Notes under the pieces: generated by a model
What the model saw: only the letters and a program-made list of their open reading frames with translations
Databases searched by the model: none
Told to the model about the DNA's origin: nothing
Shown: positions 1-64,000 of the stretch, piece after piece
How positions within the stretch are numbered: the stretch's first letter is position 1
Layout: every line of letters starts with the position of its first letter
Translations under genes and position numbers: made by a program
From: Tepidimonas ignava
GTDB lineage: Bacteria > Pseudomonadota > Gammaproteobacteria > Burkholderiales > Burkholderiaceae_C
DNA: 64,000 nucleotides
NCBI RefSeq assembly: GCF_004342625.1
Contig: NZ_SMAH01000015.1
Span: 1-64,000, forward strand
Direction: 5' to 3'

Positions 1-115
1 CGGCGCTCAGGTGCTGGTAGTGGGTTCCCATGGGACGGCGGCAGGGTCGAGTGCAGGGCAGATCAGGGGTGTTGCACTTGATTATTGACTCCACCGGGCG
101 CTACAGGGAGCGGAG

Positions 116-772
116 ATGAGCGACTTTTATTTAGACGAAGAAATTTCGGACTACTGGCGATTGCCCAATGAGTTGACAGTCAGGCAGGCAGCACTATTGA
201 TTGTTGGGGTTGACCCTGCATCTAAGACTGGGAGCAATTGCGAAGTTTGGGCGGTTCACGAGCGCCCCCGAGGCTATGAGGCGGCGAAACATGGAATTTG
301 TGCCGCGTTACGTAGCGGGAGAATCAAAGGCGTGCACGTTCCCTTGTTTGAACGTGACATCAACGGGCGCGAATGCGGCGAAATCGAGGGGACAACGGAC
401 ATAGACAGGTCAAGCGTCGATCGAGATTCGTTGGTCGAATGGCTTTCAAGCCGTGGCATCCGCACCGGCTTTTTCTTCCCGGCGACAACCGGCACACCTG
501 ATTACATGGATCCGAAGCATCCCCGCTATGCCCCCAAGCTGGCTGCGGCAGTTTCAGCATGGCAAGCCACGACTGACCCGGCGGGGAGAAGCCCCAGACA
601 GGCGCTTGAAAAATGGCTACGGGAGCACGCGGCGCAGTTTGGCCTGACCGATGACGAGGGCAACCCCATCAATCAGGCGATGGAAGAGTGCGCGAAAGTC
701 GCCAACTGGGAACTTGGCGGAGGGGCTCCAAAAACCCCCTCACGAGCGAACCCACCCACCCCCAAACCCTAA
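116..772 (+). CDS. Hypothetical island protein, 218 aa
   Basis: I do not recognise a named family. The protein is soluble and acidic, with no signal peptide or membrane segment. It opens with a hydrophilic stretch followed by a helix (about residues 20-35, LTVRQAALLIVGVDP) of the kind seen in island-encoded DNA-associated proteins, and it ends in a Pro-rich tail. The ATG is preceded by GGGAGCGGAG, a good ribosome binding site. Its DNA is clearly less G+C rich than the genes around it, especially the first 300 bases, which suggests acquired DNA. A strong terminator follows at 877-904. Confidence 0.6.
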   Translation: MSDFYLDEEISDYWRLPNELTVRQAALLIVGVDPASKTGSNCEVWAVHERPRGYEAAKHGICAALRSGRIKGVHVPLFERDINGRECGEIEGTTDIDRSSVDRDSLVEWLSSRGIRTGFFFPATTGTPDYMDPKHPRYAPKLAAAVSAWQATTDPAGRSPRQALEKWLREHAAQFGLTDDEGNPINQAMEECAKVANWELGGGAPKTPSRANPPTPKP

Positions 773-876
773 CCCGTCCACCCCCTGTTTTTCTGGGTTT
801 CCCCTAGGAGCGAGGGGCTTTGCCCCGTTGGGCCGGGCGGTTTTTCTGCCTCGCCCGCTACCCCACCCATCCACCC

Positions 877-904
877 CCCACCCCTTTCGAGGGGTGGGTT
901 TTTT
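877..904 (+). terminator. Rho-independent terminator with UUCG tetraloop
   Basis: Two perfect 9-base arms (CCCACCCCT and AGGGGTGGG) flank a TTCG loop and are followed by six T. It would end transcription from the 218-aa gene before the AlpA-like gene. A second hairpin, GGGGC-TTT-GCCCC, lies just upstream at 814-826. The 773-980 interval holds nothing else I can support. Confidence 0.85.
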
Positions 905-980
905 GAACTTGCCCATCTATTCCAGACGTCGCCAAGCTGGGAAACTGCGCTCCATCAACACCGATCGACGGAGCTCAGAA

Positions 981-1190
981 ATGACGCCAAACGATGCCCC
1001 CGCAATTGACCCGCGTGCCCGCCCGCTCCTGAACACGAACGAGGCGGCAGCAATCCTTTGCCGGAAACCGCAAACGCTGCGCAAATGGGCAGCCTTGGAG
1101 TGCGGCCCCATTCGGCCCGTGCGGGTTTTCGGCCGTCTAGGCTGGCGGACTGATGAGGTGCTGCGCCTGGCGCGGGAGGGCAGCAAATGA
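981..1190 (+). CDS. AlpA-like / excisionase-type helix-turn-helix protein
   Basis: This 69-aa protein carries a small winged-helix DNA-binding fold of the AlpA/MerR-like type: LLNTNEAAAILCRKPQTLRKWA is the helix-turn-helix (residues about 13-34), followed by a wing ending in GWRTDEVLRLA. Such proteins regulate or direct excision of integrated elements such as P4-like satellites. The ATG at 981 has GGAG upstream. The larger open frame that starts at 651 is not credible because it crosses the terminator at 877-904. Its stop overlaps the next start (ATGA), so the two are translationally coupled. Confidence 0.75.
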   Translation: MTPNDAPAIDPRARPLLNTNEAAAILCRKPQTLRKWAALECGPIRPVRVFGRLGWRTDEVLRLAREGSK

Positions 1191-1402
1191 GCGCGGAGCC
1201 CGAAAAGAAAAACCTCGCCGTTGGAATCGGCACCCCAGATTGCGTCGCAAGTGCCGCAGACCTGCAAGCGGCAGCCAAAGCCGGGCTGCTGGCGCTTGAC
1301 CGCCTGGTTGCGCTGACCGAAAAGGCGGGGAGCGACATCGAAGCGCTGGCCGCCGATGCGGCCGGGCTGGGCATTGCGCGGGAAATGCACCATGCTGGCT
1401 GA
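1187..1402 (+). CDS. Small hypothetical protein, 71 aa
   Basis: A short, mostly helical, Ala-rich protein with no motif I recognise. It is supported mainly by position: its ATG overlaps the AlpA-like stop by 4 bases and its end overlaps the primase-like start by 11 bases, so it lies inside a tightly coupled replication module. A role as an adaptor or regulator of the primase genes would be guesswork. Confidence 0.5.
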   Translation: MSAEPEKKNLAVGIGTPDCVASAADLQAAAKAGLLALDRLVALTEKAGSDIEALAADAAGLGIAREMHHAG

Positions 1403-2003
1403 CGCGACCCGCGCCGCGACGCTGCTAACCCTGCCCGCCGACTGGCCGCAGCAGCTGGCCGGAGCCGCCGAGCGTTACGAACGCGCTGGCGGGGTGCTGC
1501 CCGCTGGCCACCGTGGCCGGTTCGATCGCGAGCGGCTGCCGGATGCCTTGACCTACTGCGCCGAGCACGGCATCGAAGGCCCGCGCGAGCGCCGGGGCCA
1601 ATGGCGGACGTTCAAGTGTCCGCGGCACGGCGGATGGAGCCTGCGGATCAACGTCGAAGCCAGCAGCTGGTGCTGCATGGCCGGCTGCGGCAGTGGTGGC
1701 GACGTGCTGAGCCTGCACCGGTGGCTGACCGATGACGACTTCGTGACCGCTGCCCGAGTCTTGGGCGCTTGGGTTGACGACCCGACCGCCCCACCTGTTC
1801 GCCGCGACCGCCGCCCGGCAGGGCTGTCGGCAGCCGATGCGCTGACGTTGTTGCGCAGCGATGCGTTGCTGATCGCGCAAGAGGCTGCGCGCGCCTGCCG
1901 AATCGGGGTGATCGAGACCGCCGTGAAAGATGCGCTGCTGGCCGCCGCCGCGCGCATCCTGCGCGTGTGCGACTCGCGGGAGGATGGGTATGCGCCGCGA
2001 TGA
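1392..2003 (+). CDS. CHC2 zinc-finger primase-like protein
   Basis: This 203-aa protein has a DnaG-like zinc-binding motif: C76-x2-H79, then C94/C95 and C99, followed by GSGGDVLSLHRWL, which matches the segment after the second cysteine pair in DnaG-type primases. The spacing C95-x3-C99 is one residue longer than the usual C-x2-C. No Toprim catalytic domain is visible, so it is only the template-recognition part of a primase or a partner of the next gene product. The ATG at 1392 is chosen over an upstream in-frame one at 1356 because it gives the short overlap typical of this cluster. It overlaps the DUF3987 gene by 14 bases. Confidence 0.7.
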   Translation: MLADATRAATLLTLPADWPQQLAGAAERYERAGGVLPAGHRGRFDRERLPDALTYCAEHGIEGPRERRGQWRTFKCPRHGGWSLRINVEASSWCCMAGCGSGGDVLSLHRWLTDDDFVTAARVLGAWVDDPTAPPVRRDRRPAGLSAADALTLLRSDALLIAQEAARACRIGVIETAVKDALLAAAARILRVCDSREDGYAPR

Positions 2004-3732
2004 CTTCGATCGTTTGCAGGCCCTGCGCGCCCGCCTGGACGCCGAGGCCCTTGGCGAAATCGAGCGCGTGCTGCCGCCGTTGCAGCCCGAGGACGCCGCG
2101 GCGGTGGCGGACGATGACGCCGTGGATCTTGACCGCGACGCCATCCTTGAGGCCGCGCGCCAGCGCCTGGAGCCGGACATCGGCGACGCCATGCCGCGCT
2201 ACCCCGTCGAGGCGCTGGGGCCGCTGGCCGGGGTATGTCGCGCCATTGCCGACGGAAAGCAGGTCGAGGCCGCCATCGTCGGCAATGGTTTGCTGGCGAC
2301 GTCGGCGCTGCTGGCTTCGATCCACTGGGACGTCGAAACCATCGATGGCGACCGCCGTCCCCTGTCGCTGTTCGCGCTGACGGTGGCCGTCTCGGGGGCC
2401 GGAAAGGACGTGTCCGACCGCATCGTCGGCGCGGCGCTGCACCGCTGGCAGCGGCAGGCAAACGAGACCTACCGGCAAGCCATGCGCGACCACGAGGCCG
2501 CGCTGGGCGGCCGCAGGAAAGGCGAGCCGGCGCCGGAGCCGCCGACCGCGCCGCACCGGCTGTGCTCAGACATGACAGTGGAGGGCCTGCGGCGCGCCTA
2601 CAACGAAGGCGTGGCGGCGCAGGCTGTGTTCAGCACGGAAGGCGCCGCCGTGCTGGCTGGGCATGGGTTCGCTGATGAGAACCGATCCAAGACCGCCGCC
2701 GCGCTGTGCAGCTTGTGGGATCGGGGGGACTTGTCGGTGCTGCGCGCTGGTGGCGGTCGATTCGAGCGTAGCGGGCTGCGGCTGTCCGCCCACCTGGCGA
2801 TCCAGCCGGTGGCGGTGACGCAAGCCCTGCACGATCCGCTGCTGGCGCAGATCGGGCTGTGGCCGCGCTTCCTGCTGGCGTGGCCGCCGTCCCCGAGGCC
2901 ACGCCGCCATCACGTCTGGCGAGCGGAAGATGACGCCGTTGTCCGGCGCTGGTGGGCGCGCTGCGAGGAATTGCTGGCGTTGCCCGAGCCGGACGGCGAG
3001 CGCCTGGTCTTGCGCCTGAGCGATGAGGCGCGGCAGGTGCTGGCGGACTTCTTCGAGACCTGCGAGCGCCGCGCCGCGCGTGGCGGTGATCTATGGGGCG
3101 TGCGCCCGTTCGCGTTGCGCGCCTCCGAGCAAGCCACCAGAGCTGCCGGGGTGCTGGCTGCCATCCGTGGGCACGCGGTGGTGGGCGCGGACGATGCGCA
3201 AAACGGCGTGGCACTGGCCGCCTACAGCCTGCAATGCTGGCAGGTGGCGCTGGGCCGCCGCCAGCGCGACAAGGCCGCCGACCACGCCATGACGCTGCTG
3301 CGCTGGCTGCTGGATCGGCCTGGTGCGCGCGCCAGCAACACCGAGATCATCCGGCAAGGGCCGCGCGCGCTGCGCAACGCCGAGGCGCGCGACGCCTCCG
3401 TGGCGCGGCTGGTCGAGGTTGGCGTGGTGCGCGTTCGGGACGGCATCGTGGCCGTGGTCGGCGATTCCCCTTCGCCACCTGCGGCGAAAGCGGCGAAAGC
3501 GGCGAAAAGCCTTGACTGCCAAGGCTTCGCGCATGGCGAAGAAGTGGCGAAAGACGGCGAATCGCCGGCGCATCGTGCCGATCCTTCGCCAGCCGTTCGC
3601 CGCTTTTCGCCAGCCGTTCGCCGTACCGGAAACCTTGCGGCGCAAGGGTTTTCGCCGGATTCGCCGCTTTCGCCGGGGGTGGATGCGGCGAATCATGAGC
3701 CGCTGGTCGACGACGACACGGAGGTGTTCTGA
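1990..3732 (+). CDS. DUF3987 helicase/primase-like protein
   Basis: This 580-aa protein has the DUF3987 (YfjI-type) architecture, common in integrative elements next to primase fragments. A P-loop variant S135-GAGKD is followed by the long helical ATPase-like core. Family members are thought to act in element DNA replication, but the reaction is not established. The start at 1990 has GGGAGG six bases upstream; a second ATG two codons earlier sits on that site. The C-terminal 80 residues are low complexity (AAK repeats, SPAVRR repeats) and are encoded by a dense array of GGCGAA/TTCGCC hexamers. The next gene begins one base after the stop. Confidence 0.75.
   Translation: MRRDDFDRLQALRARLDAEALGEIERVLPPLQPEDAAAVADDDAVDLDRDAILEAARQRLEPDIGDAMPRYPVEALGPLAGVCRAIADGKQVEAAIVGNGLLATSALLASIHWDVETIDGDRRPLSLFALTVAVSGAGKDVSDRIVGAALHRWQRQANETYRQAMRDHEAALGGRRKGEPAPEPPTAPHRLCSDMTVEGLRRAYNEGVAAQAVFSTEGAAVLAGHGFADENRSKTAAALCSLWDRGDLSVLRAGGGRFERSGLRLSAHLAIQPVAVTQALHDPLLAQIGLWPRFLLAWPPSPRPRRHHVWRAEDDAVVRRWWARCEELLALPEPDGERLVLRLSDEARQVLADFFETCERRAARGGDLWGVRPFALRASEQATRAAGVLAAIRGHAVVGADDAQNGVALAAYSLQCWQVALGRRQRDKAADHAMTLLRWLLDRPGARASNTEIIRQGPRALRNAEARDASVARLVEVGVVRVRDGIVAVVGDSPSPPAAKAAKAAKSLDCQGFAHGEEVAKDGESPAHRADPSPAVRRFSPAVRRTGNLAAQGFSPDSPLSPGVDAANHEPLVDDDTEVF
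3507..3527. repeat. Palindrome 1 in DUF3987 3' end
   Basis: Eight-base arms AAGCCTTG and CAAGGCTT surround a 5-base loop. Adding the flanking hexamers (GCGAA and TTCGC) extends the stem to 11 pairs with a two-base bulge. It sits within coding sequence. Confidence 0.6.
3627..3657. repeat. Palindrome 2 in DUF3987 3' end
   Basis: Same design as the palindrome 120 bases upstream: CCTTG and CAAGG arms around CGGCG, flanked by AA/TT runs and by CCGG and CCGG further out. The two share the CCTTG...CAAGG core, so they look like two copies of one REP-like element. Confidence 0.5.
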
Positions 3733-3733
3733 G

Positions 3734-4492
3734 ATGGGCGCGCGTGAGACCTTCCTCGACCTGGCCGCGCGCGGCATCCGGCTGGTGGCACAGGGTGACC
3801 GCCTGGTGGTGACGCCAGCATCCCTCCTGACCGCCGAAGATCGCGATGCCATCCGGCACTACCGCGACGAGCTGCTGGCGCTGCTGACCGAGGGGCCGGA
3901 TTCCGACCACCGCCGCGCCGGAGGGACTTCCGCCACGCCAGTCCCTGCCGAAAGGGCCGCCGATCCGGTGGTGCTTTCCGACTGGCAAGCTGCCGACCGT
4001 GCTTACCAGCGTCACGCCTGGCGCTGCCCCGCCTGCTCATCGGCTGGCCGGGGCTACGGCAGCCGCTGCCCGACCGGAGCGGAGCTGTGGAAGGCTTACA
4101 CCGCACAGCCTGGTCCCGCGACCAGCAAGCCAGAGCGCCAGCCGCAGCCCGCCGAGCCGCCGCGCCATCCGTTTGAGCGCGAGCGTCGCAACTGGACGCC
4201 GGCCACCGAGCCGGAGCTGCGGCGCATGGCCGCGATGTTCGAGCGCGCAAGGGCGCTGGGCTTCTCGTCGGAAGAGGCCGATCGCGCGGCTGATGTCGCG
4301 CAGTGGCGCGACCGCACGGGCGACGACCGGCGGCTGTGCCTCGAGTGTCGCAGCCTGCGCGCCGGGGCCAGCAGCCGCTGGTGGTGCGCAGCGCAGCGCC
4401 AGCCGCTGCCGCAACAGCTGGTGATGCAGCCGCACCGATGCGAGCTTTTTGACGACTACAGCACCAAGGAAGTGCATAACGATGGGGATTGA
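3734..4492 (+). CDS. Hypothetical protein with TubC-like N-terminal domain
   Basis: This is a 252-aa protein. The first 50 residues (FLDLAARGIRLVAQGDRLVV followed by a helix ending in RDELLALL) resemble the TubC N-terminal docking domain often seen on island proteins of this type. The middle and C-terminal parts contain cysteine pairs (CPACSS near residue 97, LCLEC and later Cys near residue 200) that could bind zinc. It is co-transcribed with the DUF3987 gene, and its end overlaps the next small gene by 11 bases. Function unknown; a role in element replication is inferred only from context. Confidence 0.6.
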   Translation: MGARETFLDLAARGIRLVAQGDRLVVTPASLLTAEDRDAIRHYRDELLALLTEGPDSDHRRAGGTSATPVPAERAADPVVLSDWQAADRAYQRHAWRCPACSSAGRGYGSRCPTGAELWKAYTAQPGPATSKPERQPQPAEPPRHPFERERRNWTPATEPELRRMAAMFERARALGFSSEEADRAADVAQWRDRTGDDRRLCLECRSLRAGASSRWWCAAQRQPLPQQLVMQPHRCELFDDYSTKEVHNDGD

Positions 4493-4673
4493 CGTTCTGG
4501 TCCAAGACCGCCTGCACGGCAACCCCGCGGCCCGCGCCACGAAAGCCGTCAAGCCCTGCGCCACCGCGCAAATGATCGTCACGGACACCGGCGGAGAGCA
4601 GCACTTGGCAGGCTTGATGAGATTCGACGGCGACGCGATGCGCCAGCTGCTGACGCTGGCCGATGGCGATTAG
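4482..4673 (+). CDS. Small hypothetical protein, 63 aa
   Basis: A short reading frame that begins inside the end of the preceding gene and stops at a TAG. I see no motif. After the TAG the same frame stays open for roughly 40 codons with protein-like composition, so the original gene may have been longer and interrupted by this stop. Confidence 0.4.
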   Translation: MGIDVLVQDRLHGNPAARATKAVKPCATAQMIVTDTGGEQHLAGLMRFDGDAMRQLLTLADGD

Positions 4674-5066
4674 CTGGCCGCGGTTGTCGAGCTGCCGGTC
4701 ACGACGTGCATGACGAAGGTCGGCGAGACCAATTTCGCGCTGCGGGTAACGGTGCACCAGGTGTTGACGCTGTATCAGGTACCCCGCCGACATGGGGCCG
4801 CTCGAGGCGCGGCGTTGCGGGATGCGTCCGCAGCCCGCAGCGATGCCGCAGTCCGCCAGCGGCACCACGCCACTGCGCGGAGCGCAATGCGCCAAGCGCA
4901 AGACAATGATCTGCTCGGCCCGGCCCCCAATCTTCCGTAGGCTGGAGTGGACCACCAGCTCGCACGCTGGTATCCGTCATGTCTGTGTGGGCGGATGCTC
5001 TGAACCGCCTCTACGATTTCCGGGACGGTTCAGTGCCGGATGGAGCCGAAATTTGCATGTGCAGCT
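4674..5066. other. Intergenic stretch between replication module and defence operon
   Basis: 393 bases with no gene I can support. The frame of the 63-aa ORF continues after its stop for about 40 codons, then degenerates. Short frames on both strands (4699-4980 -, 4979-5182 +) have no start signals or recognisable content. The two flanking modules are convergent here, but no clear T-run terminator is visible on either strand. Confidence 0.5.
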
Positions 5067-8000
5067 TCATGCGGTGGCACTTCCGGTGGCATGCGGTGTG
5101 GCGGCGTTTTGTCGGTCCCACGCCTCCAGCACCAGCCGCCGGGTGCGGTACTCGCCGTAGGCGCGAATCTCGCCCTCCTTGAGCACGCGGAAGGTCTCGC
5201 TGGGGTAGTCGGCGCCCATCACATCCGCGGGGTCGAGGATGTAGCGCAGTTCGTCGCGGGTAAGGCCGTACAGGCGCGCGTAGTACGCATCGAGCTCGGC
5301 GCGCAGCAGCGCCCGGCGCTCGGGGTCCCAGGCGAAGGGGCGGCCGCGCTCGCTGGCCGGGCGCGGGTCGTAGGCGGCCAGGTCGTCGTACCAGGCTTTG
5401 AGGTCGTGCGCGGTGTAGGTCAGCTCCAGCACGCGCGGGACGATGAAGGCCAGGTCGGCGGGGGTGTAGCGGGAGGGGGGTAGCATTGGGAACTGCTTCA
5501 AGTAGTGGTAAGTCAAGGACGTCCCACCAACTTTCTGGCGCGCGACAAAGTCAAGCACGAGAGCATCCAGATTCCCGAAGAAGACAGCGGCCAAGGTAGG
5601 TTCGGTCCCTGGCCCAAACCGGAACAACGGTAACTTATGCCCTACCCCCACCCTCGGCACCACGGACGCAATCACCGTGCGAAGGACGTGCGCACTGGTA
5701 ATGTCGCGCCAGCCCATCAGCCACCGCGGACTGCGGCGGTCCATCCAGGCGTCGAGCAGCGCGGCCAGCGCCGCATCGCCGGCGCGCAGCGCCTGGGCGA
5801 GTTCGGCGAGTTCGTCGTCGGCCAGCCGCGCCTCGAGGTTCTGCTGCGCCCACTTCGGGAATTCGGCCGGCGCGTTCTTCGTCGTCAGACCTTCGCTGCG
5901 CAGCGCGGCGAGCAGGCGCGGGAAGCGCGCCTCGAGCTGCGCCTCGGTGGGCGCGACGTGCGGCTGGGCCTGCGCGGGCGTCCAGCCTGCGGGGCCTGCC
6001 GCGGCGCCGACACCGGCGGCTTGGCGGTGGAACAGCTCGCCGGCCACCCACTGGGCAAGCGCCAGCAGCAGGGCGGCCCGAGCCACCTCCTGCGCGGCAC
6101 GCTCGCCCCGGCCCTGCTGCGCCGCGAGGAAAGCGAGCCACGCGCGCGCCACAGCACGCGGCACGCGGGCAATGCGCGCGAGCACCTCGCGCTCGTCCAC
6201 CCAGTAGCGCGGGCGCACGCTGTAGGCCGGATCGGCCTTGCGCGCCTCGGGCACGTCCACCGTGTCCGGCTCGCCGCCGGCACCGGCGGCCTCGTAGCTG
6301 GCCCAACGGTGGTCGAACTGGTGGATCATCTTCGCCTCGTACAGCGGCAGCCGCGGCGGCTGGCCGGGGGCGGCGGGGGCGTCGAAGAACAGGCCGCTGT
6401 CGTTGGTCATGTTGAACAGGCCCTGGGAGAACGAGATGCCCCACGGATTGACCTCGGGCGCGAGCACCCGGCCCTCGGCATCGACCACGGCCTCGCGGAT
6501 GAGCACGGGGGCGGCGCGGTAGAGCTTTTTGGTGAGCTCGGCATCCGCCCGGCTGCGGAACACCGGGCAGGTGCGGGTGTTCGGGTTGATGAGCGCGAAT
6601 TCGTCGGCGGCGAGGGTGAAGCGTCGGCGGGCGTCGTGAATTTGTGCAGGTTGTCGAGCGAAGAAGACGAGCGACGCTGGCTCTGCTGTCGGGCTGCCAC
6701 ACAACGTCAGAAGAGCGAAACGGAACGAGTGATGGACTGAAGGGAAGACAAACTCCTCGTTCTCCAGACACAGCAGACTACGTAGGTAGCCGCCCACAGC
6801 GAGGCGTTCAAAGTAGGCCTTGGTGGAGTCGTCGGTGGCGATGCCGGTGGGCACGATGAAGCCGGCTCGCCCCCCGGGCCGGGTGGCCTGCAGGAAGGTC
6901 TCGGCAAAAAGGGCGTAGGTATTGAGCTTGCCAAACGCCGAGAGCGGAAAGCGCCCTCCCGCTCGAAAAAACAGGTTGGAAGCGTCGTACTGCCGCTTGG
7001 CGGCGTGGAACTCTCGCCACAGCCACGGAGTGGACCGCTCCAGCTCGGCGATGGCTTTTTTGCGCTTGTCCCCCGCCAGAGCAGCCACCGAAGGCGCGCG
7101 TGACGCGAAGAACTCTTCTTCGCTGATCTGCAGCTGCTCCCACGGCGGATTGCCGAGCATCACGTCGAAGCCGCCACGCGTGGCCACCTGCGGGAAGGCC
7201 AGCCACCAGTGGAACACCCGATGCTCGCGGCACAGTTGGCGTGCAGCTTCCTCCACCCCCTGCGGCAGCGGTTGGCCGTGGCGCACGCGCCAGAGGTCGC
7301 TGGTCTGCGGTACGGTGTCTTCGGTGTCGCGGCGCTTGGGCGCGAGGAAGGCCGCCACGTAGAGGTCGGCCAAGCGGGCCAGGGTGCTGGTCTGCGCCTC
7401 TTCCTGCAACCGCTGCCAGGCGGCGCGCTTTTCGGCCAGGCCCTCGGGGGTGTCGTCGGCCATGGCCTCCACGTCCAGCACGCGCGCGGCCAGTTCCTCC
7501 TCAGCGAACAGGCTACCGGCTGACTGAGCCTGCCAGCTCTGGCGGTCGGCGCGGTTTTGCTTCTTGAGCGCGGCGGCCACCTCGCGTTCGTCGCCGGAGA
7601 GGGCCGTGTAGGCTTCGTCCGGGATGCCGCCTTGAAGCACCTTGGGGTCGAGCACGCCCAAGAGCGCGTCGCCCACGCGCAGGTGGTGGTCAAGGAACGT
7701 CAGCGGCCGGTCAGGGCAGTAAGCCTCCAGCCACAGCGCGGTGCGGGCCAGCTCGATGGCCATGGGGTTCTTGTCCACGCCGTAGAGGCAGTGGCTGACC
7801 ACGTCGCGCAGGGCGTGGCGGTAGTCGTCGGGGGTGGGGGCGCCGCCTACGCGCTCGGCGGCGGCACGCTGTTGCGCCACCTCGTCGGCCAGCCGCCGCG
7901 CCGCGGCCAGCAGGAAGTGGCCGCTGCCACAGGCCGGGTCGCAGATGGTGAGCGCAAGCAACGCCTGCACCGGCTGTTGTGGGTGGTCGCGCAGGGTTTG

Positions 8001-9524
8001 CTGGATGACCGGCTCCAGGGCGCTCTTGATCAGCTCCTGCACCAGGGCGTCGGGGGTGTAGTAGCTGCCGGAGAGCTTGCGCGCGTGACCGCGGGTGCTG
8101 GCCTGTGTGTCACCGTCGCCGACGAAGGCCAGGCGCGCGGTGGCGGGAGTAGTCAGGCCCTGCACGTCGGGCACCAGCTCCAGCAGACTTTCGTAGACGC
8201 TGCCGAGCTCCTCCGGCCCCATGTCGCGGTAGTTGATGCGCGCGAGGCCCGTGTCGGTGCGGGTCCAGCCGAGGTGGAAGATGGCGCGCAGCAGGTGGGC
8301 ATTGTCCAGGCGCGCGGCGTCCAGCACGGGACACTGGTCGGCGCCGAAGAGGCCGCCCAGCGCCGGCAGCCCAAGCGCCGGCTCGCCACGCTGCAGCGCC
8401 GCAAAGGTGATGGTGAGCGCCTGCCAAAGGTCGTCGTGCGGGTCGTGGCGCTGATGTCGCAGCGAGCGCCGGCGCAGCCACGTCAGGGAGTAGCCAGCCA
8501 GGTAGCGGCTGCGCGCCTCGGGGCTGGCGCCCGGGGCAAACAGCAGGGGCTGGCCGCTGGTCGGGTCGCGCCGGTCCTCCACGGTGGCCAGAAAGATGAG
8601 GCGATAGACCAGCCGCAGCAGCTCCTCGAAGTAGGCTTGGGGACCATAGTTGCCGTCGGGAGCCCGCAGTCGCTGGCGCAGCGCGTCGTTGGCAGGGTGG
8701 CGCAGGAAGCCGGTGCCCAGCTCGCGCAGCGCCTGCGTCACCTGATGGCGCAGACGGCCGCGCACGGTCTGGCCGGTGGCCAGGCCCAGCGCGCGCCAGC
8801 GCTCCCAGGGGCAGTCGGCGGCGCTGGCGGGCGGCTTGCCGCCATAGCCGGCAAAGCGGCTGGCGTGCGCCAGCAGCCACAGCGCCGTGAAGTCGGCCAA
8901 CAGGGCCTGGCTGAAGATGGCCTCCAGGTCGAACTCGAGGTAGGTGGGACGGGTGAGGCTTGCACTGTCGCGCAGGATGCGCAGCTGCAGCCCGTTGCTG
9001 ACCAGGCCCCAAAGCCAGCCGTCGCGGGCGTTGAGTGCCTGCTGCGCGAGCTGAAACGGGCTGCGCTGGCGCACTTGGCGGCCATCGGCGGCGAGCTGGC
9101 CGTAGCGCTCGGCACGGCTGTCCAAGCCCTCGGTGTGCGCGGCCAGTACCAGCGGCACGTGGCCGCCGTGGGCAACATGAGTAGGCGCAGGGTCATCGCT
9201 GCGGTCGGCCGGGGTGACGTCGGCAAAGTGCAGCACGTGGCGCAGCAGCGGCAGCAGCCAGGTCTGCACGGTCAGCGTCCACGCATGGGCATCGTGACGC
9301 TGGCGCGCCTGCTCAAACGACTGCCACAGCCCCAGCGCGATGTGAAAGTCGCGGCGGATCTCGTCGCGCAGTTTCAGACCCTTGGGAATGTCGTAATGGC
9401 TTTCGGTCTGTTCGGTCGCGCCGGGGTCGGCCAAGTGGGTCAGGCGCAGCAGCTCTTCGGCGGGCAGCAGGCCACCTTCCAGGCGCACGGCGGTGTAGGT
9501 GAGGACGGGAGCGCGGGTGGACAT
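5067..9524 (-). CDS. DrmMI-like N6-adenine DNA methyltransferase (Eco57I type)
   Basis: A 1485-aa class I DNA methyltransferase. The SAM-binding motif is D529-PACGSGHFL, preceded by SGSYYTPDALVQELI as in Eco57I-type enzymes; the catalytic motif is N792-PPW, giving N6-adenine specificity. About 500 residues precede the catalytic domain, and about 700 follow it and probably recognise the target. It matches the size and layout of the DISARM methylase DrmMI and, less well, BREX PglX. It is the last gene of the operon: its ATG lies 5 bases past the SNF2 gene stop. The expected job is to mark host DNA so the helicases spare it. The frame extends upstream of 9524 but only by overlapping the SNF2 gene. 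Confidence 0.85.
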   Translation of the reverse strand: MSTRAPVLTYTAVRLEGGLLPAEELLRLTHLADPGATEQTESHYDIPKGLKLRDEIRRDFHIALGLWQSFEQARQRHDAHAWTLTVQTWLLPLLRHVLHFADVTPADRSDDPAPTHVAHGGHVPLVLAAHTEGLDSRAERYGQLAADGRQVRQRSPFQLAQQALNARDGWLWGLVSNGLQLRILRDSASLTRPTYLEFDLEAIFSQALLADFTALWLLAHASRFAGYGGKPPASAADCPWERWRALGLATGQTVRGRLRHQVTQALRELGTGFLRHPANDALRQRLRAPDGNYGPQAYFEELLRLVYRLIFLATVEDRRDPTSGQPLLFAPGASPEARSRYLAGYSLTWLRRRSLRHQRHDPHDDLWQALTITFAALQRGEPALGLPALGGLFGADQCPVLDAARLDNAHLLRAIFHLGWTRTDTGLARINYRDMGPEELGSVYESLLELVPDVQGLTTPATARLAFVGDGDTQASTRGHARKLSGSYYTPDALVQELIKSALEPVIQQTLRDHPQQPVQALLALTICDPACGSGHFLLAAARRLADEVAQQRAAAERVGGAPTPDDYRHALRDVVSHCLYGVDKNPMAIELARTALWLEAYCPDRPLTFLDHHLRVGDALLGVLDPKVLQGGIPDEAYTALSGDEREVAAALKKQNRADRQSWQAQSAGSLFAEEELAARVLDVEAMADDTPEGLAEKRAAWQRLQEEAQTSTLARLADLYVAAFLAPKRRDTEDTVPQTSDLWRVRHGQPLPQGVEEAARQLCREHRVFHWWLAFPQVATRGGFDVMLGNPPWEQLQISEEEFFASRAPSVAALAGDKRKKAIAELERSTPWLWREFHAAKRQYDASNLFFRAGGRFPLSAFGKLNTYALFAETFLQATRPGGRAGFIVPTGIATDDSTKAYFERLAVGGYLRSLLCLENEEFVFPSVHHSFRFALLTLCGSPTAEPASLVFFARQPAQIHDARRRFTLAADEFALINPNTRTCPVFRSRADAELTKKLYRAAPVLIREAVVDAEGRVLAPEVNPWGISFSQGLFNMTNDSGLFFDAPAAPGQPPRLPLYEAKMIHQFDHRWASYEAAGAGGEPDTVDVPEARKADPAYSVRPRYWVDEREVLARIARVPRAVARAWLAFLAAQQGRGERAAQEVARAALLLALAQWVAGELFHRQAAGVGAAAGPAGWTPAQAQPHVAPTEAQLEARFPRLLAALRSEGLTTKNAPAEFPKWAQQNLEARLADDELAELAQALRAGDAALAALLDAWMDRRSPRWLMGWRDITSAHVLRTVIASVVPRVGVGHKLPLFRFGPGTEPTLAAVFFGNLDALVLDFVARQKVGGTSLTYHYLKQFPMLPPSRYTPADLAFIVPRVLELTYTAHDLKAWYDDLAAYDPRPASERGRPFAWDPERRALLRAELDAYYARLYGLTRDELRYILDPADVMGADYPSETFRVLKEGEIRAYGEYRTRRLVLEAWDRQNAATPHATGSATA

Positions 9525-9529
9525 GGGCT

Positions 9530-12385
9530 TCAGGCGGTGGCGGCGTCGGGCAGCAGCACATAAAGGCCGATGACGTCGGCAGGCAACAGGGCGGTGACGT
9601 CCAGTGCGCCGCGGGCGTCGGCGGCATCCCGCACGCGCCGGTGGTCGGCCAGCAGTTGCGCGGCCTGCGCGCGGGCCAGGGCATCCAGCGCCGGCTGCCA
9701 CGTGGGCAGGGCCTGCAGCGCGGCCTGCAAGTGGCGCTGGCGCACGGCAGCGGGCATGTTGCGGCTGGCGGGCTGGTGCAGAAGCGCGCGGGCCTGCGGC
9801 GCCGTCAAGATCCGTGGTGTCCCATCCGCCGCTACGGCGATAGCCAGGGCCTGTTCGCACAGCATCAGATGAGTGCCGTGGGCACCGCTGCGCGTCAGGC
9901 GATGGCGCAGCCGCAGCAGCAGCACGGTGGTCTTGACGTTCACCCCGGTTACGAAAGCCGCACCACAGCGCGCAGCAGCGGGCTCGCCTTCGTCGCCAGC
10001 GCCTTCCAGCGCCTGCTCCAGCACATAGTCGGCCAAGGCCGCCACGATCGGGTGGGTGCGGTGCAGTTCGATGCAGCCGGCGGCGGCCGGGGGCTGCAGA
10101 CTCACGCGCAGACTGCCTTCCCAACCGAGGGTGGCCAGCCGCTCGCGCAGCGCAGGCGGCAGGCTGCTCACATGCAGCTTGTGGTGCGCCGCAGCGCCGT
10201 GGCCAGTGGGCTCGAGCTCAGCGCCCAGGCGTGCCATGACACGCTGCACGAAGCGGGCCACATCCTCCTGTTGACCAAGGGCCTCGTTCATCTTGTCCCA
10301 TTCAGGCAGCACGTCGGCTGGCCGCAGGCGGCGCTGGGCGAAGATGCTGCGGCTTTGCTTAGCCTTGTCGCGAGCGCTTTGCCAGGCGAGCTCCAGCTCG
10401 CGGCCTGCGGCATCGTCGGCGCCGAAAAGGTCCAGCGTGCCTTGACGCCGCAGCAGCCCCGCGCGCTGGCCGCGCAGCAGCACCGCGTTCATCAGGGCCT
10501 GCTCCAAGCGCTGGCCATCGTCGGGCATCGGCACCAGCACACCCAACTCGCGCCGGATGCTTTCGGCCTTGCGCAGGATGACCTCCAGCACTGCACCGTC
10601 GACGGGGTTGTTTTCGCCGTAGAGCATCGTGCAGCGCACCTCGCGCGCGCGCTGGCCAAAGCGGTCGACGCGGCCTTCGCGCTGCTCGTGCCGGGTGGGA
10701 TTCCAGCTCAGGTCGTAATGCACGACGGCGTCAAAGAGGCTTTGCAGGTTGATGCCTTCTGCCAGGCAGTCGGTGGCTACAAGTACGCGGTGGTCGGCCT
10801 CACCGAGCCGCAGCACGGCGTCTTCACGCTCGTCGGAGGTGAGCTCGCCGGTTACGGCTGCCACTTGAGCGTCGCGCAAGTGCTCGCGCAGCGCCTCGGC
10901 CACGTAGTGGGCGGTGGCGATGTAGCGACAGAACACCACGGGGTGGAAGCCATCGGCCAGAAGCTGACGAACATGGGTCAGCAAGGTCTTCAGCTTGGGG
11001 TCGTGACTGGGGCCGTGCAACGCGCGGGCCGCCTCGATGAGGGCCTGCAGTCGTGCGCCGTCCTCGGTTTGCGCGGCAGGTTCGAGGTCATCGCCGGAGA
11101 GGTCGTCTTCGTGGCCGTCGAGGATGCGCTCGCTGGCTTGCTGCTCCAGTTCCTTCCACGGCGCCGTTTCGCCATCCCCCGGCAGACCGCCTTGAAGACG
11201 GGTAGTCAGCGCCCGCACCGCCGCTGCCGGCGAGGACGAGATGCAGCGCAGCAGGGCCAGCGCCGCCCACCCGTTCATGCGCTGTTCGCGCTGGCCGCGG
11301 CCCTGCGAGCGCTCGACCAGCTCGCGTGCGTAGTCCAGCACGTCCTCGAACAGCCGCCCCCAGTCACCGCCCAGGCGGTAGGTCAGCTCCGCGGAGCGGC
11401 GGTCGGGGAAAAGGGTGTTGTCATGCCACTCGGCGATGTCGGGACGGCGGCGCTGGACGAAGTGCTGGGCCAAAGCTTCACGCAGGGCGGCGCGCCTGTC
11501 TGGAGCAGCCTCGCGCAAGCCGGCGAATTCGGGCCTGAGCAGGCCCAGCAGGTTGTAGAAGGCCTCCTCGTCGCCGCTGTGCGGGGTGGCGGTCAGCAGC
11601 ACCAAGTGCCGTTCGGGATCATCGGCCAGTCCGCGCAGCAGCTGATAGCGCAGCTGCCGTCCCTGTCCGCCGTAGGTGCAGGTATGCGCCTCATCCACGA
11701 TGACGAATTCCGGACAGGCGCGCTGGAAGGCATCGCGGCGTCGGTCGGACTTGATGTAGTCCAAGCTGACGATGGTGTAGGGGTGCGCCTCGAACAGCGA
11801 GACGCCGGGGGCCAGTTCACGCTCAAGCCGGTCGGCGGTGTGGCTGCGGACGACGACGGCGTCGATGTGGAAGCGCTCGGCCAATTCGCGCTGCCACTGC
11901 TCAGTCAGGTGTGGCGGGCACAGCACGGCAAGCCGCCGGATGTCGCCGCGGTCCAGCAGTTCGCGTGCGATCAGAGCCGCCTCGATGGTCTTGCCAATGC
12001 CGACGTCGTCGGCGATCAGCAGCCGCACCACCGGCATCTTGAGCGCCATCAGCAGAGGGACGAGCTGATAGGCCCGCGGCTGCACGGCGATGTGGCCAAA
12101 GCTGCGCAGCGGGCCGGCGCCGTGGCGCAGGCTCAGCATCAGCGCATCAAGCAGCAAGGCGCTGGCGGCGTGATCTCGCGCCTGGGTGGGGTCGGGCGGG
12201 GCGAAGCTGGCGGGCTCGGGTGGCTGGGGCTCCAGCGGGACGTAAAGGATGGTCTCGTCCTCTTCGCTGCCGCCCAGAGGGCGCAGGTGCAGCTCGGCAC
12301 CGCGGGAGGCTGGCATCACGATCCATTCCCGGCCGCGTGCGCGCACGAGCGAACCGGGCGGAAAGTCGAGGGTGTGGGTCGTCAT
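9530..12385 (-). CDS. DrmD-like SNF2-family helicase
   Basis: A 951-aa SNF2/RapA-like ATPase. The N-terminal ~100 residues precede the helicase core. Walker A is D126-DVGIGKT133, motif II D231-EAH234, motif III TATPHSG, and motif VI QREGRVDRFGQ. The domain order and length match DrmD, the class 1 DISARM translocase, which is paired with the adenine methylase as here. Its ATG overlaps the stop of the upstream helicase gene (ATGA), so the two are translationally coupled. It probably translocates on or remodels incoming DNA; direct biochemistry is not implied by sequence. Confidence 0.85.
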   Translation of the reverse strand: MTTHTLDFPPGSLVRARGREWIVMPASRGAELHLRPLGGSEEDETILYVPLEPQPPEPASFAPPDPTQARDHAASALLLDALMLSLRHGAGPLRSFGHIAVQPRAYQLVPLLMALKMPVVRLLIADDVGIGKTIEAALIARELLDRGDIRRLAVLCPPHLTEQWQRELAERFHIDAVVVRSHTADRLERELAPGVSLFEAHPYTIVSLDYIKSDRRRDAFQRACPEFVIVDEAHTCTYGGQGRQLRYQLLRGLADDPERHLVLLTATPHSGDEEAFYNLLGLLRPEFAGLREAAPDRRAALREALAQHFVQRRRPDIAEWHDNTLFPDRRSAELTYRLGGDWGRLFEDVLDYARELVERSQGRGQREQRMNGWAALALLRCISSSPAAAVRALTTRLQGGLPGDGETAPWKELEQQASERILDGHEDDLSGDDLEPAAQTEDGARLQALIEAARALHGPSHDPKLKTLLTHVRQLLADGFHPVVFCRYIATAHYVAEALREHLRDAQVAAVTGELTSDEREDAVLRLGEADHRVLVATDCLAEGINLQSLFDAVVHYDLSWNPTRHEQREGRVDRFGQRAREVRCTMLYGENNPVDGAVLEVILRKAESIRRELGVLVPMPDDGQRLEQALMNAVLLRGQRAGLLRRQGTLDLFGADDAAGRELELAWQSARDKAKQSRSIFAQRRLRPADVLPEWDKMNEALGQQEDVARFVQRVMARLGAELEPTGHGAAAHHKLHVSSLPPALRERLATLGWEGSLRVSLQPPAAAGCIELHRTHPIVAALADYVLEQALEGAGDEGEPAAARCGAAFVTGVNVKTTVLLLRLRHRLTRSGAHGTHLMLCEQALAIAVAADGTPRILTAPQARALLHQPASRNMPAAVRQRHLQAALQALPTWQPALDALARAQAAQLLADHRRVRDAADARGALDVTALLPADVIGLYVLLPDAATA

Positions 12386-15300
12386 GTCGTGGAGGGGGTA
12401 CCGGTGCCGAACAGGTCGGCATGTTGCGCGAAGATCGCGGGCCAAGTTGCCGGATCCTGCCCGAAGCGCACGACGAGGATACCCAGCGCTTCGAGCTGGT
12501 GGTTGATTCGCTGATCGTGCTGCTGTTGCGCGGGGTTTTGGTGGTGCGGACCGTCGATGTAGATCGCGACCTGCATGTCGTCGTAGTAGAAATCCGCGCG
12601 GGTTTGAGCGGCCGGAATGAGGTGCTGAACCCGGTCGGGCGGCCGCAGGCCATGATCCACTACATATTGCAGCCAAGCCCGCTCCAGGCTGCTGCCGGCA
12701 CCACGTTGCAACTGCTGCAGTTGCTCGTCTGCGGTACGGCCCTGGGTGCCCATTTCGATCTGTGCCCGGGTCAGTCGCGCAAGCAGCCGCAGCAACAGGC
12801 CCTGACCTGCCTGGTCCTTGCGGTCGATGTGCCCATGGTCAGGTTGGTTGTAGTAGGACAGCAGGCAGCGGTAGCAACCCGCCTCGCAGTAAGGCTGCCC
12901 TTTGGCGTCGAGCTCTTCCTGCAGGGCTTCGACCAGCCATTGGCTTTGCCCATCGGGCAGCCGGTAGTGCATGGCACGCAGCGCCTCCACGGCCACCCGC
13001 GCCAGTGCCGCCGGTTCGGTGGCCAGGCGCGTCAGCACGCCGGCGCCGCCCTCCGCTGCCTCGAAGAAAAGGATGGCACGGCGCTGCTCGCGTGTGGGCA
13101 AGGGTTCGGCCATGAGCTCGCTTTCCTCGAGCTGGAACGCTGTCTCGATGCCTCGCTTGAGCGCGTATTGCAGGGTGATCAGGGTGGAAGGCTGTAGCGG
13201 ACCCAGCGCCTCGTGCGGGCGCACGATGAGGATGTTGCGCCGATCCTCCACGTAGGGGACGATGCGTTGGGCAGGCGTGGTGGCCGCGACGGCTTCGTGC
13301 GCGTCGGCATCCTCGCCTTCTGCGCCCTCTTCGCGCCAGTAGCCGGTCAAGGGGTCGATGTTGAAGCCGCGGATGGCCTTGTTGGCCCGCCTGCGCCAGC
13401 CGAAGTTCATGCGCCAGACGGTGGCGCTCGGGGCGTACTGCAACTGCAGCAGCGGCCCCCGCTCATCGCGAACGATGGCCTGCACGACCTGCAGCCGTCC
13501 GTCCACCTCGGCAAACTGAAGCGTGGTCTGCATCTCGTAGCCTTGGCGGATACGGTCTTCCTCGTTGGCCGTGATGCGCTCGACGCGTTTGGTGGAGACG
13601 TTCTCGATGCGGTAGAGCTCGCGCACTTCGGTTGCGCCGGACAGGTCGGCCCCACAGGAGATGCAACGCTCGGCGTCGCGCTGGCTGCGGAAGTGACCGT
13701 AGCCGCAAGAGGGACACAACCGCGCGGTCTCCACCGCCAAGCGCGCGCCGGTGCTGACCTGATCTTCGGCCTGGATAGTGAGGATCGCCTTGACGACGCG
13801 GTACTGCGCACCTTCGTGGTAGATAAGGCTGTAGGGGCCGAACTCCGACAGCGCCAAAAAGCGCGGTCGCGACAGAAAGCTCTCGCGCGCCAGCGCCCCC
13901 TTTTGCCCTGGCAGATACGCCAGCAACGGCAGGCGCGGAAAGTTGTAGCCCGGCAGAAACCCCTGGCTGGCCAAGTAGCGGTAGGTGTTGAAATCACTGT
14001 TGAGTGGGTTGTCGCCCGCCAACAGCAGGTCACGCTGGCGACGTGCCTCGTTGTGGCGCTGCTGGGCTTCGCGCCGTTCGCGTTCGCTGGCCGCGGGGTT
14101 GTTTTCGATGGCGTGGTTGAGGGCGATGGCACGCTGGGTTGCGCGATACAGGTCACGCCAGCGCTGCAGCGCACGGTCCAGCATCGCGGCGGCCTGCTGG
14201 AATACTTGGTGCGCCCAGGTGTCGTGGTACCAAGGCGCGCGCTCGGGCGTGAGCTCTCCGGCCAGCATGTTCAGCACGCGAAGACCGCGCTGGTGCGCCG
14301 CTAGCGTTACCGACGGCTTGCCCAAGGCTTCGGCCAGCGCGGGCTCCAGCGGCATATCGGGCTGGCTCAGGTCGAGCAGCTTGGCGATGCTGCTCTCGAG
14401 CTGTTGCCGGGTCTCGGCCAGCCAGATCGCATGCAGGTGCGCCTGGATCAGTTCGCGGTTGGCCAGATCCAGCTGTGGCGGGCGAACCTGACCATGCACC
14501 ATGCGCACCGGATCGCGGAAGTAGTACTGGTCGTGAGGCGACTGCGCGGCACAGTAGGTGATGACGAGGGCTGGCTGGCCGGCGCGACCGGCGCGGCCGC
14601 TGCGCTGCGCGTAGTTGGCGGGTGTCGGGGGCACATTGCGCAGGTAGACGGTGTTGAGGGTCGCGATGTCTACGCCCAGCTCCATTGTCGGGGAGCAGAA
14701 GAGTACCGGCAGGCGATCGAGCGCCTGCCCGGTGGCGGAGGCATGCGTCTGTCGGTCTTTGGGCGTGTAGCGAAAGCGTGCCTCGCGCTGCAGACGTACG
14801 TCCTGATCCACTTGGGCGGTGTGCTCGCGCGCCTCGCACTCCAGCAGCCAGTGCACCGGCTGCCCTAAACCTGCGGCGACGTTGGTGTACAGATCGCGAA
14901 AGAACCGATTGACCTTGCCATCGTCCACTGCCTCCGGGCTAGCCAAGCGCCAGCGCAGCGCAGTTCCGTTGAGCTGCCAGCCCGGCACGCCCCATTCGGT
15001 GTCCAACCGCTGCACCAGCCCCCAGCGTTGGGCTGCCACGAGGATGGCGCCGATGACGGTGCCCCAGCTGCGGTCGTTGAGGTCGGCCGCCTGCGGGGCC
15101 GAGTCCCAGAAGCTCACTCGGCGCAACGTGCGCGCCAGCCTAGAACGGGCGGTAGCCAGCAGCACGGCATCGTCCGGCCGCCGGGCTCGGCGCTGCGCCA
15201 GGTTTTGGGGGTGTCGCGTCAGCATGACCCGGGAAGGCAGCAGCGCTTCGTCCTCCGCGAAGCCCCACGGCTGTTTGAGCAGTGAGTAGCCGCGCGAGCG

Positions 15301-17727
15301 CATTCCCTCCAGCTGGTTGGGGTCGAGGTGAAGCGAGGCAATGGCCAGTCCGCCGCGCATCGTATCGAGCACGGCACGCAGCGCCTTGGCACGTAGCTGC
15401 GGCGTAGCATCCCTCAGGAGCGCTGGAGCGTCATGCCATGCGTCCGGGTCAGCGGCGACATCCTCCAGATCCACGTAGTCGATGGTCAGCAGCTTGAGCT
15501 GCTCGAGATTCGGGTTGTTGAAGCGCCAGCCGTGACGCACGTCGCGCAAAGCACGGTAGGTCAGAATCTGCCTCATGAGCGCCTGGGCATCGCGGCGCTG
15601 TTGGCCCTTAGCCGTAGGCTGCTGGAGGTATTCGCTAAGCAACGCCGGATCGTCTCCGCCGAAACCGAGCGCGGCGAACACGCGGTCGCCCACGATGTCT
15701 TCGGTCAGCTCGTGCGAAGGTTCCTTCTGGAGTGCAGCCAGAAGCGCTGCACGCAGCAGCAGCACTTGGACGAAGTCGTTGAAGTGGCCGGCCTGCAGCG
15801 CCGCGTCCTGTCGGTTGTCGGTGAAGCCAAGCACCTTCTTGGCCTCCAGCGGCAGTTCGGTGTCGGCTTCGTGCAGGTAACGCAGCGCCGATAGCGTCAA
15901 AACCGTGGTGGCCGAGCTGCGCCCTTCGCCCGAAAGCGAGGTCAGCCGCACCGAGTCCTTGCTTGGGCCTTCGGTGGTGGTGCGGCAAACCAGACAGAAC
16001 CGGAACTTGCCGGGCATGAACCAGGCTGCCAAGCCGTCGCCACCCTGGATGAGGCGTCCATCCGGCAGCACCCGCACCGGTTGGGGCACCACATGACGGT
16101 ACGAGCGCCTGATGCGCCAACCGTCGGGGCCGCCTTCCTCCAGCCAAGTTTCGGGATAGGCGTCGGGATCGTTGGGGTTCCACAAGTCCCCGCTGAAGTC
16201 CGGCGCCAGAAAACCATGCTTGAGGTTGCTTTCGTCCTCTCGCTGGGGACGATCGTCGATGTCGCGTGGCTCAAACTGGGGATGGCCGTCGTCGGTCTCG
16301 GTCAGCCAGACGGGGTGGTATTCCTGTCCACACTCCCGGCAAAAATGGGTGGCGTAGTAGCGGCGGCTGCGCGCCTCGTCGCCGGTGACGAACTGCTGGC
16401 CATCCAGCGTGACATGCCGCTGCCCCGGCGGCTCCAGCGTGCTGAAGACTTTGCCGCCGCCCGAAATGAATTGGTGCAGCTTGAAGGCAAATAGGCTGCG
16501 GCCGTCCGCATCACGAACCTGGTGGGCCAGCAGCAGGAACTCCTGCAGGTAGCGACGACAAGTCGGCTGGGGCTGGCCGCTGTCGCAGCTGAGCCGCTCG
16601 GCCGCCTGCGCCAGAGTCAGAGGCTGGGCGCGCTGGGCCACGCCGTCCTCGTAAGCCAGTCCTAGGGTCAGCTCCACCCATACTGAAACAGGATGGGCTG
16701 CCAGGGCCTCGAACGTGGCCTGCTCCGGGACACCCTGCTGGATCGCTTCGGCCAAGCACGGGCGGATGGTCTCGAGCGTTTCGTGGGCGGGGGTGATGCG
16801 CTGCAGGGTTTCGCCGATGACATCGTCCTCGGTGAAAACTTGGCCGAAAAGGCGCTGGGCTACCTCGGCCACCACGCGTTGGCGCTGGCGCCGGTCACCG
16901 TCGGTGGCCATCGTGGCCGACGTCCCGATGCAAATGAGAGAATCATCTCCTGCCAAAGCCTCGCGCACCCGCCGCACCAGCAGTGCGACATCGGCACCTT
17001 GGCGGCCGCGGTAGGTGTGCAGCTCGTCCAGAACGAGAAAACGCAGACCACGGGCATTGCGCATGACCATCTTCGCGTCCTCTTGCTGCTTGGTCATCAG
17101 CAGCTCGAGCATCATGAAGTTGGTCAACAGAATGTCCGGCGGGTTGGCGGCTAAACGTTCACGCTCGGCCTGATCCTCCTGTCCGGTGAAACGGCCGAAG
17201 GTGACCGCCTGCCGGGCGGGATCGGCCCCCAGAAACTTGGCCAGCTCCTCCAGCTGCGAGTTCGCGAGGGCGTTCATCGGATAAACGATGATGGCGCGCG
17301 TGCCGGGCGCCGCGCCCTGCTGGCGCAGCCGCAGGCAATGATCGACGATCGGGATGATGTACGTGAGCGACTTGCCCGATCCCGTGCCGCTGGTGACGAT
17401 GTAGCCCCGCCCCTGGCGGGCCGCCTGGATGGCTTGCACCTGGTGCCTGTGCAGCCGCAGAGGCGTGCCGGCGCTGGTGGCGCTTTTGCCGATTCGGAAG
17501 ATTTCCGCACAGGCGGGGTGCAGCAGCCCCTGCGCCACGAGTGCATCCACGCTGCCGCCGTTTTCGAAGGTCGGGTTGACCTGGATGAGCGACTCCGGCC
17601 AGAAGCGCTGACTCTCGTACTCCGCATCGATGGTCGCGCGCAAGTCGTCGGCCTTGATGGTGGTGAAGCTGCGCGTGAAACGCTGGTAGTCTTGGATCAG
17701 TCGCTGCCGAAATTCGAAGACGTTCAT
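12382..17727 (-). CDS. YprA/MrfA-type helicase with DUF1998 and DUF559-like nuclease tail
   Basis: A 1781-aa protein. Walker A is G114-TGSGKS120 and motif II D234-ELH237; the second RecA domain carries Q1041-RSGRAGRAG. This is the superfamily 2 YprA/MrfA layout, with a large insertion between the RecA domains. A C4 zinc cluster (CPSCGYG, CISCGAD) precedes the DUF1998 signature C1614-EAGC1618-YRC1621. The last ~75 residues form a DUF559/Vsr-like fold: D1712, D1725-G, H1728/H1729, D1738-x-R1740, then LGILVVRF. The usual Glu before D1725 is Tyr, so nuclease activity is not certain. It combines what DISARM splits between DrmA (helicase) and DrmB (DUF1998). No DrmC phospholipase D is nearby; the nuclease tail may replace it. 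Confidence 0.85.
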   Translation of the reverse strand: MNVFEFRQRLIQDYQRFTRSFTTIKADDLRATIDAEYESQRFWPESLIQVNPTFENGGSVDALVAQGLLHPACAEIFRIGKSATSAGTPLRLHRHQVQAIQAARQGRGYIVTSGTGSGKSLTYIIPIVDHCLRLRQQGAAPGTRAIIVYPMNALANSQLEELAKFLGADPARQAVTFGRFTGQEDQAERERLAANPPDILLTNFMMLELLMTKQQEDAKMVMRNARGLRFLVLDELHTYRGRQGADVALLVRRVREALAGDDSLICIGTSATMATDGDRRQRQRVVAEVAQRLFGQVFTEDDVIGETLQRITPAHETLETIRPCLAEAIQQGVPEQATFEALAAHPVSVWVELTLGLAYEDGVAQRAQPLTLAQAAERLSCDSGQPQPTCRRYLQEFLLLAHQVRDADGRSLFAFKLHQFISGGGKVFSTLEPPGQRHVTLDGQQFVTGDEARSRRYYATHFCRECGQEYHPVWLTETDDGHPQFEPRDIDDRPQREDESNLKHGFLAPDFSGDLWNPNDPDAYPETWLEEGGPDGWRIRRSYRHVVPQPVRVLPDGRLIQGGDGLAAWFMPGKFRFCLVCRTTTEGPSKDSVRLTSLSGEGRSSATTVLTLSALRYLHEADTELPLEAKKVLGFTDNRQDAALQAGHFNDFVQVLLLRAALLAALQKEPSHELTEDIVGDRVFAALGFGGDDPALLSEYLQQPTAKGQQRRDAQALMRQILTYRALRDVRHGWRFNNPNLEQLKLLTIDYVDLEDVAADPDAWHDAPALLRDATPQLRAKALRAVLDTMRGGLAIASLHLDPNQLEGMRSRGYSLLKQPWGFAEDEALLPSRVMLTRHPQNLAQRRARRPDDAVLLATARSRLARTLRRVSFWDSAPQAADLNDRSWGTVIGAILVAAQRWGLVQRLDTEWGVPGWQLNGTALRWRLASPEAVDDGKVNRFFRDLYTNVAAGLGQPVHWLLECEAREHTAQVDQDVRLQREARFRYTPKDRQTHASATGQALDRLPVLFCSPTMELGVDIATLNTVYLRNVPPTPANYAQRSGRAGRAGQPALVITYCAAQSPHDQYYFRDPVRMVHGQVRPPQLDLANRELIQAHLHAIWLAETRQQLESSIAKLLDLSQPDMPLEPALAEALGKPSVTLAAHQRGLRVLNMLAGELTPERAPWYHDTWAHQVFQQAAAMLDRALQRWRDLYRATQRAIALNHAIENNPAASERERREAQQRHNEARRQRDLLLAGDNPLNSDFNTYRYLASQGFLPGYNFPRLPLLAYLPGQKGALARESFLSRPRFLALSEFGPYSLIYHEGAQYRVVKAILTIQAEDQVSTGARLAVETARLCPSCGYGHFRSQRDAERCISCGADLSGATEVRELYRIENVSTKRVERITANEEDRIRQGYEMQTTLQFAEVDGRLQVVQAIVRDERGPLLQLQYAPSATVWRMNFGWRRRANKAIRGFNIDPLTGYWREEGAEGEDADAHEAVAATTPAQRIVPYVEDRRNILIVRPHEALGPLQPSTLITLQYALKRGIETAFQLEESELMAEPLPTREQRRAILFFEAAEGGAGVLTRLATEPAALARVAVEALRAMHYRLPDGQSQWLVEALQEELDAKGQPYCEAGCYRCLLSYYNQPDHGHIDRKDQAGQGLLLRLLARLTRAQIEMGTQGRTADEQLQQLQRGAGSSLERAWLQYVVDHGLRPPDRVQHLIPAAQTRADFYYDDMQVAIYIDGPHHQNPAQQQHDQRINHQLEALGILVVRFGQDPATWPAIFAQHADLFGTGTPSTT

Positions 17728-17765
17728 CGTCTGACTTCCTCATCAGGCCTTGGCCGTGCATGGAC

Positions 17766-18083
17766 TCAACCGCGTCGCCGCGACTGCAGCCCGAACATCA
17801 CCCCCCAGACGCGCGCGTAGGCGTCGTGCAGATCATCGTCGGCGACGCTGGCCTTGAAATTGCCGTAATCCACCTCGCGCAGCCGCTGCGCGATGGTCTC
17901 GGCCACCACCTCGCGCGGCACCACCGCCCGGTAGCGGTAGTCGGTGTGCAGCGACTCGCGCACCGGGTAGCCCGGAAACACCCGCTCGATGTCACCCGCG
18001 CGGCGCGCCCGCACCAGCAGGCTATCCGGCGGGCACTCCTTAGACACGATGGACAGAAAGGCGTCGTTGAGGCAGATCCACAT
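17766..18083 (-). CDS. Small hypothetical protein in defence operon, 105 aa
   Basis: It starts MWICLNDAFLSIV and consists of short beta-strand and helical segments, with RVFPGYPVRESLHTDYRYR in the middle. I recognise the sequence type as a small conserved protein found beside defence or mobile genes but know no function. A purine-rich GGGGGT precedes the ATG. It lies 28 bases after the Nudix gene and 38 bases before the helicase gene, all on one strand, so it belongs to the operon. Confidence 0.7.
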   Translation of the reverse strand: MWICLNDAFLSIVSKECPPDSLLVRARRAGDIERVFPGYPVRESLHTDYRYRAVVPREVVAETIAQRLREVDYGNFKASVADDDLHDAYARVWGVMFGLQSRRRG

Positions 18084-18111
18084 TCGCGTATACCCCCTTT
18101 CCCTGTTCCTC

Positions 18112-18837
18112 TTACCCCGCACCCGACCACGGATCCGGCATGCGCCCACCGTGGGCCTGCAACACCTTCTCCACCAGATCGACCACCTTGTGGTCGTAGG
18201 GCGAATCCAGCACCTCGCGCGCACGCTTCAGCGGCACCAGATGCACCGCCTGACTCTCCCAGCCCATGTCGGTCGGCGTGCCCCCCGTCCGCTTGGCAAG
18301 GTAGTAGCGCGTGCGCGTCGTGCTGCGATCCACGTCGCCCAGGAACGCCACGATGTAGGCCTTCAGGCCCGTCTCCTCCCACGCCTCCTTGATCGCGTTG
18401 GACTGCCAGGACGACCACTCGTCCTCCTCGAAGCGCCCTTTGGGGAAGGTAGCCGCGTAGCCGCCGAAGCCGTTGGTGGGCGATGCCATCCACAGCCGCC
18501 CGTCGGGCTCCATGATCACCAGCCCGGTCGAGAACTTCTGCCCGGGCTTCAACGGCGCCACGTCCGGCTCGTCCTCGATGATGAGCTGCCCGTCCACCTC
18601 GCCCCAGCCCTCGGCATCCTCCGGCGGCTCCCACGGCTCAAACGGCACGCCGTTGAGCGCGCCCACCGGCAGCTCGCAATGCGGCGTGATGGTGGCAATC
18701 TGCGCCGGGTTGGTCAGGCCCTGCAGCACGGGCTTGTGCGGCCGCTTGATCAAGACGTCCTGCCCGGCATCGTCGGGCCTCAGGTGGAAGGCCGGCTCCT
18801 CCTCGTAGGCAAAGACGACTTTCTTCTTCTGGATCAA
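18112..18837 (-). CDS. Nudix-box hydrolase, first gene of defence operon
   Basis: About 241 aa. The C-terminal half holds a Nudix box: KGRFEEDE...KEAWEETGL. Compared with the canonical G-x5-E-x7-REUxEExGU it has two extra residues in the middle, and Arg is replaced by Lys; the metal-binding EE pair is kept. The N-terminal half (KKKVVFAYEEEPAFHLRP onwards) is not a domain I recognise. The start is a choice: no in-frame ATG exists near the 5' end. I use TTG at 18837 because AGGGAG lies nine bases upstream and conserved-looking sequence begins there; TTG at 18921 is possible. Such enzymes hydrolyse nucleotide derivatives, which could remove a phage or signalling nucleotide. Confidence 0.7.
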   Translation of the reverse strand: MIQKKKVVFAYEEEPAFHLRPDDAGQDVLIKRPHKPVLQGLTNPAQIATITPHCELPVGALNGVPFEPWEPPEDAEGWGEVDGQLIIEDEPDVAPLKPGQKFSTGLVIMEPDGRLWMASPTNGFGGYAATFPKGRFEEDEWSSWQSNAIKEAWEETGLKAYIVAFLGDVDRSTTRTRYYLAKRTGGTPTDMGWESQAVHLVPLKRAREVLDSPYDHKVVDLVEKVLQAHGGRMPDPWSGAG

Positions 18838-19251
18838 CTTCCGGTTCTCCCTGGGAACGGTTTCTTGGGATGGGCGATGCCGGCCCACCTGAGCGACGAA
18901 ATGACCGGCGACAAGCGACAAGCGGTGGACACCTTGTCAGGCAGGCTGTCGCCGAGCATCCCGATCGACACGGGTCAACGCCAATCCATGATAGCGCCGG
19001 CGAAAGCGGCGTAGGCCAGGCCCCAACTCCCCTTTTTAGGGGAGAACGACCATGCGCAGGCTTGCCGCAAGCTTGTCGGCACCGGCATCTCTGGACCGAC
19101 GTCATCGATCCAAGGCCCGCACGATCCGGACGTGCTGCCGCCAGCGTCAGCCCCATGGACCGCAGCCCTGCCATGCGCGAACGGCTGGAGCAAGAGGGCC
19201 GCCACTTGCCAAAACTGGCTACATGGTGGCTACATGGCGGCGAGCGCCCAC
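18838..19251. other. Leader region of defence operon and island end
   Basis: Over 400 bases without a supported gene. It must contain the promoter of the defence operon on the - strand, but I cannot pick one with confidence. It contains a perfect 6-base inverted repeat CTCCCC-TTTTTA-GGGGAG at 19027-19044, and an 11-base tandem duplication at 19216-19237. Short open frames here on both strands have no recognisable content. Confidence 0.5.
19216..19237. repeat. 11-bp tandem duplication near tRNA-Lys
   Basis: TGGCTACATGG is present twice, back to back and perfect, about 55 bases from the 3' end of tRNA-Lys. Short direct repeats at this distance from a tRNA 3' end can be recombinase arm-binding sites, but there is no further support in the window. 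Confidence 0.4.
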
Positions 19252-19276
19252 AAAAAAGCCCGCTTGCTGTCGGGCT
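19252..19276 (-). terminator. Rho-independent terminator of the tRNA operon
   Basis: On the - strand the sequence reads AGCCCG, an 8-base loop, CGGGCT, then six T. It lies 16 bases beyond the CCA end of tRNA-Lys and would end the tRNA-Ala/tRNA-Lys transcript. Confidence 0.85.
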
Positions 19277-19292
19277 AAGTCGTTGATTTTTT

Positions 19293-19368
19293 TGGTGGGT
19301 CCTGTAGGATTCGAACCTACGACCTACGGATTAAGAGTCCGCTGCTCTACCAACTGAGCTAAGAACCC
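19293..19368 (-). tRNA. tRNA-Lys (anticodon CUU)
   Basis: A complete 76-base cloverleaf including encoded CCA. The acceptor stem is GGGTTCT/AGGACCC with a T-G wobble. The anticodon stem GCGGA/TCCGT encloses the loop CTCTTAA, giving anticodon CTT. The T arm is intact with TTCGAAT. Its 3' end points toward the accessory region, which makes it the likely integration target of the island. Confidence 0.96.
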
Positions 19369-19371
19369 ACG

Positions 19372-19447
<76 letters not shown>

Positions 19448-19466
19448 GTGAGGCGCGCATTATAGC

Positions 19467-21113
19467 TCAGGTTTCGGTGCTTTTGACGTCCATGACGCGC
19501 AGGCTGACGCCGCCCGCTTGGCGCGCGGCTTTGTCGCCGATGACGGGTTTGTTGGCCCACGACTGGTAACGTGTGCGCAGTGGCTGCAGCCGCGCGGCCA
19601 GCGCCTCGGCGTCGTCGATGCGGGCTTGGTAGCGTTTGAGGGTGCCCCAGGCGGACTCGATGATTTTGGCGTTGCAGGTGGCTTCGCCGTGGGCGAGCAG
19701 CTCCAGCACCGCGGCGCGCGGGTTGCCCGCCAGGCTGTGGCGCATGGCGCCTTCGATGAGGCTGAGCACGTCGTTGTACAGGGCGCTGAGCCGCTCGGCG
19801 TAGGGCGGGTGGGCGCTGGCCGCCTGGGCCAGCAAGGCCGTCAGCGCCTTGGAGGTGCAAAAGCGCCGCCCCAGCACGGTCAGGCGCTCTTCGACTTCGT
19901 CGATTTGGATGGCGCGCTCGGCGGTGTACGCCAGCAGCGTGGCCAGGTTGCAGGCGGCTTCGAAGTCGAAGCCTTCGTCCAACAGTTGCGCCATCATGGC
20001 GCGCAGGCCCTGCAGCACGCGTGCGACTTGCGCCTCCAGCAGCAACTGGGCGATGTGCAGCACCTGCACCAGCCGTTGCAGGCGCTGCGATTCGGGGTGG
20101 CGTTCCAGGATGCGGCCGGCGTCGTCGATGCAGCGCTGCAGGCCCTTGCGGTCGCCGGCTTCGAAGCGCATGAAGCCCAGCAGCACCAGCGTCTGGGCGT
20201 CGAACATTTTGGAATCCAGCCCCAGGCGCACGCTGCGCGCCAGCATCTGTTCGGCCAGCTCGCGCTGGCCGCAGTAGTGCGCCAGCATGCCGTGGCGTTG
20301 CAGCCGGCTGATCGAGTACGGCGTGAGCTCCGTGGCCATGCGGTAAGCGGCCAACGCGGCGTCGAAGTTGCCCAGCTCGATTTGCGCACGGCCCATGACG
20401 TCGTAGGCGTCGGCGTAGCCGGGGTCGCTGTCCAGCAGGGCCTGCAGCGTGCCGCTGGCTTTTTGCGGTTGCCCCGCGTCCAGTTGCGCGCGTGCCACGC
20501 CCAGCCGGGCCCACGGCAGGGCTTTGGCTTCGACGACGGCTTCGTACAGGTGCTGCGCTTCGTCGTAGCGGTGCAGCCGCAGCAGCAGCTCGGCGCCCAC
20601 GCGCGCGGCGTAGAGCCAGTAGTCCTGCCGGGCGTGGAAGCGTTGCAGGCACAGCTCGGCGGCGCGCTCGAAATCCTGCGCTTCGACGGCGCTGAAGATG
20701 TCGCGCAGCACGGTTTTGCGGTGGCGGGCGTACCCGATGCGCTCGGCCAGCTGACGCGCCGTGAACGGCTTGAGCAGGTACGAGTCCAGCGCCGATTCGG
20801 CGGCTTCGGCCACGCGGGCGTACGAGGCCTCGGCCGTGACCATGATGAACACGGTGGCAAAGGGCAGCAGCCCGGCGCGGCGCAGGTCGTCCAGCAGCTC
20901 CTGCCCAGTGCCGTGGTCGTTGGGAAAGTTCTGCTCGCACACCACGATGTCGAAGGTGCGAAATTCGAGCTGGCGGCGTGCGTCGGCGATGCGCGGCGCC
21001 TGGGCCACGGTGGCCGCGCCCAGGTCGCGCAGTTGCGCCACCAGGATGGAGCGCGAGGTGGGGTTGCCATCGACCACCAGGGCCGTGGCGCCGTACAAGT
21101 CCCAGGGGTTCAT
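19467..21113 (-). CDS. Receiver-TPR protein, pseudo-receiver 2
   Basis: A 548-aa protein with an N-terminal CheY-like receiver (residues about 10-125) and a long TPR-like helical region. The receiver is degenerate: the acidic pair is D15-G16, and the phosphoacceptor position, four residues before the conserved Pro, is E60 instead of Asp. K115-P116 is kept. A Glu there often mimics the phosphorylated state. It overlaps its paralogue upstream by 4 bases and follows pilB-pilC, so a role in pilus control or assembly is possible. It is probably the last protein gene of the transcript before the two tRNAs. Confidence 0.8.
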   Translation of the reverse strand: MNPWDLYGATALVVDGNPTSRSILVAQLRDLGAATVAQAPRIADARRQLEFRTFDIVVCEQNFPNDHGTGQELLDDLRRAGLLPFATVFIMVTAEASYARVAEAAESALDSYLLKPFTARQLAERIGYARHRKTVLRDIFSAVEAQDFERAAELCLQRFHARQDYWLYAARVGAELLLRLHRYDEAQHLYEAVVEAKALPWARLGVARAQLDAGQPQKASGTLQALLDSDPGYADAYDVMGRAQIELGNFDAALAAYRMATELTPYSISRLQRHGMLAHYCGQRELAEQMLARSVRLGLDSKMFDAQTLVLLGFMRFEAGDRKGLQRCIDDAGRILERHPESQRLQRLVQVLHIAQLLLEAQVARVLQGLRAMMAQLLDEGFDFEAACNLATLLAYTAERAIQIDEVEERLTVLGRRFCTSKALTALLAQAASAHPPYAERLSALYNDVLSLIEGAMRHSLAGNPRAAVLELLAHGEATCNAKIIESAWGTLKRYQARIDDAEALAARLQPLRTRYQSWANKPVIGDKAARQAGGVSLRVMDVKSTET

Positions 21114-22795
21114 GCGGGCTGGTCAGGGCGTGGAGGCAGGGGGCGGCGGTCCAGCGGCCCCAGGGCGATGCCGCCGGCGGGGCGCAGCCGCGGGTCGCCC
21201 AGCGCGGGGCGGTGGCGCGCGGTGCCATAGGCGGCGCGCAGCGTGGCAACCTGCTGGTGCCAACGCTCGCCGTTGGGCAGTTGGTCGCGGTGGCGCTGCA
21301 GCACCAGCCAGGCCGATTCCACCGCGCGGGCGTTGTAGGTTTGCTGCGCCAGCGTCACCAGCTCCGCCAGGCCCATGACGGGGTCGCCGTCGGCGACGCG
21401 GCGCAGCGCCGCCTCGATGCGCTGCACCATGGTGGTTTCGCACTGGCGCAATTGCTCGGCGTAGGGGGTGTGGTGGCGCGCGGCGCTGGCCAGCAACTCG
21501 CCCATGGCCTTGGAGGTGGCCCAGCGCAGGCCGACGCGCTCCACCAGCGCCGGCTGCGGCGCGAGGGCGCCACGGTGCGTTAGCGCCGCCAGCGCGGCCA
21601 GCAGGTTGCAGGCCGCCTCCATCGTGAAGTCGGGCGCGGTGGCGTCGTCGTGCCAGCGTGCGACGTCGCCGTCCAGCGCGGCGCTGTCGTGGGCGCGCTG
21701 CAGCGCGTCGGTCAGGTGGACGAAGCGCTGCAGGCGGACGTCGTCGGGGTCGGCGGCGGCGCGCTTGTGCAGCTCGGCGCGGTGGCGTTGCAGCTCGTCG
21801 GCGTCGTCATGCTCGTGGGCGGCGATGGCCAGCAGCACCAGGCTTTCGGCGTCGAACATTTTGGAGTCCAGCCCCAGCGCCGCGGCGCGCTGCAGCAATT
21901 CCACGGCCTTGTCCCGGTTGCCGATGAAAAACGCCAGCATGCCCAGCCGTTGTTGGCGACCGATGGCCAGCGGGGTGGCTTCGAGCGCGCGCTCCAGGCT
22001 GTCCAGCGCCTGGGCGAATTGCCCCAGCTCCGTTTGCACGCGCGCCAGCACGTCCAGCGCGTCCGGGTCGTCGGGGTGCAGCTCCAGCAGTTGGCGCAGC
22101 GTCTGCTCGGCCGCCGCCGGGGCGCCGTCGTCGAGCTGGCAGCGCGCCACGCCCAGCAGCGCCCACGGTTTGGGTTCGGTGTCCCAGATCGATTGGAACA
22201 GCGCTTGCGCCTGCCCCAGCCGCCCCAGGCGCAGCAGGATTTCGGCGCCCCAGCGCGCCGCTTGCAGCCATTGCGGGCCGCGCGTGGCGAAGCGCTGCAA
22301 GCACAGCTCGATGGCGTCGTCGTGGCGGCCCTCTTCCAGCGCGCGGTGGATGTCCCACAGGGCGACTTTGCGCCGCTGCGCCTGCTCGATGCGGTCGTAC
22401 AGGCTGCCGGCGGAGTAGGGGCGCACGATGTAGCTGTCCACCGACGACTCCGCGGCTTCGGCCACTTTGAGGTAGGTGGCTTCGTCGGTGATCAGGATGA
22501 ACACCGTGCCAAACGGCAGCAGGCCGCTGCGGCGCAGGTCGTCCAGCAGCGCCTGGCCCGAGCCGCCGCGTGGAAAGCTGTCGCCGCAGACCACGACGCC
22601 GAACGGGTGGCGTTCGATTTCGCGCCGCGCGTCGGCGATGCGGCCCACCTGCGTGATGGAGCTGAAGCCAAACGCCCGCAATTGACCGGCGATGGTCATG
22701 CGTGCGGTGGGGTTGGCGTCCACCACCAGCGCGGCGCTGCGCTGCATGTCGGGCGGCAGCGGGGCCAAGCTGCCCGCGGCGGCGGTGGTGGTCAC
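21110..22795 (-). CDS. Receiver-TPR protein, pseudo-receiver 1
   Basis: A 561-aa paralogue of the following gene: same order of receiver then TPR-like repeats, and shared motifs such as LLDDLRR.GLLPF and LDSKMFDA. The receiver is even less canonical: D26-A27 in the acidic pocket, Gly71 at the phosphoacceptor position with Asp one residue later, and Arg125 in place of the conserved Lys. The start is GTG, overlapping the pilC stop by 4 bases, so it is translationally coupled to the pilus genes. Phosphotransfer is unlikely. The TPR part probably binds a protein partner. Confidence 0.8.
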   Translation of the reverse strand: MTTTAAAGSLAPLPPDMQRSAALVVDANPTARMTIAGQLRAFGFSSITQVGRIADARREIERHPFGVVVCGDSFPRGGSGQALLDDLRRSGLLPFGTVFILITDEATYLKVAEAAESSVDSYIVRPYSAGSLYDRIEQAQRRKVALWDIHRALEEGRHDDAIELCLQRFATRGPQWLQAARWGAEILLRLGRLGQAQALFQSIWDTEPKPWALLGVARCQLDDGAPAAAEQTLRQLLELHPDDPDALDVLARVQTELGQFAQALDSLERALEATPLAIGRQQRLGMLAFFIGNRDKAVELLQRAAALGLDSKMFDAESLVLLAIAAHEHDDADELQRHRAELHKRAAADPDDVRLQRFVHLTDALQRAHDSAALDGDVARWHDDATAPDFTMEAACNLLAALAALTHRGALAPQPALVERVGLRWATSKAMGELLASAARHHTPYAEQLRQCETTMVQRIEAALRRVADGDPVMGLAELVTLAQQTYNARAVESAWLVLQRHRDQLPNGERWHQQVATLRAAYGTARHRPALGDPRLRPAGGIALGPLDRRPLPPRPDQPA

Positions 22796-24006
22796 ACGAC
22801 GGCCCCGAGCTTGAAGATCGGCAGGTACATCGCCACCACGATGCCGCCGATGATGGTGCCCAGAATGACGATGATGATGGGCTCCATCAGACTGGACAGG
22901 CCCGCGACCATGTCGTTGACCTCCTGCTCGTAGAAGTCGGCCGCCTTGCCCAGCATGTGGTCGACGGCGCCGGACTCCTCACCGATGGCGCACATCTGCA
23001 GCACCATCGAGGGAAACACGCCGGTGTTGGTCATGGCCTGCGTCAGCCCGGTGCCGGTGGCGACTTCTTGCTGGATTTTTTCGGTGGCTTCGGCGTACAC
23101 CGAGTTGCCGGCGGCGCCGCCCACGGAGTCCAGCGCCTCCACCAGCGGCACGCCGGCGGCGAACATCGTGGCCAGCGTGCGGGTCCAGCGCGCGATGGCG
23201 GACTTTTCGACCAGCGGCCCAAAGATGGGCAGCCGCAGCAGCAGCCGGTCCATGAAGCGCTGCACTTTTTCGCTGCGCCGCCAGGCCTGGAAAAAAAAGT
23301 ACAGCCCGCCGCCCAGCACGCCAAAAATCAGCCACCAGTAGGCGACGAAAAATTCGCTCATCGCGATGACCGCCAACGTGGGCGCGGGCAGGTCGGCGCC
23401 GAACGAGGTGAACACCTCCTTGAACGCCGGCACGACGAAGATCATGATGACCGACACGACGATAAAGGCCACCACCAGCACCGCGGTGGGGTACATCAGC
23501 GCCGACTTGACCTTGCTTTTGATGGCTTCGGTCTTTTCCAGGTAGTTGGCCAGGCGGTCCAGGATCTCTTCCAGGATGCCGGCCGCCTCGCCCGCCTCGA
23601 CCAGGTTGCAGTACAGGGCGTTGAAGTACATGGGGTGCTTGCGAAACGCCGCCGACAGCGAGGTGCCCGTTTCGACATCCGTGCGGATGTCGTACAGCAG
23701 CCGCGACACGCTGGGGTTGGGATTGCCGCGGCCGACGATGTCGAACGCCTGCAGCAGCGGCACACCGGCCTTCATCATCGTGGCCAGTTGCCGCGTGAAA
23801 ATGGCGATGTCTTTGGGCTTGATGCGCTTGGCCGAGGCCAGGCGGCGTTTTTTGACCTTGCTGACCACGATGCCCTGGCGGCGCAGCTGGGCCTGCACCT
23901 GGGCTTCACCAACGGCGCGCATTTCGCCTTTGACCGCTTTACCGTTGCGGTCCTTGCCCTCCCACTCGAAGATGTGTTCGCGGGCGGTTTGGGTTGCCGT
24001 GGCCAT
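22792..24006 (-). CDS. pilC: Type IV pilus inner-membrane platform protein PilC
   Basis: A 404-aa member of the GspF/PilC family: two homologous cytoplasmic helical domains, each followed by membrane segments (about residues 170-195, 220-245 and 375-400). The duplicated [14 protein letters not shown] motifs are the family hallmark. It anchors the pilus motor ATPases and the growing pilin fibre in the inner membrane. The N-terminal [16 protein letters not shown] is typical of proteobacterial PilC. It lies 56 bases downstream of pilB on the same strand. The usual next gene, pilD, is absent; two receiver-TPR genes follow. Confidence 0.94.
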
Positions 24007-24062
24007 GCGCGTTCCCCGATCGTGTGTGGCGGTGGGTGGTGGTGCCGCTGGGTGCCCTGGAG

Positions 24063-25793
<1,731 letters not shown>

Positions 25794-25910
25794 CGAGTCC
25801 TCCGTTCAGGGTGGATGGTGTGGGTGGGGTCGGCTTCGTGTATATTGCGCCCTCCTTGCGCGCCGTTGCCGGCGCGATGCCTGCCAGTTCGGAGCATATA
25901 CGGAGTCACC

Positions 25911-26384
25911 ATGGATCTGCGCAAGCTCAAAACGCTCATCGACCTGGTCTCGGAGTCCAACATCTCCGAACTCGAAATCACCGAGGCCGAAGGCAAGGTG
26001 CGCATCGTCAAGGGTGCGCCCGCCACCCAAGCCGTGGTCGCGGCCCCCGTGGCCATGCCCGCGCCTGCCGCGCCCGCCGTGGTGGCGGTGCCGGCGCCGG
26101 CCGAACCCGCGGCGCCCGCCACCGCCCCGGCCGCCGCACCCGTGCCGCAAGGCCATGTGATCAAGTCGCCCATGGTGGGCACCTTCTACCGCGCCCCCAG
26201 CCCCGGCGCCAAGCCCTTTGTCGAAGTGGGCCAGGCGGTCAAGGAGGGCGAGCCGGTGTGCATCATCGAAGCCATGAAGATTCTCAACGAGATCGAGGCC
26301 GATCGGGCGGGCGTCATCAAAGAGATTCTGGTCGAAAACGGCCAGGCCGTGGAATACGGGCAACCCCTCTTCGTGCTCGAGTGA
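25911..26384 (+). CDS. accB: Biotin carboxyl carrier protein of acetyl-CoA carboxylase
   Basis: 157 aa. An N-terminal helical region is followed by an Ala/Pro-rich flexible linker (about residues 36-80) and a biotinyl domain with the acceptor site EA-M122-K123-I. It carries the carboxybiotin between AccC and the AccAD carboxyltransferase in the first step of fatty acid synthesis. The start at 25911 begins [13 protein letters not shown], as in other AccB proteins. accC follows after 12 bases. Confidence 0.96.
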
Positions 26385-26396
26385 GTCGCCGCGGCC

Positions 26397-27735
<1,339 letters not shown>

Positions 27736-27749
<14 letters not shown>

Positions 27750-28668
27750 ACCCACCTCCGGCGCGGCGGCGCGCTGGTTCGAGCTGGTGTTGCGCGTGCC
27801 CGAGCCGCGCGTGGAAGACGTGTGCGACGCGCTGGAAGCGTTAGACGCGCTCAGCGTCAGCGTGGAAGACGCCGACGCCGACACAACGGCGGAGCGGGCG
27901 CTGTTTGGCGAGCCGGGGCTGCCACCGCCGGCGGCGGGCTGGCAGCATTCGCGCGTGGTGGCGCTGTTCGACACCGAAGCGCAGGCGCGCGAAGCGGCGG
28001 CGCTGCTGGCGCCGCAGGACTTTTTTGCCGAGTGCGCGGTGCTGGGCGTGCGGCCGGTGGCCGACACCGACTGGGTGCGCCTGACGCAGGCGCAGTTCGA
28101 CCCGGTGCCGATCACGCCGGCGTTTTGGATCGTGCCGAGCTGGCACGAGCCGCCGGCGCAGGCGCGCACCGTGATCCGGCTGGACCCGGGGCTGGCGTTT
28201 GGCACCGGCACGCACCCCACGACGCACATGTGCCTGCGCTGGATCGCCACCCACGGGGTGGCGGGCCGCAGGGTGCTGGACTACGGCTGCGGGTCGGGCA
28301 TTTTGGCCATCGCCGCGGCCAAGCACGGCGCGGCGGCGGTGGACGCGGTGGACATCGACCCCGCGGCGGTGCAGGCCACCGAAGCCAACGCCACCGCCAA
28401 CGGCGTGACGCTGCGCGCGGGGCTGCCCGAGCTTGCGCAAGGCCCCTACGACGTGGTGCTGGCCAACATCCTGGCCACGCCGCTGAAGGTGCTGGCGCCG
28501 CTGCTGAGCAGCCTGGTGGCGCCGGGCGGCCATCTGGTGCTGGCCGGCATCTTGCAGCGCCAGGCCGACGAGCTGCGCGACGCCTACGCGCCCTGGCTGG
28601 CGTTGCAGGTGCACGACGCCCTGGACGGCTGGATCCTGATGACGGGCACACGAACCGCGGCCGCGTGA
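27736..28668 (+). CDS. prmA: Ribosomal protein L11 methyltransferase
   Basis: A 310-aa class I methyltransferase that trimethylates ribosomal protein L11. The N-terminal substrate domain ([20 protein letters not shown]) is followed by the AdoMet domain: [16 protein letters not shown], the motif [17 protein letters not shown], and the later LANILATPL. The start is GTG within the end of accC. The position after accBC supports the call. Confidence 0.95.
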
Positions 28669-28717
28669 GCGCGCGCGCCGGCACGCCGCCGCGTGCGGGC
28701 GCCGTCATAATCGCGCC

Positions 28718-29638
28718 ATGCGCTTCGTCACCCGCTGCCCCTCGTGCGGCACGTCGTTTCGCGTCGTCGTCGATCAACTCAAGATCGCCGACGGGTGGGC
28801 GCGCTGCGGCTGGTGCCAGCACGTGTTCGACGCCACGCAGGATTTGCAGCCGGAGCCAGCCTTGGCGCCGGGGCAGCCGCCCGACGCGCGGGTGCTGCCC
28901 GAGACCACGGCGACGCCAGCCCCCACGGCGGCGCAGCACCTGGTCGAGCCGCCGCCCGCGGGGGCGCCGGCCGAACCCGGGCCCCAGCCACAGCCTGTGG
29001 CGGCGCCTGCGCAGCCCGAGGCGGCGACCCAGCCGCCGGCGCCTGCCGGGGCGCCCGAGCCTGAGCCGGCGTCGTGGCCGGACGAGCCCGTTTCGCAGCC
29101 CCAGCCCGAGCCTGAGCCTGAGCCGGCGTTTGTGCGCCAGGCGCGTCGCCGCGCGCGCTGGCAGCACCCGCTGGTGCGCGCGGTGCTGGCGGCGGTGGCG
29201 CTGGGGCTGACCGGTCTGCTGTTGGCGCAGGTGGCCTGGCTGGGGCGGGCGGCGGTGCTGGCGCGTTGGCCGCAAGCCCTGCCGTGGTACGAACTGGCCT
29301 GCCAGCCGCTTGGCTGCACGGTGGGGCGGCAGCGCCCGGCCGGGGCGGTGGTGGTCGAGGGGTCGGTGCTGCTGCGCCGCGCCCCCGACCGCTACAGCTT
29401 CCACCTGGTGCTGCGCAACCAGGCCGACGCCGAGGTGGAGGCCCCGGCGCTGGAGTTGACGCTGGTCGACGCGCAGGGCGAACCGCTGGCGCGCCGGGTC
29501 TGGTTGCCGCCGCAGTGGCCGCAACCGACCGAACGGCTGGCCGCCGCGACCGAGTGGCCCTTGCAGTTTGAGCTGGCCTTCGACCACCCCCAAGCCAGCC
29601 GCATGAACGGCTACCGGGTGGTGCTGTTTTACCCTTGA
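28718..29638 (+). CDS. Zinc-ribbon membrane protein, DUF3426
   Basis: A 306-aa protein. The N-terminus is an MJ0042-type zinc ribbon (CPSC at residues 8-11, CGWC about 23 residues later). Then comes a long Pro/Ala/Glu-rich linker (about residues 45-140), one membrane segment (about 155-178), and a C-terminal periplasmic DUF3426 domain ending in NGYRVVLFYP. It occurs next to prmA in many Burkholderiales. The function is not known to me; a regulatory or envelope role is plausible from the layout. Confidence 0.85.
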   Translation: MRFVTRCPSCGTSFRVVVDQLKIADGWARCGWCQHVFDATQDLQPEPALAPGQPPDARVLPETTATPAPTAAQHLVEPPPAGAPAEPGPQPQPVAAPAQPEAATQPPAPAGAPEPEPASWPDEPVSQPQPEPEPEPAFVRQARRRARWQHPLVRAVLAAVALGLTGLLLAQVAWLGRAAVLARWPQALPWYELACQPLGCTVGRQRPAGAVVVEGSVLLRRAPDRYSFHLVLRNQADAEVEAPALELTLVDAQGEPLARRVWLPPQWPQPTERLAAATEWPLQFELAFDHPQASRMNGYRVVLFYP

Positions 29639-29650
29639 TCCCCTGACACC

Positions 29651-30556
29651 ATGACCATTCTTGTTTGCGGCTCGCTGGCGTTCGACACCATCATGGACTT
29701 CGAAGGCCGCTTCGCCGACCACATCCTGCCCGATCAGCTGCACATCCTCAACGTGGCTTTCGTGGTGCCGGCGCTGCGGCGCGAGTTCGGCGGCTGCGCT
29801 GGCAACATCGCGTATGGGCTGCGCCAGTTGGGCGCGCCCGTGCGGCCCGTGGCCACGCTGGGCGACGACGGTCGGCACTACCTGCAGCGGCTGCGCGCGC
29901 TGGGTGTGGACATCGACGCGATCCGGGTGCTGGGCGAGCACTACACCGCCCAGGCCATGATCATGACCGACCGCGACAACAACCAGATCACGGCCTTCCA
30001 CCCCGGCGCGATGGCGCTGGCGCACACCAACCCCGTGGCCGACACCTCGGGCGTGCCGCTGGCCATCCTGTCGCCCGACGGCAAGCAGGCCACCTGGGAG
30101 CACGCCCACCAACTGCACGCGGCGGGCGTGCCGTTCGTGTTCGACCCTGGGCAGGGGCTGCCGATGTTCAGCGGCGAGGAGCTGCTGCGCCTGGTGGAGC
30201 TGGCCGACTGGGCGGCACTGAACGACTACGAAGCGCGGCTGCTGTGCGACCGCACGGGGCTGACGCTGGCGCAACTGTCACGCCACCTGCGTGCCCTGGT
30301 GGTCACGTTGGGCGAGCACGGCTGCGACGTGTGGATCGAGGGCACGGCCACGCGCGTGCCGGGCGAGCCGGCCAGCGCCATCGTCGACCCCACCGGCTGT
30401 GGCGACGCCTTCCGCGCCGCGCTGCTGTACGGCCTGGCCCAGGGCTGGTCGGTGCTGCGCGCGGCCCGGCTGGGTAACCGCATCGGGGCGCTCAAAATCG
30501 CCACGCGCGGCGGCCAGAACTGGCGCTTGCCGCCTGGCTTCGACGTGCAGGCCTGA
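29651..30556 (+). CDS. PfkB-family carbohydrate/nucleoside kinase
   Basis: A 301-aa ribokinase-fold kinase. The N-terminal substrate motif is GGCAGNIAYGLRQLG, and the C-terminal PfkB signature DPTGCGDAFRAALLYGL contains the catalytic Asp and anion hole. The sequence type resembles kinases annotated as adenosine or sugar kinases; the true substrate cannot be read from sequence. It begins 12 bases after the DUF3426 gene. Confidence 0.88.
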   Translation: MTILVCGSLAFDTIMDFEGRFADHILPDQLHILNVAFVVPALRREFGGCAGNIAYGLRQLGAPVRPVATLGDDGRHYLQRLRALGVDIDAIRVLGEHYTAQAMIMTDRDNNQITAFHPGAMALAHTNPVADTSGVPLAILSPDGKQATWEHAHQLHAAGVPFVFDPGQGLPMFSGEELLRLVELADWAALNDYEARLLCDRTGLTLAQLSRHLRALVVTLGEHGCDVWIEGTATRVPGEPASAIVDPTGCGDAFRAALLYGLAQGWSVLRAARLGNRIGALKIATRGGQNWRLPPGFDVQA

Positions 30557-30563
30557 CGAAGCT

Positions 30564-30589
30564 GGCGGGCCGGGAGCCCCGTGCCCGCC
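30564..30589. terminator. Hairpin between convergent genes
   Basis: Seven-base arms GGCGGGC and GCCCGCC surround a 12-base loop in the 45-base gap between the kinase and the H1-like gene. There is no T run on either side, so it is only a possible terminator. Confidence 0.3.
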
Positions 30590-30601
30590 GTGAGGCTGCC
30601 T

Positions 30602-31324
30602 TCAGGGCCGCGTTCCGGTGGGGAAAGGCCAAGCCGCCGTGGGTGCGAGCTTGGTTTGCGCCGCTGGTGCGGGGGCGGTGGCCTTCTTGGTGGCGGTTTT
30701 GGCGCTGCGGGCCTTCGACGCACCTGATGGGGTGGCCTTGGCGGTGGCTTTGGCCGGTGCAGGCTGCGCGGCGCTGGCCTTGGCTTTGGTTTTGGCTTTG
30801 CCGGTGGTGGCCGGGGCGGCCGCGGTTTTGGCGGCTGCTTGCTTGGTCGGCGTGGTCTTGGCCGCGGGGGCTGAGGTGGCCTTAGCCGTTGTCTTCGGGG
30901 TGGAGGGCTTCTTGGCGCTCACGGGGGCCGCGGCGGCCTTGGTGGCCTCGGCGGTGGCTTTGGCCGGCGCCGGCTGCGCGGCGCTGGCCTTGGCTTTGGT
31001 TTTGGCTTTGCTGGTGCTGGCCGGGGCGCCGCTGGCCGCTGCCGCCTTGCTGGCCTTGGCCTTGACCTCCGTGGTCTTGGCGGTGGCCGCCTTGGACGCT
31101 GAGGTCTTCTTGGCCGGTGCCGCCGGGGCTGCCGGGGCCTTGGCGGCAGCCTTCTTGGCGGGGGCCTTGGCGGTGGCGTCGCTCACCTTGGTGGCGCGTT
31201 TTTTCGGCGCGGTCGCCGCAGCAGGCTCGGTGGCGCTGGACGGCTGCGCTGCCGTCTTCTTCGTGGCCGTCTTGTTCTTGGCGGGCTCGGTGGCCGCGGC
31301 GGCGGCCTTCTTCGCGGTTGCCAT
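30602..31324 (-). CDS. Histone H1-like Ala/Lys-rich DNA-binding protein
   Basis: 240 aa made almost entirely of Ala, Lys, Pro and Thr in AAKKA/KTKAKAS patterns, like the C-terminal tail of histone H1 and bacterial H1-like or AlgP/PhaF-type tails. It has no globular domain and is expected to be a nucleoid-binding polycation. The gene contains a ~77-base internal duplication. The ATG at 31324 has AGGAGA seven bases upstream; an earlier in-frame start at 31360 lies before that site and is unlikely. Confidence 0.85.
   Translation of the reverse strand: MATAKKAAAAATEPAKNKTATKKTAAQPSSATEPAAATAPKKRATKVSDATAKAPAKKAAAKAPAAPAAPAKKTSASKAATAKTTEVKAKASKAAAASGAPASTSKAKTKAKASAAQPAPAKATAEATKAAAAPVSAKKPSTPKTTAKATSAPAAKTTPTKQAAAKTAAAPATTGKAKTKAKASAAQPAPAKATAKATPSGASKARSAKTATKKATAPAPAAQTKLAPTAAWPFPTGTRP
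30741..30817. repeat. Internal direct repeat, copy A
   Basis: 77 bases that match 30951-31027 with four mismatches, offset exactly 210 bases (70 codons). Both copies encode KAKTKAKASAAQPAPAKATA in the H1-like protein. The in-frame offset and near identity point to recent duplication or gene conversion. Confidence 0.8.
30951..31027. repeat. Internal direct repeat, copy B
   Basis: Second copy of the 77-base unit at 30741-30817 within the H1-like gene. Slippage or recombination between the copies would remove or add 70 codons in frame. Confidence 0.8.
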
Positions 31325-31408
31325 GAGGTTCTCCTGTCTCAGGTTGGCGGGTGGGAACACGGTGACGGCGGCGCAGCGCTGCGGCGGACCTGGCTCAGGG
31401 GCAGGGTC

Positions 31409-32662
31409 TCAATCCCACGACAAGGCGCCGCCGGACTGGTATTCGATGACGCGGGTCTCGAAGAAATTGCGCTCCTTTTTCAGGTCGATCATCTCGCTCA
31501 TCCACGGGAACGGGTTGTCCTCGTTGGGGAACAGCGGCTCCAGACCGATTTGCGTGGCGCGCCGGTTGGCGATGTAGCGCAGGTAGCCCTTGAACATGCT
31601 GGCGTTGAGGCCCAGCACCCCGCGCGGCATCGTATCTTCGGCGTAGCGGTATTCCAGGTCCACCGCGGTGAGGAACAGTTCCTTGATCTCGCGCTTGAAC
31701 TCAGGCGTCCACAGGTGGGGGTTTTCCAGCTTGAGCTGGTTGATCATGTCGATGCCGAAGTTGCAGTGCATGGATTCGTCACGCAGGATGTACTGGTACT
31801 GCTCGGCCGCGCCAGTCATTTTGTTTTGGCGGCCCAGCGCCAGGATCTGCGTGAAGCCGACGTAGAAAAACAGCCCCTCCATCAGGCAGGCAAAAACGAT
31901 CAAGCTCTTGAGCAGCTTTTGGTCGTTTTCCGGCGTGCCGGTTTTGAACGCCGGGTCCATGATCGCGTCGATGAAGGGGATCAGGAACTCGTCCTTGTCG
32001 CGGATCGATGGGATTTCGTGGTAGGCGTTGAAAATTTCGCCTTCATCGAGCCCAAGCGACTCCACGATGTACTGGTAGGCGTGGGTGTGGATGGCTTCTT
32101 CGAACGCTTGGCGCAACAGGAACTGGCGGCATTCCGGCGCGGTGATGTGGCGGTAGGTGCCCAACGTGATGTTGTTGGCCGCCAGCGAGTCGGCGGTGAC
32201 GAAAAAGCCCAGGTTGCGCTTGACGATGCGGCGCTCGTCTTCGGTCAGGCCGTTGGGGTCTTTCCACAACGCGATGTCGCGCGACATGTTGATTTCCTGC
32301 GGCATCCAGTGGTTGGCGCAGGAGGCAAGGTATTTTTCCCAGGCCCACTTGTACTTGAAGGGCACGAGTTGGTTGACATCGGTCTGGCCGTTGATGATGC
32401 GCTTGTCGGCCACGTTGACGCGCCGAAAGCTGGCGGCCTGCGCGCGCGAGGCCTGCGTGGGCCCCGTCACCGCGGGGGTTGGGGAGGCCGCAACGGCCGC
32501 CACATGCGGCGTGACGGCGGAAACGTAGTCGAAGCCACCCACGGAGGGCGTGGGCGGCACGCCCAACACACCGGGGTGGGCCGTTGGTGAGCCAGCACCG
32601 CCCGCCGTGGGGCGGGCCGGCGGGGTGGCAACGGTGGGGGTGGCGTCGTCCCAGGTTAGCAT
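31409..32662 (-). CDS. nrdB: Ribonucleotide reductase class Ia small subunit
   Basis: 417 aa. The diiron-tyrosyl site is complete: D158, E189, H192, radical Y196, and later ES-MH (second Glu and His). It makes the radical used by NrdA to reduce ribonucleotides. Relative to the E. coli numbering the metal ligands are shifted by 74 residues, reflecting a Pro/Ala/Thr/Gly-rich N-terminal extension of about 75 residues. The ATG at 32662 (MLTWDD) is used; a TTG two codons earlier is possible. It follows nrdA by 68 bases. Confidence 0.95.
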
Positions 32663-32730
32663 GGTCAATTCCGTTTCGTGTCAATTATTGAAAGATGTAC
32701 GCGCTTTGACAAGTCTGTGCCGCTGGCTGC

Positions 32731-35607
<2,877 letters not shown>

Positions 35608-35651
35608 GGTTCCTCGCGAATCGTCGGCGGATCAAGGTTGTGTGTGGTGCA

Positions 35652-35667
35652 ACACTAGATCTAGTGT
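35652..35667. promoter_or_regulatory. NrdR box 1
   Basis: A perfect 16-base palindrome, ACACTAGATCTAGTGT, matching the NrdR consensus ACACWATATATWGTGT at the conserved outer positions. It lies 45 bases upstream of nrdA and is paired with a second box. Confidence 0.9.
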
Positions 35668-35683
35668 GCACAGCAGCCGAAAA

Positions 35684-35699
35684 ACACTAGCGGTAGTGT
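35684..35699. promoter_or_regulatory. NrdR box 2
   Basis: ACACTAGCGGTAGTGT, with conserved arms. Its centre is 32 bases (three helical turns) from box 1, the spacing seen for cooperative NrdR binding on nrd promoters. Confidence 0.88.
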
Positions 35700-35775
35700 A
35701 GCGGGGCTGGCGCGGGGTGCAAGCGCGCCGAGGTAGAAATTTTTTACAGGGCCGCGCTGCGGCGATAGCTTGGGG

Positions 35776-36357
35776 TCAACCCGAGGTGGGGGCGGCCGGC
35801 GCCGTGCTGGCAAACCAGGCCGCGGGCCAGCCGGTCAGGCGGATCAGGCGTGCCCAGTCGAACCCCGGGCCGGGGTCGGCCTTGCGCCCCGGGGCGATGT
35901 GCTCGTGCCCGGCCACCGCGCGCAGCGTCGGCAGGTGCGCGCGCAGCGTGGCCAGCAGCGCGGCCAGCGCGGGGTACTGGGCGTCGGCAAACGCCGTGCC
36001 TTCCAGGCCTTCGAGCTCGATGCCGATCGAGTAGTCGTTGCAGTTGTCGTGCCCCTGCCAAGAGGAGCGGCCCGCGTGCCAGGCGCGGCGCTCGCAGGCG
36101 ACGAACTGCACCAGCTCGCCGTCACGGCGGATGAGGAAGTGCGCCGACACCTCCAGCCCGCGGATGGACTGGAAGTAGGGGTGCGCGTCCCAGTCGAGCG
36201 TGTTGGTGAAGAGTTGCTCGATGTGCGGGCCACCGTAGTGCCCCGGCGGCAGACTGATCGAGTGCAGCACGACCAGCCACGGCTGCACACCGGGCGGCCG
36301 CGGCCCGTGGTTGGGCGAGGGCACGTGGCGGGCGGTGGGTAGCCACGTTTCGGCCAT
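35776..36357 (-). CDS. ampD: 1,6-anhydro-N-acetylmuramyl-L-alanine amidase AmpD
   Basis: 193 aa, amidase_2 fold. Zinc ligands H32, H151 and D161 and the catalytic E114 and K159 line up with the known AmpD residues (H34, H154, D164, E116, K162 in enteric AmpD). It is a cytoplasmic enzyme of cell-wall recycling that cleaves peptide from anhydro-muropeptides and so limits ampC induction where present. It begins 6 bases after ilvA on the same strand and is probably co-transcribed. Confidence 0.93.
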   Translation of the reverse strand: MAETWLPTARHVPSPNHGPRPPGVQPWLVVLHSISLPPGHYGGPHIEQLFTNTLDWDAHPYFQSIRGLEVSAHFLIRRDGELVQFVACERRAWHAGRSSWQGHDNCNDYSIGIELEGLEGTAFADAQYPALAALLATLRAHLPTLRAVAGHEHIAPGRKADPGPGFDWARLIRLTGWPAAWFASTAPAAPTSG

Positions 36358-36363
36358 GGGTGC

Positions 36364-37938
36364 TCAGTTGCCTCCGCGCAAAAACAACCGGTACACCGGG
36401 TTGTCGGTTTCTTCCACGTAGGGGTAGCCCAGCTCGCGCAGGAAGCGCTCGAACGCTTTGCCATCCTTGGGCGGCACCTGCATGCCAACCAGGATGCGGC
36501 CGTAGTCCGCGCCTTGGTTGCGGTAGTGGAACAGGCTGATGTTCCAACTCGGGCGCATCAGGGTGAGGAACTTCAGCAGCGCGCCGGGGCGCTCGGGGAA
36601 GATGAAGCGCAGCAGCCGCTCGTCCTGCGCCAGCGGCGAGTGGCCGCCGACCATGTGGCGGATGTGCTCCTGCGCCAAGTCGTCGTGGGTGAGGTCCAGC
36701 GTGGCAAAGCCCTGTTTTTCGAATGCGGCGGCGATCTTGACGCTTTCGCCGCGGCCGTGCGTGGTCAAGCCCACGAAGACGTGCGCCACGCGCGTGTCGT
36801 GGATACGGTAGTTGAACTCGGTGACGTTGCGCGGGCCGCCGGGCAGCGTGCCGATGGTCTGCAAAAAGCGCAGAAAGCTGCCGCGCTCTTCGGGGATCGT
36901 CACGGCAAAGAGCGCCTCGCGCTCCTCGCCCACCTCGGCGCGTTCGGCCACGAAGCGCAGCCGGTCGAAGTTCATGTTGGCGCCGCACAGGATGGCGGCG
37001 TAGGTTTCGCCCTTGGTTTTGCGCTCGGCGACGTATTTTTTGATCGCGGCCACGGCCATCGCGCCGGCGGGCTCGACGATGCTGCGGGTGTCGACAAACA
37101 CGTCTTTGATGGCGGCGCAGACCTCGTCGGTGTCGACGGTGACGTAGCCGTCCACCAGCTCGCGCGCGATGCGGAACGTTTCCTCGCCGACCAGTTTGAC
37201 CGCGGTGCCGTCGGCAAACAGCCCGACGTCGGCCAACTGCACGCGCTGGCCCGCTTGCACCGAGCGCAGCATGGCGTCGGAGTCGTCCATTTGCACCCCG
37301 ATAACGCGGATGTCGGGCCGCACCGCCTTGAGGTAGTTGGCCACGCCGGCGATCAGCCCGCCGCCGCCGATGGCGACGAACACGGCATCCAGCCGGTTGG
37401 AGCCCAGCCCCTGCAGCTGGCGCAGCATCTCCATCGCGATGGTGCCCTGGCCGGCGATGACGTCGGGGTCGTCGAAGGGGTGCACGAAGGTCAGCCCCTG
37501 CTGGCGGGCCAGTTCGGTGGCGTGCTGCGCCGCGTCGGAGTAGCTGTCGCCGTGCAGCACCACCTCGCCACCCAGCGCGCGCACGGCGTCCACCTTGACC
37601 TGCGGGGTGGTGGTGGGCATGACGATGACGGCGCGCGCGCCGAGCTTATGCGCGCCCAGCGCCACGCCCTGCGCGTGGTTGCCGGCCGAGGCACAGATGA
37701 CCCCGCGCTGCAGTTGCTCGGGCGACAGGTGGGCCAGTTTGTTGTACGCCCCGCGCAGCTTGAAGCTGAACACGGGCTGCTGGTCTTCGCGCTTGAGCAG
37801 GATTTTGTTGTGCAGCCGGCGGCTGAGGTTGCGCGCCGGCTCCAGCGGCGTTTCGCGCGCCACGTCGTACACGCGCGCGGTGAGGATTTTTTTCAAGTAG
37901 TCCTGCGGGGTCAGGGCGGTGCGGGGGGTGTCGGCCAT
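36364..37938 (-). CDS. ilvA: Biosynthetic threonine ammonia-lyase
   Basis: 524 aa. The PLP-dependent fold-II domain has the Schiff-base lysine in SF-K60-LRGAYNKL and the glycine-rich phosphate loop VAIGGGGLIAG. The C-terminal ~200 residues form two ACT-like regulatory repeats, as in isoleucine-inhibited enzymes. It converts threonine to 2-oxobutanoate for isoleucine synthesis. The ATG at 37938 gives the usual N-terminus (MADTPRTALTPQDYLKKIL). A terminator lies 53 bases upstream on the same strand. Confidence 0.95.
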   Translation of the reverse strand: MADTPRTALTPQDYLKKILTARVYDVARETPLEPARNLSRRLHNKILLKREDQQPVFSFKLRGAYNKLAHLSPEQLQRGVICASAGNHAQGVALGAHKLGARAVIVMPTTTPQVKVDAVRALGGEVVLHGDSYSDAAQHATELARQQGLTFVHPFDDPDVIAGQGTIAMEMLRQLQGLGSNRLDAVFVAIGGGGLIAGVANYLKAVRPDIRVIGVQMDDSDAMLRSVQAGQRVQLADVGLFADGTAVKLVGEETFRIARELVDGYVTVDTDEVCAAIKDVFVDTRSIVEPAGAMAVAAIKKYVAERKTKGETYAAILCGANMNFDRLRFVAERAEVGEEREALFAVTIPEERGSFLRFLQTIGTLPGGPRNVTEFNYRIHDTRVAHVFVGLTTHGRGESVKIAAAFEKQGFATLDLTHDDLAQEHIRHMVGGHSPLAQDERLLRFIFPERPGALLKFLTLMRPSWNISLFHYRNQGADYGRILVGMQVPPKDGKAFERFLRELGYPYVEETDNPVYRLFLRGGN

Positions 37939-37990
37939 CACCGTATGATACGCGGCGCCTCGGGCTTGGCCGCGGCGGGCCGGGCTCGGC

Positions 37991-38025
37991 AAAAAAAGAC
38001 CCGAACGCCGTCAGACGTCCGGGTC
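37991..38025 (-). terminator. Strong terminator upstream of ilvA
   Basis: On the - strand, GACCCGGACGTC-TGAC-GGCGTTCGGGTC forms a 12-pair stem (with G-U pairs) and a 4-base loop, followed by seven T. No protein gene ends just before it, so it ends either a small RNA or an ilvA leader. Confidence 0.85.
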
Positions 38026-38058
38026 ATGAACCACCCATAGAGGGCAGAGGAGACAACG
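37991..38058 (-). ncRNA. Candidate small RNA or ilvA leader RNA (~68 nt)
   Basis: A sigma-70-like promoter (38065-38092) and the terminator at 37991-38025 bracket a 68-nt transcript on the - strand. The 5' single-stranded part reads GUUGUCUCCUCUGCCCUCU, which contains the anti-Shine-Dalgarno-like CUCCUC. No long leader peptide is present; the only short frames are a 4-codon one and one that runs through the terminator into the ilvA start. It may be a free sRNA or an attenuator of ilvA. Ends are estimates. Confidence 0.6.
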
Positions 38059-38064
38059 GGCCGT

Positions 38065-38092
38065 ATTATACACGGCTTATATTGCGCTGCAA
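38065..38092 (-). promoter_or_regulatory. Sigma-70 promoter for the small RNA / ilvA
   Basis: On the - strand, TTGCAG, 16 bases, then a perfect TATAAT. Transcription would start about 7 bases downstream, near 38058. Confidence 0.7.
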
Positions 38093-38129
38093 CATCCCCG
38101 CGTGCGGCGGGGCGCAGGAGGTGGACACG

Positions 38130-38618
38130 ATGGAATGCACGGTGGCGTGGAGCGGCCCGCTGGGGCTGGGCTCGGGCATGGGGTTTGTGGCGCGCACGGG
38201 CAGCGGCCACGTGGTGGCGATGGACGGCGCGCCCGACGCCGCGCGGCCCGAGCTGGGCGGGGCCAACCTGGCGCCGCGTCCGATGGAGCTGCTGCTGGCG
38301 GGCACCGGCGGCTGCACGGCCTACGATGTGGTGCTGATCCTGCGCCGCGGACGCCACGACGTGCGCGGCTGCCAGGTGCAGCTCAAGGCGGTGCGCGCGG
38401 ACACCGACCCCAAGGTGTTCACCCAGATCCACATGCACTTCGTGGTGCAGGGGCGGGGGGTGCCGGCGCAGGCGGTGCAGCGCGCCATCGAGCTCAGCCA
38501 CGACAAGTACTGCTCGGCCAGCGTGATGCTGGGCAAAACGGCGCAGATCACAACGAGCTTTGAGGTCGTCGAGGTGGACGGGCCGCCGCCCGCCTCGGCG
38601 AACCCAGCGGCGGCGTGA
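38130..38618 (+). CDS. OsmC-family protein (YhfA-like)
   Basis: 162 aa with the OsmC/Ohr fold. It has the LAPRPMELLLAGTGGCTAYDV motif bearing the conserved cysteine, and a second cysteine in HDKYCSASVML. Family members reduce organic hydroperoxides with the two cysteines; this subgroup is less characterised. The ATG at 38130 is preceded by AGGAGG at ideal spacing, so the frame that opens at 38082 is not used. It is divergent from the ilvA leader. Confidence 0.88.
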   Translation: MECTVAWSGPLGLGSGMGFVARTGSGHVVAMDGAPDAARPELGGANLAPRPMELLLAGTGGCTAYDVVLILRRGRHDVRGCQVQLKAVRADTDPKVFTQIHMHFVVQGRGVPAQAVQRAIELSHDKYCSASVMLGKTAQITTSFEVVEVDGPPPASANPAAA

Positions 38619-38625
38619 CGGCTGT

Positions 38626-38645
38626 CCGCGGCCGACGGGCCGCGG
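38626..38645. terminator. G+C hairpin between convergent genes
   Basis: Perfect 8-base arms CCGCGGCC and GGCCGCGG around a 4-base loop, just after the OsmC-family stop and before the coq7 stop on the other strand. It lacks a T run, so termination is only possible. Confidence 0.3.
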
Positions 38646-38685
38646 CCCGGCGCCGGGTGAGCGTGGGCGCGGTTCCGCGGCGGGG

Positions 38686-39354
38686 TCAGATCCGGTGCGC
38701 CACCGTCGTCATGACCTTGGCCGCGGCGCGCATGGCCCACTTGACCGGGGTGGGCAGCTCCACGCCGCCGGCGTGCAGCGCGTCGCGCGCGTGGCGGATT
38801 TCGTCGTCTTTCATCTGCTGCACGATGGCGCGCGAGGCGTGGTCGTGCGCGGGCAGGCGGTCCAGGTGGCCGTCCAGGTGCGCTTCGACCTGGCGCTCGG
38901 TTTCGACGACGAAGCCCAGGCTGACCCCGCGGCCGGCCAGGCCGGCGGCCACGCCGATGGCAAACGCACCGGCGTACCACAGCGGGCACAGCAGCGAGCG
39001 GCGGTCGCCCAGCTCGTCGAGCCGTTGCTGGCACCACGCCAGGTGGTCGGTTTCGTCTTGCGCGGCGGCTTCCAGGTGGCGCGCGGTGCGCTCCTGGTCC
39101 GCCGTCGCTGCGCCAGGCGCGATGCGCGCGGCGTAGGCCTGGCCGGTGTACAGCGCCTGGGCGCAGATTTCGCCGACGTGGTTGACGCGCATCAGCGCGC
39201 CGCTCAAGCGCCGCTCGGCGTCGCTCAGCGCCGCCGGGTGGGCGGCGAGTTCGGCCGGCGGCTGCGGGGTGGGGCGCGCCGCGCGGTGCGGCGCCAGCAG
39301 CGTGCGCAGCGCGTTGTCGGCGGCGATCAGGGTGGCATCGACGAAGCTGTTCAT
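38686..39354 (-). CDS. coq7: 2-octaprenyl-3-methyl-6-methoxy-benzoquinol hydroxylase Coq7
   Basis: 222-aa diiron hydroxylase of ubiquinone synthesis. Diiron-type motifs are present: [13 protein letters not shown]-x2-H type DETDHLAW, and [12 protein letters not shown]. The N-terminus [19 protein letters not shown] supports the ATG at 39354 over an upstream one four codons earlier. It lies 25 bases downstream of the copper operon on the same strand but is functionally unrelated. Confidence 0.93.
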
Positions 39355-39379
39355 GATGGCGGCCATCGTAGCGCAGCGC

Positions 39380-40135
39380 TCACGGCGCGGGCTTGATCTC
39401 GGTCACGAAGTACCCGCCGCCGGCTTGCTCAGCCCGAAAGCGCACCCGCTGGCCCACCTGCAGGCCTTGCAGCAACGCGCGCTCGCGCACCTGGAACACC
39501 ATCGTCATTGGGGGCATGTCCAGGTCGGGGATGTGGCCGTGGCGCAGCGTGATTTTGCCCGTGGCGGGGTCGAGGCGCCGTACCTCGCCCTCGGCCCAGG
39601 GGGACGTCGCCTCGGCGGGCCGCAGGTCGCCGGGGCGTGCCTGCACGGGGCGCACCCCCTCGGCGGCGTGGTACTGCGCCCATACCCGGTGCGAGCCATC
39701 GCGCTGCACCAGCAGCACGGCGTAGGGGTCGCGGCGGTGGCCGTACGCAGGGCCGTCCATGCCGGGGCTGCCCACGGGCATGCCCGGCACAGCCAAACCC
39801 AGGGCGGCTGGGCGTTCGCGCAGCAGGCGCTGGATGTCGACGGCGGGCACATGCCCCTCGATCACGTAACCGTCCACCACGGCGGTGTGGCACGACGCGT
39901 AGCGCATGGGCAGACCCAGCCGCTGGCGCATCGCGGTGTTGCCGACGTCGTGGCTTTGGACACGGAAGCCATGCTGCTGCAGGTGCGCGATCCAGTCGCC
40001 GCAACAGCCGCAGTGGGGGTCTTTCCAAACGTCGACCTTGGGGGTCGACGTGGCCAGCGCCGGCCAGGCCAAGGCCCCGCACAGGGCGCCCAGGTGGCCC
40101 AGCAGCAGGCGGCGCGATGGGGTGTGTGCGTTCAT
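39380..40135 (-). CDS. DUF411 metal-binding protein fused to CusF-like domain
   Basis: 251 aa. An N-terminal signal peptide is preceded by twin Arg (SRRLLLG). The DUF411 domain follows, with the metal site [12 protein letters not shown] (about residues 37-48) and [21 protein letters not shown]. The C-terminal ~75 residues are a CusF-like copper-binding domain with [13 protein letters not shown], whose Met pair is the CusF copper site. Both parts bind copper in the periplasm. Its ATG overlaps the cupredoxin stop by 4 bases. The fusion of the two domains is noteworthy. Confidence 0.88.
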
Positions 40136-40656
40136 GGACGACTCTCCTGAGGGGCCGGGGTGACGACGATGGTGCCGCGCATGCCGGCTTCGAAGTGGCC
40201 TGGGATCAGGCAGGCGAAAGCGAATGTGCCGGCGCGGTTGAAGTGCCAGACGATCTCGCCACGCCGATCAGGCGGCACGTGCGCCATGTACGGCTCGTCA
40301 TGTTCCATCGTGGGGTGTTGTTTCATGAGTTCGGCGTGGGCGGCGAGTTCCTCGTCGGTGCCGATGACGAGTTCGTGCATCACACGCCCGCGGGTGATGG
40401 CGCGCAAGCGCACCGTTTCGCCCTCGCGCACGGTGATGCGGTCGGGGCGAAAGCGCATGTCGTCGCCCATGCGGATGTCGATGGTGCGGCGCACGCGCGT
40501 CGGGTCGCCTGCAATGCCCCAGGGCTTTTGTTCGGGCGCTGCGGTGGGCATGCTGTGGCCGGCGTGGTGGGCGGCACTGCCGTGCGCGGCCGCCCACGCG
40601 GGCCAGCTGGCGGCGGTGGCCAGCAGCGCGCGGCGCACGCGGTCAATGGTGGTCAT
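40132..40656 (-). CDS. Periplasmic cupredoxin
   Basis: 174 aa with signal peptide (residues about 1-24). It has a cupredoxin beta-sandwich: the first copper His is in VMHELVIG, and the C-terminal site is C-LIPGH-FEAGM, giving a His-Cys-His-Met type 1 copper site. An insertion HPTMEHDEPYMAHV adds possible copper ligands. GGAGG precedes the ATG at 40656. It overlaps the oxidase gene end by 14 bases. It probably accepts or stores copper or electrons for the multicopper oxidase. Confidence 0.85.
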   Translation of the reverse strand: MTTIDRVRRALLATAASWPAWAAAHGSAAHHAGHSMPTAAPEQKPWGIAGDPTRVRRTIDIRMGDDMRFRPDRITVREGETVRLRAITRGRVMHELVIGTDEELAAHAELMKQHPTMEHDEPYMAHVPPDRRGEIVWHFNRAGTFAFACLIPGHFEAGMRGTIVVTPAPQESRP

Positions 40657-42061
40657 GGTGTCCTCCGTGGGGTTTGCGGGCGTCGAAAGGGGCCGGTTGG
40701 GGGGCAGGGCCGTGCCCGCCGTGATGGTGCATGGCGCCGTGCGGCGTCGGGGCGGCGTCGGGGTGCAGCGGGCGCGCTTGGGTGCCTGGGGGCTGGGCGT
40801 ACCAGCCAGGGTCGCGGTAGCTGCCCGCCGGCAGGTCGCGGCGCACTTTGAGCGTGGTGAACATGCCCCCCATTTCGATGGGGCCATAGGGGCCGGTGCC
40901 GGTCATCATCGGCGGGGTGTTGTCGGGCAGGGGCATTTCCATCGCACCCATGTCGGCCATGCCGCGTTCGCCCATCACCATGTAGTCCGGCACCAGGCGC
41001 TGCAGCCGGTGCACCAGGCCCCGGTGGTCGGCGCCGATGAGGGTGGGCACGCCATGCCCCATGGGGCCCATGGTGTGGTGGCTCTTGTGGCAGTGCATGG
41101 CCCAGTCGCCTTCTTCGTCGGCGATGAACTCGATCTGGCGCATCTGCCCGACGGCCACGTCCACGGTGACCTCGGGCCAACGTGCCTCGGGGCGCACGGG
41201 GCCGCCGTCGGTGCCGGTGACTTCGAACTCGATGCCGTGGATGTGGATGGGGTGGTTGGTCATCGTCAGGTTGCCGATGCGCACGCGAACGCGGTCCCCC
41301 AGGCGTGCCAGCAGCGGGTCGATGCCGGGGAAGACGCGGCTGTTCCACGCCCAGACGTTGAAGTCCAGCATGGTGTTGACGTTGGGGGTGCGTGCGCCGG
41401 GCGTGATGTCGAAGGCGTTGAGCAGAAACGCGTAGTCGCGCTGCACGTCGGCGATCCACGGGTGGCGGCCCTTGGGGTGGGTGATCCACAGCCCCATCAG
41501 GCCCATGGCCATTTGGGTCATTTCGTCGGCGTGCGGGTGGTACATGAAGGTGCCAGGGCGGCGCGCGACGAATTCGTAGACCCAGGTCTGGCCGGGCGGG
41601 ATCTGCGGCTGGTTGAGGCCGCCGACCCCGTCCATGCCGTTGGGCAGGCGCTGGCCGTGCCAGTGGATGGTGGTGTGCTCGGGCAGCCGGTTGGTGACGT
41701 AGATGCGCACGCGGTCGCCTTCGACGACTTCGATGGTGGGGCCGGGGCTGCTGCCGTTGTAGCCCCACAGGTTGGCGCTAAAGCCGGGCGCGAACTCGCG
41801 TACGACCGGCTCGGCCACGAGGTGGAACTCCTTGACGCCATCGTTCATGCGAAACGGCAGCGTCCAGCCGTTGAGGGTGACCACCGGCTGGTAGGGCCGG
41901 CCGGCGCCGGTGACACCGGGCGGTGTCCACGGGCCGGCGGTGCCGGGGTCGGTGCGGGTGACGGGCTCGGGCAGCGTCAGCAGGCTGGCGCGGGCCACGG
42001 TGGCAACCCCCAGCGCCGCGGCCCCGGCCAGTGTGTGGGCAAAGAAATGTCGGCGTTGCAT
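40643..42061 (-). CDS. Multicopper oxidase, CopA-like
   Basis: 472 aa with an N-terminal export signal (MQRRHFFAHTLAGAA, single RR, so Tat export is possible). All copper motifs are present: HWHGQRLPNGMDG, HPHADEM, HPIHIHG, and HCHKSHHTMGPMGH. The C-terminal tail is Pro/His-rich (HHHGGHG, HGGHHDHH), suited to copper buffering. It likely oxidises Cu(I) in the periplasm. It begins 2 bases after the TolC-like gene stop. Confidence 0.92.
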   Translation of the reverse strand: MQRRHFFAHTLAGAAALGVATVARASLLTLPEPVTRTDPGTAGPWTPPGVTGAGRPYQPVVTLNGWTLPFRMNDGVKEFHLVAEPVVREFAPGFSANLWGYNGSSPGPTIEVVEGDRVRIYVTNRLPEHTTIHWHGQRLPNGMDGVGGLNQPQIPPGQTWVYEFVARRPGTFMYHPHADEMTQMAMGLMGLWITHPKGRHPWIADVQRDYAFLLNAFDITPGARTPNVNTMLDFNVWAWNSRVFPGIDPLLARLGDRVRVRIGNLTMTNHPIHIHGIEFEVTGTDGGPVRPEARWPEVTVDVAVGQMRQIEFIADEEGDWAMHCHKSHHTMGPMGHGVPTLIGADHRGLVHRLQRLVPDYMVMGERGMADMGAMEMPLPDNTPPMMTGTGPYGPIEMGGMFTTLKVRRDLPAGSYRDPGWYAQPPGTQARPLHPDAAPTPHGAMHHHGGHGPAPQPAPFDARKPHGGHHDHH

Positions 42062-42063
42062 GG

Positions 42064-43344
42064 TCAGTGTCCTTGGTCGGCAGGGGTGGCGTCGGCGGGC
42101 GTGGCGCCGCGTGCGGTGGGCGTGTACGGCAGACCGGCCTGCACCGCGCGCAGCATCAACTGCGCGTCCCAGGCGTCGCGTTCGGCCTGCAGCAGGGTTT
42201 GCTCGACTTGCAGGCGCTGGCGCACGGTGGCCAGCAGCTCCCAGGTGCTGATGAGCATGCCGTTGTAGCGCAGCACCGCTTCGTCTTCCAGTTGGCGCAG
42301 CGCGGGCTGGAGCTGGTCGCGCAGCAGCGCCAGGTGCGCCTCGGCCGCTTGGGCGGCGTGCCAGGCCAGGTGCAGGTCACCCACCAGCTGCCGCTGCAGC
42401 CGTTGCCAGTCGGCCTGCGCCTGCAGCGCCTGCTCCCACGTGTGGGGCCAGCGCGGCGCGCGCAGCGGCAGCGCCGGGGCGTTGGGTGCGCTGGCGGCCA
42501 CGGCGGTTTCCCAGGCCGCCTGCAGGGTGGCTTGGGCGTGGGCGGGCACGCCGGCCGCGCTGCGCTCGGCCTCGGCGCGCCGCTGCACGGCCAGCGGGTG
42601 GCGCTGCAGCAGCTCGGCTTGCAGGCGCGGCAGGTCATCGGCCGTGGGCAAGGGCGCGCGCGCGGGCAGTTGGGTCGGCAGGTGGCGCCGCAGCGCCTCG
42701 GGGGTTTCGCCCACGCCCAGGCGCTGCCACAGGCGAATGAGCGCCTGGCGCTCATCCAGCCGCGCTTGCTGCAACCGCGCCGCGGTGGCCTGGCGCGGCA
42801 GGCTTTCGCGCAGCGCGCGCTCGGCGCTGAAGTTGCCCACCTGCTGCATGCGTTGGGCGAGCTCGGCGGCCAGCTCGGCCGCTTCGTGTTCGCGCTCGGC
42901 CAGTCGGCGCAGCGCACGCGCGGTCACGGCATCGAGCCACGCGCGCTGCGCCTGCAACACCGTTTGTGCCGCGGCTTGCTGGCGCTGCGCCTGCGCCACG
43001 GCGCCTTCGCCGGGCTCGATGCGCAGCTCGGGCGCTTGCCGCAGGGCGGCGCGCGCCACGTCGTCCAGGGTCCAGGGCTGGTCGGGGCCGGGTTCGTCGG
43101 CCGGTGGGTGGTGCAGGCCACGGGCCCGCTCCCAGGCGACGATGTCAGCGTGCCCACGCGGCATCGTGCCGACGGCGGCGTTGGCGTCGCGCCAGGCGTT
43201 GCGCGTGGATGGGGCGGGGGATGCCGCCGGCGCGGCGGCGGCATCGGGCGAACTGTGGTCGTGGGCGGTCTGGGCCAGCGCGGCGGCGCTGCCCAACAGC
43301 GCGGCCACGGCCCAGGCACCCACCACCAGGGGGTTGGAAGGCAT
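42064..43344 (-). CDS. TolC-family outer-membrane protein of copper operon
   Basis: 426 aa with a signal peptide (about residues 1-25) and no lipobox. The rest is long amphipathic helical hairpins rich in Gln/Ala/Arg/Leu, as in CusC/TolC proteins, with two similar halves. No RND pump or adaptor gene is present here, so it may serve a pump encoded elsewhere or act alone. ATG at 43344 has AGGAGA upstream. Confidence 0.82.
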   Translation of the reverse strand: MPSNPLVVGAWAVAALLGSAAALAQTAHDHSSPDAAAAPAASPAPSTRNAWRDANAAVGTMPRGHADIVAWERARGLHHPPADEPGPDQPWTLDDVARAALRQAPELRIEPGEGAVAQAQRQQAAAQTVLQAQRAWLDAVTARALRRLAEREHEAAELAAELAQRMQQVGNFSAERALRESLPRQATAARLQQARLDERQALIRLWQRLGVGETPEALRRHLPTQLPARAPLPTADDLPRLQAELLQRHPLAVQRRAEAERSAAGVPAHAQATLQAAWETAVAASAPNAPALPLRAPRWPHTWEQALQAQADWQRLQRQLVGDLHLAWHAAQAAEAHLALLRDQLQPALRQLEDEAVLRYNGMLISTWELLATVRQRLQVEQTLLQAERDAWDAQLMLRAVQAGLPYTPTARGATPADATPADQGH

Positions 43345-43425
43345 CGATCGATCTCCTGTGCATCGCAAAGGGGGCGGCGATGGGGGGCGCGGCAGCGCCA
43401 CCCGGCCACGGCGGAGAGGGCGATG

Positions 43426-43845
43426 TCAGGCGATGGGGGGACGCAACTCCGGTACGCGCGCCGCCTGCGGCGGTGCGCTCAGACGCAGCACCGGCCACGT
43501 GTGGCGGCTGGGCATGGCACTCCAGGTGGTGGGCACCGCAGCGCCCAGGGGGTTGTGGCACAGGTCGCACAGCGTGCAGCCCAGGTGGGTGGGCTGCGCG
43601 CCGTGCGGGGCGGGCGCTGGCTTGCTGGCAAGGCCGTGGTGTGCATGCGGCTCTGCCGCCGGCGTGGCGTGCGGCGACGCGGCGCCATGGGGCCCGTGCT
43701 GGGCAGCGTCCGCGTGGGTGACGGCGGTGGCGGCCGCGGGCTGATCGTGGCATGCGCGCAGCGCCATCACGTCGGCCGCCCACAGCCGCCATGGCAACAA
43801 GCACAGCACGCACCAAACGATCCAGCGCCGCATGATGGCCCGCAT
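43426..43845 (-). CDS. DUF2946-like His-rich secreted protein
   Basis: 139 aa. A hydrophobic N-terminal segment (WIVWCVLCLLPWRLWAAD) is the export signal. The mature part is rich in His, Ala and Pro and contains GCTLCDLCHN, matching the DUF2946 pattern of His plus CxxC. Such proteins sit at the start of copper or metal operons. The start is uncertain: ATG at 43833 is also possible and neither has a good Shine-Dalgarno. It lies 81 bases upstream of the TolC-like gene. Confidence 0.65.
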   Translation of the reverse strand: MRAIMRRWIVWCVLCLLPWRLWAADVMALRACHDQPAAATAVTHADAAQHGPHGAASPHATPAAEPHAHHGLASKPAPAPHGAQPTHLGCTLCDLCHNPLGAAVPTTWSAMPSRHTWPVLRLSAPPQAARVPELRPPIA

Positions 43846-43990
43846 GATAAGGCAAAGCCGCTGTCCGATGGGCACACCGGGTTGGGGGCCGCGCCGGCTG
43901 TAGCGCACGGGACAGCGGGGTGCTTGGCGCTGGGCCCGTGCCGTGGCTATGCTGAGCAGCCTGCCCACCGACCACGAGGAGACGACACCG

Positions 43991-45739
43991 ATGACCGCCG
44001 CCCTGCCCGAAGCCCGTGGTGCCCGCGTCGGCGACGACCGCCCCCACGCCGCGGTGTGGCCGCCGCGCGTGCCGCGCGCACTGCGACCGCCGCAAACCTC
44101 GCTGTGGTTCAACCTGGAGGTCAGCGCCCGGCGTTACCCCGACAAGCCCGCCACGGTGTTTTTCGATCGCGTGATGACCTACGCCGAGCTGCAGCACCAG
44201 GCCGAGCGTGTGGCGGCGTGGTTGGCGGCACGCGGCGTGCGCAAGGGTGACCGGGTGATCTTGTTGTCGCAAAACTGCCCGCAGTTCATCGTCGCCTACT
44301 ACGGCATCGTGCGTGCCAACGCGGTGGTGGTGCCGGTCAACCCGATGAACAAAGCCGACGAGTTGGGCCACTACATCACCGACCCGCAGGCACGCGTGGC
44401 CATCGCCGCGGCCGACTTGGCTCCGGCGCTGTGCGCCGCCGACGCCGCGTTGCCCCCCGAGCAGCGGTTGCGCGACTTGCTGGTGTTGCACTACCACGAC
44501 GCGATGCCGCCTGATGCGTTCGAGGGCGAGGCCGTGCCTGCGGCTTGGCGCGACTGGCTGCGCACGCGTCACCCGCTGCCCGTGCTGACGCACGGCCGCG
44601 TGGCCGATTGGGCCGAGGCCGTGGGCTGCCCCGCGCCGCTGCCGCCGCACGAGGTCGGCCCCGACGATCTGGCCGTGCTGCCCTACACCAGCGGCACCAC
44701 CGGCTTGCCCAAGGGGTGCATGCACCCCCACCGCACGCTGATGCACAACGCGGTGGCGGCCGCGGTGTGGACCAACGGCACCGCCGAAAACGTTGGCCTG
44801 CTGGTGGTGCCGATGTTTCACATCACCGGCATGGTGGCGGGCATGCACACCAGCGTGTACCTGGGGGCGACGGCCGTGGTCATGCCGCGCTGGGACCGCG
44901 ACCTGGCCGGACGGCTGATTTCGCGCTGGAAGGTCACGCACTGGACCAACATCCCCACCATGGTCATCGACCTGCTGGCCAGCCCGCACTTCGAGCGCTA
45001 CGACCTGTCCAGCCTGGTGTTCATTGGCGGAGGCGGGGCGGCCATGCCGGCGGCGGTGGCGCAGCGTTTGCAGGACCAGTTCGGTCTGCGATACGTCGAG
45101 GGCTACGGCCTGACCGAGACCGCCGCGCCGTCGCACCACAACCCACCCGACCGCCCCAAGCCGCAGTGCCTGGGGGTGCCGTTCATCGGCTGCGACGCGC
45201 GCATCGTCGACCCCGACACGCTGCAAGAGCTGCCGGTGGGGCAGGCGGGCGAGATCGTGGTCAGCGGCCCGATGGTGTTCGACGGCTACTGGCAGCACCC
45301 CGAAGCAACCGCCGCGGTGTTTTTCGAGCGCGACGGCAAGCGGTTTTTCCGCACCGGCGACCTGGGCCGCATGGACGAGGAGGGCTACTTCTTCATCACC
45401 GACCGCTTGAAGCGCATGATCAACGCCAGCGGCTACAAGGTCTGGCCGGCCGAGGTGGAAGCGTTGATGTTTCGCCACCCGGCGATCGCCGAAGCATGCG
45501 TCATTGGGGTGCCCGACGCGTACCGGGGCGAAACGGTCAAGGCGGTGGTGGTGCTGCGGCACGAGGCCCGTGGCCGTGTCAGCGAGGCCGACATCATCGC
45601 CTGGTGCCACGAGCACATGGCCGCGTACAAGGCGCCGCGCATCGTCGAATTCGTCGAGGCGCTGCCCAAGAGCGGCAGCGGCAAGGTGATGTGGCGGCTG
45701 TTGCAAGAGGCGGCGCGCGGCGCGGCCAGCGCCGCGTGA
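43991..45739 (+). CDS. Acyl-CoA synthetase (AMP-forming)
   Basis: A 582-aa ANL-family ligase. AMP-binding motif Y232-TSGTTGLPKG, the acyl-adenylate motif GYGLTET, the hinge region TGDLGRMDEEGYFFITDRLKRMI, and the C-terminal catalytic Lys in KSGSGKVMWR are all present. It activates a fatty or other carboxylic acid to its CoA thioester; chain length cannot be read. ATG at 43991 has GAGGAG upstream; the earlier start at 43943 is not supported. An acrylyl-CoA-reductase-like gene follows. Confidence 0.88.
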   Translation: MTAALPEARGARVGDDRPHAAVWPPRVPRALRPPQTSLWFNLEVSARRYPDKPATVFFDRVMTYAELQHQAERVAAWLAARGVRKGDRVILLSQNCPQFIVAYYGIVRANAVVVPVNPMNKADELGHYITDPQARVAIAAADLAPALCAADAALPPEQRLRDLLVLHYHDAMPPDAFEGEAVPAAWRDWLRTRHPLPVLTHGRVADWAEAVGCPAPLPPHEVGPDDLAVLPYTSGTTGLPKGCMHPHRTLMHNAVAAAVWTNGTAENVGLLVVPMFHITGMVAGMHTSVYLGATAVVMPRWDRDLAGRLISRWKVTHWTNIPTMVIDLLASPHFERYDLSSLVFIGGGGAAMPAAVAQRLQDQFGLRYVEGYGLTETAAPSHHNPPDRPKPQCLGVPFIGCDARIVDPDTLQELPVGQAGEIVVSGPMVFDGYWQHPEATAAVFFERDGKRFFRTGDLGRMDEEGYFFITDRLKRMINASGYKVWPAEVEALMFRHPAIAEACVIGVPDAYRGETVKAVVVLRHEARGRVSEADIIAWCHEHMAAYKAPRIVEFVEALPKSGSGKVMWRLLQEAARGAASAA

Positions 45740-45801
45740 GCGCGCGTCCCCTATGCTCGTGGACAATGATGCGGTGGCGTACCGTTGGTGGAGAAACCCT
45801 T

Positions 45802-46803
45802 ATGGCTTTGCGTGCACTGTGGATCGACAAGACCGACGCGGCGGGTTACACCTGCACCCTGACCGAGCTGCCCGACGAGCGCCTGCCCGCGGGGGAGGTG
45901 ACGGTGCAGGTGGCGTACTCGACGCTGAACTACAAGGATGCGTTGGCCATCACCGGCCGCTCGCCGGTGGTGCGGCAGTTCCCGATGGTGCCGGGCATCG
46001 ACCTGGCCGGCACCGTGCTGGCCAGCGACGACGCGCGCTTTCGACCGGGGGATGCGGTGCTGCTCAACGGCTGGGGCATGGGTGAGGTGCACTGGGGCGG
46101 GCTGGCGCAGCGTGCCCGGGTGCGGGCCGACTGGCTGCAGCCACTGCCGGCGCCGTTGAGCGCGTGGGACGCGATGGCCATCGGCACCGCGGGCTACACC
46201 GCCGCGCTGTGCGTGCAAGCGCTGCAAGCCCACTGGGCCGCGCAGGGGGTGGCCCCAGGCAGCGGTGAGGTGCTGGTGACCGGCGCCGCAGGCGGCGTGG
46301 GCAGCATCGCCGTCGTGCTGCTGGCGCGCGCCGGCCACCGCGTGGTGGCCAGCACCGGACGCCCGCAGGAAGCCGATTACCTGCGCCAACTGGGGGCGGC
46401 CGAGGTCATCGACCGCGCGACGCTGGCCGCGCCAGGCAAGCCGCTGCAAAAGGAGCGCTGGATCGGCGTCGTCGATGCGGTGGGCAGCCACACGCTGGCC
46501 AACGCCTGCGCCAGCACCCGCTACGGCGGCGCGGTGGCCGCGTGCGGCCTGGCGCAGGGGATGGACTTCCCCGCCACGGTGGCGCCGTTCATCTTGCGGG
46601 GGGTGACGCTGTACGGCATCGACAGCGTGATGGCCCCGATGCCGCGACGCCACGCGGCGTGGGCGCTGCTGGCGCAGACGCTCGACCACGCCACGCTGCA
46701 AGGGTTGAGCCGCACCATCGGCCTGGCCGATGCCTTGGACGCGGCGCAGGCGGTGCTGGCTGGCCAGGTGCGTGGCCGGCTGGTGGTGGACGTCAACGCG
46801 TGA
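45802..46803 (+). CDS. acuI: MDR-family acrylyl-CoA reductase-like oxidoreductase
   Basis: 333 aa, medium-chain reductase without zinc. NADPH-binding motif VTGAAGGVGSIAVVLLARAGHRVVAS, with YhdH/AcuI-type hallmarks STLNYKDALAITGRSPVVR and PMVPGIDLAGTV. AcuI reduces acryloyl-CoA to propionyl-CoA; with the acyl-CoA ligase next door it would fit short-chain acyl-CoA metabolism. The gene ends by overlapping a convergent gene by 11 bases. Confidence 0.8.
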   Translation: MALRALWIDKTDAAGYTCTLTELPDERLPAGEVTVQVAYSTLNYKDALAITGRSPVVRQFPMVPGIDLAGTVLASDDARFRPGDAVLLNGWGMGEVHWGGLAQRARVRADWLQPLPAPLSAWDAMAIGTAGYTAALCVQALQAHWAAQGVAPGSGEVLVTGAAGGVGSIAVVLLARAGHRVVASTGRPQEADYLRQLGAAEVIDRATLAAPGKPLQKERWIGVVDAVGSHTLANACASTRYGGAVAACGLAQGMDFPATVAPFILRGVTLYGIDSVMAPMPRRHAAWALLAQTLDHATLQGLSRTIGLADALDAAQAVLAGQVRGRLVVDVNA

Positions 46804-47623
46804 CGTCGCTCGGGGTGCGCGCCGGCACGATGTGGCGGTACGCGTGCCACGTGGCGTGGCCCAGCACCGGCCCCACCACGAGCAGGCCCAAAAAGGCCGG
46901 CACCATCGCCAGCAGGCACAGCAGCGTGATCAGCGCGCCCCACAGCAACATCACGCCGGGGTTGTTCAGGCAGGCGCGCAGGCTGGTCAGTGCCGCCGAC
47001 ACGGCGTCGGTTTGGCGGTCCAGGATCATCGGGATCGAAATGGCGCTGCTGACAAAAATCAGCCCGGCGAAGATCGCGCCCACCACCAGGTAGCTGATGA
47101 TGAACTCCAGGTTGTCCCAACTGAGCAGCGCGGTCAGCATGTTGGCGCCGGACGGCATGGTGTTCATCGTCACGGCAAACACCACCATGGCGGCGCGGCC
47201 CCACAGCATTTCCAGGATCAGCAGCACACCGCCAAAAATCGCCATCGTCGACAGCGTCGGCCGCCACGCCAGCAGCGACTGGCGCAACGACGGCGGCTCG
47301 CCGCGCTCCAGCGCTCGGCTGACGTCGTACAGCCCCAGCGCCAAAAACGGCCCCATCAGCAAAAAGCCCGCGCTCAGCGCCAGCACGTAGGCCGGCGCGT
47401 GCTGAAACGCCTGCCACAGCGCCTGCCCCATCAACGCAAAACAGGCGCCGTAAAACAGCCCGATGCGCGGGCTGCGCCGAAAGTCCTGCCAGCCCTTGGC
47501 CAGCCAGCGCAGCGGGTCGGTGGCGTGCAGCTCGGCCAGCCGTAGGTCGAACACCGATTCGCGCGCGGGCGCTGCGGTGGGGTTGGACGAGGTGTCGCTT
47601 GGGTCGTGGTGCAGCGTGGCCAT
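46793..47623 (-). CDS. DUF2189 integral membrane protein
   Basis: 276 aa with about six membrane segments. It has the DUF2189 motifs DPLRWLAKGWQDFRRSPRIGLFYG near the N-terminus and paired hydrophobic helices after it. Function unknown. ATG at 47623 has GGAGGG at good spacing; the frame start at 47641 is less likely. An FNR-like site lies 24 bases upstream. Confidence 0.83.
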   Translation of the reverse strand: MATLHHDPSDTSSNPTAAPARESVFDLRLAELHATDPLRWLAKGWQDFRRSPRIGLFYGACFALMGQALWQAFQHAPAYVLALSAGFLLMGPFLALGLYDVSRALERGEPPSLRQSLLAWRPTLSTMAIFGGVLLILEMLWGRAAMVVFAVTMNTMPSGANMLTALLSWDNLEFIISYLVVGAIFAGLIFVSSAISIPMILDRQTDAVSAALTSLRACLNNPGVMLLWGALITLLCLLAMVPAFLGLLVVGPVLGHATWHAYRHIVPARTPSDVTR

Positions 47624-47646
47624 CGGTCCCTCCGGATGCACGGCGT

Positions 47647-47660
47647 TTGATTTTTGTCAA
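47647..47660. promoter_or_regulatory. Possible FNR/ANR-type site
   Basis: TTGAT-TTTT-GTCAA matches the FNR/ANR consensus TTGAT-N4-ATCAA with one change. It lies between the divergent DUF2189 and 2OG-oxygenase genes. Confidence 0.35.
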
Positions 47661-47701
47661 AGCAACGGTAGCGCGTGCGTGGCCCGCTGTCCACCGTGTT
47701 T

Positions 47702-47713
47702 ACCCCTAGGGGT
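47702..47713. promoter_or_regulatory. 12-bp palindrome upstream of 2OG oxygenase
   Basis: ACCCCTAGGGGT is a perfect palindrome 27 bases upstream of the start. It may be an operator; no regulator can be named. Confidence 0.3.
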
Positions 47714-47740
47714 TGTCCCCCGGCTACACTGTGCACCGCC

Positions 47741-48514
47741 ATGACGACCACGTTTGCACCCCCGACCGTCGCCCCCGCCGAGCTGTTGGCCACGCTGCGT
47801 CACCAAGGCTATGCGGTGCTGGACGCGGCCGGCGTGTCAGCTTGGCTGGGGATGCCGCCGGCCGCGCTGCAGGCGCTGCAGCCGGCGTGGGATGATTTGC
47901 CGCCCGACGAGTACCTGAAGGACGGCGGGCGCTACCGCCGTCGGCGCCACGGCTGCTACCGCATCGAGGGTGACCAAGTGCAGCCGGTGCCGCACCGGGC
48001 GCACTACCAGCCGGTCGAGTACAACGCCCTGCACGGCGGCATGCGGCGCTGGTTTGCGCCGCTGACCCCGGCCCTGACCGCCCAGCCGGTGTGGCCGCGC
48101 TTGCTGCACGCGGTGGCCGATGTGGCCGGCGCGCTGCGCGGGCCGCAGCCGTGGTTTGTGGAGGCGCATCCGTTTCGCATCGACACCACCGGCGGCATCG
48201 GCCGGCCCACCCCGGAAGGCGCGCACCGCGACGGGGTGGACGTGGTGGCGGTGTTTTTGGTCGCGCGCCACGCGATCAAGGGGGGCGAAAGCCGCGTCTT
48301 CGCGGCCGACGGCCCCAACGGCCAGCGCTTCACGCTGACCGAGCCGTGGTCGCTGCTGCTGTTGGACGACCTGCGCGTGATCCACGAGACCACGCCGATC
48401 CAGCCGCTGCAGCCGGGTGTGCCGGGCTGGCGCGACACCTTGGTGCTGACGGTGCGCGCGGGCGGCTTTTTGGGTGACGACGAACCCGGCGCGCCCGTGG
48501 CTGGGTCGGCCTGA
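47741..48514 (+). CDS. 2-oxoglutarate/Fe(II) dioxygenase (2OG-Fe_Oxy_2 family)
   Basis: 257 aa. The iron triad is H162-R-D164 (in GAHRDG) and H215 (VIHETTP), with a later Arg in GWRDTLVLTVR to bind 2-oxoglutarate. The family includes free amino-acid hydroxylases such as isoleucine dioxygenase, but the substrate here is unknown. The ATG at 47741 is chosen; the open frame begins at 47675 without a start signal. It is convergent with the Bug-family gene. Confidence 0.82.
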   Translation: MTTTFAPPTVAPAELLATLRHQGYAVLDAAGVSAWLGMPPAALQALQPAWDDLPPDEYLKDGGRYRRRRHGCYRIEGDQVQPVPHRAHYQPVEYNALHGGMRRWFAPLTPALTAQPVWPRLLHAVADVAGALRGPQPWFVEAHPFRIDTTGGIGRPTPEGAHRDGVDVVAVFLVARHAIKGGESRVFAADGPNGQRFTLTEPWSLLLLDDLRVIHETTPIQPLQPGVPGWRDTLVLTVRAGGFLGDDEPGAPVAGSA

Positions 48515-48548
48515 GCCACGCCGCCAGCGACCCGCAGCCGGTGGCTCA
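48512..48548. terminator. Hairpin between convergent genes
   Basis: Eight-base arms TGAGCCAC and GTGGCTCA; the left arm includes the stop codon of the 2OG oxygenase. No T run follows, so function is uncertain. Confidence 0.3.
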
Positions 48549-48556
48549 AGCGGGCG

Positions 48557-49540
48557 TCACTGCGGCTGAAAGCCGCTGTCGCGGATGATGCGGGCCCACA
48601 CCTCGCGGTAGGCGCGCTCGCGCGCGGCCAACTGCTCGCCGCTCATGTGACCGACGTTGAGGCCCATCGCGGTCAAACGCTCGCGCAAGGCGGGCTGCGC
48701 GAGCACCTTGGCCAGCGCCGCGTCCAGCTGCGCCAACGTGGCCGCCGGCGTGCCCGCCGGCGCGAACAGGCCATAAAACGGCACCTCCTCGAACCCGGCC
48801 ACCCCGAGCTCGGCGAACGTGGGCACGTCCGGCAAGGCAGGCTGGCGCTGGCGGCCCATCACGGCCACCACGTGCAGCTTGCCGGCTTTGTGGTGGTCGA
48901 TGAAGTCGGGGATGGAGCCGACGCCGGCGGGGATCTGGTTGCCCAGCATGTCCGCCATCATCGGGGCGCTGCCGCGGTACGGCACCGGCACCAGGTCGAG
49001 CTGCTGCTGGCGCGCCAGCACCTGCACCAAAAACTGCGGCACCGACGCCGGCGCCGGGATGCCCACCGCCGCCTTGCCGCCTTGGCCGCGTACCCACTGC
49101 ATGAATTCGCGCAGCGAGCGCGCCGGCGTGCCCGCAGACACCGCCAAGGCGTTGACGAAGGTGGCCAGCCCGCCGACCGCGACGAAGTCGCGCGCCGGGT
49201 CGAAGCCGGGGTTGCGCAGCACCAGCGGCAGGATCGACACCGTGTGGTCGTGCGTCAGCAGCACGGTGTAGCCGTCGGCCGGCGCTGCCTTGAGCGCTTG
49301 CGCCGCCAACTGACCACCGGCGCCGGCGCGGTTGTCCACGACCACGGGCATGCCCAGCGCCTCGCGCAGGGGATCGGCCAGCAGCCGCGCGATGGCGTCG
49401 GTGCCGCCCCCGGGCGGAAAGCCCACCAGGATTTTCAGCGTGCGGCTGTCGGCACGCACCGACCACGGCGCGGCCAGCGTTGCGACGGCCGCGCTGGTTT
49501 GGGCGATGAAGCGGCGGCGGGTGGGCGACAGGTCGAGCAT
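48557..49540 (-). CDS. Bug-family tripartite tricarboxylate receptor protein
   Basis: 327-aa periplasmic solute-binding protein. Signal with triple Arg (PTRRRFIAQTSAAVATLAA), possibly Tat. The mature N-terminus ILVGFPPGGGTDAIARLLADPL and the DNRAGAGGQLAAQALK motif are the Bug signature. It binds a carboxylate or similar ligand for a TTT-type transporter; no membrane subunits are adjacent, as is common for the many orphan Bug proteins of Burkholderiales. CGGAGG precedes the ATG. Confidence 0.92.
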   Translation of the reverse strand: MLDLSPTRRRFIAQTSAAVATLAAPWSVRADSRTLKILVGFPPGGGTDAIARLLADPLREALGMPVVVDNRAGAGGQLAAQALKAAPADGYTVLLTHDHTVSILPLVLRNPGFDPARDFVAVGGLATFVNALAVSAGTPARSLREFMQWVRGQGGKAAVGIPAPASVPQFLVQVLARQQQLDLVPVPYRGSAPMMADMLGNQIPAGVGSIPDFIDHHKAGKLHVVAVMGRQRQPALPDVPTFAELGVAGFEEVPFYGLFAPAGTPAATLAQLDAALAKVLAQPALRERLTAMGLNVGHMSGEQLAARERAYREVWARIIRDSGFQPQ

Positions 49541-49661
49541 GGGGCCTCCGAGACGTTGGACACAAGCGTATCGTCAGCCGCTTATCTTACGCTCCTGGCG
49601 CCGGCGGCGGTGTCGCCTGGGGGCGGCGCGGCCCGCACGGCTGCCGGATAATGCGGGGCCG

Positions 49662-50522
49662 ATGTGGATCGACACCCACTGCCATTTGGACGCCCCCGAG
49701 TTCGGCCCGGACGCCGAGGCTGAGCGTGCGCGGGCTCGGGCGGCCGGGGTGGCGTGGTGCGTGTTGCCGGCGGTGCAGGCCGCTGACTTTGAGCGGGTGC
49801 GTGCGTTGGCCCACGCCACCGGGGATGTTTACGCGCTGGGTATCCACCCGCTGTACGTGCCGCAGGCGCACGACGACGATCTGCGGCGCTTGGACGACGC
49901 GCTGCAGCGCTGGGGCGACGACCCGCGGCTGGTGGCGGTGGGGGAAATCGGGCTGGATTTTTGGGTGCCGGCGCTGTGCACCGAGGCGATGCGTGCGCGC
50001 CAGCAGCACTTTTACCGCGCGCAGCTGCGCCTGGCGCAGCGCCACGGGCTGCCGGTGATCGTGCACGTGCGCCGCAGCGCCGACGCCCTGCTGGCGGGCC
50101 TGCGCGCGCAGGCCGCCGCGGGCCGCCCGGTGCTGGGCGGCATCGCCCACGCCTTCAACGGCAGCGTGCAGCAGGCCATGGCGTTCGTGGCGCTGGGCTT
50201 CAAGCTGGGCTTTGGGGGCGCGGCCACGTTCGAGACCGCGCGGCGGCTGCGCGCGCTGTGGGCCGCGGCGCCGGCCGACGCCATCGTGCTGGAGACCGAC
50301 GCGCCCGACATTCCCCCACAGTGGTTGTACGTGCCGGCGCACGCGCGCGCCGCGGGCCGGCCGCAGGGCCGCAACAGCCCGGCGGAGTTGCCGCGCATCG
50401 GGGCCGCGCTGGCGCCGCTGCGCGGGTTGGAGCTGGCGGCGCTGGCCGCGTTGACGTCGGTCAACGCGCGCGCGGCGCTGCCGCGCTTGGCCGCGCTGGC
50501 GCGGCAGGAGGGGATGCCATGA
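49662..50522 (+). CDS. TatD-family metal-dependent hydrolase
   Basis: 286-aa TIM-barrel hydrolase. Metal ligands: H6 and H8 in DTHCHLD, Glu in VGEIGLDF, His in VIVHVRR, His in IAHAFNG, and Asp in LETDAPD. Such enzymes act as 3'-5' DNases or D-aminoacyl-tRNA-type hydrolases. It overlaps the next start by ATGA. Confidence 0.9.
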   Translation: MWIDTHCHLDAPEFGPDAEAERARARAAGVAWCVLPAVQAADFERVRALAHATGDVYALGIHPLYVPQAHDDDLRRLDDALQRWGDDPRLVAVGEIGLDFWVPALCTEAMRARQQHFYRAQLRLAQRHGLPVIVHVRRSADALLAGLRAQAAAGRPVLGGIAHAFNGSVQQAMAFVALGFKLGFGGAATFETARRLRALWAAAPADAIVLETDAPDIPPQWLYVPAHARAAGRPQGRNSPAELPRIGAALAPLRGLELAALAALTSVNARAALPRLAALARQEGMP

Positions 50523-51061
50523 GCGCCACCCCACGCCTGCAGGGTCTGCCGCCGGTGCTGGACGCCTCCACCGGCATCGTCGTGCTGGGGAGTTTTCCCA
50601 GCGTCGCGTCGCTGCGGGCGCAGCAGTACTACGCCCACCCGCGCAACCATTTTTGGGCCATCCTCGGGCTGCTGTGGGGCGAGCCACTGACGCAGTGGCC
50701 TTACGAGCAGCGGCTGGCCGCGGTGCTGGCGCGTGGCCTGGGCATTTGGGATGTGTACGCCCGCTGCGAGCGCCAGGGCAGCCTGGACAGCGCCATCCGC
50801 GCCGCCGAGCTCAACGACCTGGCGTGGCTGCGCCAGCGCTGCCCGGCGCTGCGGGCGGTGGCGCACAACGGTGGGGAGAGCTGGCGCCACGCACGTCACA
50901 CCCGGGCGCTTGGGGTCGCGGTGGAGCGACTGCCTTCCAGCAGCCCGGCCAACGCCCGCTGGCCGCTGGCGCACAAGGCCCAGGCGTGGGCGCGTGTGCT
51001 GGCGCGCCATGGGGTGCCGGTGCGCCCGGACGTGTGGCAGCAGCCCGTGGACGAGGTCTGA
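50519..51061 (+). CDS. UDG-superfamily DNA glycosylase (hypoxanthine type)
   Basis: 180 aa. Active-site motif VVLGSFPSVASLRAQQYYAHPRNHFW is that of family 6 (hypoxanthine-DNA) glycosylases, and the second motif is LPSSSPANA. It would remove deaminated bases such as hypoxanthine from DNA. It is translationally coupled to the TatD gene, a putative DNase, so a repair link is plausible. Confidence 0.87.
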   Translation: MSATPRLQGLPPVLDASTGIVVLGSFPSVASLRAQQYYAHPRNHFWAILGLLWGEPLTQWPYEQRLAAVLARGLGIWDVYARCERQGSLDSAIRAAELNDLAWLRQRCPALRAVAHNGGESWRHARHTRALGVAVERLPSSSPANARWPLAHKAQAWARVLARHGVPVRPDVWQQPVDEV

Positions 51062-51066
51062 CCGCG

Positions 51067-51819
51067 ATGCGCCACGCGCCCGTGTTGCCCCCCGTCACCC
51101 TGTCCGAGCAGGACGGCGTGCGCCACCTGCACCTGGGCACCCCCTGGATCCAGGGCAGCATGCGCTTGAAGCGCCCGCACGAGCTGGTGCTGCAGTACGT
51201 GCAGCGCATGATGGCGTGGCTGCTGTTCGTCGAGCCGGACGGGGTGGCGCAGCGGCGCGCCCTGCAGTTCGGGCTGGGGGCCGGGTCGATCACACGCTTT
51301 TGTCACCACCGCCTGGGCATGCGCACCACCGCGGTGGAGCTCAACCCCCAGGTGGTGGCCGCGTGCCGCGGGTGGTTTCGGCTGCCCGACGACGGCCCGC
51401 GGCTGCAGGTCATCGTGGGTGACGCCGCGCACTGGGTGCACCACGGCCCGTGGCAGGGCGCCGTCGACGCCCTCAGCGTCGACCTGTACGACCACGAAGC
51501 CGCCGCGCCTGTGTTGGACAGCGCCGACTTTTACGCGGCCTGCCGCGCACTGCTGACGCCCGATGGCTGCATGAGCGTCAACCTGTTTGGTCGCTGCGCG
51601 AGCTTGGCGCGCTCAATGGCGGCGCTGCAGCAGGCCTTTGGCGCCCAGGCCCTGTGGGTGTTCAAGCCCACGCGCGAGGGCAACACCGTGGTGCTGGCGC
51701 AGCGCCAGCCCCAACACCCGCCGCGCGAGGTGCTGCAGGCCCGCGCCGAAACAATCCGTGCCCGCTGGGGGCTGCCCGCCCCGCAGTGGTTGCGCAGCTT
51801 GCGCCCCTGGTCGCCATGA
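51067..51819 (+). CDS. Spermidine synthase-like methyltransferase-fold protein
   Basis: 250 aa. AdoMet/dcAdoMet-binding Rossmann fold with LQFGLGAGSITRFC, the acidic TTAVELNP loop, and DALSVDLYDHEAAAP at the active-site strand. It resembles spermidine synthase family proteins, though substrate-binding residues for putrescine cannot be confirmed. Downstream EamA gene overlaps by 4 bases. Confidence 0.75.
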   Translation: MRHAPVLPPVTLSEQDGVRHLHLGTPWIQGSMRLKRPHELVLQYVQRMMAWLLFVEPDGVAQRRALQFGLGAGSITRFCHHRLGMRTTAVELNPQVVAACRGWFRLPDDGPRLQVIVGDAAHWVHHGPWQGAVDALSVDLYDHEAAAPVLDSADFYAACRALLTPDGCMSVNLFGRCASLARSMAALQQAFGAQALWVFKPTREGNTVVLAQRQPQHPPREVLQARAETIRARWGLPAPQWLRSLRPWSP

Positions 51820-52763
51820 GTGCCGCTCCGCCCAACGCCGCCACCCACGCCCCGGATGCCCATGCCCAGGCCCGCCAGCGCAGCGGCCTGCTGCTGGCCG
51901 CGGCGGGGGCCGTGGCGTTCAGCGGCAAGGCCATCATCGTCAAGCTGGCCTACCGCCACGGGGTGGACGCGGTCACCCTGCTGATGTACCGCATGCTGTT
52001 TGCGTTGCCGTTGTTTGCGGCGATGGCGTGGTGGAGCACGCGCCGTGCGCACGGTGGCGTGCCGCTGACGTGGCGTGACCGGCTCGGTATCGTCTGGCTG
52101 GGGTTCACGGGCTACTACGCGGCCAGCTTTCTGGACTTTTGGGGCTTGCAGTACATCAGCGCGAGCCTGGAGCGGCTGATCCTGTACCTCAACCCGACAC
52201 TGGTGCTGCTGCTGGGGTGGCTGCTGCATGGCCGGCGGGTGACGGCGCGCCAGTGGGGCGCCGTCGCGCTGAGCTACGCCGGCGTGCTGCTGGTGTTTGG
52301 GCACGAGGTGCGCTTCGACGGCCAGGCCACCGTGGTGGGCAGCGCCCTGGTGCTGGCCAGCGCCGTCAGCTACGCGCTGTACCTGGTGCACAGCGGGCAG
52401 ATGGTGGCGCGCGTGGGCGCGCTGCGGTTGGTGAGCCTGGCCACGGTGGTGGCGTGCGTGCTGTGCATCGCGCAGTTTGTGCTGTTGCGGCCGCTGCACG
52501 CCGCCGTGGTGCCGGCGCCGGTGCTGTGGCTGTCGGTGGCCAACGCGGTGCTGTGCACGGCCGCGCCGGTGGTGATGGTCATGATGGCCATTGAGCGCAT
52601 CGGCGCCGGTTTGACGGCCCAGACCGGCATGCTGGGGCCGCTGTCCACCCTGGCGCTGGGCGTGCTGCTGCTGGGCGAGCCGTTCAACGTGTGGATCGTG
52701 GCCGGCACCGCCTTGGTGCTGGCCGGGGTGCTGTGGGTGAGCCGTGCCAGCTCTGGGCGCTAG
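51816..52763 (+). CDS. EamA/DMT-family transporter
   Basis: 315 aa with about ten membrane segments arranged as two EamA repeats: an N-terminal one beginning LLLAAAGAVAFSGKAIIVKLAY, and the second with a conserved Pro and LGEP (VLLLGEPFNVWIV). A drug/metabolite exporter; substrate unknown. Confidence 0.88.
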   Translation: MSAAPPNAATHAPDAHAQARQRSGLLLAAAGAVAFSGKAIIVKLAYRHGVDAVTLLMYRMLFALPLFAAMAWWSTRRAHGGVPLTWRDRLGIVWLGFTGYYAASFLDFWGLQYISASLERLILYLNPTLVLLLGWLLHGRRVTARQWGAVALSYAGVLLVFGHEVRFDGQATVVGSALVLASAVSYALYLVHSGQMVARVGALRLVSLATVVACVLCIAQFVLLRPLHAAVVPAPVLWLSVANAVLCTAAPVVMVMMAIERIGAGLTAQTGMLGPLSTLALGVLLLGEPFNVWIVAGTALVLAGVLWVSRASSGR

Positions 52764-52803
52764 CGGCGCGGTGGGGTGCGGCGGCAACGAAAGGAGTGCA
52801 ACG

Positions 52804-53610
52804 ATGGACTTGGGCATTGCCGGGCGTTGGGCGCTGGTGTGCGGCGCCAGCCAAGGCTTGGGGTGGGGCTGCGCGCGTGCGCTGGCGCGCGAAGGGGTCA
52901 ACGTCGTCATGGCGGCGCGCGGCGAAGCGGCGCTGCAGGCCGCCGCCGACGCTTTGCGCGCCGAGCTGCCGGCGGGCGCGGCCACGCGTGTGCTGACCGT
53001 GGCCGCCGACGTCACCACCGACGCCGGCCGCGCCGCGCTGTGGCGCGTGCCGGGCGGCCCGGGGCGCGACTTCGATATCGTCGTCACCAACGCCGGCGGC
53101 CCGCCGACGGGCGACTTTCGGCAGTGGGGTCAGGCCGAGTGGATGCAAGCTTTGCAAGCCAACATGCTGGCCCCCATCGAGCTGATCAAGGCCACCGTCG
53201 ACGGCATGGCCGCGCGGGGGTTTGGCCGCATCGTCAACATCACCTCCAGCGCCGTCAAAGCGCCGATCGACATCCTGGGCCTGAGCAACGGCGCGCGCAG
53301 CGGGCTGACCGGCTTCGTGGCCGGCCTGGCGCGCAGCGGCCTGGCCGCCCGAGGCGTGACGATCAACAACCTGCTGCCGGGCAAATTCGACACCGACCGC
53401 CTGCGCGCCACGCTGCAGGCCGCGGCCGAGCGCAGCGGCCGCACGCTGGACGAGGTGCGCGCCGCGCAGCTGGCGCAGATCCCCGTGCGGCGCTTTGGCA
53501 CGCCCGAGGAGTTCGGCGCCGTGTGCGCGTTCCTGTGCAGCGTGCAGGCCGGCTACCTCACCGGCCAGAACATCCTGCTCGACGGCGGCGCCTACCCGGG
53601 GACGTTTTGA
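52804..53610 (+). CDS. Atypical short-chain dehydrogenase/reductase lacking Tyr-x3-Lys
   Basis: 268 aa with a clear Rossmann fold: G14-ASQGLG20 cofactor loop, TNAGG, and ITSSAV with the usual Ser. The canonical catalytic YxxxK is replaced by S161-NGA-R165 by alignment of the following RSGLTGF with KAALxGL. It may therefore lack normal dehydrogenase chemistry or use another base. It ends with the usual GQNILLDGGAY. AGGAG precedes the ATG. Confidence 0.82.
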   Translation: MDLGIAGRWALVCGASQGLGWGCARALAREGVNVVMAARGEAALQAAADALRAELPAGAATRVLTVAADVTTDAGRAALWRVPGGPGRDFDIVVTNAGGPPTGDFRQWGQAEWMQALQANMLAPIELIKATVDGMAARGFGRIVNITSSAVKAPIDILGLSNGARSGLTGFVAGLARSGLAARGVTINNLLPGKFDTDRLRATLQAAAERSGRTLDEVRAAQLAQIPVRRFGTPEEFGAVCAFLCSVQAGYLTGQNILLDGGAYPGTF

Positions 53611-53676
53611 GGCTCGCCTTCGGGGCGGCGCACGCCGCATGGCGCAGGCCGCCGCCGGCCACCGTGCGCCGCACCC

Positions 53677-54624
53677 TCATGCGCGCCGCGCCGACACGAC
53701 GATGCCGGCGACGATCAACACGAACGCCACCGCGTGGTAAGCGCGCGGCGGCTCGCCCAGCAGCAGCGTGGACATCAGCGCCGTGAACAGCGGCGTGAGG
53801 TTGGTGAAAAAGCCCGCCACCGTGGGGCCGGCGCGCTGCACCCCCGCGCCCCAGGCGCGGTAGGCCAACACCGACGGCCCCACCGCCACGAACAGCACGA
53901 TGGCCGCCAGCGGCCAGCTCCATGCGATGCGGGTCGGCATGTCCGCCGGCGCGGCCAGCGTCAGCCACGTCCATTCTCCCGCGGTCAACACACCCGCGGT
54001 CAGCAGGCCAAACACCGTTTGCGCCAGCAAAAACGCCGCCCAGTCGGCGCGCACCCGGGGGTCTTCGTCGTGGCGTGTCAGCAGCCAGCTGTAGCACGAC
54101 CAGGTGAAGGCGGCGGCCAGCATCCAGGCGTCTCCGGGCACGAAGCGCAGTTGCATCAGGTTGGCCCATGAGCCCTGCGACAGCACCACCAGCACGCCCG
54201 CCAGCGACAGCACCGCGCCACCCAACTGCGGGCGCTGCACCGGGGCGCCGAAGAACAGCCGCCCCACCAGCATCATCCACACCGGCATGCTGGAGGCCAC
54301 CAGCGTCACGTTCAGCGGCGACGAGGTGTGCAGCGCCAGGTATTGCAGCATGTTGTAGCCGGCCACGGCCAGGCTGCCCAGCAGCAGGTAGCGGCGCCAG
54401 TCGCCCCAAACGGGGCTGCCGCGGCGCAGGATCCAGCCGCCCAGCGGCGCCAGCAACAGCGCCGCCAGCACCCAGCGCAGCAGGTTGAACGTGATCGGTG
54501 GGATCCACGGGGCGGCCACGCGGCCGACGATGGCATTGCCCGCCCACAGCAGGGGCGGCAGCGTCAGCAGGGCGATCGTGGCGGGCGACAGCGGCGTGGG
54601 TTGGGCGGGTGAGCTTGACGGCAT
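53677..54624 (-). CDS. EamA/DMT-family transporter
   Basis: 315 aa, ten predicted membrane segments, two EamA repeats; contains LLWAGNAIVGR near the N-terminus and LLLGEPPRAYHAVAFVLI in the second repeat. Not closely similar to the other EamA protein in the window. Divergent from the quinone oxidoreductase gene. Confidence 0.88.
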   Translation of the reverse strand: MPSSSPAQPTPLSPATIALLTLPPLLWAGNAIVGRVAAPWIPPITFNLLRWVLAALLLAPLGGWILRRGSPVWGDWRRYLLLGSLAVAGYNMLQYLALHTSSPLNVTLVASSMPVWMMLVGRLFFGAPVQRPQLGGAVLSLAGVLVVLSQGSWANLMQLRFVPGDAWMLAAAFTWSCYSWLLTRHDEDPRVRADWAAFLLAQTVFGLLTAGVLTAGEWTWLTLAAPADMPTRIAWSWPLAAIVLFVAVGPSVLAYRAWGAGVQRAGPTVAGFFTNLTPLFTALMSTLLLGEPPRAYHAVAFVLIVAGIVVSARRA

Positions 54625-54756
54625 ACCCCCTCACTGTAGCCGAGGCCGAGCGACCGGGGCCGTTGCGGGGGTGACAATCGGGTGGCGGCAGGGCGTGCCG
54701 GAATGTGGCACCATCGGCGGCCACGACCAACCACGTGACGCGAGGAGCATCGAACC

Positions 54757-55749
54757 ATGAACACCACCAGCCGCGCCGTGCTGATCGACGCCCCCGGCGG
54801 CCCCGAGGCCATGCGTGTGGCCGAGGTGCCGGTCGGCGCGCCGGGCCCTGGCGAAGTCCGCATCCGCCACCGCGCCATTGGCCTCAATTTCATCGACGTG
54901 TACCACCGCACCGGGCTGTACCCGCTGCCGATGCCGGCCCGCCTGGGGATGGAGGGCGCCGGTGTGGTGGAGGCGGTGGGCGAGGGGGTGACGCACCTGC
55001 AGGTGGGCGATCGCGTGGCCTACGCCGCCCAGCCGCCGGGTAGCTATTGCGACGTGCGCGTGATGCCGGCGATGAACGTATGCCGCTTGCCCGACTCGAT
55101 TGGGTTCGAGGAGGGCGCGGCGATGATGCTCAAGGGTCTCACGGCGCAGTACCTGCTCAAGCACTGCCGGCCGGTGGAGGGGCTGCAGCCGGGCGATTGG
55201 GTGCTGCTGCACGCCGCCGCCGGGGGCGTGGGGCTGATCGCCTGCCAGTGGGCGCGCGCGCTGGGGCTGCGGGTGATTGGCACCGCCGGCAGCGACGACA
55301 AGTGCCGCCTGGCGCAGGCCCATGGTGCTGAGGTGTGCATCAACTACCGCACGCACAACTTCGTCGAGCGCGTCAAGGCCATCACCGGCGGGCAGGGCGT
55401 CAAGGTGGTGTACGACTCGGTGGGCAAGGACACGTGGGAGGGCTCACTGGACTGCCTGCAGCCGTTCGGGCTGATGGTGTCGTTTGGCAACGCCAGCGGC
55501 CCGGTGCCGCCGTTCGCCCCCGGCATCCTCGGGCCCAAAGGCTCGCTGTACGTGACGCGGCAGACGCTGTTCACGCACATCCGCTCGCGCGAGCGCACCC
55601 AGGCCATGGCGGACGATTTGTTCAGCGTCGTGACGTCGGGGCAGGTGCGCATTCACGTCGCGCAGCGCTTTGCGCTGGCTGACGTGCAGGCCGCGCATCG
55701 GGCGCTGGAGGCGCGTCAGACCATCGGCTCGACGATCCTGCTGCCGTGA
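54757..55749 (+). CDS. Quinone oxidoreductase (zeta-crystallin-like)
   Basis: 330 aa, zinc-free medium-chain reductase. It has the QOR motifs GLNFIDVYHRTGLYP and LLHAAAGGVGLIACQWA (NADPH site) and the ending TIGSTILLP. It reduces quinones with NADPH. GAGGAG precedes the ATG. Confidence 0.92.
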   Translation: MNTTSRAVLIDAPGGPEAMRVAEVPVGAPGPGEVRIRHRAIGLNFIDVYHRTGLYPLPMPARLGMEGAGVVEAVGEGVTHLQVGDRVAYAAQPPGSYCDVRVMPAMNVCRLPDSIGFEEGAAMMLKGLTAQYLLKHCRPVEGLQPGDWVLLHAAAGGVGLIACQWARALGLRVIGTAGSDDKCRLAQAHGAEVCINYRTHNFVERVKAITGGQGVKVVYDSVGKDTWEGSLDCLQPFGLMVSFGNASGPVPPFAPGILGPKGSLYVTRQTLFTHIRSRERTQAMADDLFSVVTSGQVRIHVAQRFALADVQAAHRALEARQTIGSTILLP

Positions 55750-55759
55750 CCGGTGAGGG

Positions 55760-56209
55760 TCAGCGCGTGGCGGCGGTCGGGTCGGCGGCGGCGCTGATCG
55801 CCGCCGTGCGCTCGCACCAGTAGCTGAGCGCGTGCCCCCGCGTGGGCTCGCGCACCACCTGCAAACCCGTGAAGCCGTGGGGCGCCACGGCGGGGCTGCC
55901 CGGCAGGTAGTGCGCCTCGTGCAACAGGTACGTCTGGCCCTGCCAGCGCCCCAGCGTGCGCACGGTCACGCCCGCGCCGGGCGCGGGGGGCAGGCGGTTG
56001 ACGATTTCCAGCGCGATGCTGGCCCCCTCCAGCTGGGGCAGCACGGGGTCGTCCGGCGCGCTGGGGGGCACGATGAACGAGCGCGCCGCCCCAGCCCAGG
56101 CGACGTGGCACTGCACGGGCTGCGCCGCCGCCGACGCCACCAGCACGGCCGCGCCCAGCCCCACGAGCCAGCCCCGTGCCCCAACCCATGCCTGTGCGTT
56201 GCGCGCCAT
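55760..56209 (-). CDS. Secreted hypothetical protein, 149 aa
   Basis: N-terminal signal peptide (GWLVGLGAAVLVASAAA) followed by a mature domain with two cysteines (VQCHVAW, SYWCERT) that could pair. I do not recognise the family. The start at 56209 is uncertain; ATG at 56230 is seven codons upstream. Convergent with the quinone reductase. Confidence 0.65.
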   Translation of the reverse strand: MARNAQAWVGARGWLVGLGAAVLVASAAAQPVQCHVAWAGAARSFIVPPSAPDDPVLPQLEGASIALEIVNRLPPAPGAGVTVRTLGRWQGQTYLLHEAHYLPGSPAVAPHGFTGLQVVREPTRGHALSYWCERTAAISAAADPTAATR

Positions 56210-56306
56210 GGGTTGGCATTCTACGCACATGCCCGCCTTGCCACCCAACCCTGCGCGTGGTGGACTGTGGCGTGCCCACCACGCGCGGGATGGCGGCGGA
56301 TGCGTG

Positions 56307-56816
56307 TCAGCGGCTGCGCCGCACGCGCCGCAGCTCATCGACGATCAGGCCGATGGCCCCTGCGGTGATGGCCATGTCCGCCACGTTGAACGCGGGGTAG
56401 TGCCCGCCGGCGAACAGAGGCGCCAGCCAACGGTGGTGAACGTCCAACATGTCCACCACGTAGCCGTGCAGCGCGCGGTCGATCACGTTGCCCAGCGCGC
56501 CGCCCAGCAGGCACGCCAGCGAAAAGGCAAACAGCTTTTGTTGGTGGTGGGCGCGCAGCAGCCACAGGATGACGGCCACCGCCACGAGCCCGATGCCGAG
56601 GAACAGCCAGCGCTGCCAGCCCCCCGCGCCGGCCAGGAAGGAAAACGCTGCGCCGGGGTTGTGCACCCGCACCAGGTTGAAAAAGCTGGTCACCGGCAGC
56701 ACCTCGCCGGGGCGAAACAGCGCCAGGATCAGCCCCTTGGAGGCCTGGTCCAGCAGCACGATGGCCGCCGCCAGCCCCAGCCACACCAGCATGCCGCGCG
56801 ACGACGCCTTGGCCAT
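56307..56816 (-). CDS. lspA: Lipoprotein signal peptidase
   Basis: 169 aa, four membrane segments. Catalytic aspartates D113 (GNVIDR) and D147 (FNVAD). It cleaves signal peptides from prolipoproteins in the inner membrane. It follows ileS by 10 bases, a widely conserved pair. Confidence 0.96.
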
Positions 56817-56826
56817 CTGGAGGCCC

Positions 56827-59745
56827 TCAGGCGGCGTGGCGCGGCTCGCCCGCCCCGTACAGGTTCGCGGTGCAGCGGCCGCACAGGTGGGGGTGCGCCG
56901 GGTCGTGGCCGACGTCGGCGCGCCAGTGCCAGCAGCGCGCGCATTTGGCGTGCGGCGACGGCGTCACCTGAACCGCCAACGCCGCGCCTGGCTGCAGCGT
57001 CAGCGCCGACACCAGGAACACAAAGCGCGCGTCATCGCCCAGCGTGCTCAGCAGCGCGTGGTCTTCGGGCGGCAGCGTGAGCGTCACTTCGGCTTGCAGC
57101 GACGGCCCGATGCGCCCGGCGCTGCGTTCGTCCTCGATGGCTTTGTTGACCGCGTCGCGCACCGCCAGGATGCGCTGCCACTTGGCCAGCAGCGCCTCGT
57201 CCGGCGTGGGCAAGGCCAGGTAGGTTTCGGTGAAGATCGACGGGGTGTGCCCGACCAAGGCCCAGGCCTCTTCGGCGGTGAACGACAAAAACGGCGCGAT
57301 CCAGCGCAGCATCGCGTGCGTGATCTGGTGCAGCGCCGTTTGCGCGCTGCGCCGCGCCAGGCTGTTGGGCGCGGTGGTGTAGAGCCGATCCTTGAGCACG
57401 TCGAGGTAAAACGCCCCCAGCTCCTCGGAGCAAAACACCTGCACCTTGGCCACCACCGGGTGGAATTCGTAGCGTTGGTAGTGCGCCAGGATGTCGGCTT
57501 GCAGCTGCGCCGTGCGCGCCAGCGCCCAACGGTCGATCTCCAGCAGCTGCGCCGCCGGCACGGCGTCGCGCGCGGCGTCGAAGTCGCTGATGTTGGCCAG
57601 CAAAAAGCGCAGCGTGTTGCGCATGCGCCGGTAGGCGTCGACCACGCGCGCCAGGATGTTGTCGTCGATGCCAAGGTCGCCCGCGTAATCGGTGGACGCC
57701 ACCCACAGCCGGATGATTTCGGCGCCCAGCTTGTCGCTGACCTCCTGCGGGGCCACGACGTTGCCCAGCGACTTGCTCATCTTGCGGCCCTGGCCGTCGA
57801 CCGTGAAGCCATGGGTGAGCAGCGCGCGGTACGGCGCGCGGCCGTGCATCGCGCACGCCGTCAGCAGCGACGAGTGGAACCAGCCGCGGTGCTGGTCGTG
57901 GCCTTCCAGGTACAGGTCGGCCTCGGGGCCGTCGTCGTGGCCGGCGCCGGCGTGGCTGCCCCTGAGCACCGTGTGGTGCGTGGTGCCCGAGTCAAACCAC
58001 ACCTCCAGGATGTCGGTGCTCTTGGTGTACTGCGCGGGGTCGGTGGGGTCGCCCAGGCGTTGCAGGATGTCGGCCACCGTCAGCTTGCTCCACGCCTCGA
58101 TACCGCCCGCTTCGACGATGTCGGCCGCCAGGTCGATGATCTCGGGCGTGCGCGGGTGCGGCTCGCCGCTGTCCACGTGCAGCAGGAAGGGCAGCGGCAC
58201 GCCCCACGAGCGCTGGCGGCTGATGCACCAGTCGGGCCGGTGCGCGATCATGTCGCGCAGCCGCGCGCGGCCGCTCTCGGGGTAAAAGCCCGTGTGCTCA
58301 ATGGCGTGCAGGGCCAGCTCGCGCAGGGTTTGCGGCGCTGGGTCGGTGGCGAAGATGCCGCGCGTGGCCTCGGTGGGCGCGTCCATGCGGATGAACCACT
58401 GCGCCGCGGCGCGGTAGATCACCGGCGTTTTGTGGCGCCAGCAGTGCGGGTAGCTGTGCGTGATGGTTTGGGTGGCCAGCAGCCGGTCGGCGGCGCGCAA
58501 CGTGTCGATGATCGCGGGCGTGGCCTGCCAGATCGACTGCCCGCCAAACAGCGGCAGGTCGGCCGCGTACACGCCGTTGCCCTGCACCGGGTTGAGGATG
58601 TCGGCCGCGGCCAGCCCGTGCGCGGTGCACGAGTTGAAGTCCTCCACGCCGTAGGCGGGGGCGCTGTGCACGATGCCCGTGCCGTCGTCGGCCGTGGCGT
58701 AGTCGGCCAGGTACACCGGGCTTGCACGGTCGTAGCCCGGGTGCACGTGCGCCAGCGGGTGGCGGAAGCGGATACGGTCCAGCACCTGGCCCGGCGCCAC
58801 GGCCAGCACCTGCCCGGTCAGGCCGTAGCGTTGCAGGCAGGGCTCGACCAGCGCTTCGGCCAGCAGCAGCAGACCGCGCGGCGTGTCCACCAGCGCGTAC
58901 GGCAGCGCGGGGTTGACGTTGAGGGCTTGGTTGGCCGGGATGGTCCACGCGGTGGTGGTCCAGATGACGGCGTAGATCGGGCGCTGGGCCAGCGCGGCCA
59001 AGTCGGCGTGCGGCAGCGGCGAAGCCGCCGCAAACGCCTGCAACAGCCGCTCGGGCTCGGCGCACAAAAACGCCACGTCCAGCGTCTGGCTGGCTTTGTC
59101 GGCATACTCGATCTCGAACTCCGCCAGCGACGAGCCGCAGTCGAAGCACCAATACACCGGCTTCAAGCCACGGTACACAAAGCCCCGCTGCATCACGCGT
59201 TTGAAGGCGCGCAGCTCCTCGGCCTCGTTTTTGAAGTCCATCGTGCGGTAGGGGTGCTCCCAGTCGCCCAGCACGCCCAGGCGCTTGAAGTCGGCCATCT
59301 GCAGCGCGATTTGCTCGCTGGCAAAGGCGCGCGCTTTGGCCTGCATGTCGTCGCGGCTCAGGCCGCGGCCGTGCAGCTTTTCGATGGCGTTTTCGATCGG
59401 CAGGCCGTGGCAGTCCCACCCCGGGATGTACTGCGCGTCAAAGCCAGCCAACTGGCGCGCTTTGACGATCATGTCCTTGAGCACCTTGTTGACCGCGTGC
59501 CCGATGTGGATGCGTCCGTTGGCGTAGGGCGGGCCGTCGTGCAGGATGAATTTGGGCGCGCCACGCCGCGCGTCGCGCAGGCGCTGGTACAGGCCCTGCT
59601 CCTCCCACTGGCGCACCCAGCCCGGCTCGCGCTGCGGCAGGTTGCCCCGCATCGGAAACGGCGTCTGGGGCAGGTTCAGCGTGGCGCTGTAGTCGGGCAG
59701 GGACGCGTCGCGCGCGTCGGCGGCAGGGGTGCGGTCAGGCTTCAT
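56827..59745 (-). CDS. ileS: Isoleucyl-tRNA synthetase
   Basis: 972-aa class I synthetase. HIGH motif at residues 80-83, KMSKS at 655-659, editing domain between, and a C-terminal zinc site CARCWHW...CGRC. It charges tRNA-Ile. ATG at 59745 gives [13 protein letters not shown]; it overlaps the ribF end by 11 bases, so ribF-ileS-lspA form one operon. Confidence 0.97.
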
Positions 59746-60802
59746 GGTGGGCGCTATGCAAGCCACGGGCGGCCCACCAGGCACGGGCGTCGGCGCAGTC
59801 CTGGGCAATGCCAGCCGCCAGGGCATCCAGGCTGGGGTAGCGGAGTTCGTCGTGCAGCTTGTGCAGCAGTTCGACGCGGATGATTCTACCGTAGGCCTCG
59901 CCCGGCACCGGCGCGCTGGCCAGCGCCGCCTGCACGCGCGCCGGCCACGTCAGGCAATGCGTTTCCAGCAGCACGCGCCCGCCGTTGACGTCGCGTGCGT
60001 CAAGTGACGGACGCACGCCCAGGTTGGCCACGCCCGGCAGCGGCGCGGCGCCGGGGGTCGGGTCCAGCCCGTGCACCTGCACGACGAAGATGCCGCTGGC
60101 CGCCGGCTTCCAGTGCGAAAAGCGCAGGTTCAGGGTACGAAAGCCGTCGCCGCGTCCCGCGCTGGACTCGCCCAGCGCACGCCCCAGCTTGCGCCCGTGC
60201 ACCACGTGGCCGCTGATGGCGTAGGGTCGGCCGAGCAACGCCGCCGCCGCCTCCATGTCGCCGGCGGCCAGCGCCGCGCGCACCGCCGAGCTGGACACGC
60301 GCTGGCCGTGCACTTCGTAGCTGCGCATGCGCGCCACCTCAAAGCCGCGCGCGTCGCCTGCGGCATCGAGCAGCGCGTAGTCGCCCCGGCGGCCGGCGCC
60401 GAAGCGAAAGTCGTCACCCACCAGCACGTAACGCACGCCCAGCGCGCGCACCAGCACCTCGTCGATGAACGCCTCGGCCGACAGGGCCGCCAGCCGCTCG
60501 TGGAAGGGCAGGATGATGCACTCGTCGATGCCGCAGCGGCGCAGCTCCTCCAGCTTGTCGCGCAGCGTGGCGATGCGCGCCGGGGCCAGCGCCGGGTTGC
60601 GCGCCCGCGCGGCAAAAAAGTCGCGCGGGTGGGGCTCGAAGGTCAGCGCACACGCCGGCAGGCCGCGGTGCCGCGCTTCGTTGAGCAGCAGCGCCAACAT
60701 GGCCTGGTGCCCGCGGTGCACACCGTCGAAGTTGCCGATCGTCAGCGCCCGGGCGCGCGGGGGCTGGCGCAGCAGGTTGTGCAGGCCGAATACGATGTTC
60801 AT
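59735..60802 (-). CDS. ribF: Bifunctional riboflavin kinase/FMN adenylyltransferase
   Basis: 355 aa. The FAD synthetase domain has G23-NFDGVHRGH32 and later the SSS-AVR motif; the C-terminal riboflavin kinase domain follows, with [10 protein letters not shown] and the metal/ATP residues. It makes FMN and FAD. Divergent from the HNH gene. Confidence 0.96.
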
Positions 60803-60862
60803 GCGGGTGTTGCGCCGAGGTCACACACGGGTCATCAAAGGGCGCTACTATGACACACTGCC

Positions 60863-61420
60863 ATGAGGGTGCTCAAACTCACCGCGCACGGTTTGCCGCA
60901 AGCGTGGCTGACGCTGCAGGAAGCCGTGCTGCACTACGCCGCAGGCGACGTGCGCTGGGTCGCCGGGGGGCGCATCGCCGTCTTTCGCGGTGGCATCAAC
61001 GCCCGCACCGGGCGGCAGTCGCGCGTCGAGGTGCATTCGATCATCGGCACGCGCGGGCACGCCGCCGTCAACCCCTTCGATATCGTGCCGAGCCTGACCA
61101 ACGCCAAGCTGTTTGCGCGTGACCGCCAGCTGTGCGCGTACTGCGGTGGCCGCTTCGACGAAACGGAGCTGACGCGCGAGCACGTGGTGCCGCTGGCGCA
61201 AGGCGGGCGCGACCATTGGATGAACGTGGTGACGGCGTGCCGCGCCTGCAACCACCGCAAAGGCAACCGCACGCCCGAGCAGGCGCACATGCCGCTGCTG
61301 TACGCACCGTACGTGCCCAGCCTGTGGGAAGACTTCATTCTGCGCAACCGGCGCATCCTGGCCGACCAGATGGAGTTTTTGATGGCGCACCTGCCGCGGC
61401 ATTCGCGCTTGCACGCGTGA
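60863..61420 (+). CDS. HNH endonuclease
   Basis: 185 aa. HNH motif with structural zinc: C91-x2-C94, H107 (EHVVPLAQGG), N121, C126-x2-C129-NH131. Family members are widely conserved in beta-proteobacteria. Their biological target is unknown. Confidence 0.88.
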   Translation: MRVLKLTAHGLPQAWLTLQEAVLHYAAGDVRWVAGGRIAVFRGGINARTGRQSRVEVHSIIGTRGHAAVNPFDIVPSLTNAKLFARDRQLCAYCGGRFDETELTREHVVPLAQGGRDHWMNVVTACRACNHRKGNRTPEQAHMPLLYAPYVPSLWEDFILRNRRILADQMEFLMAHLPRHSRLHA

Positions 61421-61531
61421 TGGCGTGTGGCGCGGCCGCCACAGGGCGGGGGCGGGCGGCGACGATCGTGGCCCACGCCGTGCGTCGTGGCGTTACGATG
61501 GCCCAACATCCACCACGAGCAGGGGGCGCCC

Positions 61532-63553
61532 ATGACCAACGCCGCACCGACCACCCCACGCCCCCACCGCTGGCGCTTCGTGCGCGTGGGTGGCGTTGAC
61601 CAACCCGTGCTGGACAGCGCGGCGGATCTGCAGGCGCTGGCTGCGCTGGACCCCAAGCTGTGGGGGGCGTTGGCGTGCCCAACCCAGGGGTTGACCATCG
61701 ACCCGCGCACGCTGGCGTGGCTCGACGCCGACGGCGACGGCCGCATTCGGCGCCCTGAGGTGTTGCAGGCGGTCAGCTGGCTGTGCGCCCGCCTGCGCGA
61801 CCCGGGCCTCGTGTGGGACGGTGGTGACCGGCTGCCGTTGGCGGCGCTGCGCGACGACGATGACGAGGGGCGCGTGTTGGCCGCCGCGGCCCGGCTGGTG
61901 TTGCAACGGGTGGGTCGCGCGGGCGCCGACGCGGTGGCCGTGGCCGACGTGGCCGACAGCGCCCGGTTGTTTCCGCCGCCGTACCCCAACGGCGACGGCG
62001 TGGTGCCGGCGGACCTGGTGGCGGACCAGCCGACGCTGGCGCTGTGGGTGCAGCGGCTGGTGCAGGACTACGGCGGGGCGGCGGACCGCAGCGGCCAGCC
62101 CGGCGTGACCGAGGCCGCCATCAACCAGGCTGACGCCGACGTGCAGGCGCTGCGGGCGTGGCTGGCGGCCCGCCCGAGCGGCGACCCGGGGTCATGGCAA
62201 CGGGCCTGGGACGCCGTGCAAGCCGTGGCGACCAAGGTGGACGACCATTTCGTGCGTTGCCGGCTGGCGGCGTTCGACCCCCGCTTGGTCGCTGCGTTGG
62301 AGCCGGCTGTCGCAACCGTGCCCGAATCCGGCTGGGAGGCTGCCGACTGGCCGCTGGCGCGCGTCACGCCCGAGGCCACGTTACCGTTGGAGGGCACGGC
62401 CGTCAACCCGTTGTGGGCCGAGGCCCTGGCGACCCTGCAGCGCGATGCGGTGGCGCCCCGGCTGGGCGCGCGTGCGGTGCTGAGCGAAGCCGACTGGCGC
62501 GCCCTGCGTGCCGGGTTGCAGCCGTGGGGCGATTGGCTGGCGCAGCGGCCCGACGCCCCGGCCGCCGCCTGGGAGGCGGCCTGGTTGGACGACTGGCAGC
62601 GCGACGGGGTTGCCGACCAGCTGCGCGCCGCGGTGGCGCGCGACCGCGGGTTTGCCGCCGAGGCCGAGGGCATGGAGGCGCTGAGCCGGCTGCTGTACCT
62701 GCGCCGCGACATCGCCACGCTGCTGCGCAACATGGTCAATTTTTTGGACTTTTACACCCATGCCCAGGCGGCGTTCCAAATCGGCACGCTGTACATCGAC
62801 CAGCGCGAATGCCGGCTTTGCTTGCCTGTCCGTGACACGGCGGCGCACGCGCAACTGGCCGCTTACAGTGGCCTGTACCTGCTGTACGGCCAGTGCGAGC
62901 GCGCGGGCGAAACGCCGCAGGCCCTGGTCGCCGCGCTGACGGCGGGCGACACGTCGGACTTCATGGTCCCGGGGCGTCATGGTGTCTTTGTCGACCGCCA
63001 AGGGCGCGACTGGCTGTTTACGTTGCAGCGCGTGGTGGAAAACCCCATCAGCGTGCGCGAGGCGTTTTGGCGTCCCTACAAGCGCATCGCGCGCATGATC
63101 GGCGATCAGATCCGCAAGTTCGCGGCGGCGCGCGATCAGGCCGTGGAGGCGCGCGCAGCGCAGCAGGTCAGCCAGGGCGCCGCTGCGGTCGAGCAAGGCA
63201 AGCCCACCGCAACCGCGCAGGCGTTTGATATCGCCAAGTTCGCCGGCGTTTTTGCCGCCATCGGCCTGGCGCTGGGGGCCATCGGCACGGCGTTGGCGGC
63301 GTTGGTGGCGGGCCTGATGCAGTTGGCGTGGTGGCAGGTGCCGCTGGTCGTGTTGGGTGTGATGCTGCTGATTTCGGGCCCGTCGATGCTGTTGGCGGCG
63401 CTCAAGCTGCGCCAGCGCAACATCGGTCCGCTGCTGGACGCCAACGGTTGGGCGGTCAACGCCCGCGCCCGCGTCGGCATTGCCTTTGGCACCCGCTTGA
63501 CCAGCGTGGCCCAACGTCCCAGCGGCAGCCAAAGGGTCAGCGCCGCAGCATGA
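61532..63553 (+). CDS. EF-hand-like membrane protein of unknown function
   Basis: 673 aa. A perfect EF-hand calcium loop D65-ADGDGRIRRPE76 is near the N-terminus, with a second degenerate one (NGDG) about 90 residues later. A long helical middle follows, and two to three membrane segments lie at about residues 565-630 (FAGVFAAIGLALGAIGTALAA and LVVLGVMLLISGPSML). The GTG/ATG frame opens earlier, but the ATG at 61532 follows a purine-rich AGGGGG. Function unknown. Confidence 0.75.
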   Translation: MTNAAPTTPRPHRWRFVRVGGVDQPVLDSAADLQALAALDPKLWGALACPTQGLTIDPRTLAWLDADGDGRIRRPEVLQAVSWLCARLRDPGLVWDGGDRLPLAALRDDDDEGRVLAAAARLVLQRVGRAGADAVAVADVADSARLFPPPYPNGDGVVPADLVADQPTLALWVQRLVQDYGGAADRSGQPGVTEAAINQADADVQALRAWLAARPSGDPGSWQRAWDAVQAVATKVDDHFVRCRLAAFDPRLVAALEPAVATVPESGWEAADWPLARVTPEATLPLEGTAVNPLWAEALATLQRDAVAPRLGARAVLSEADWRALRAGLQPWGDWLAQRPDAPAAAWEAAWLDDWQRDGVADQLRAAVARDRGFAAEAEGMEALSRLLYLRRDIATLLRNMVNFLDFYTHAQAAFQIGTLYIDQRECRLCLPVRDTAAHAQLAAYSGLYLLYGQCERAGETPQALVAALTAGDTSDFMVPGRHGVFVDRQGRDWLFTLQRVVENPISVREAFWRPYKRIARMIGDQIRKFAAARDQAVEARAAQQVSQGAAAVEQGKPTATAQAFDIAKFAGVFAAIGLALGAIGTALAALVAGLMQLAWWQVPLVVLGVMLLISGPSMLLAALKLRQRNIGPLLDANGWAVNARARVGIAFGTRLTSVAQRPSGSQRVSAAA

Positions 63554-64000
63554 AGCGCAACAGCCGCTGCAGCGGCGCCCCGTAGGGGGGGCGCACCCAA
63601 CGGTCGAACACCGCACCCACCAGCGTCGACTGCTCGTACACCCCCTTCAGGTGCGAAAAGCGCTCGAACCCATGCCGCCCGTGGTACGCCCCCATGCCAC
63701 TGGCGCCCACGCCGCCAAAGGGCAGCGCGTGCTGCGGCTGGTGCAGCATGCAGTCGTTGACAGTGACGCCCCCGCTGACCGTGTGCGCCAGCACGTGCTC
63801 GATGGTGGCGCGCTCGCGCTCGAACAGGTACAGCGCCAACGGGCGCGGGCCGGCGTTGATGTGATCCAGGGCGTGCGACAGCGTGTCGTAGGTCAGCACC
63901 GGCAGCAGGGGGCCAAAGATTTCCTCCTGCATCAGCGCGCAGGTGGCCGGCGGGTCCAGCACCGCCACCGGGCCGAGCACGGCGGGGCGGGGGGCGGTGG
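63537..64000 (-). CDS. Coniferyl-aldehyde-type aldehyde dehydrogenase, 3' part
   Basis: The C-terminal ~153 residues of an ALDH; the 5' end runs off the window. Motifs QEEIFGPLLPVL, the PFGGVGASGMGAYHG signature and the ending GRHGFERFSHLKGV match the CalB-like coniferyl aldehyde dehydrogenase subgroup. Its stop overlaps the convergent gene by 17 bases. The catalytic Cys is outside the window. Confidence 0.85.
   Translation of the reverse strand, partial: TAPRPAVLGPVAVLDPPATCALMQEEIFGPLLPVLTYDTLSHALDHINAGPRPLALYLFERERATIEHVLAHTVSGGVTVNDCMLHQPQHALPFGGVGASGMGAYHGRHGFERFSHLKGVYEQSTLVGAVFDRWVRPPYGAPLQRLLRFMLRR

Follow-up and report, generated by a model that had tools for sequence, protein, structure and literature searches.

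A three-gene ARMADA Type I locus on a tRNA-Lys island of Tepidimonas ignava, and its proposed mark-and-cut mechanism

The minus strand of the window, the 64,000-nucleotide stretch of Tepidimonas ignava DNA that we analysed, carries five co-directional open reading frames in the order Nudix hydrolase, a 105-residue protein (P105), YprA-family helicase, SNF2 helicase and methyltransferase (Table 1). Nudix and P105 are 28 nt apart and P105 and YprA 38 nt, the YprA and SNF2 genes overlap by 4 nt, and 5 nt separate the SNF2 and methyltransferase genes, which bears out an earlier note's description of five co-directional genes with overlaps or gaps under 40 nt. Pfam confirmed the identities that the note had given to the Nudix protein, the YprA helicase with its MZB domain (formerly DUF1998), the SNF2 helicase and the adenine methyltransferase, and the motif check and Pfam found the helicase motifs, MZB cysteines and methyltransferase motifs it had read. 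YprA has GTGSGKS at 114, DELH at 234 and QRSGRAGR at 1041, the SNF2 protein has GIGKT and DEAH, and the methyltransferase has DPACGSG at 529 and NPPW at 792. The catalytic motifs of all three large proteins are intact and there is no frameshift. Nearly all of the 80 relatives that a genome scan returned from the databases have these three large genes, arranged in this order, so the arrangement of the core genes is not due to chance.

Table 1. Features of the locus and of its carrier island, in window coordinates
Feature	Position	Strand	Evidence and remarks
Right part of mobile island	1..19292	.	Synteny with complete island G200:C192; integrase
DUF3987 protein, inferred replication gene of the island	1930..3732	+	Pfam PF13148, E=1e-53
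PglX/DrmMI-like N6-adenine DNA methyltransferase (ArmB-like)	5067..9524	-	1485 aa; Pfam Eco57I, N6_Mtase
Variable part of methyltransferase, residues about 750-1350, likely specificity region	5475..7277	-	47-81% identity between alleles
BrxHII/DrmD-like SNF2 helicase (ArmA-like)	9530..12385	-	951 aa; Pfam SNF2-rel_dom
YprA-family SF2 helicase (ArmC-like, ARMADA Type I)	12382..17727	-	1781 aa; Pfam DEAD, Helicase_C, MZB; PADLOC DruE; Type I clade
Putative C-terminal Vsr-like nuclease domain of YprA, residues 1677-1774	12406..12699	-	DUF559, AlphaFold, Foldseek, residue conservation
MZB (DUF1998) zinc-binding domain of YprA	12862..13173	-	Pfam; C1614, C1618, C1621 99% conserved
P105, small protein	17766..18083	-	105 aa; Nudix partner; not a conserved ARMADA gene
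Nudix hydrolase	18112..18837	-	Start TTG, no ATG; Pfam NUDIX, E=4e-10; P105 partner
tRNA-Lys(CTT), integration site	19293..19368	-	ARAGORN; its 3' 51 bp (19293-19343) are the right-hand repeat

The three large genes are of a kind already known. ARMADA, described in 2025, comprises a YprA homologue, a BrxHII-like helicase and a PglX-like methyltransferase (Bell et al. 2025, preprint, PMC12458937), and the Tepidimonas locus is a further example of ARMADA Type I. The earlier note had mentioned a recent report of YprA systems related to DISARM under this name, and the preprint is that report. In its main text the Type I genes generally run YprA, BrxHII, PglX, which is the order in the window, and Type II runs BrxHII, PglX, YprA and then the GajB-like ArmD (PMC12458937); the window order differs from the latter and no helicase gene follows. 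The E. coli Type II locus (L122) shares the three protein families with the window but differs in its gene order, its additional ArmD helicase-RelE gene and a longer YprA, which is 22% identical over the alignment. The Type I locus on the Deinococcus radiodurans megaplasmid (L126), in contrast, has the same order, YprA and SNF2 proteins 41% and 45% identical to those of the window, and intact nuclease residues, although its methyltransferase is annotated as two ORFs.

The phylogeny of the YprA helicase, which the earlier note had suggested as a check, agrees with this assignment. In a maximum-likelihood tree with a small reference set of ARMADA and Druantia sequences, the window protein falls inside the Type I clade with support of 0.99, leaving Type II and Druantia I and III outside. 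The references came from plasmid records (E. coli, Haematobacter and Streptomyces for ARMADA II, Marinobacter for Druantia III, Nitrosococcus for Druantia I, D. radiodurans and Caballeronia for Type I), and the neighbours of the window protein are betaproteobacterial homologues with 62-64% identity. Type I YprA is described as having two beta-barrel CxxC motifs before RecA2, one zinc module in the OB region and a BrxA-like helical insert after RecA1 (main text of PMC12458937). The window protein has C463/C466/C578/C581 at the beta-barrel CxxC position and C1338/C1341/C1355/C1358 in the OB region, all 99% conserved, and these predicted zinc modules match the description; the region for the insert (residues ~300-450) exists. 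A housekeeping MrfA/YprA, stand-alone or MrfB-linked, was considered and rejected, as defence partners are present and an MZB protein of any kind occurs in only 3 of the 11 genomes of the genus.

The last ~100 residues of YprA gave a weak match to DUF559 (Pfam, E=0.001). An AlphaFold model of this domain, made with 32 homologues, has an alpha-beta-beta-beta-alpha-beta core with a pLDDT of about 90. Among PDB entries Foldseek ranks the catalytic domain of I-Bth0305I first (probability 0.99, with a modest E of 0.022); this enzyme is Vsr-like, and its active site is of the E-D-H-D type. The corresponding residues E1682, D1712, H1729 and D1738 are intact in the window protein. Among the 44 homologues classed as intact (by D1712, D1725 and H1729) they are found in 43, 44, 44 and 44, respectively; most of the other 36 of the 80 have lost them together. 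The model and the conserved residues suggest that YprA ends in a Vsr-like nuclease domain with an intact active site, as in Type I, where the published C-terminal Vsr nuclease is of the active type and predicted to be active (PMC12458937). The absence of the PLD nuclease DrmC, to which the earlier note had drawn attention, is real in that the operon has no PLD gene, but a nuclease does not appear to be missing, as DUF559, AlphaFold, Foldseek and residue conservation all point to one fused to the C-terminus of YprA.

The locus is the cargo of an island inserted at tRNA-Lys, as seen from the 51-bp tRNA-Lys repeats, the integrase and synteny with a complete island in Tepidimonas sp. SKYG89. A perfect copy of the 51-bp repeat lies on a separate contig of the same genome (G000:C24:5729-5779), and homology to the closest Tepidimonas genome begins exactly at the 3' end of the tRNA-Lys, at 19293. 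In the SKYG89 island (G200:C192, about 23 kb), segments equivalent to C24:5729-9941 and to window positions 1-18083 are joined. The first of these segments is the left end of the island, with an intact Arm-DNA-bind/Phage_integrase gene next to the left repeat; the other island genes include a Gp49-type toxin gene, a transposase-like HTH gene (in the SKYG89 copy) and the DUF3987 gene. None of the genomes compared, whose left flanks differ, showed a clean, unoccupied integration site. Other ARMADA systems are also reported to be tRNA-borne cargo of mobile islands (PMC12458937). A patchy presence, in 3 of 11 genomes of the genus, and a tRNA-borne island fit a defence cargo.

SKYG89 is also the nearest named record to the window system. 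Between the two (METHYLTRANSFERASE) YprA is 98.4% identical, SNF2 93.3% and the methyltransferase 81%. The methyltransferase divergence is concentrated after or around the NPPW motif, with blocks 84-97% identical before residue 750, 47-81% at 750-1350 and 88-92% after 1350. PglX/MmeI-type enzymes carry target recognition in the corresponding region. The divergence at 750-1350 would therefore fit a replaced sequence specificity, though it is not proof of one; a fixed YprA alongside a diverged methyltransferase region is what one would expect if it is the marked sequence that varies.

The fused nuclease has a different history elsewhere in Type I. Of the 36 YprA proteins that are not intact, 34 form one clade with support of 1.0 in a tree built without the nuclease domain (members among L030-L079), so the loss is old; of the other two, L017 resembles a separate loss and L023 is truncated. 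Members of the nuclease-dead clade keep a remnant of the domain. The third genome of the genus (G209:C6, L136) encodes another ARMADA Type I helicase, 48% identical to that of the window and branching with this clade. We found no mention of the clade in the main text of PMC12458937, and to that extent it is new at the level of the family.

Many relatives have further genes downstream of the methyltransferase, one for an SMC-like ATPase of ~660 residues that weakly resembles LmuB (PADLOC E=4e-11) and one for an HNH_2 nuclease. In many Type I loci (L005-L008, L029, L032, L048 and others) the SMC/LmuB-like gene lies directly against that for the methyltransferase or overlaps it, often with the HNH_2 gene next. 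This neighbourhood, too, was not found in the main text of the ARMADA paper (PMC12458937). An HNH gene is nearby in 24 members of the nuclease-dead clade, most of those checked, one of the 24 being interrupted (L032), and L034 has no HNH gene in its genome; 14 loci were extended downstream beyond their 10-kb flanks for this search, and linkage in L032, L078, L041, L045, L054 and L074 was judged from coordinates only. Within the 10-kb flanks an intact Vsr domain and an HNH gene had seemed mutually exclusive, an idea rejected when the extension placed HNH genes near Vsr-intact systems as well, at distances of between 0.07 and about 9 kb past the gene before them. A handover of the nuclease function to HNH is thus no more than a lead, as HNH_2 genes are common overall. 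We can offer only tentatively, as a possibility that may well prove wrong, the picture of ARMADA Type I as a platform whose nuclease can be exchanged. The fused Vsr domain would have been inactivated once, in the ancestor of the 34-member clade, and a neighbouring HNH nuclease would have taken over its role, often with the SMC/LmuB-like ATPase; Tepidimonas-like lineages would keep the fused nuclease alone, and sister systems would swap the specificity region of the methyltransferase while the helicase stays fixed.

Other explanations of the locus have to be weighed against these results. The earlier note had framed it as a variant of class 1 DISARM that has fused DrmA to DrmB and lost DrmC, and the SNF2 and methyltransferase proteins do match models of its DrmD and DrmMI (PADLOC, 298 bits for DrmD; DrmMI, at 218 bits, is the best model for the methyltransferase). 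The profile search of the large proteins that it suggested gave a divided answer, as the DrmMI, DrmD and DruE models match but the NCBIfam cut-offs for DrmA, DrmD and DpdE are missed. The SNF2 protein scores 348 bits with DISARM_DrmD, below the cut-off of 610, and no window protein reaches that for DrmA; YprA scores at most 52 bits with the PADLOC DrmA models against 306 with DruE. Searches with the DrmA and DpdJ families found no match in members of the class, nor in 14 control genomes; as the controls were equally silent, these searches yielded no outgroup and carry no weight. Class 1 DISARM has DrmA, a separate DrmB and the PLD nuclease DrmC, with its helicase on another branch (PMC12458937), whereas the window has a single-chain helicase-MZB protein. 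A helicase fused to a Vsr nuclease is an architecture of ARMADA and Druantia (PMC12458937), and the tree places the window helicase in ARMADA Type I. A DISARM variant is thus very improbable. Druantia Type III is closer in its DruE, a YprA-family helicase-nuclease and the top PADLOC match of the window protein, but it has PLD nuclease domains and the partner DruH, and lacks an SNF2 helicase and a methyltransferase; the locus has neither DruH nor a DruA-D partner, and the tree places its YprA elsewhere. The SNF2 protein was also considered as DpdE and rejected, as it scores 202 bits against an NCBIfam cut-off of 500 and no other Dpd genes were seen. A PADLOC model labelled DpdE, PDLC02853, gives a full-length match of 730 bits to the ARMADA SNF2 helicase. 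The cluster behind this model probably contains ARMADA proteins, and annotation tools may miscall ARMADA as Dpd.

The two remaining alternatives concern how many genes make up the system. The earlier note had read all five as one defence operon; on such a reading Nudix and P105 would be working subunits. They are co-directional with the core at gaps of 28 and 38 nt, and the sister island of SKYG89 keeps P105 upstream of YprA, but that island (L003) gave no match to Nudix, and neither gene was found in any other ARMADA locus (for 65 of the 80 loci the upstream sequence extends 1 kb or more). Homologues of P105 occur in phage contigs, plasmids and other genomes without ARMADA. In L138, L143 and L110 they are neighbours of Nudix, and in L109, L111, L112, L113 and L118 they share a single ORF with it (NUDIX confirmed by Pfam in the last); elsewhere they lie among Sir2, MavL-type macrodomain and WYL genes. 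A five-gene operon is therefore improbable, and we treat P105 and Nudix as a separate module, independent of ARMADA. P105 itself matched no family in Pfam, PADLOC or NCBIfam, and a fold search gave no credible match; our guess is that the pair perhaps acts on ADP-ribose-type nucleotides. The opposite concern, that the three-gene system is itself a remnant, arises because the SMC-like and HNH genes of many close relatives are missing from the window, and a search of its genome gave no SMC-like gene either. The system may thus be reduced or inactive, the Tepidimonas lineage having lost the downstream genes and the three left behind no longer defending the cell. This is unlikely, as all catalytic motifs are intact with no frameshift, the SMC-like gene is missing from deep Type I lineages too, and YprA is 98% conserved between the two Tepidimonas islands. 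Apart from these missing neighbours and its additional P105 and Nudix genes, the locus does not differ in its core from Type I, with which it shares gene order, a single-chain YprA with MZB, one OB zinc module and a Vsr-type nuclease, clade and tRNA-borne carriage (PMC12458937).

We therefore favour, with a probability of about 85%, a three-gene ARMADA Type I anti-phage system on a tRNA-Lys integrative island, working by marking and cutting. The methyltransferase would mark host DNA at the sequence set by its variable region. YprA, aided by the SNF2 motor, would load on unmarked, infection-associated DNA that exposes single strands and translocate along it. Its Vsr-like domain would then nick or cut this DNA, stopping phage replication while the host survives. 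We infer the activity of the locus, its substrate, the discrimination by methylation and the order of events by analogy with Type II ARMADA and with DruE, a YprA relative and helicase-nuclease that loads on 3' single-stranded DNA, assembles and cuts long DNA; on the same grounds the locus would restrict DNA without the mark. In E. coli, Type II is anti-phage and non-abortive, and requires Walker motifs and NPPW (PMC12458937). A non-abortive phenotype at the window locus would be an extrapolation, because these tests concern Type II only, where armD is essential (PMC12458937), and armD is absent from the window locus as from Type I. A SAM-site mutant of ArmB in Type II keeps partial activity (PMC12458937), so discrimination may rest on more than methylation.

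What is new lies at the level of the family: the nuclease-dead clade, the frequent SMC/LmuB-like gene and an allele divergence focused on the methyltransferase. As a Type I system the Tepidimonas locus is compact, with intact nuclease residues and no fourth gene. Because the methyltransferase is the main difference between the two Tepidimonas alleles, self-recognition by methylation is directly testable, and the nuclease-dead clade provides a natural experiment for identifying the effector nuclease.
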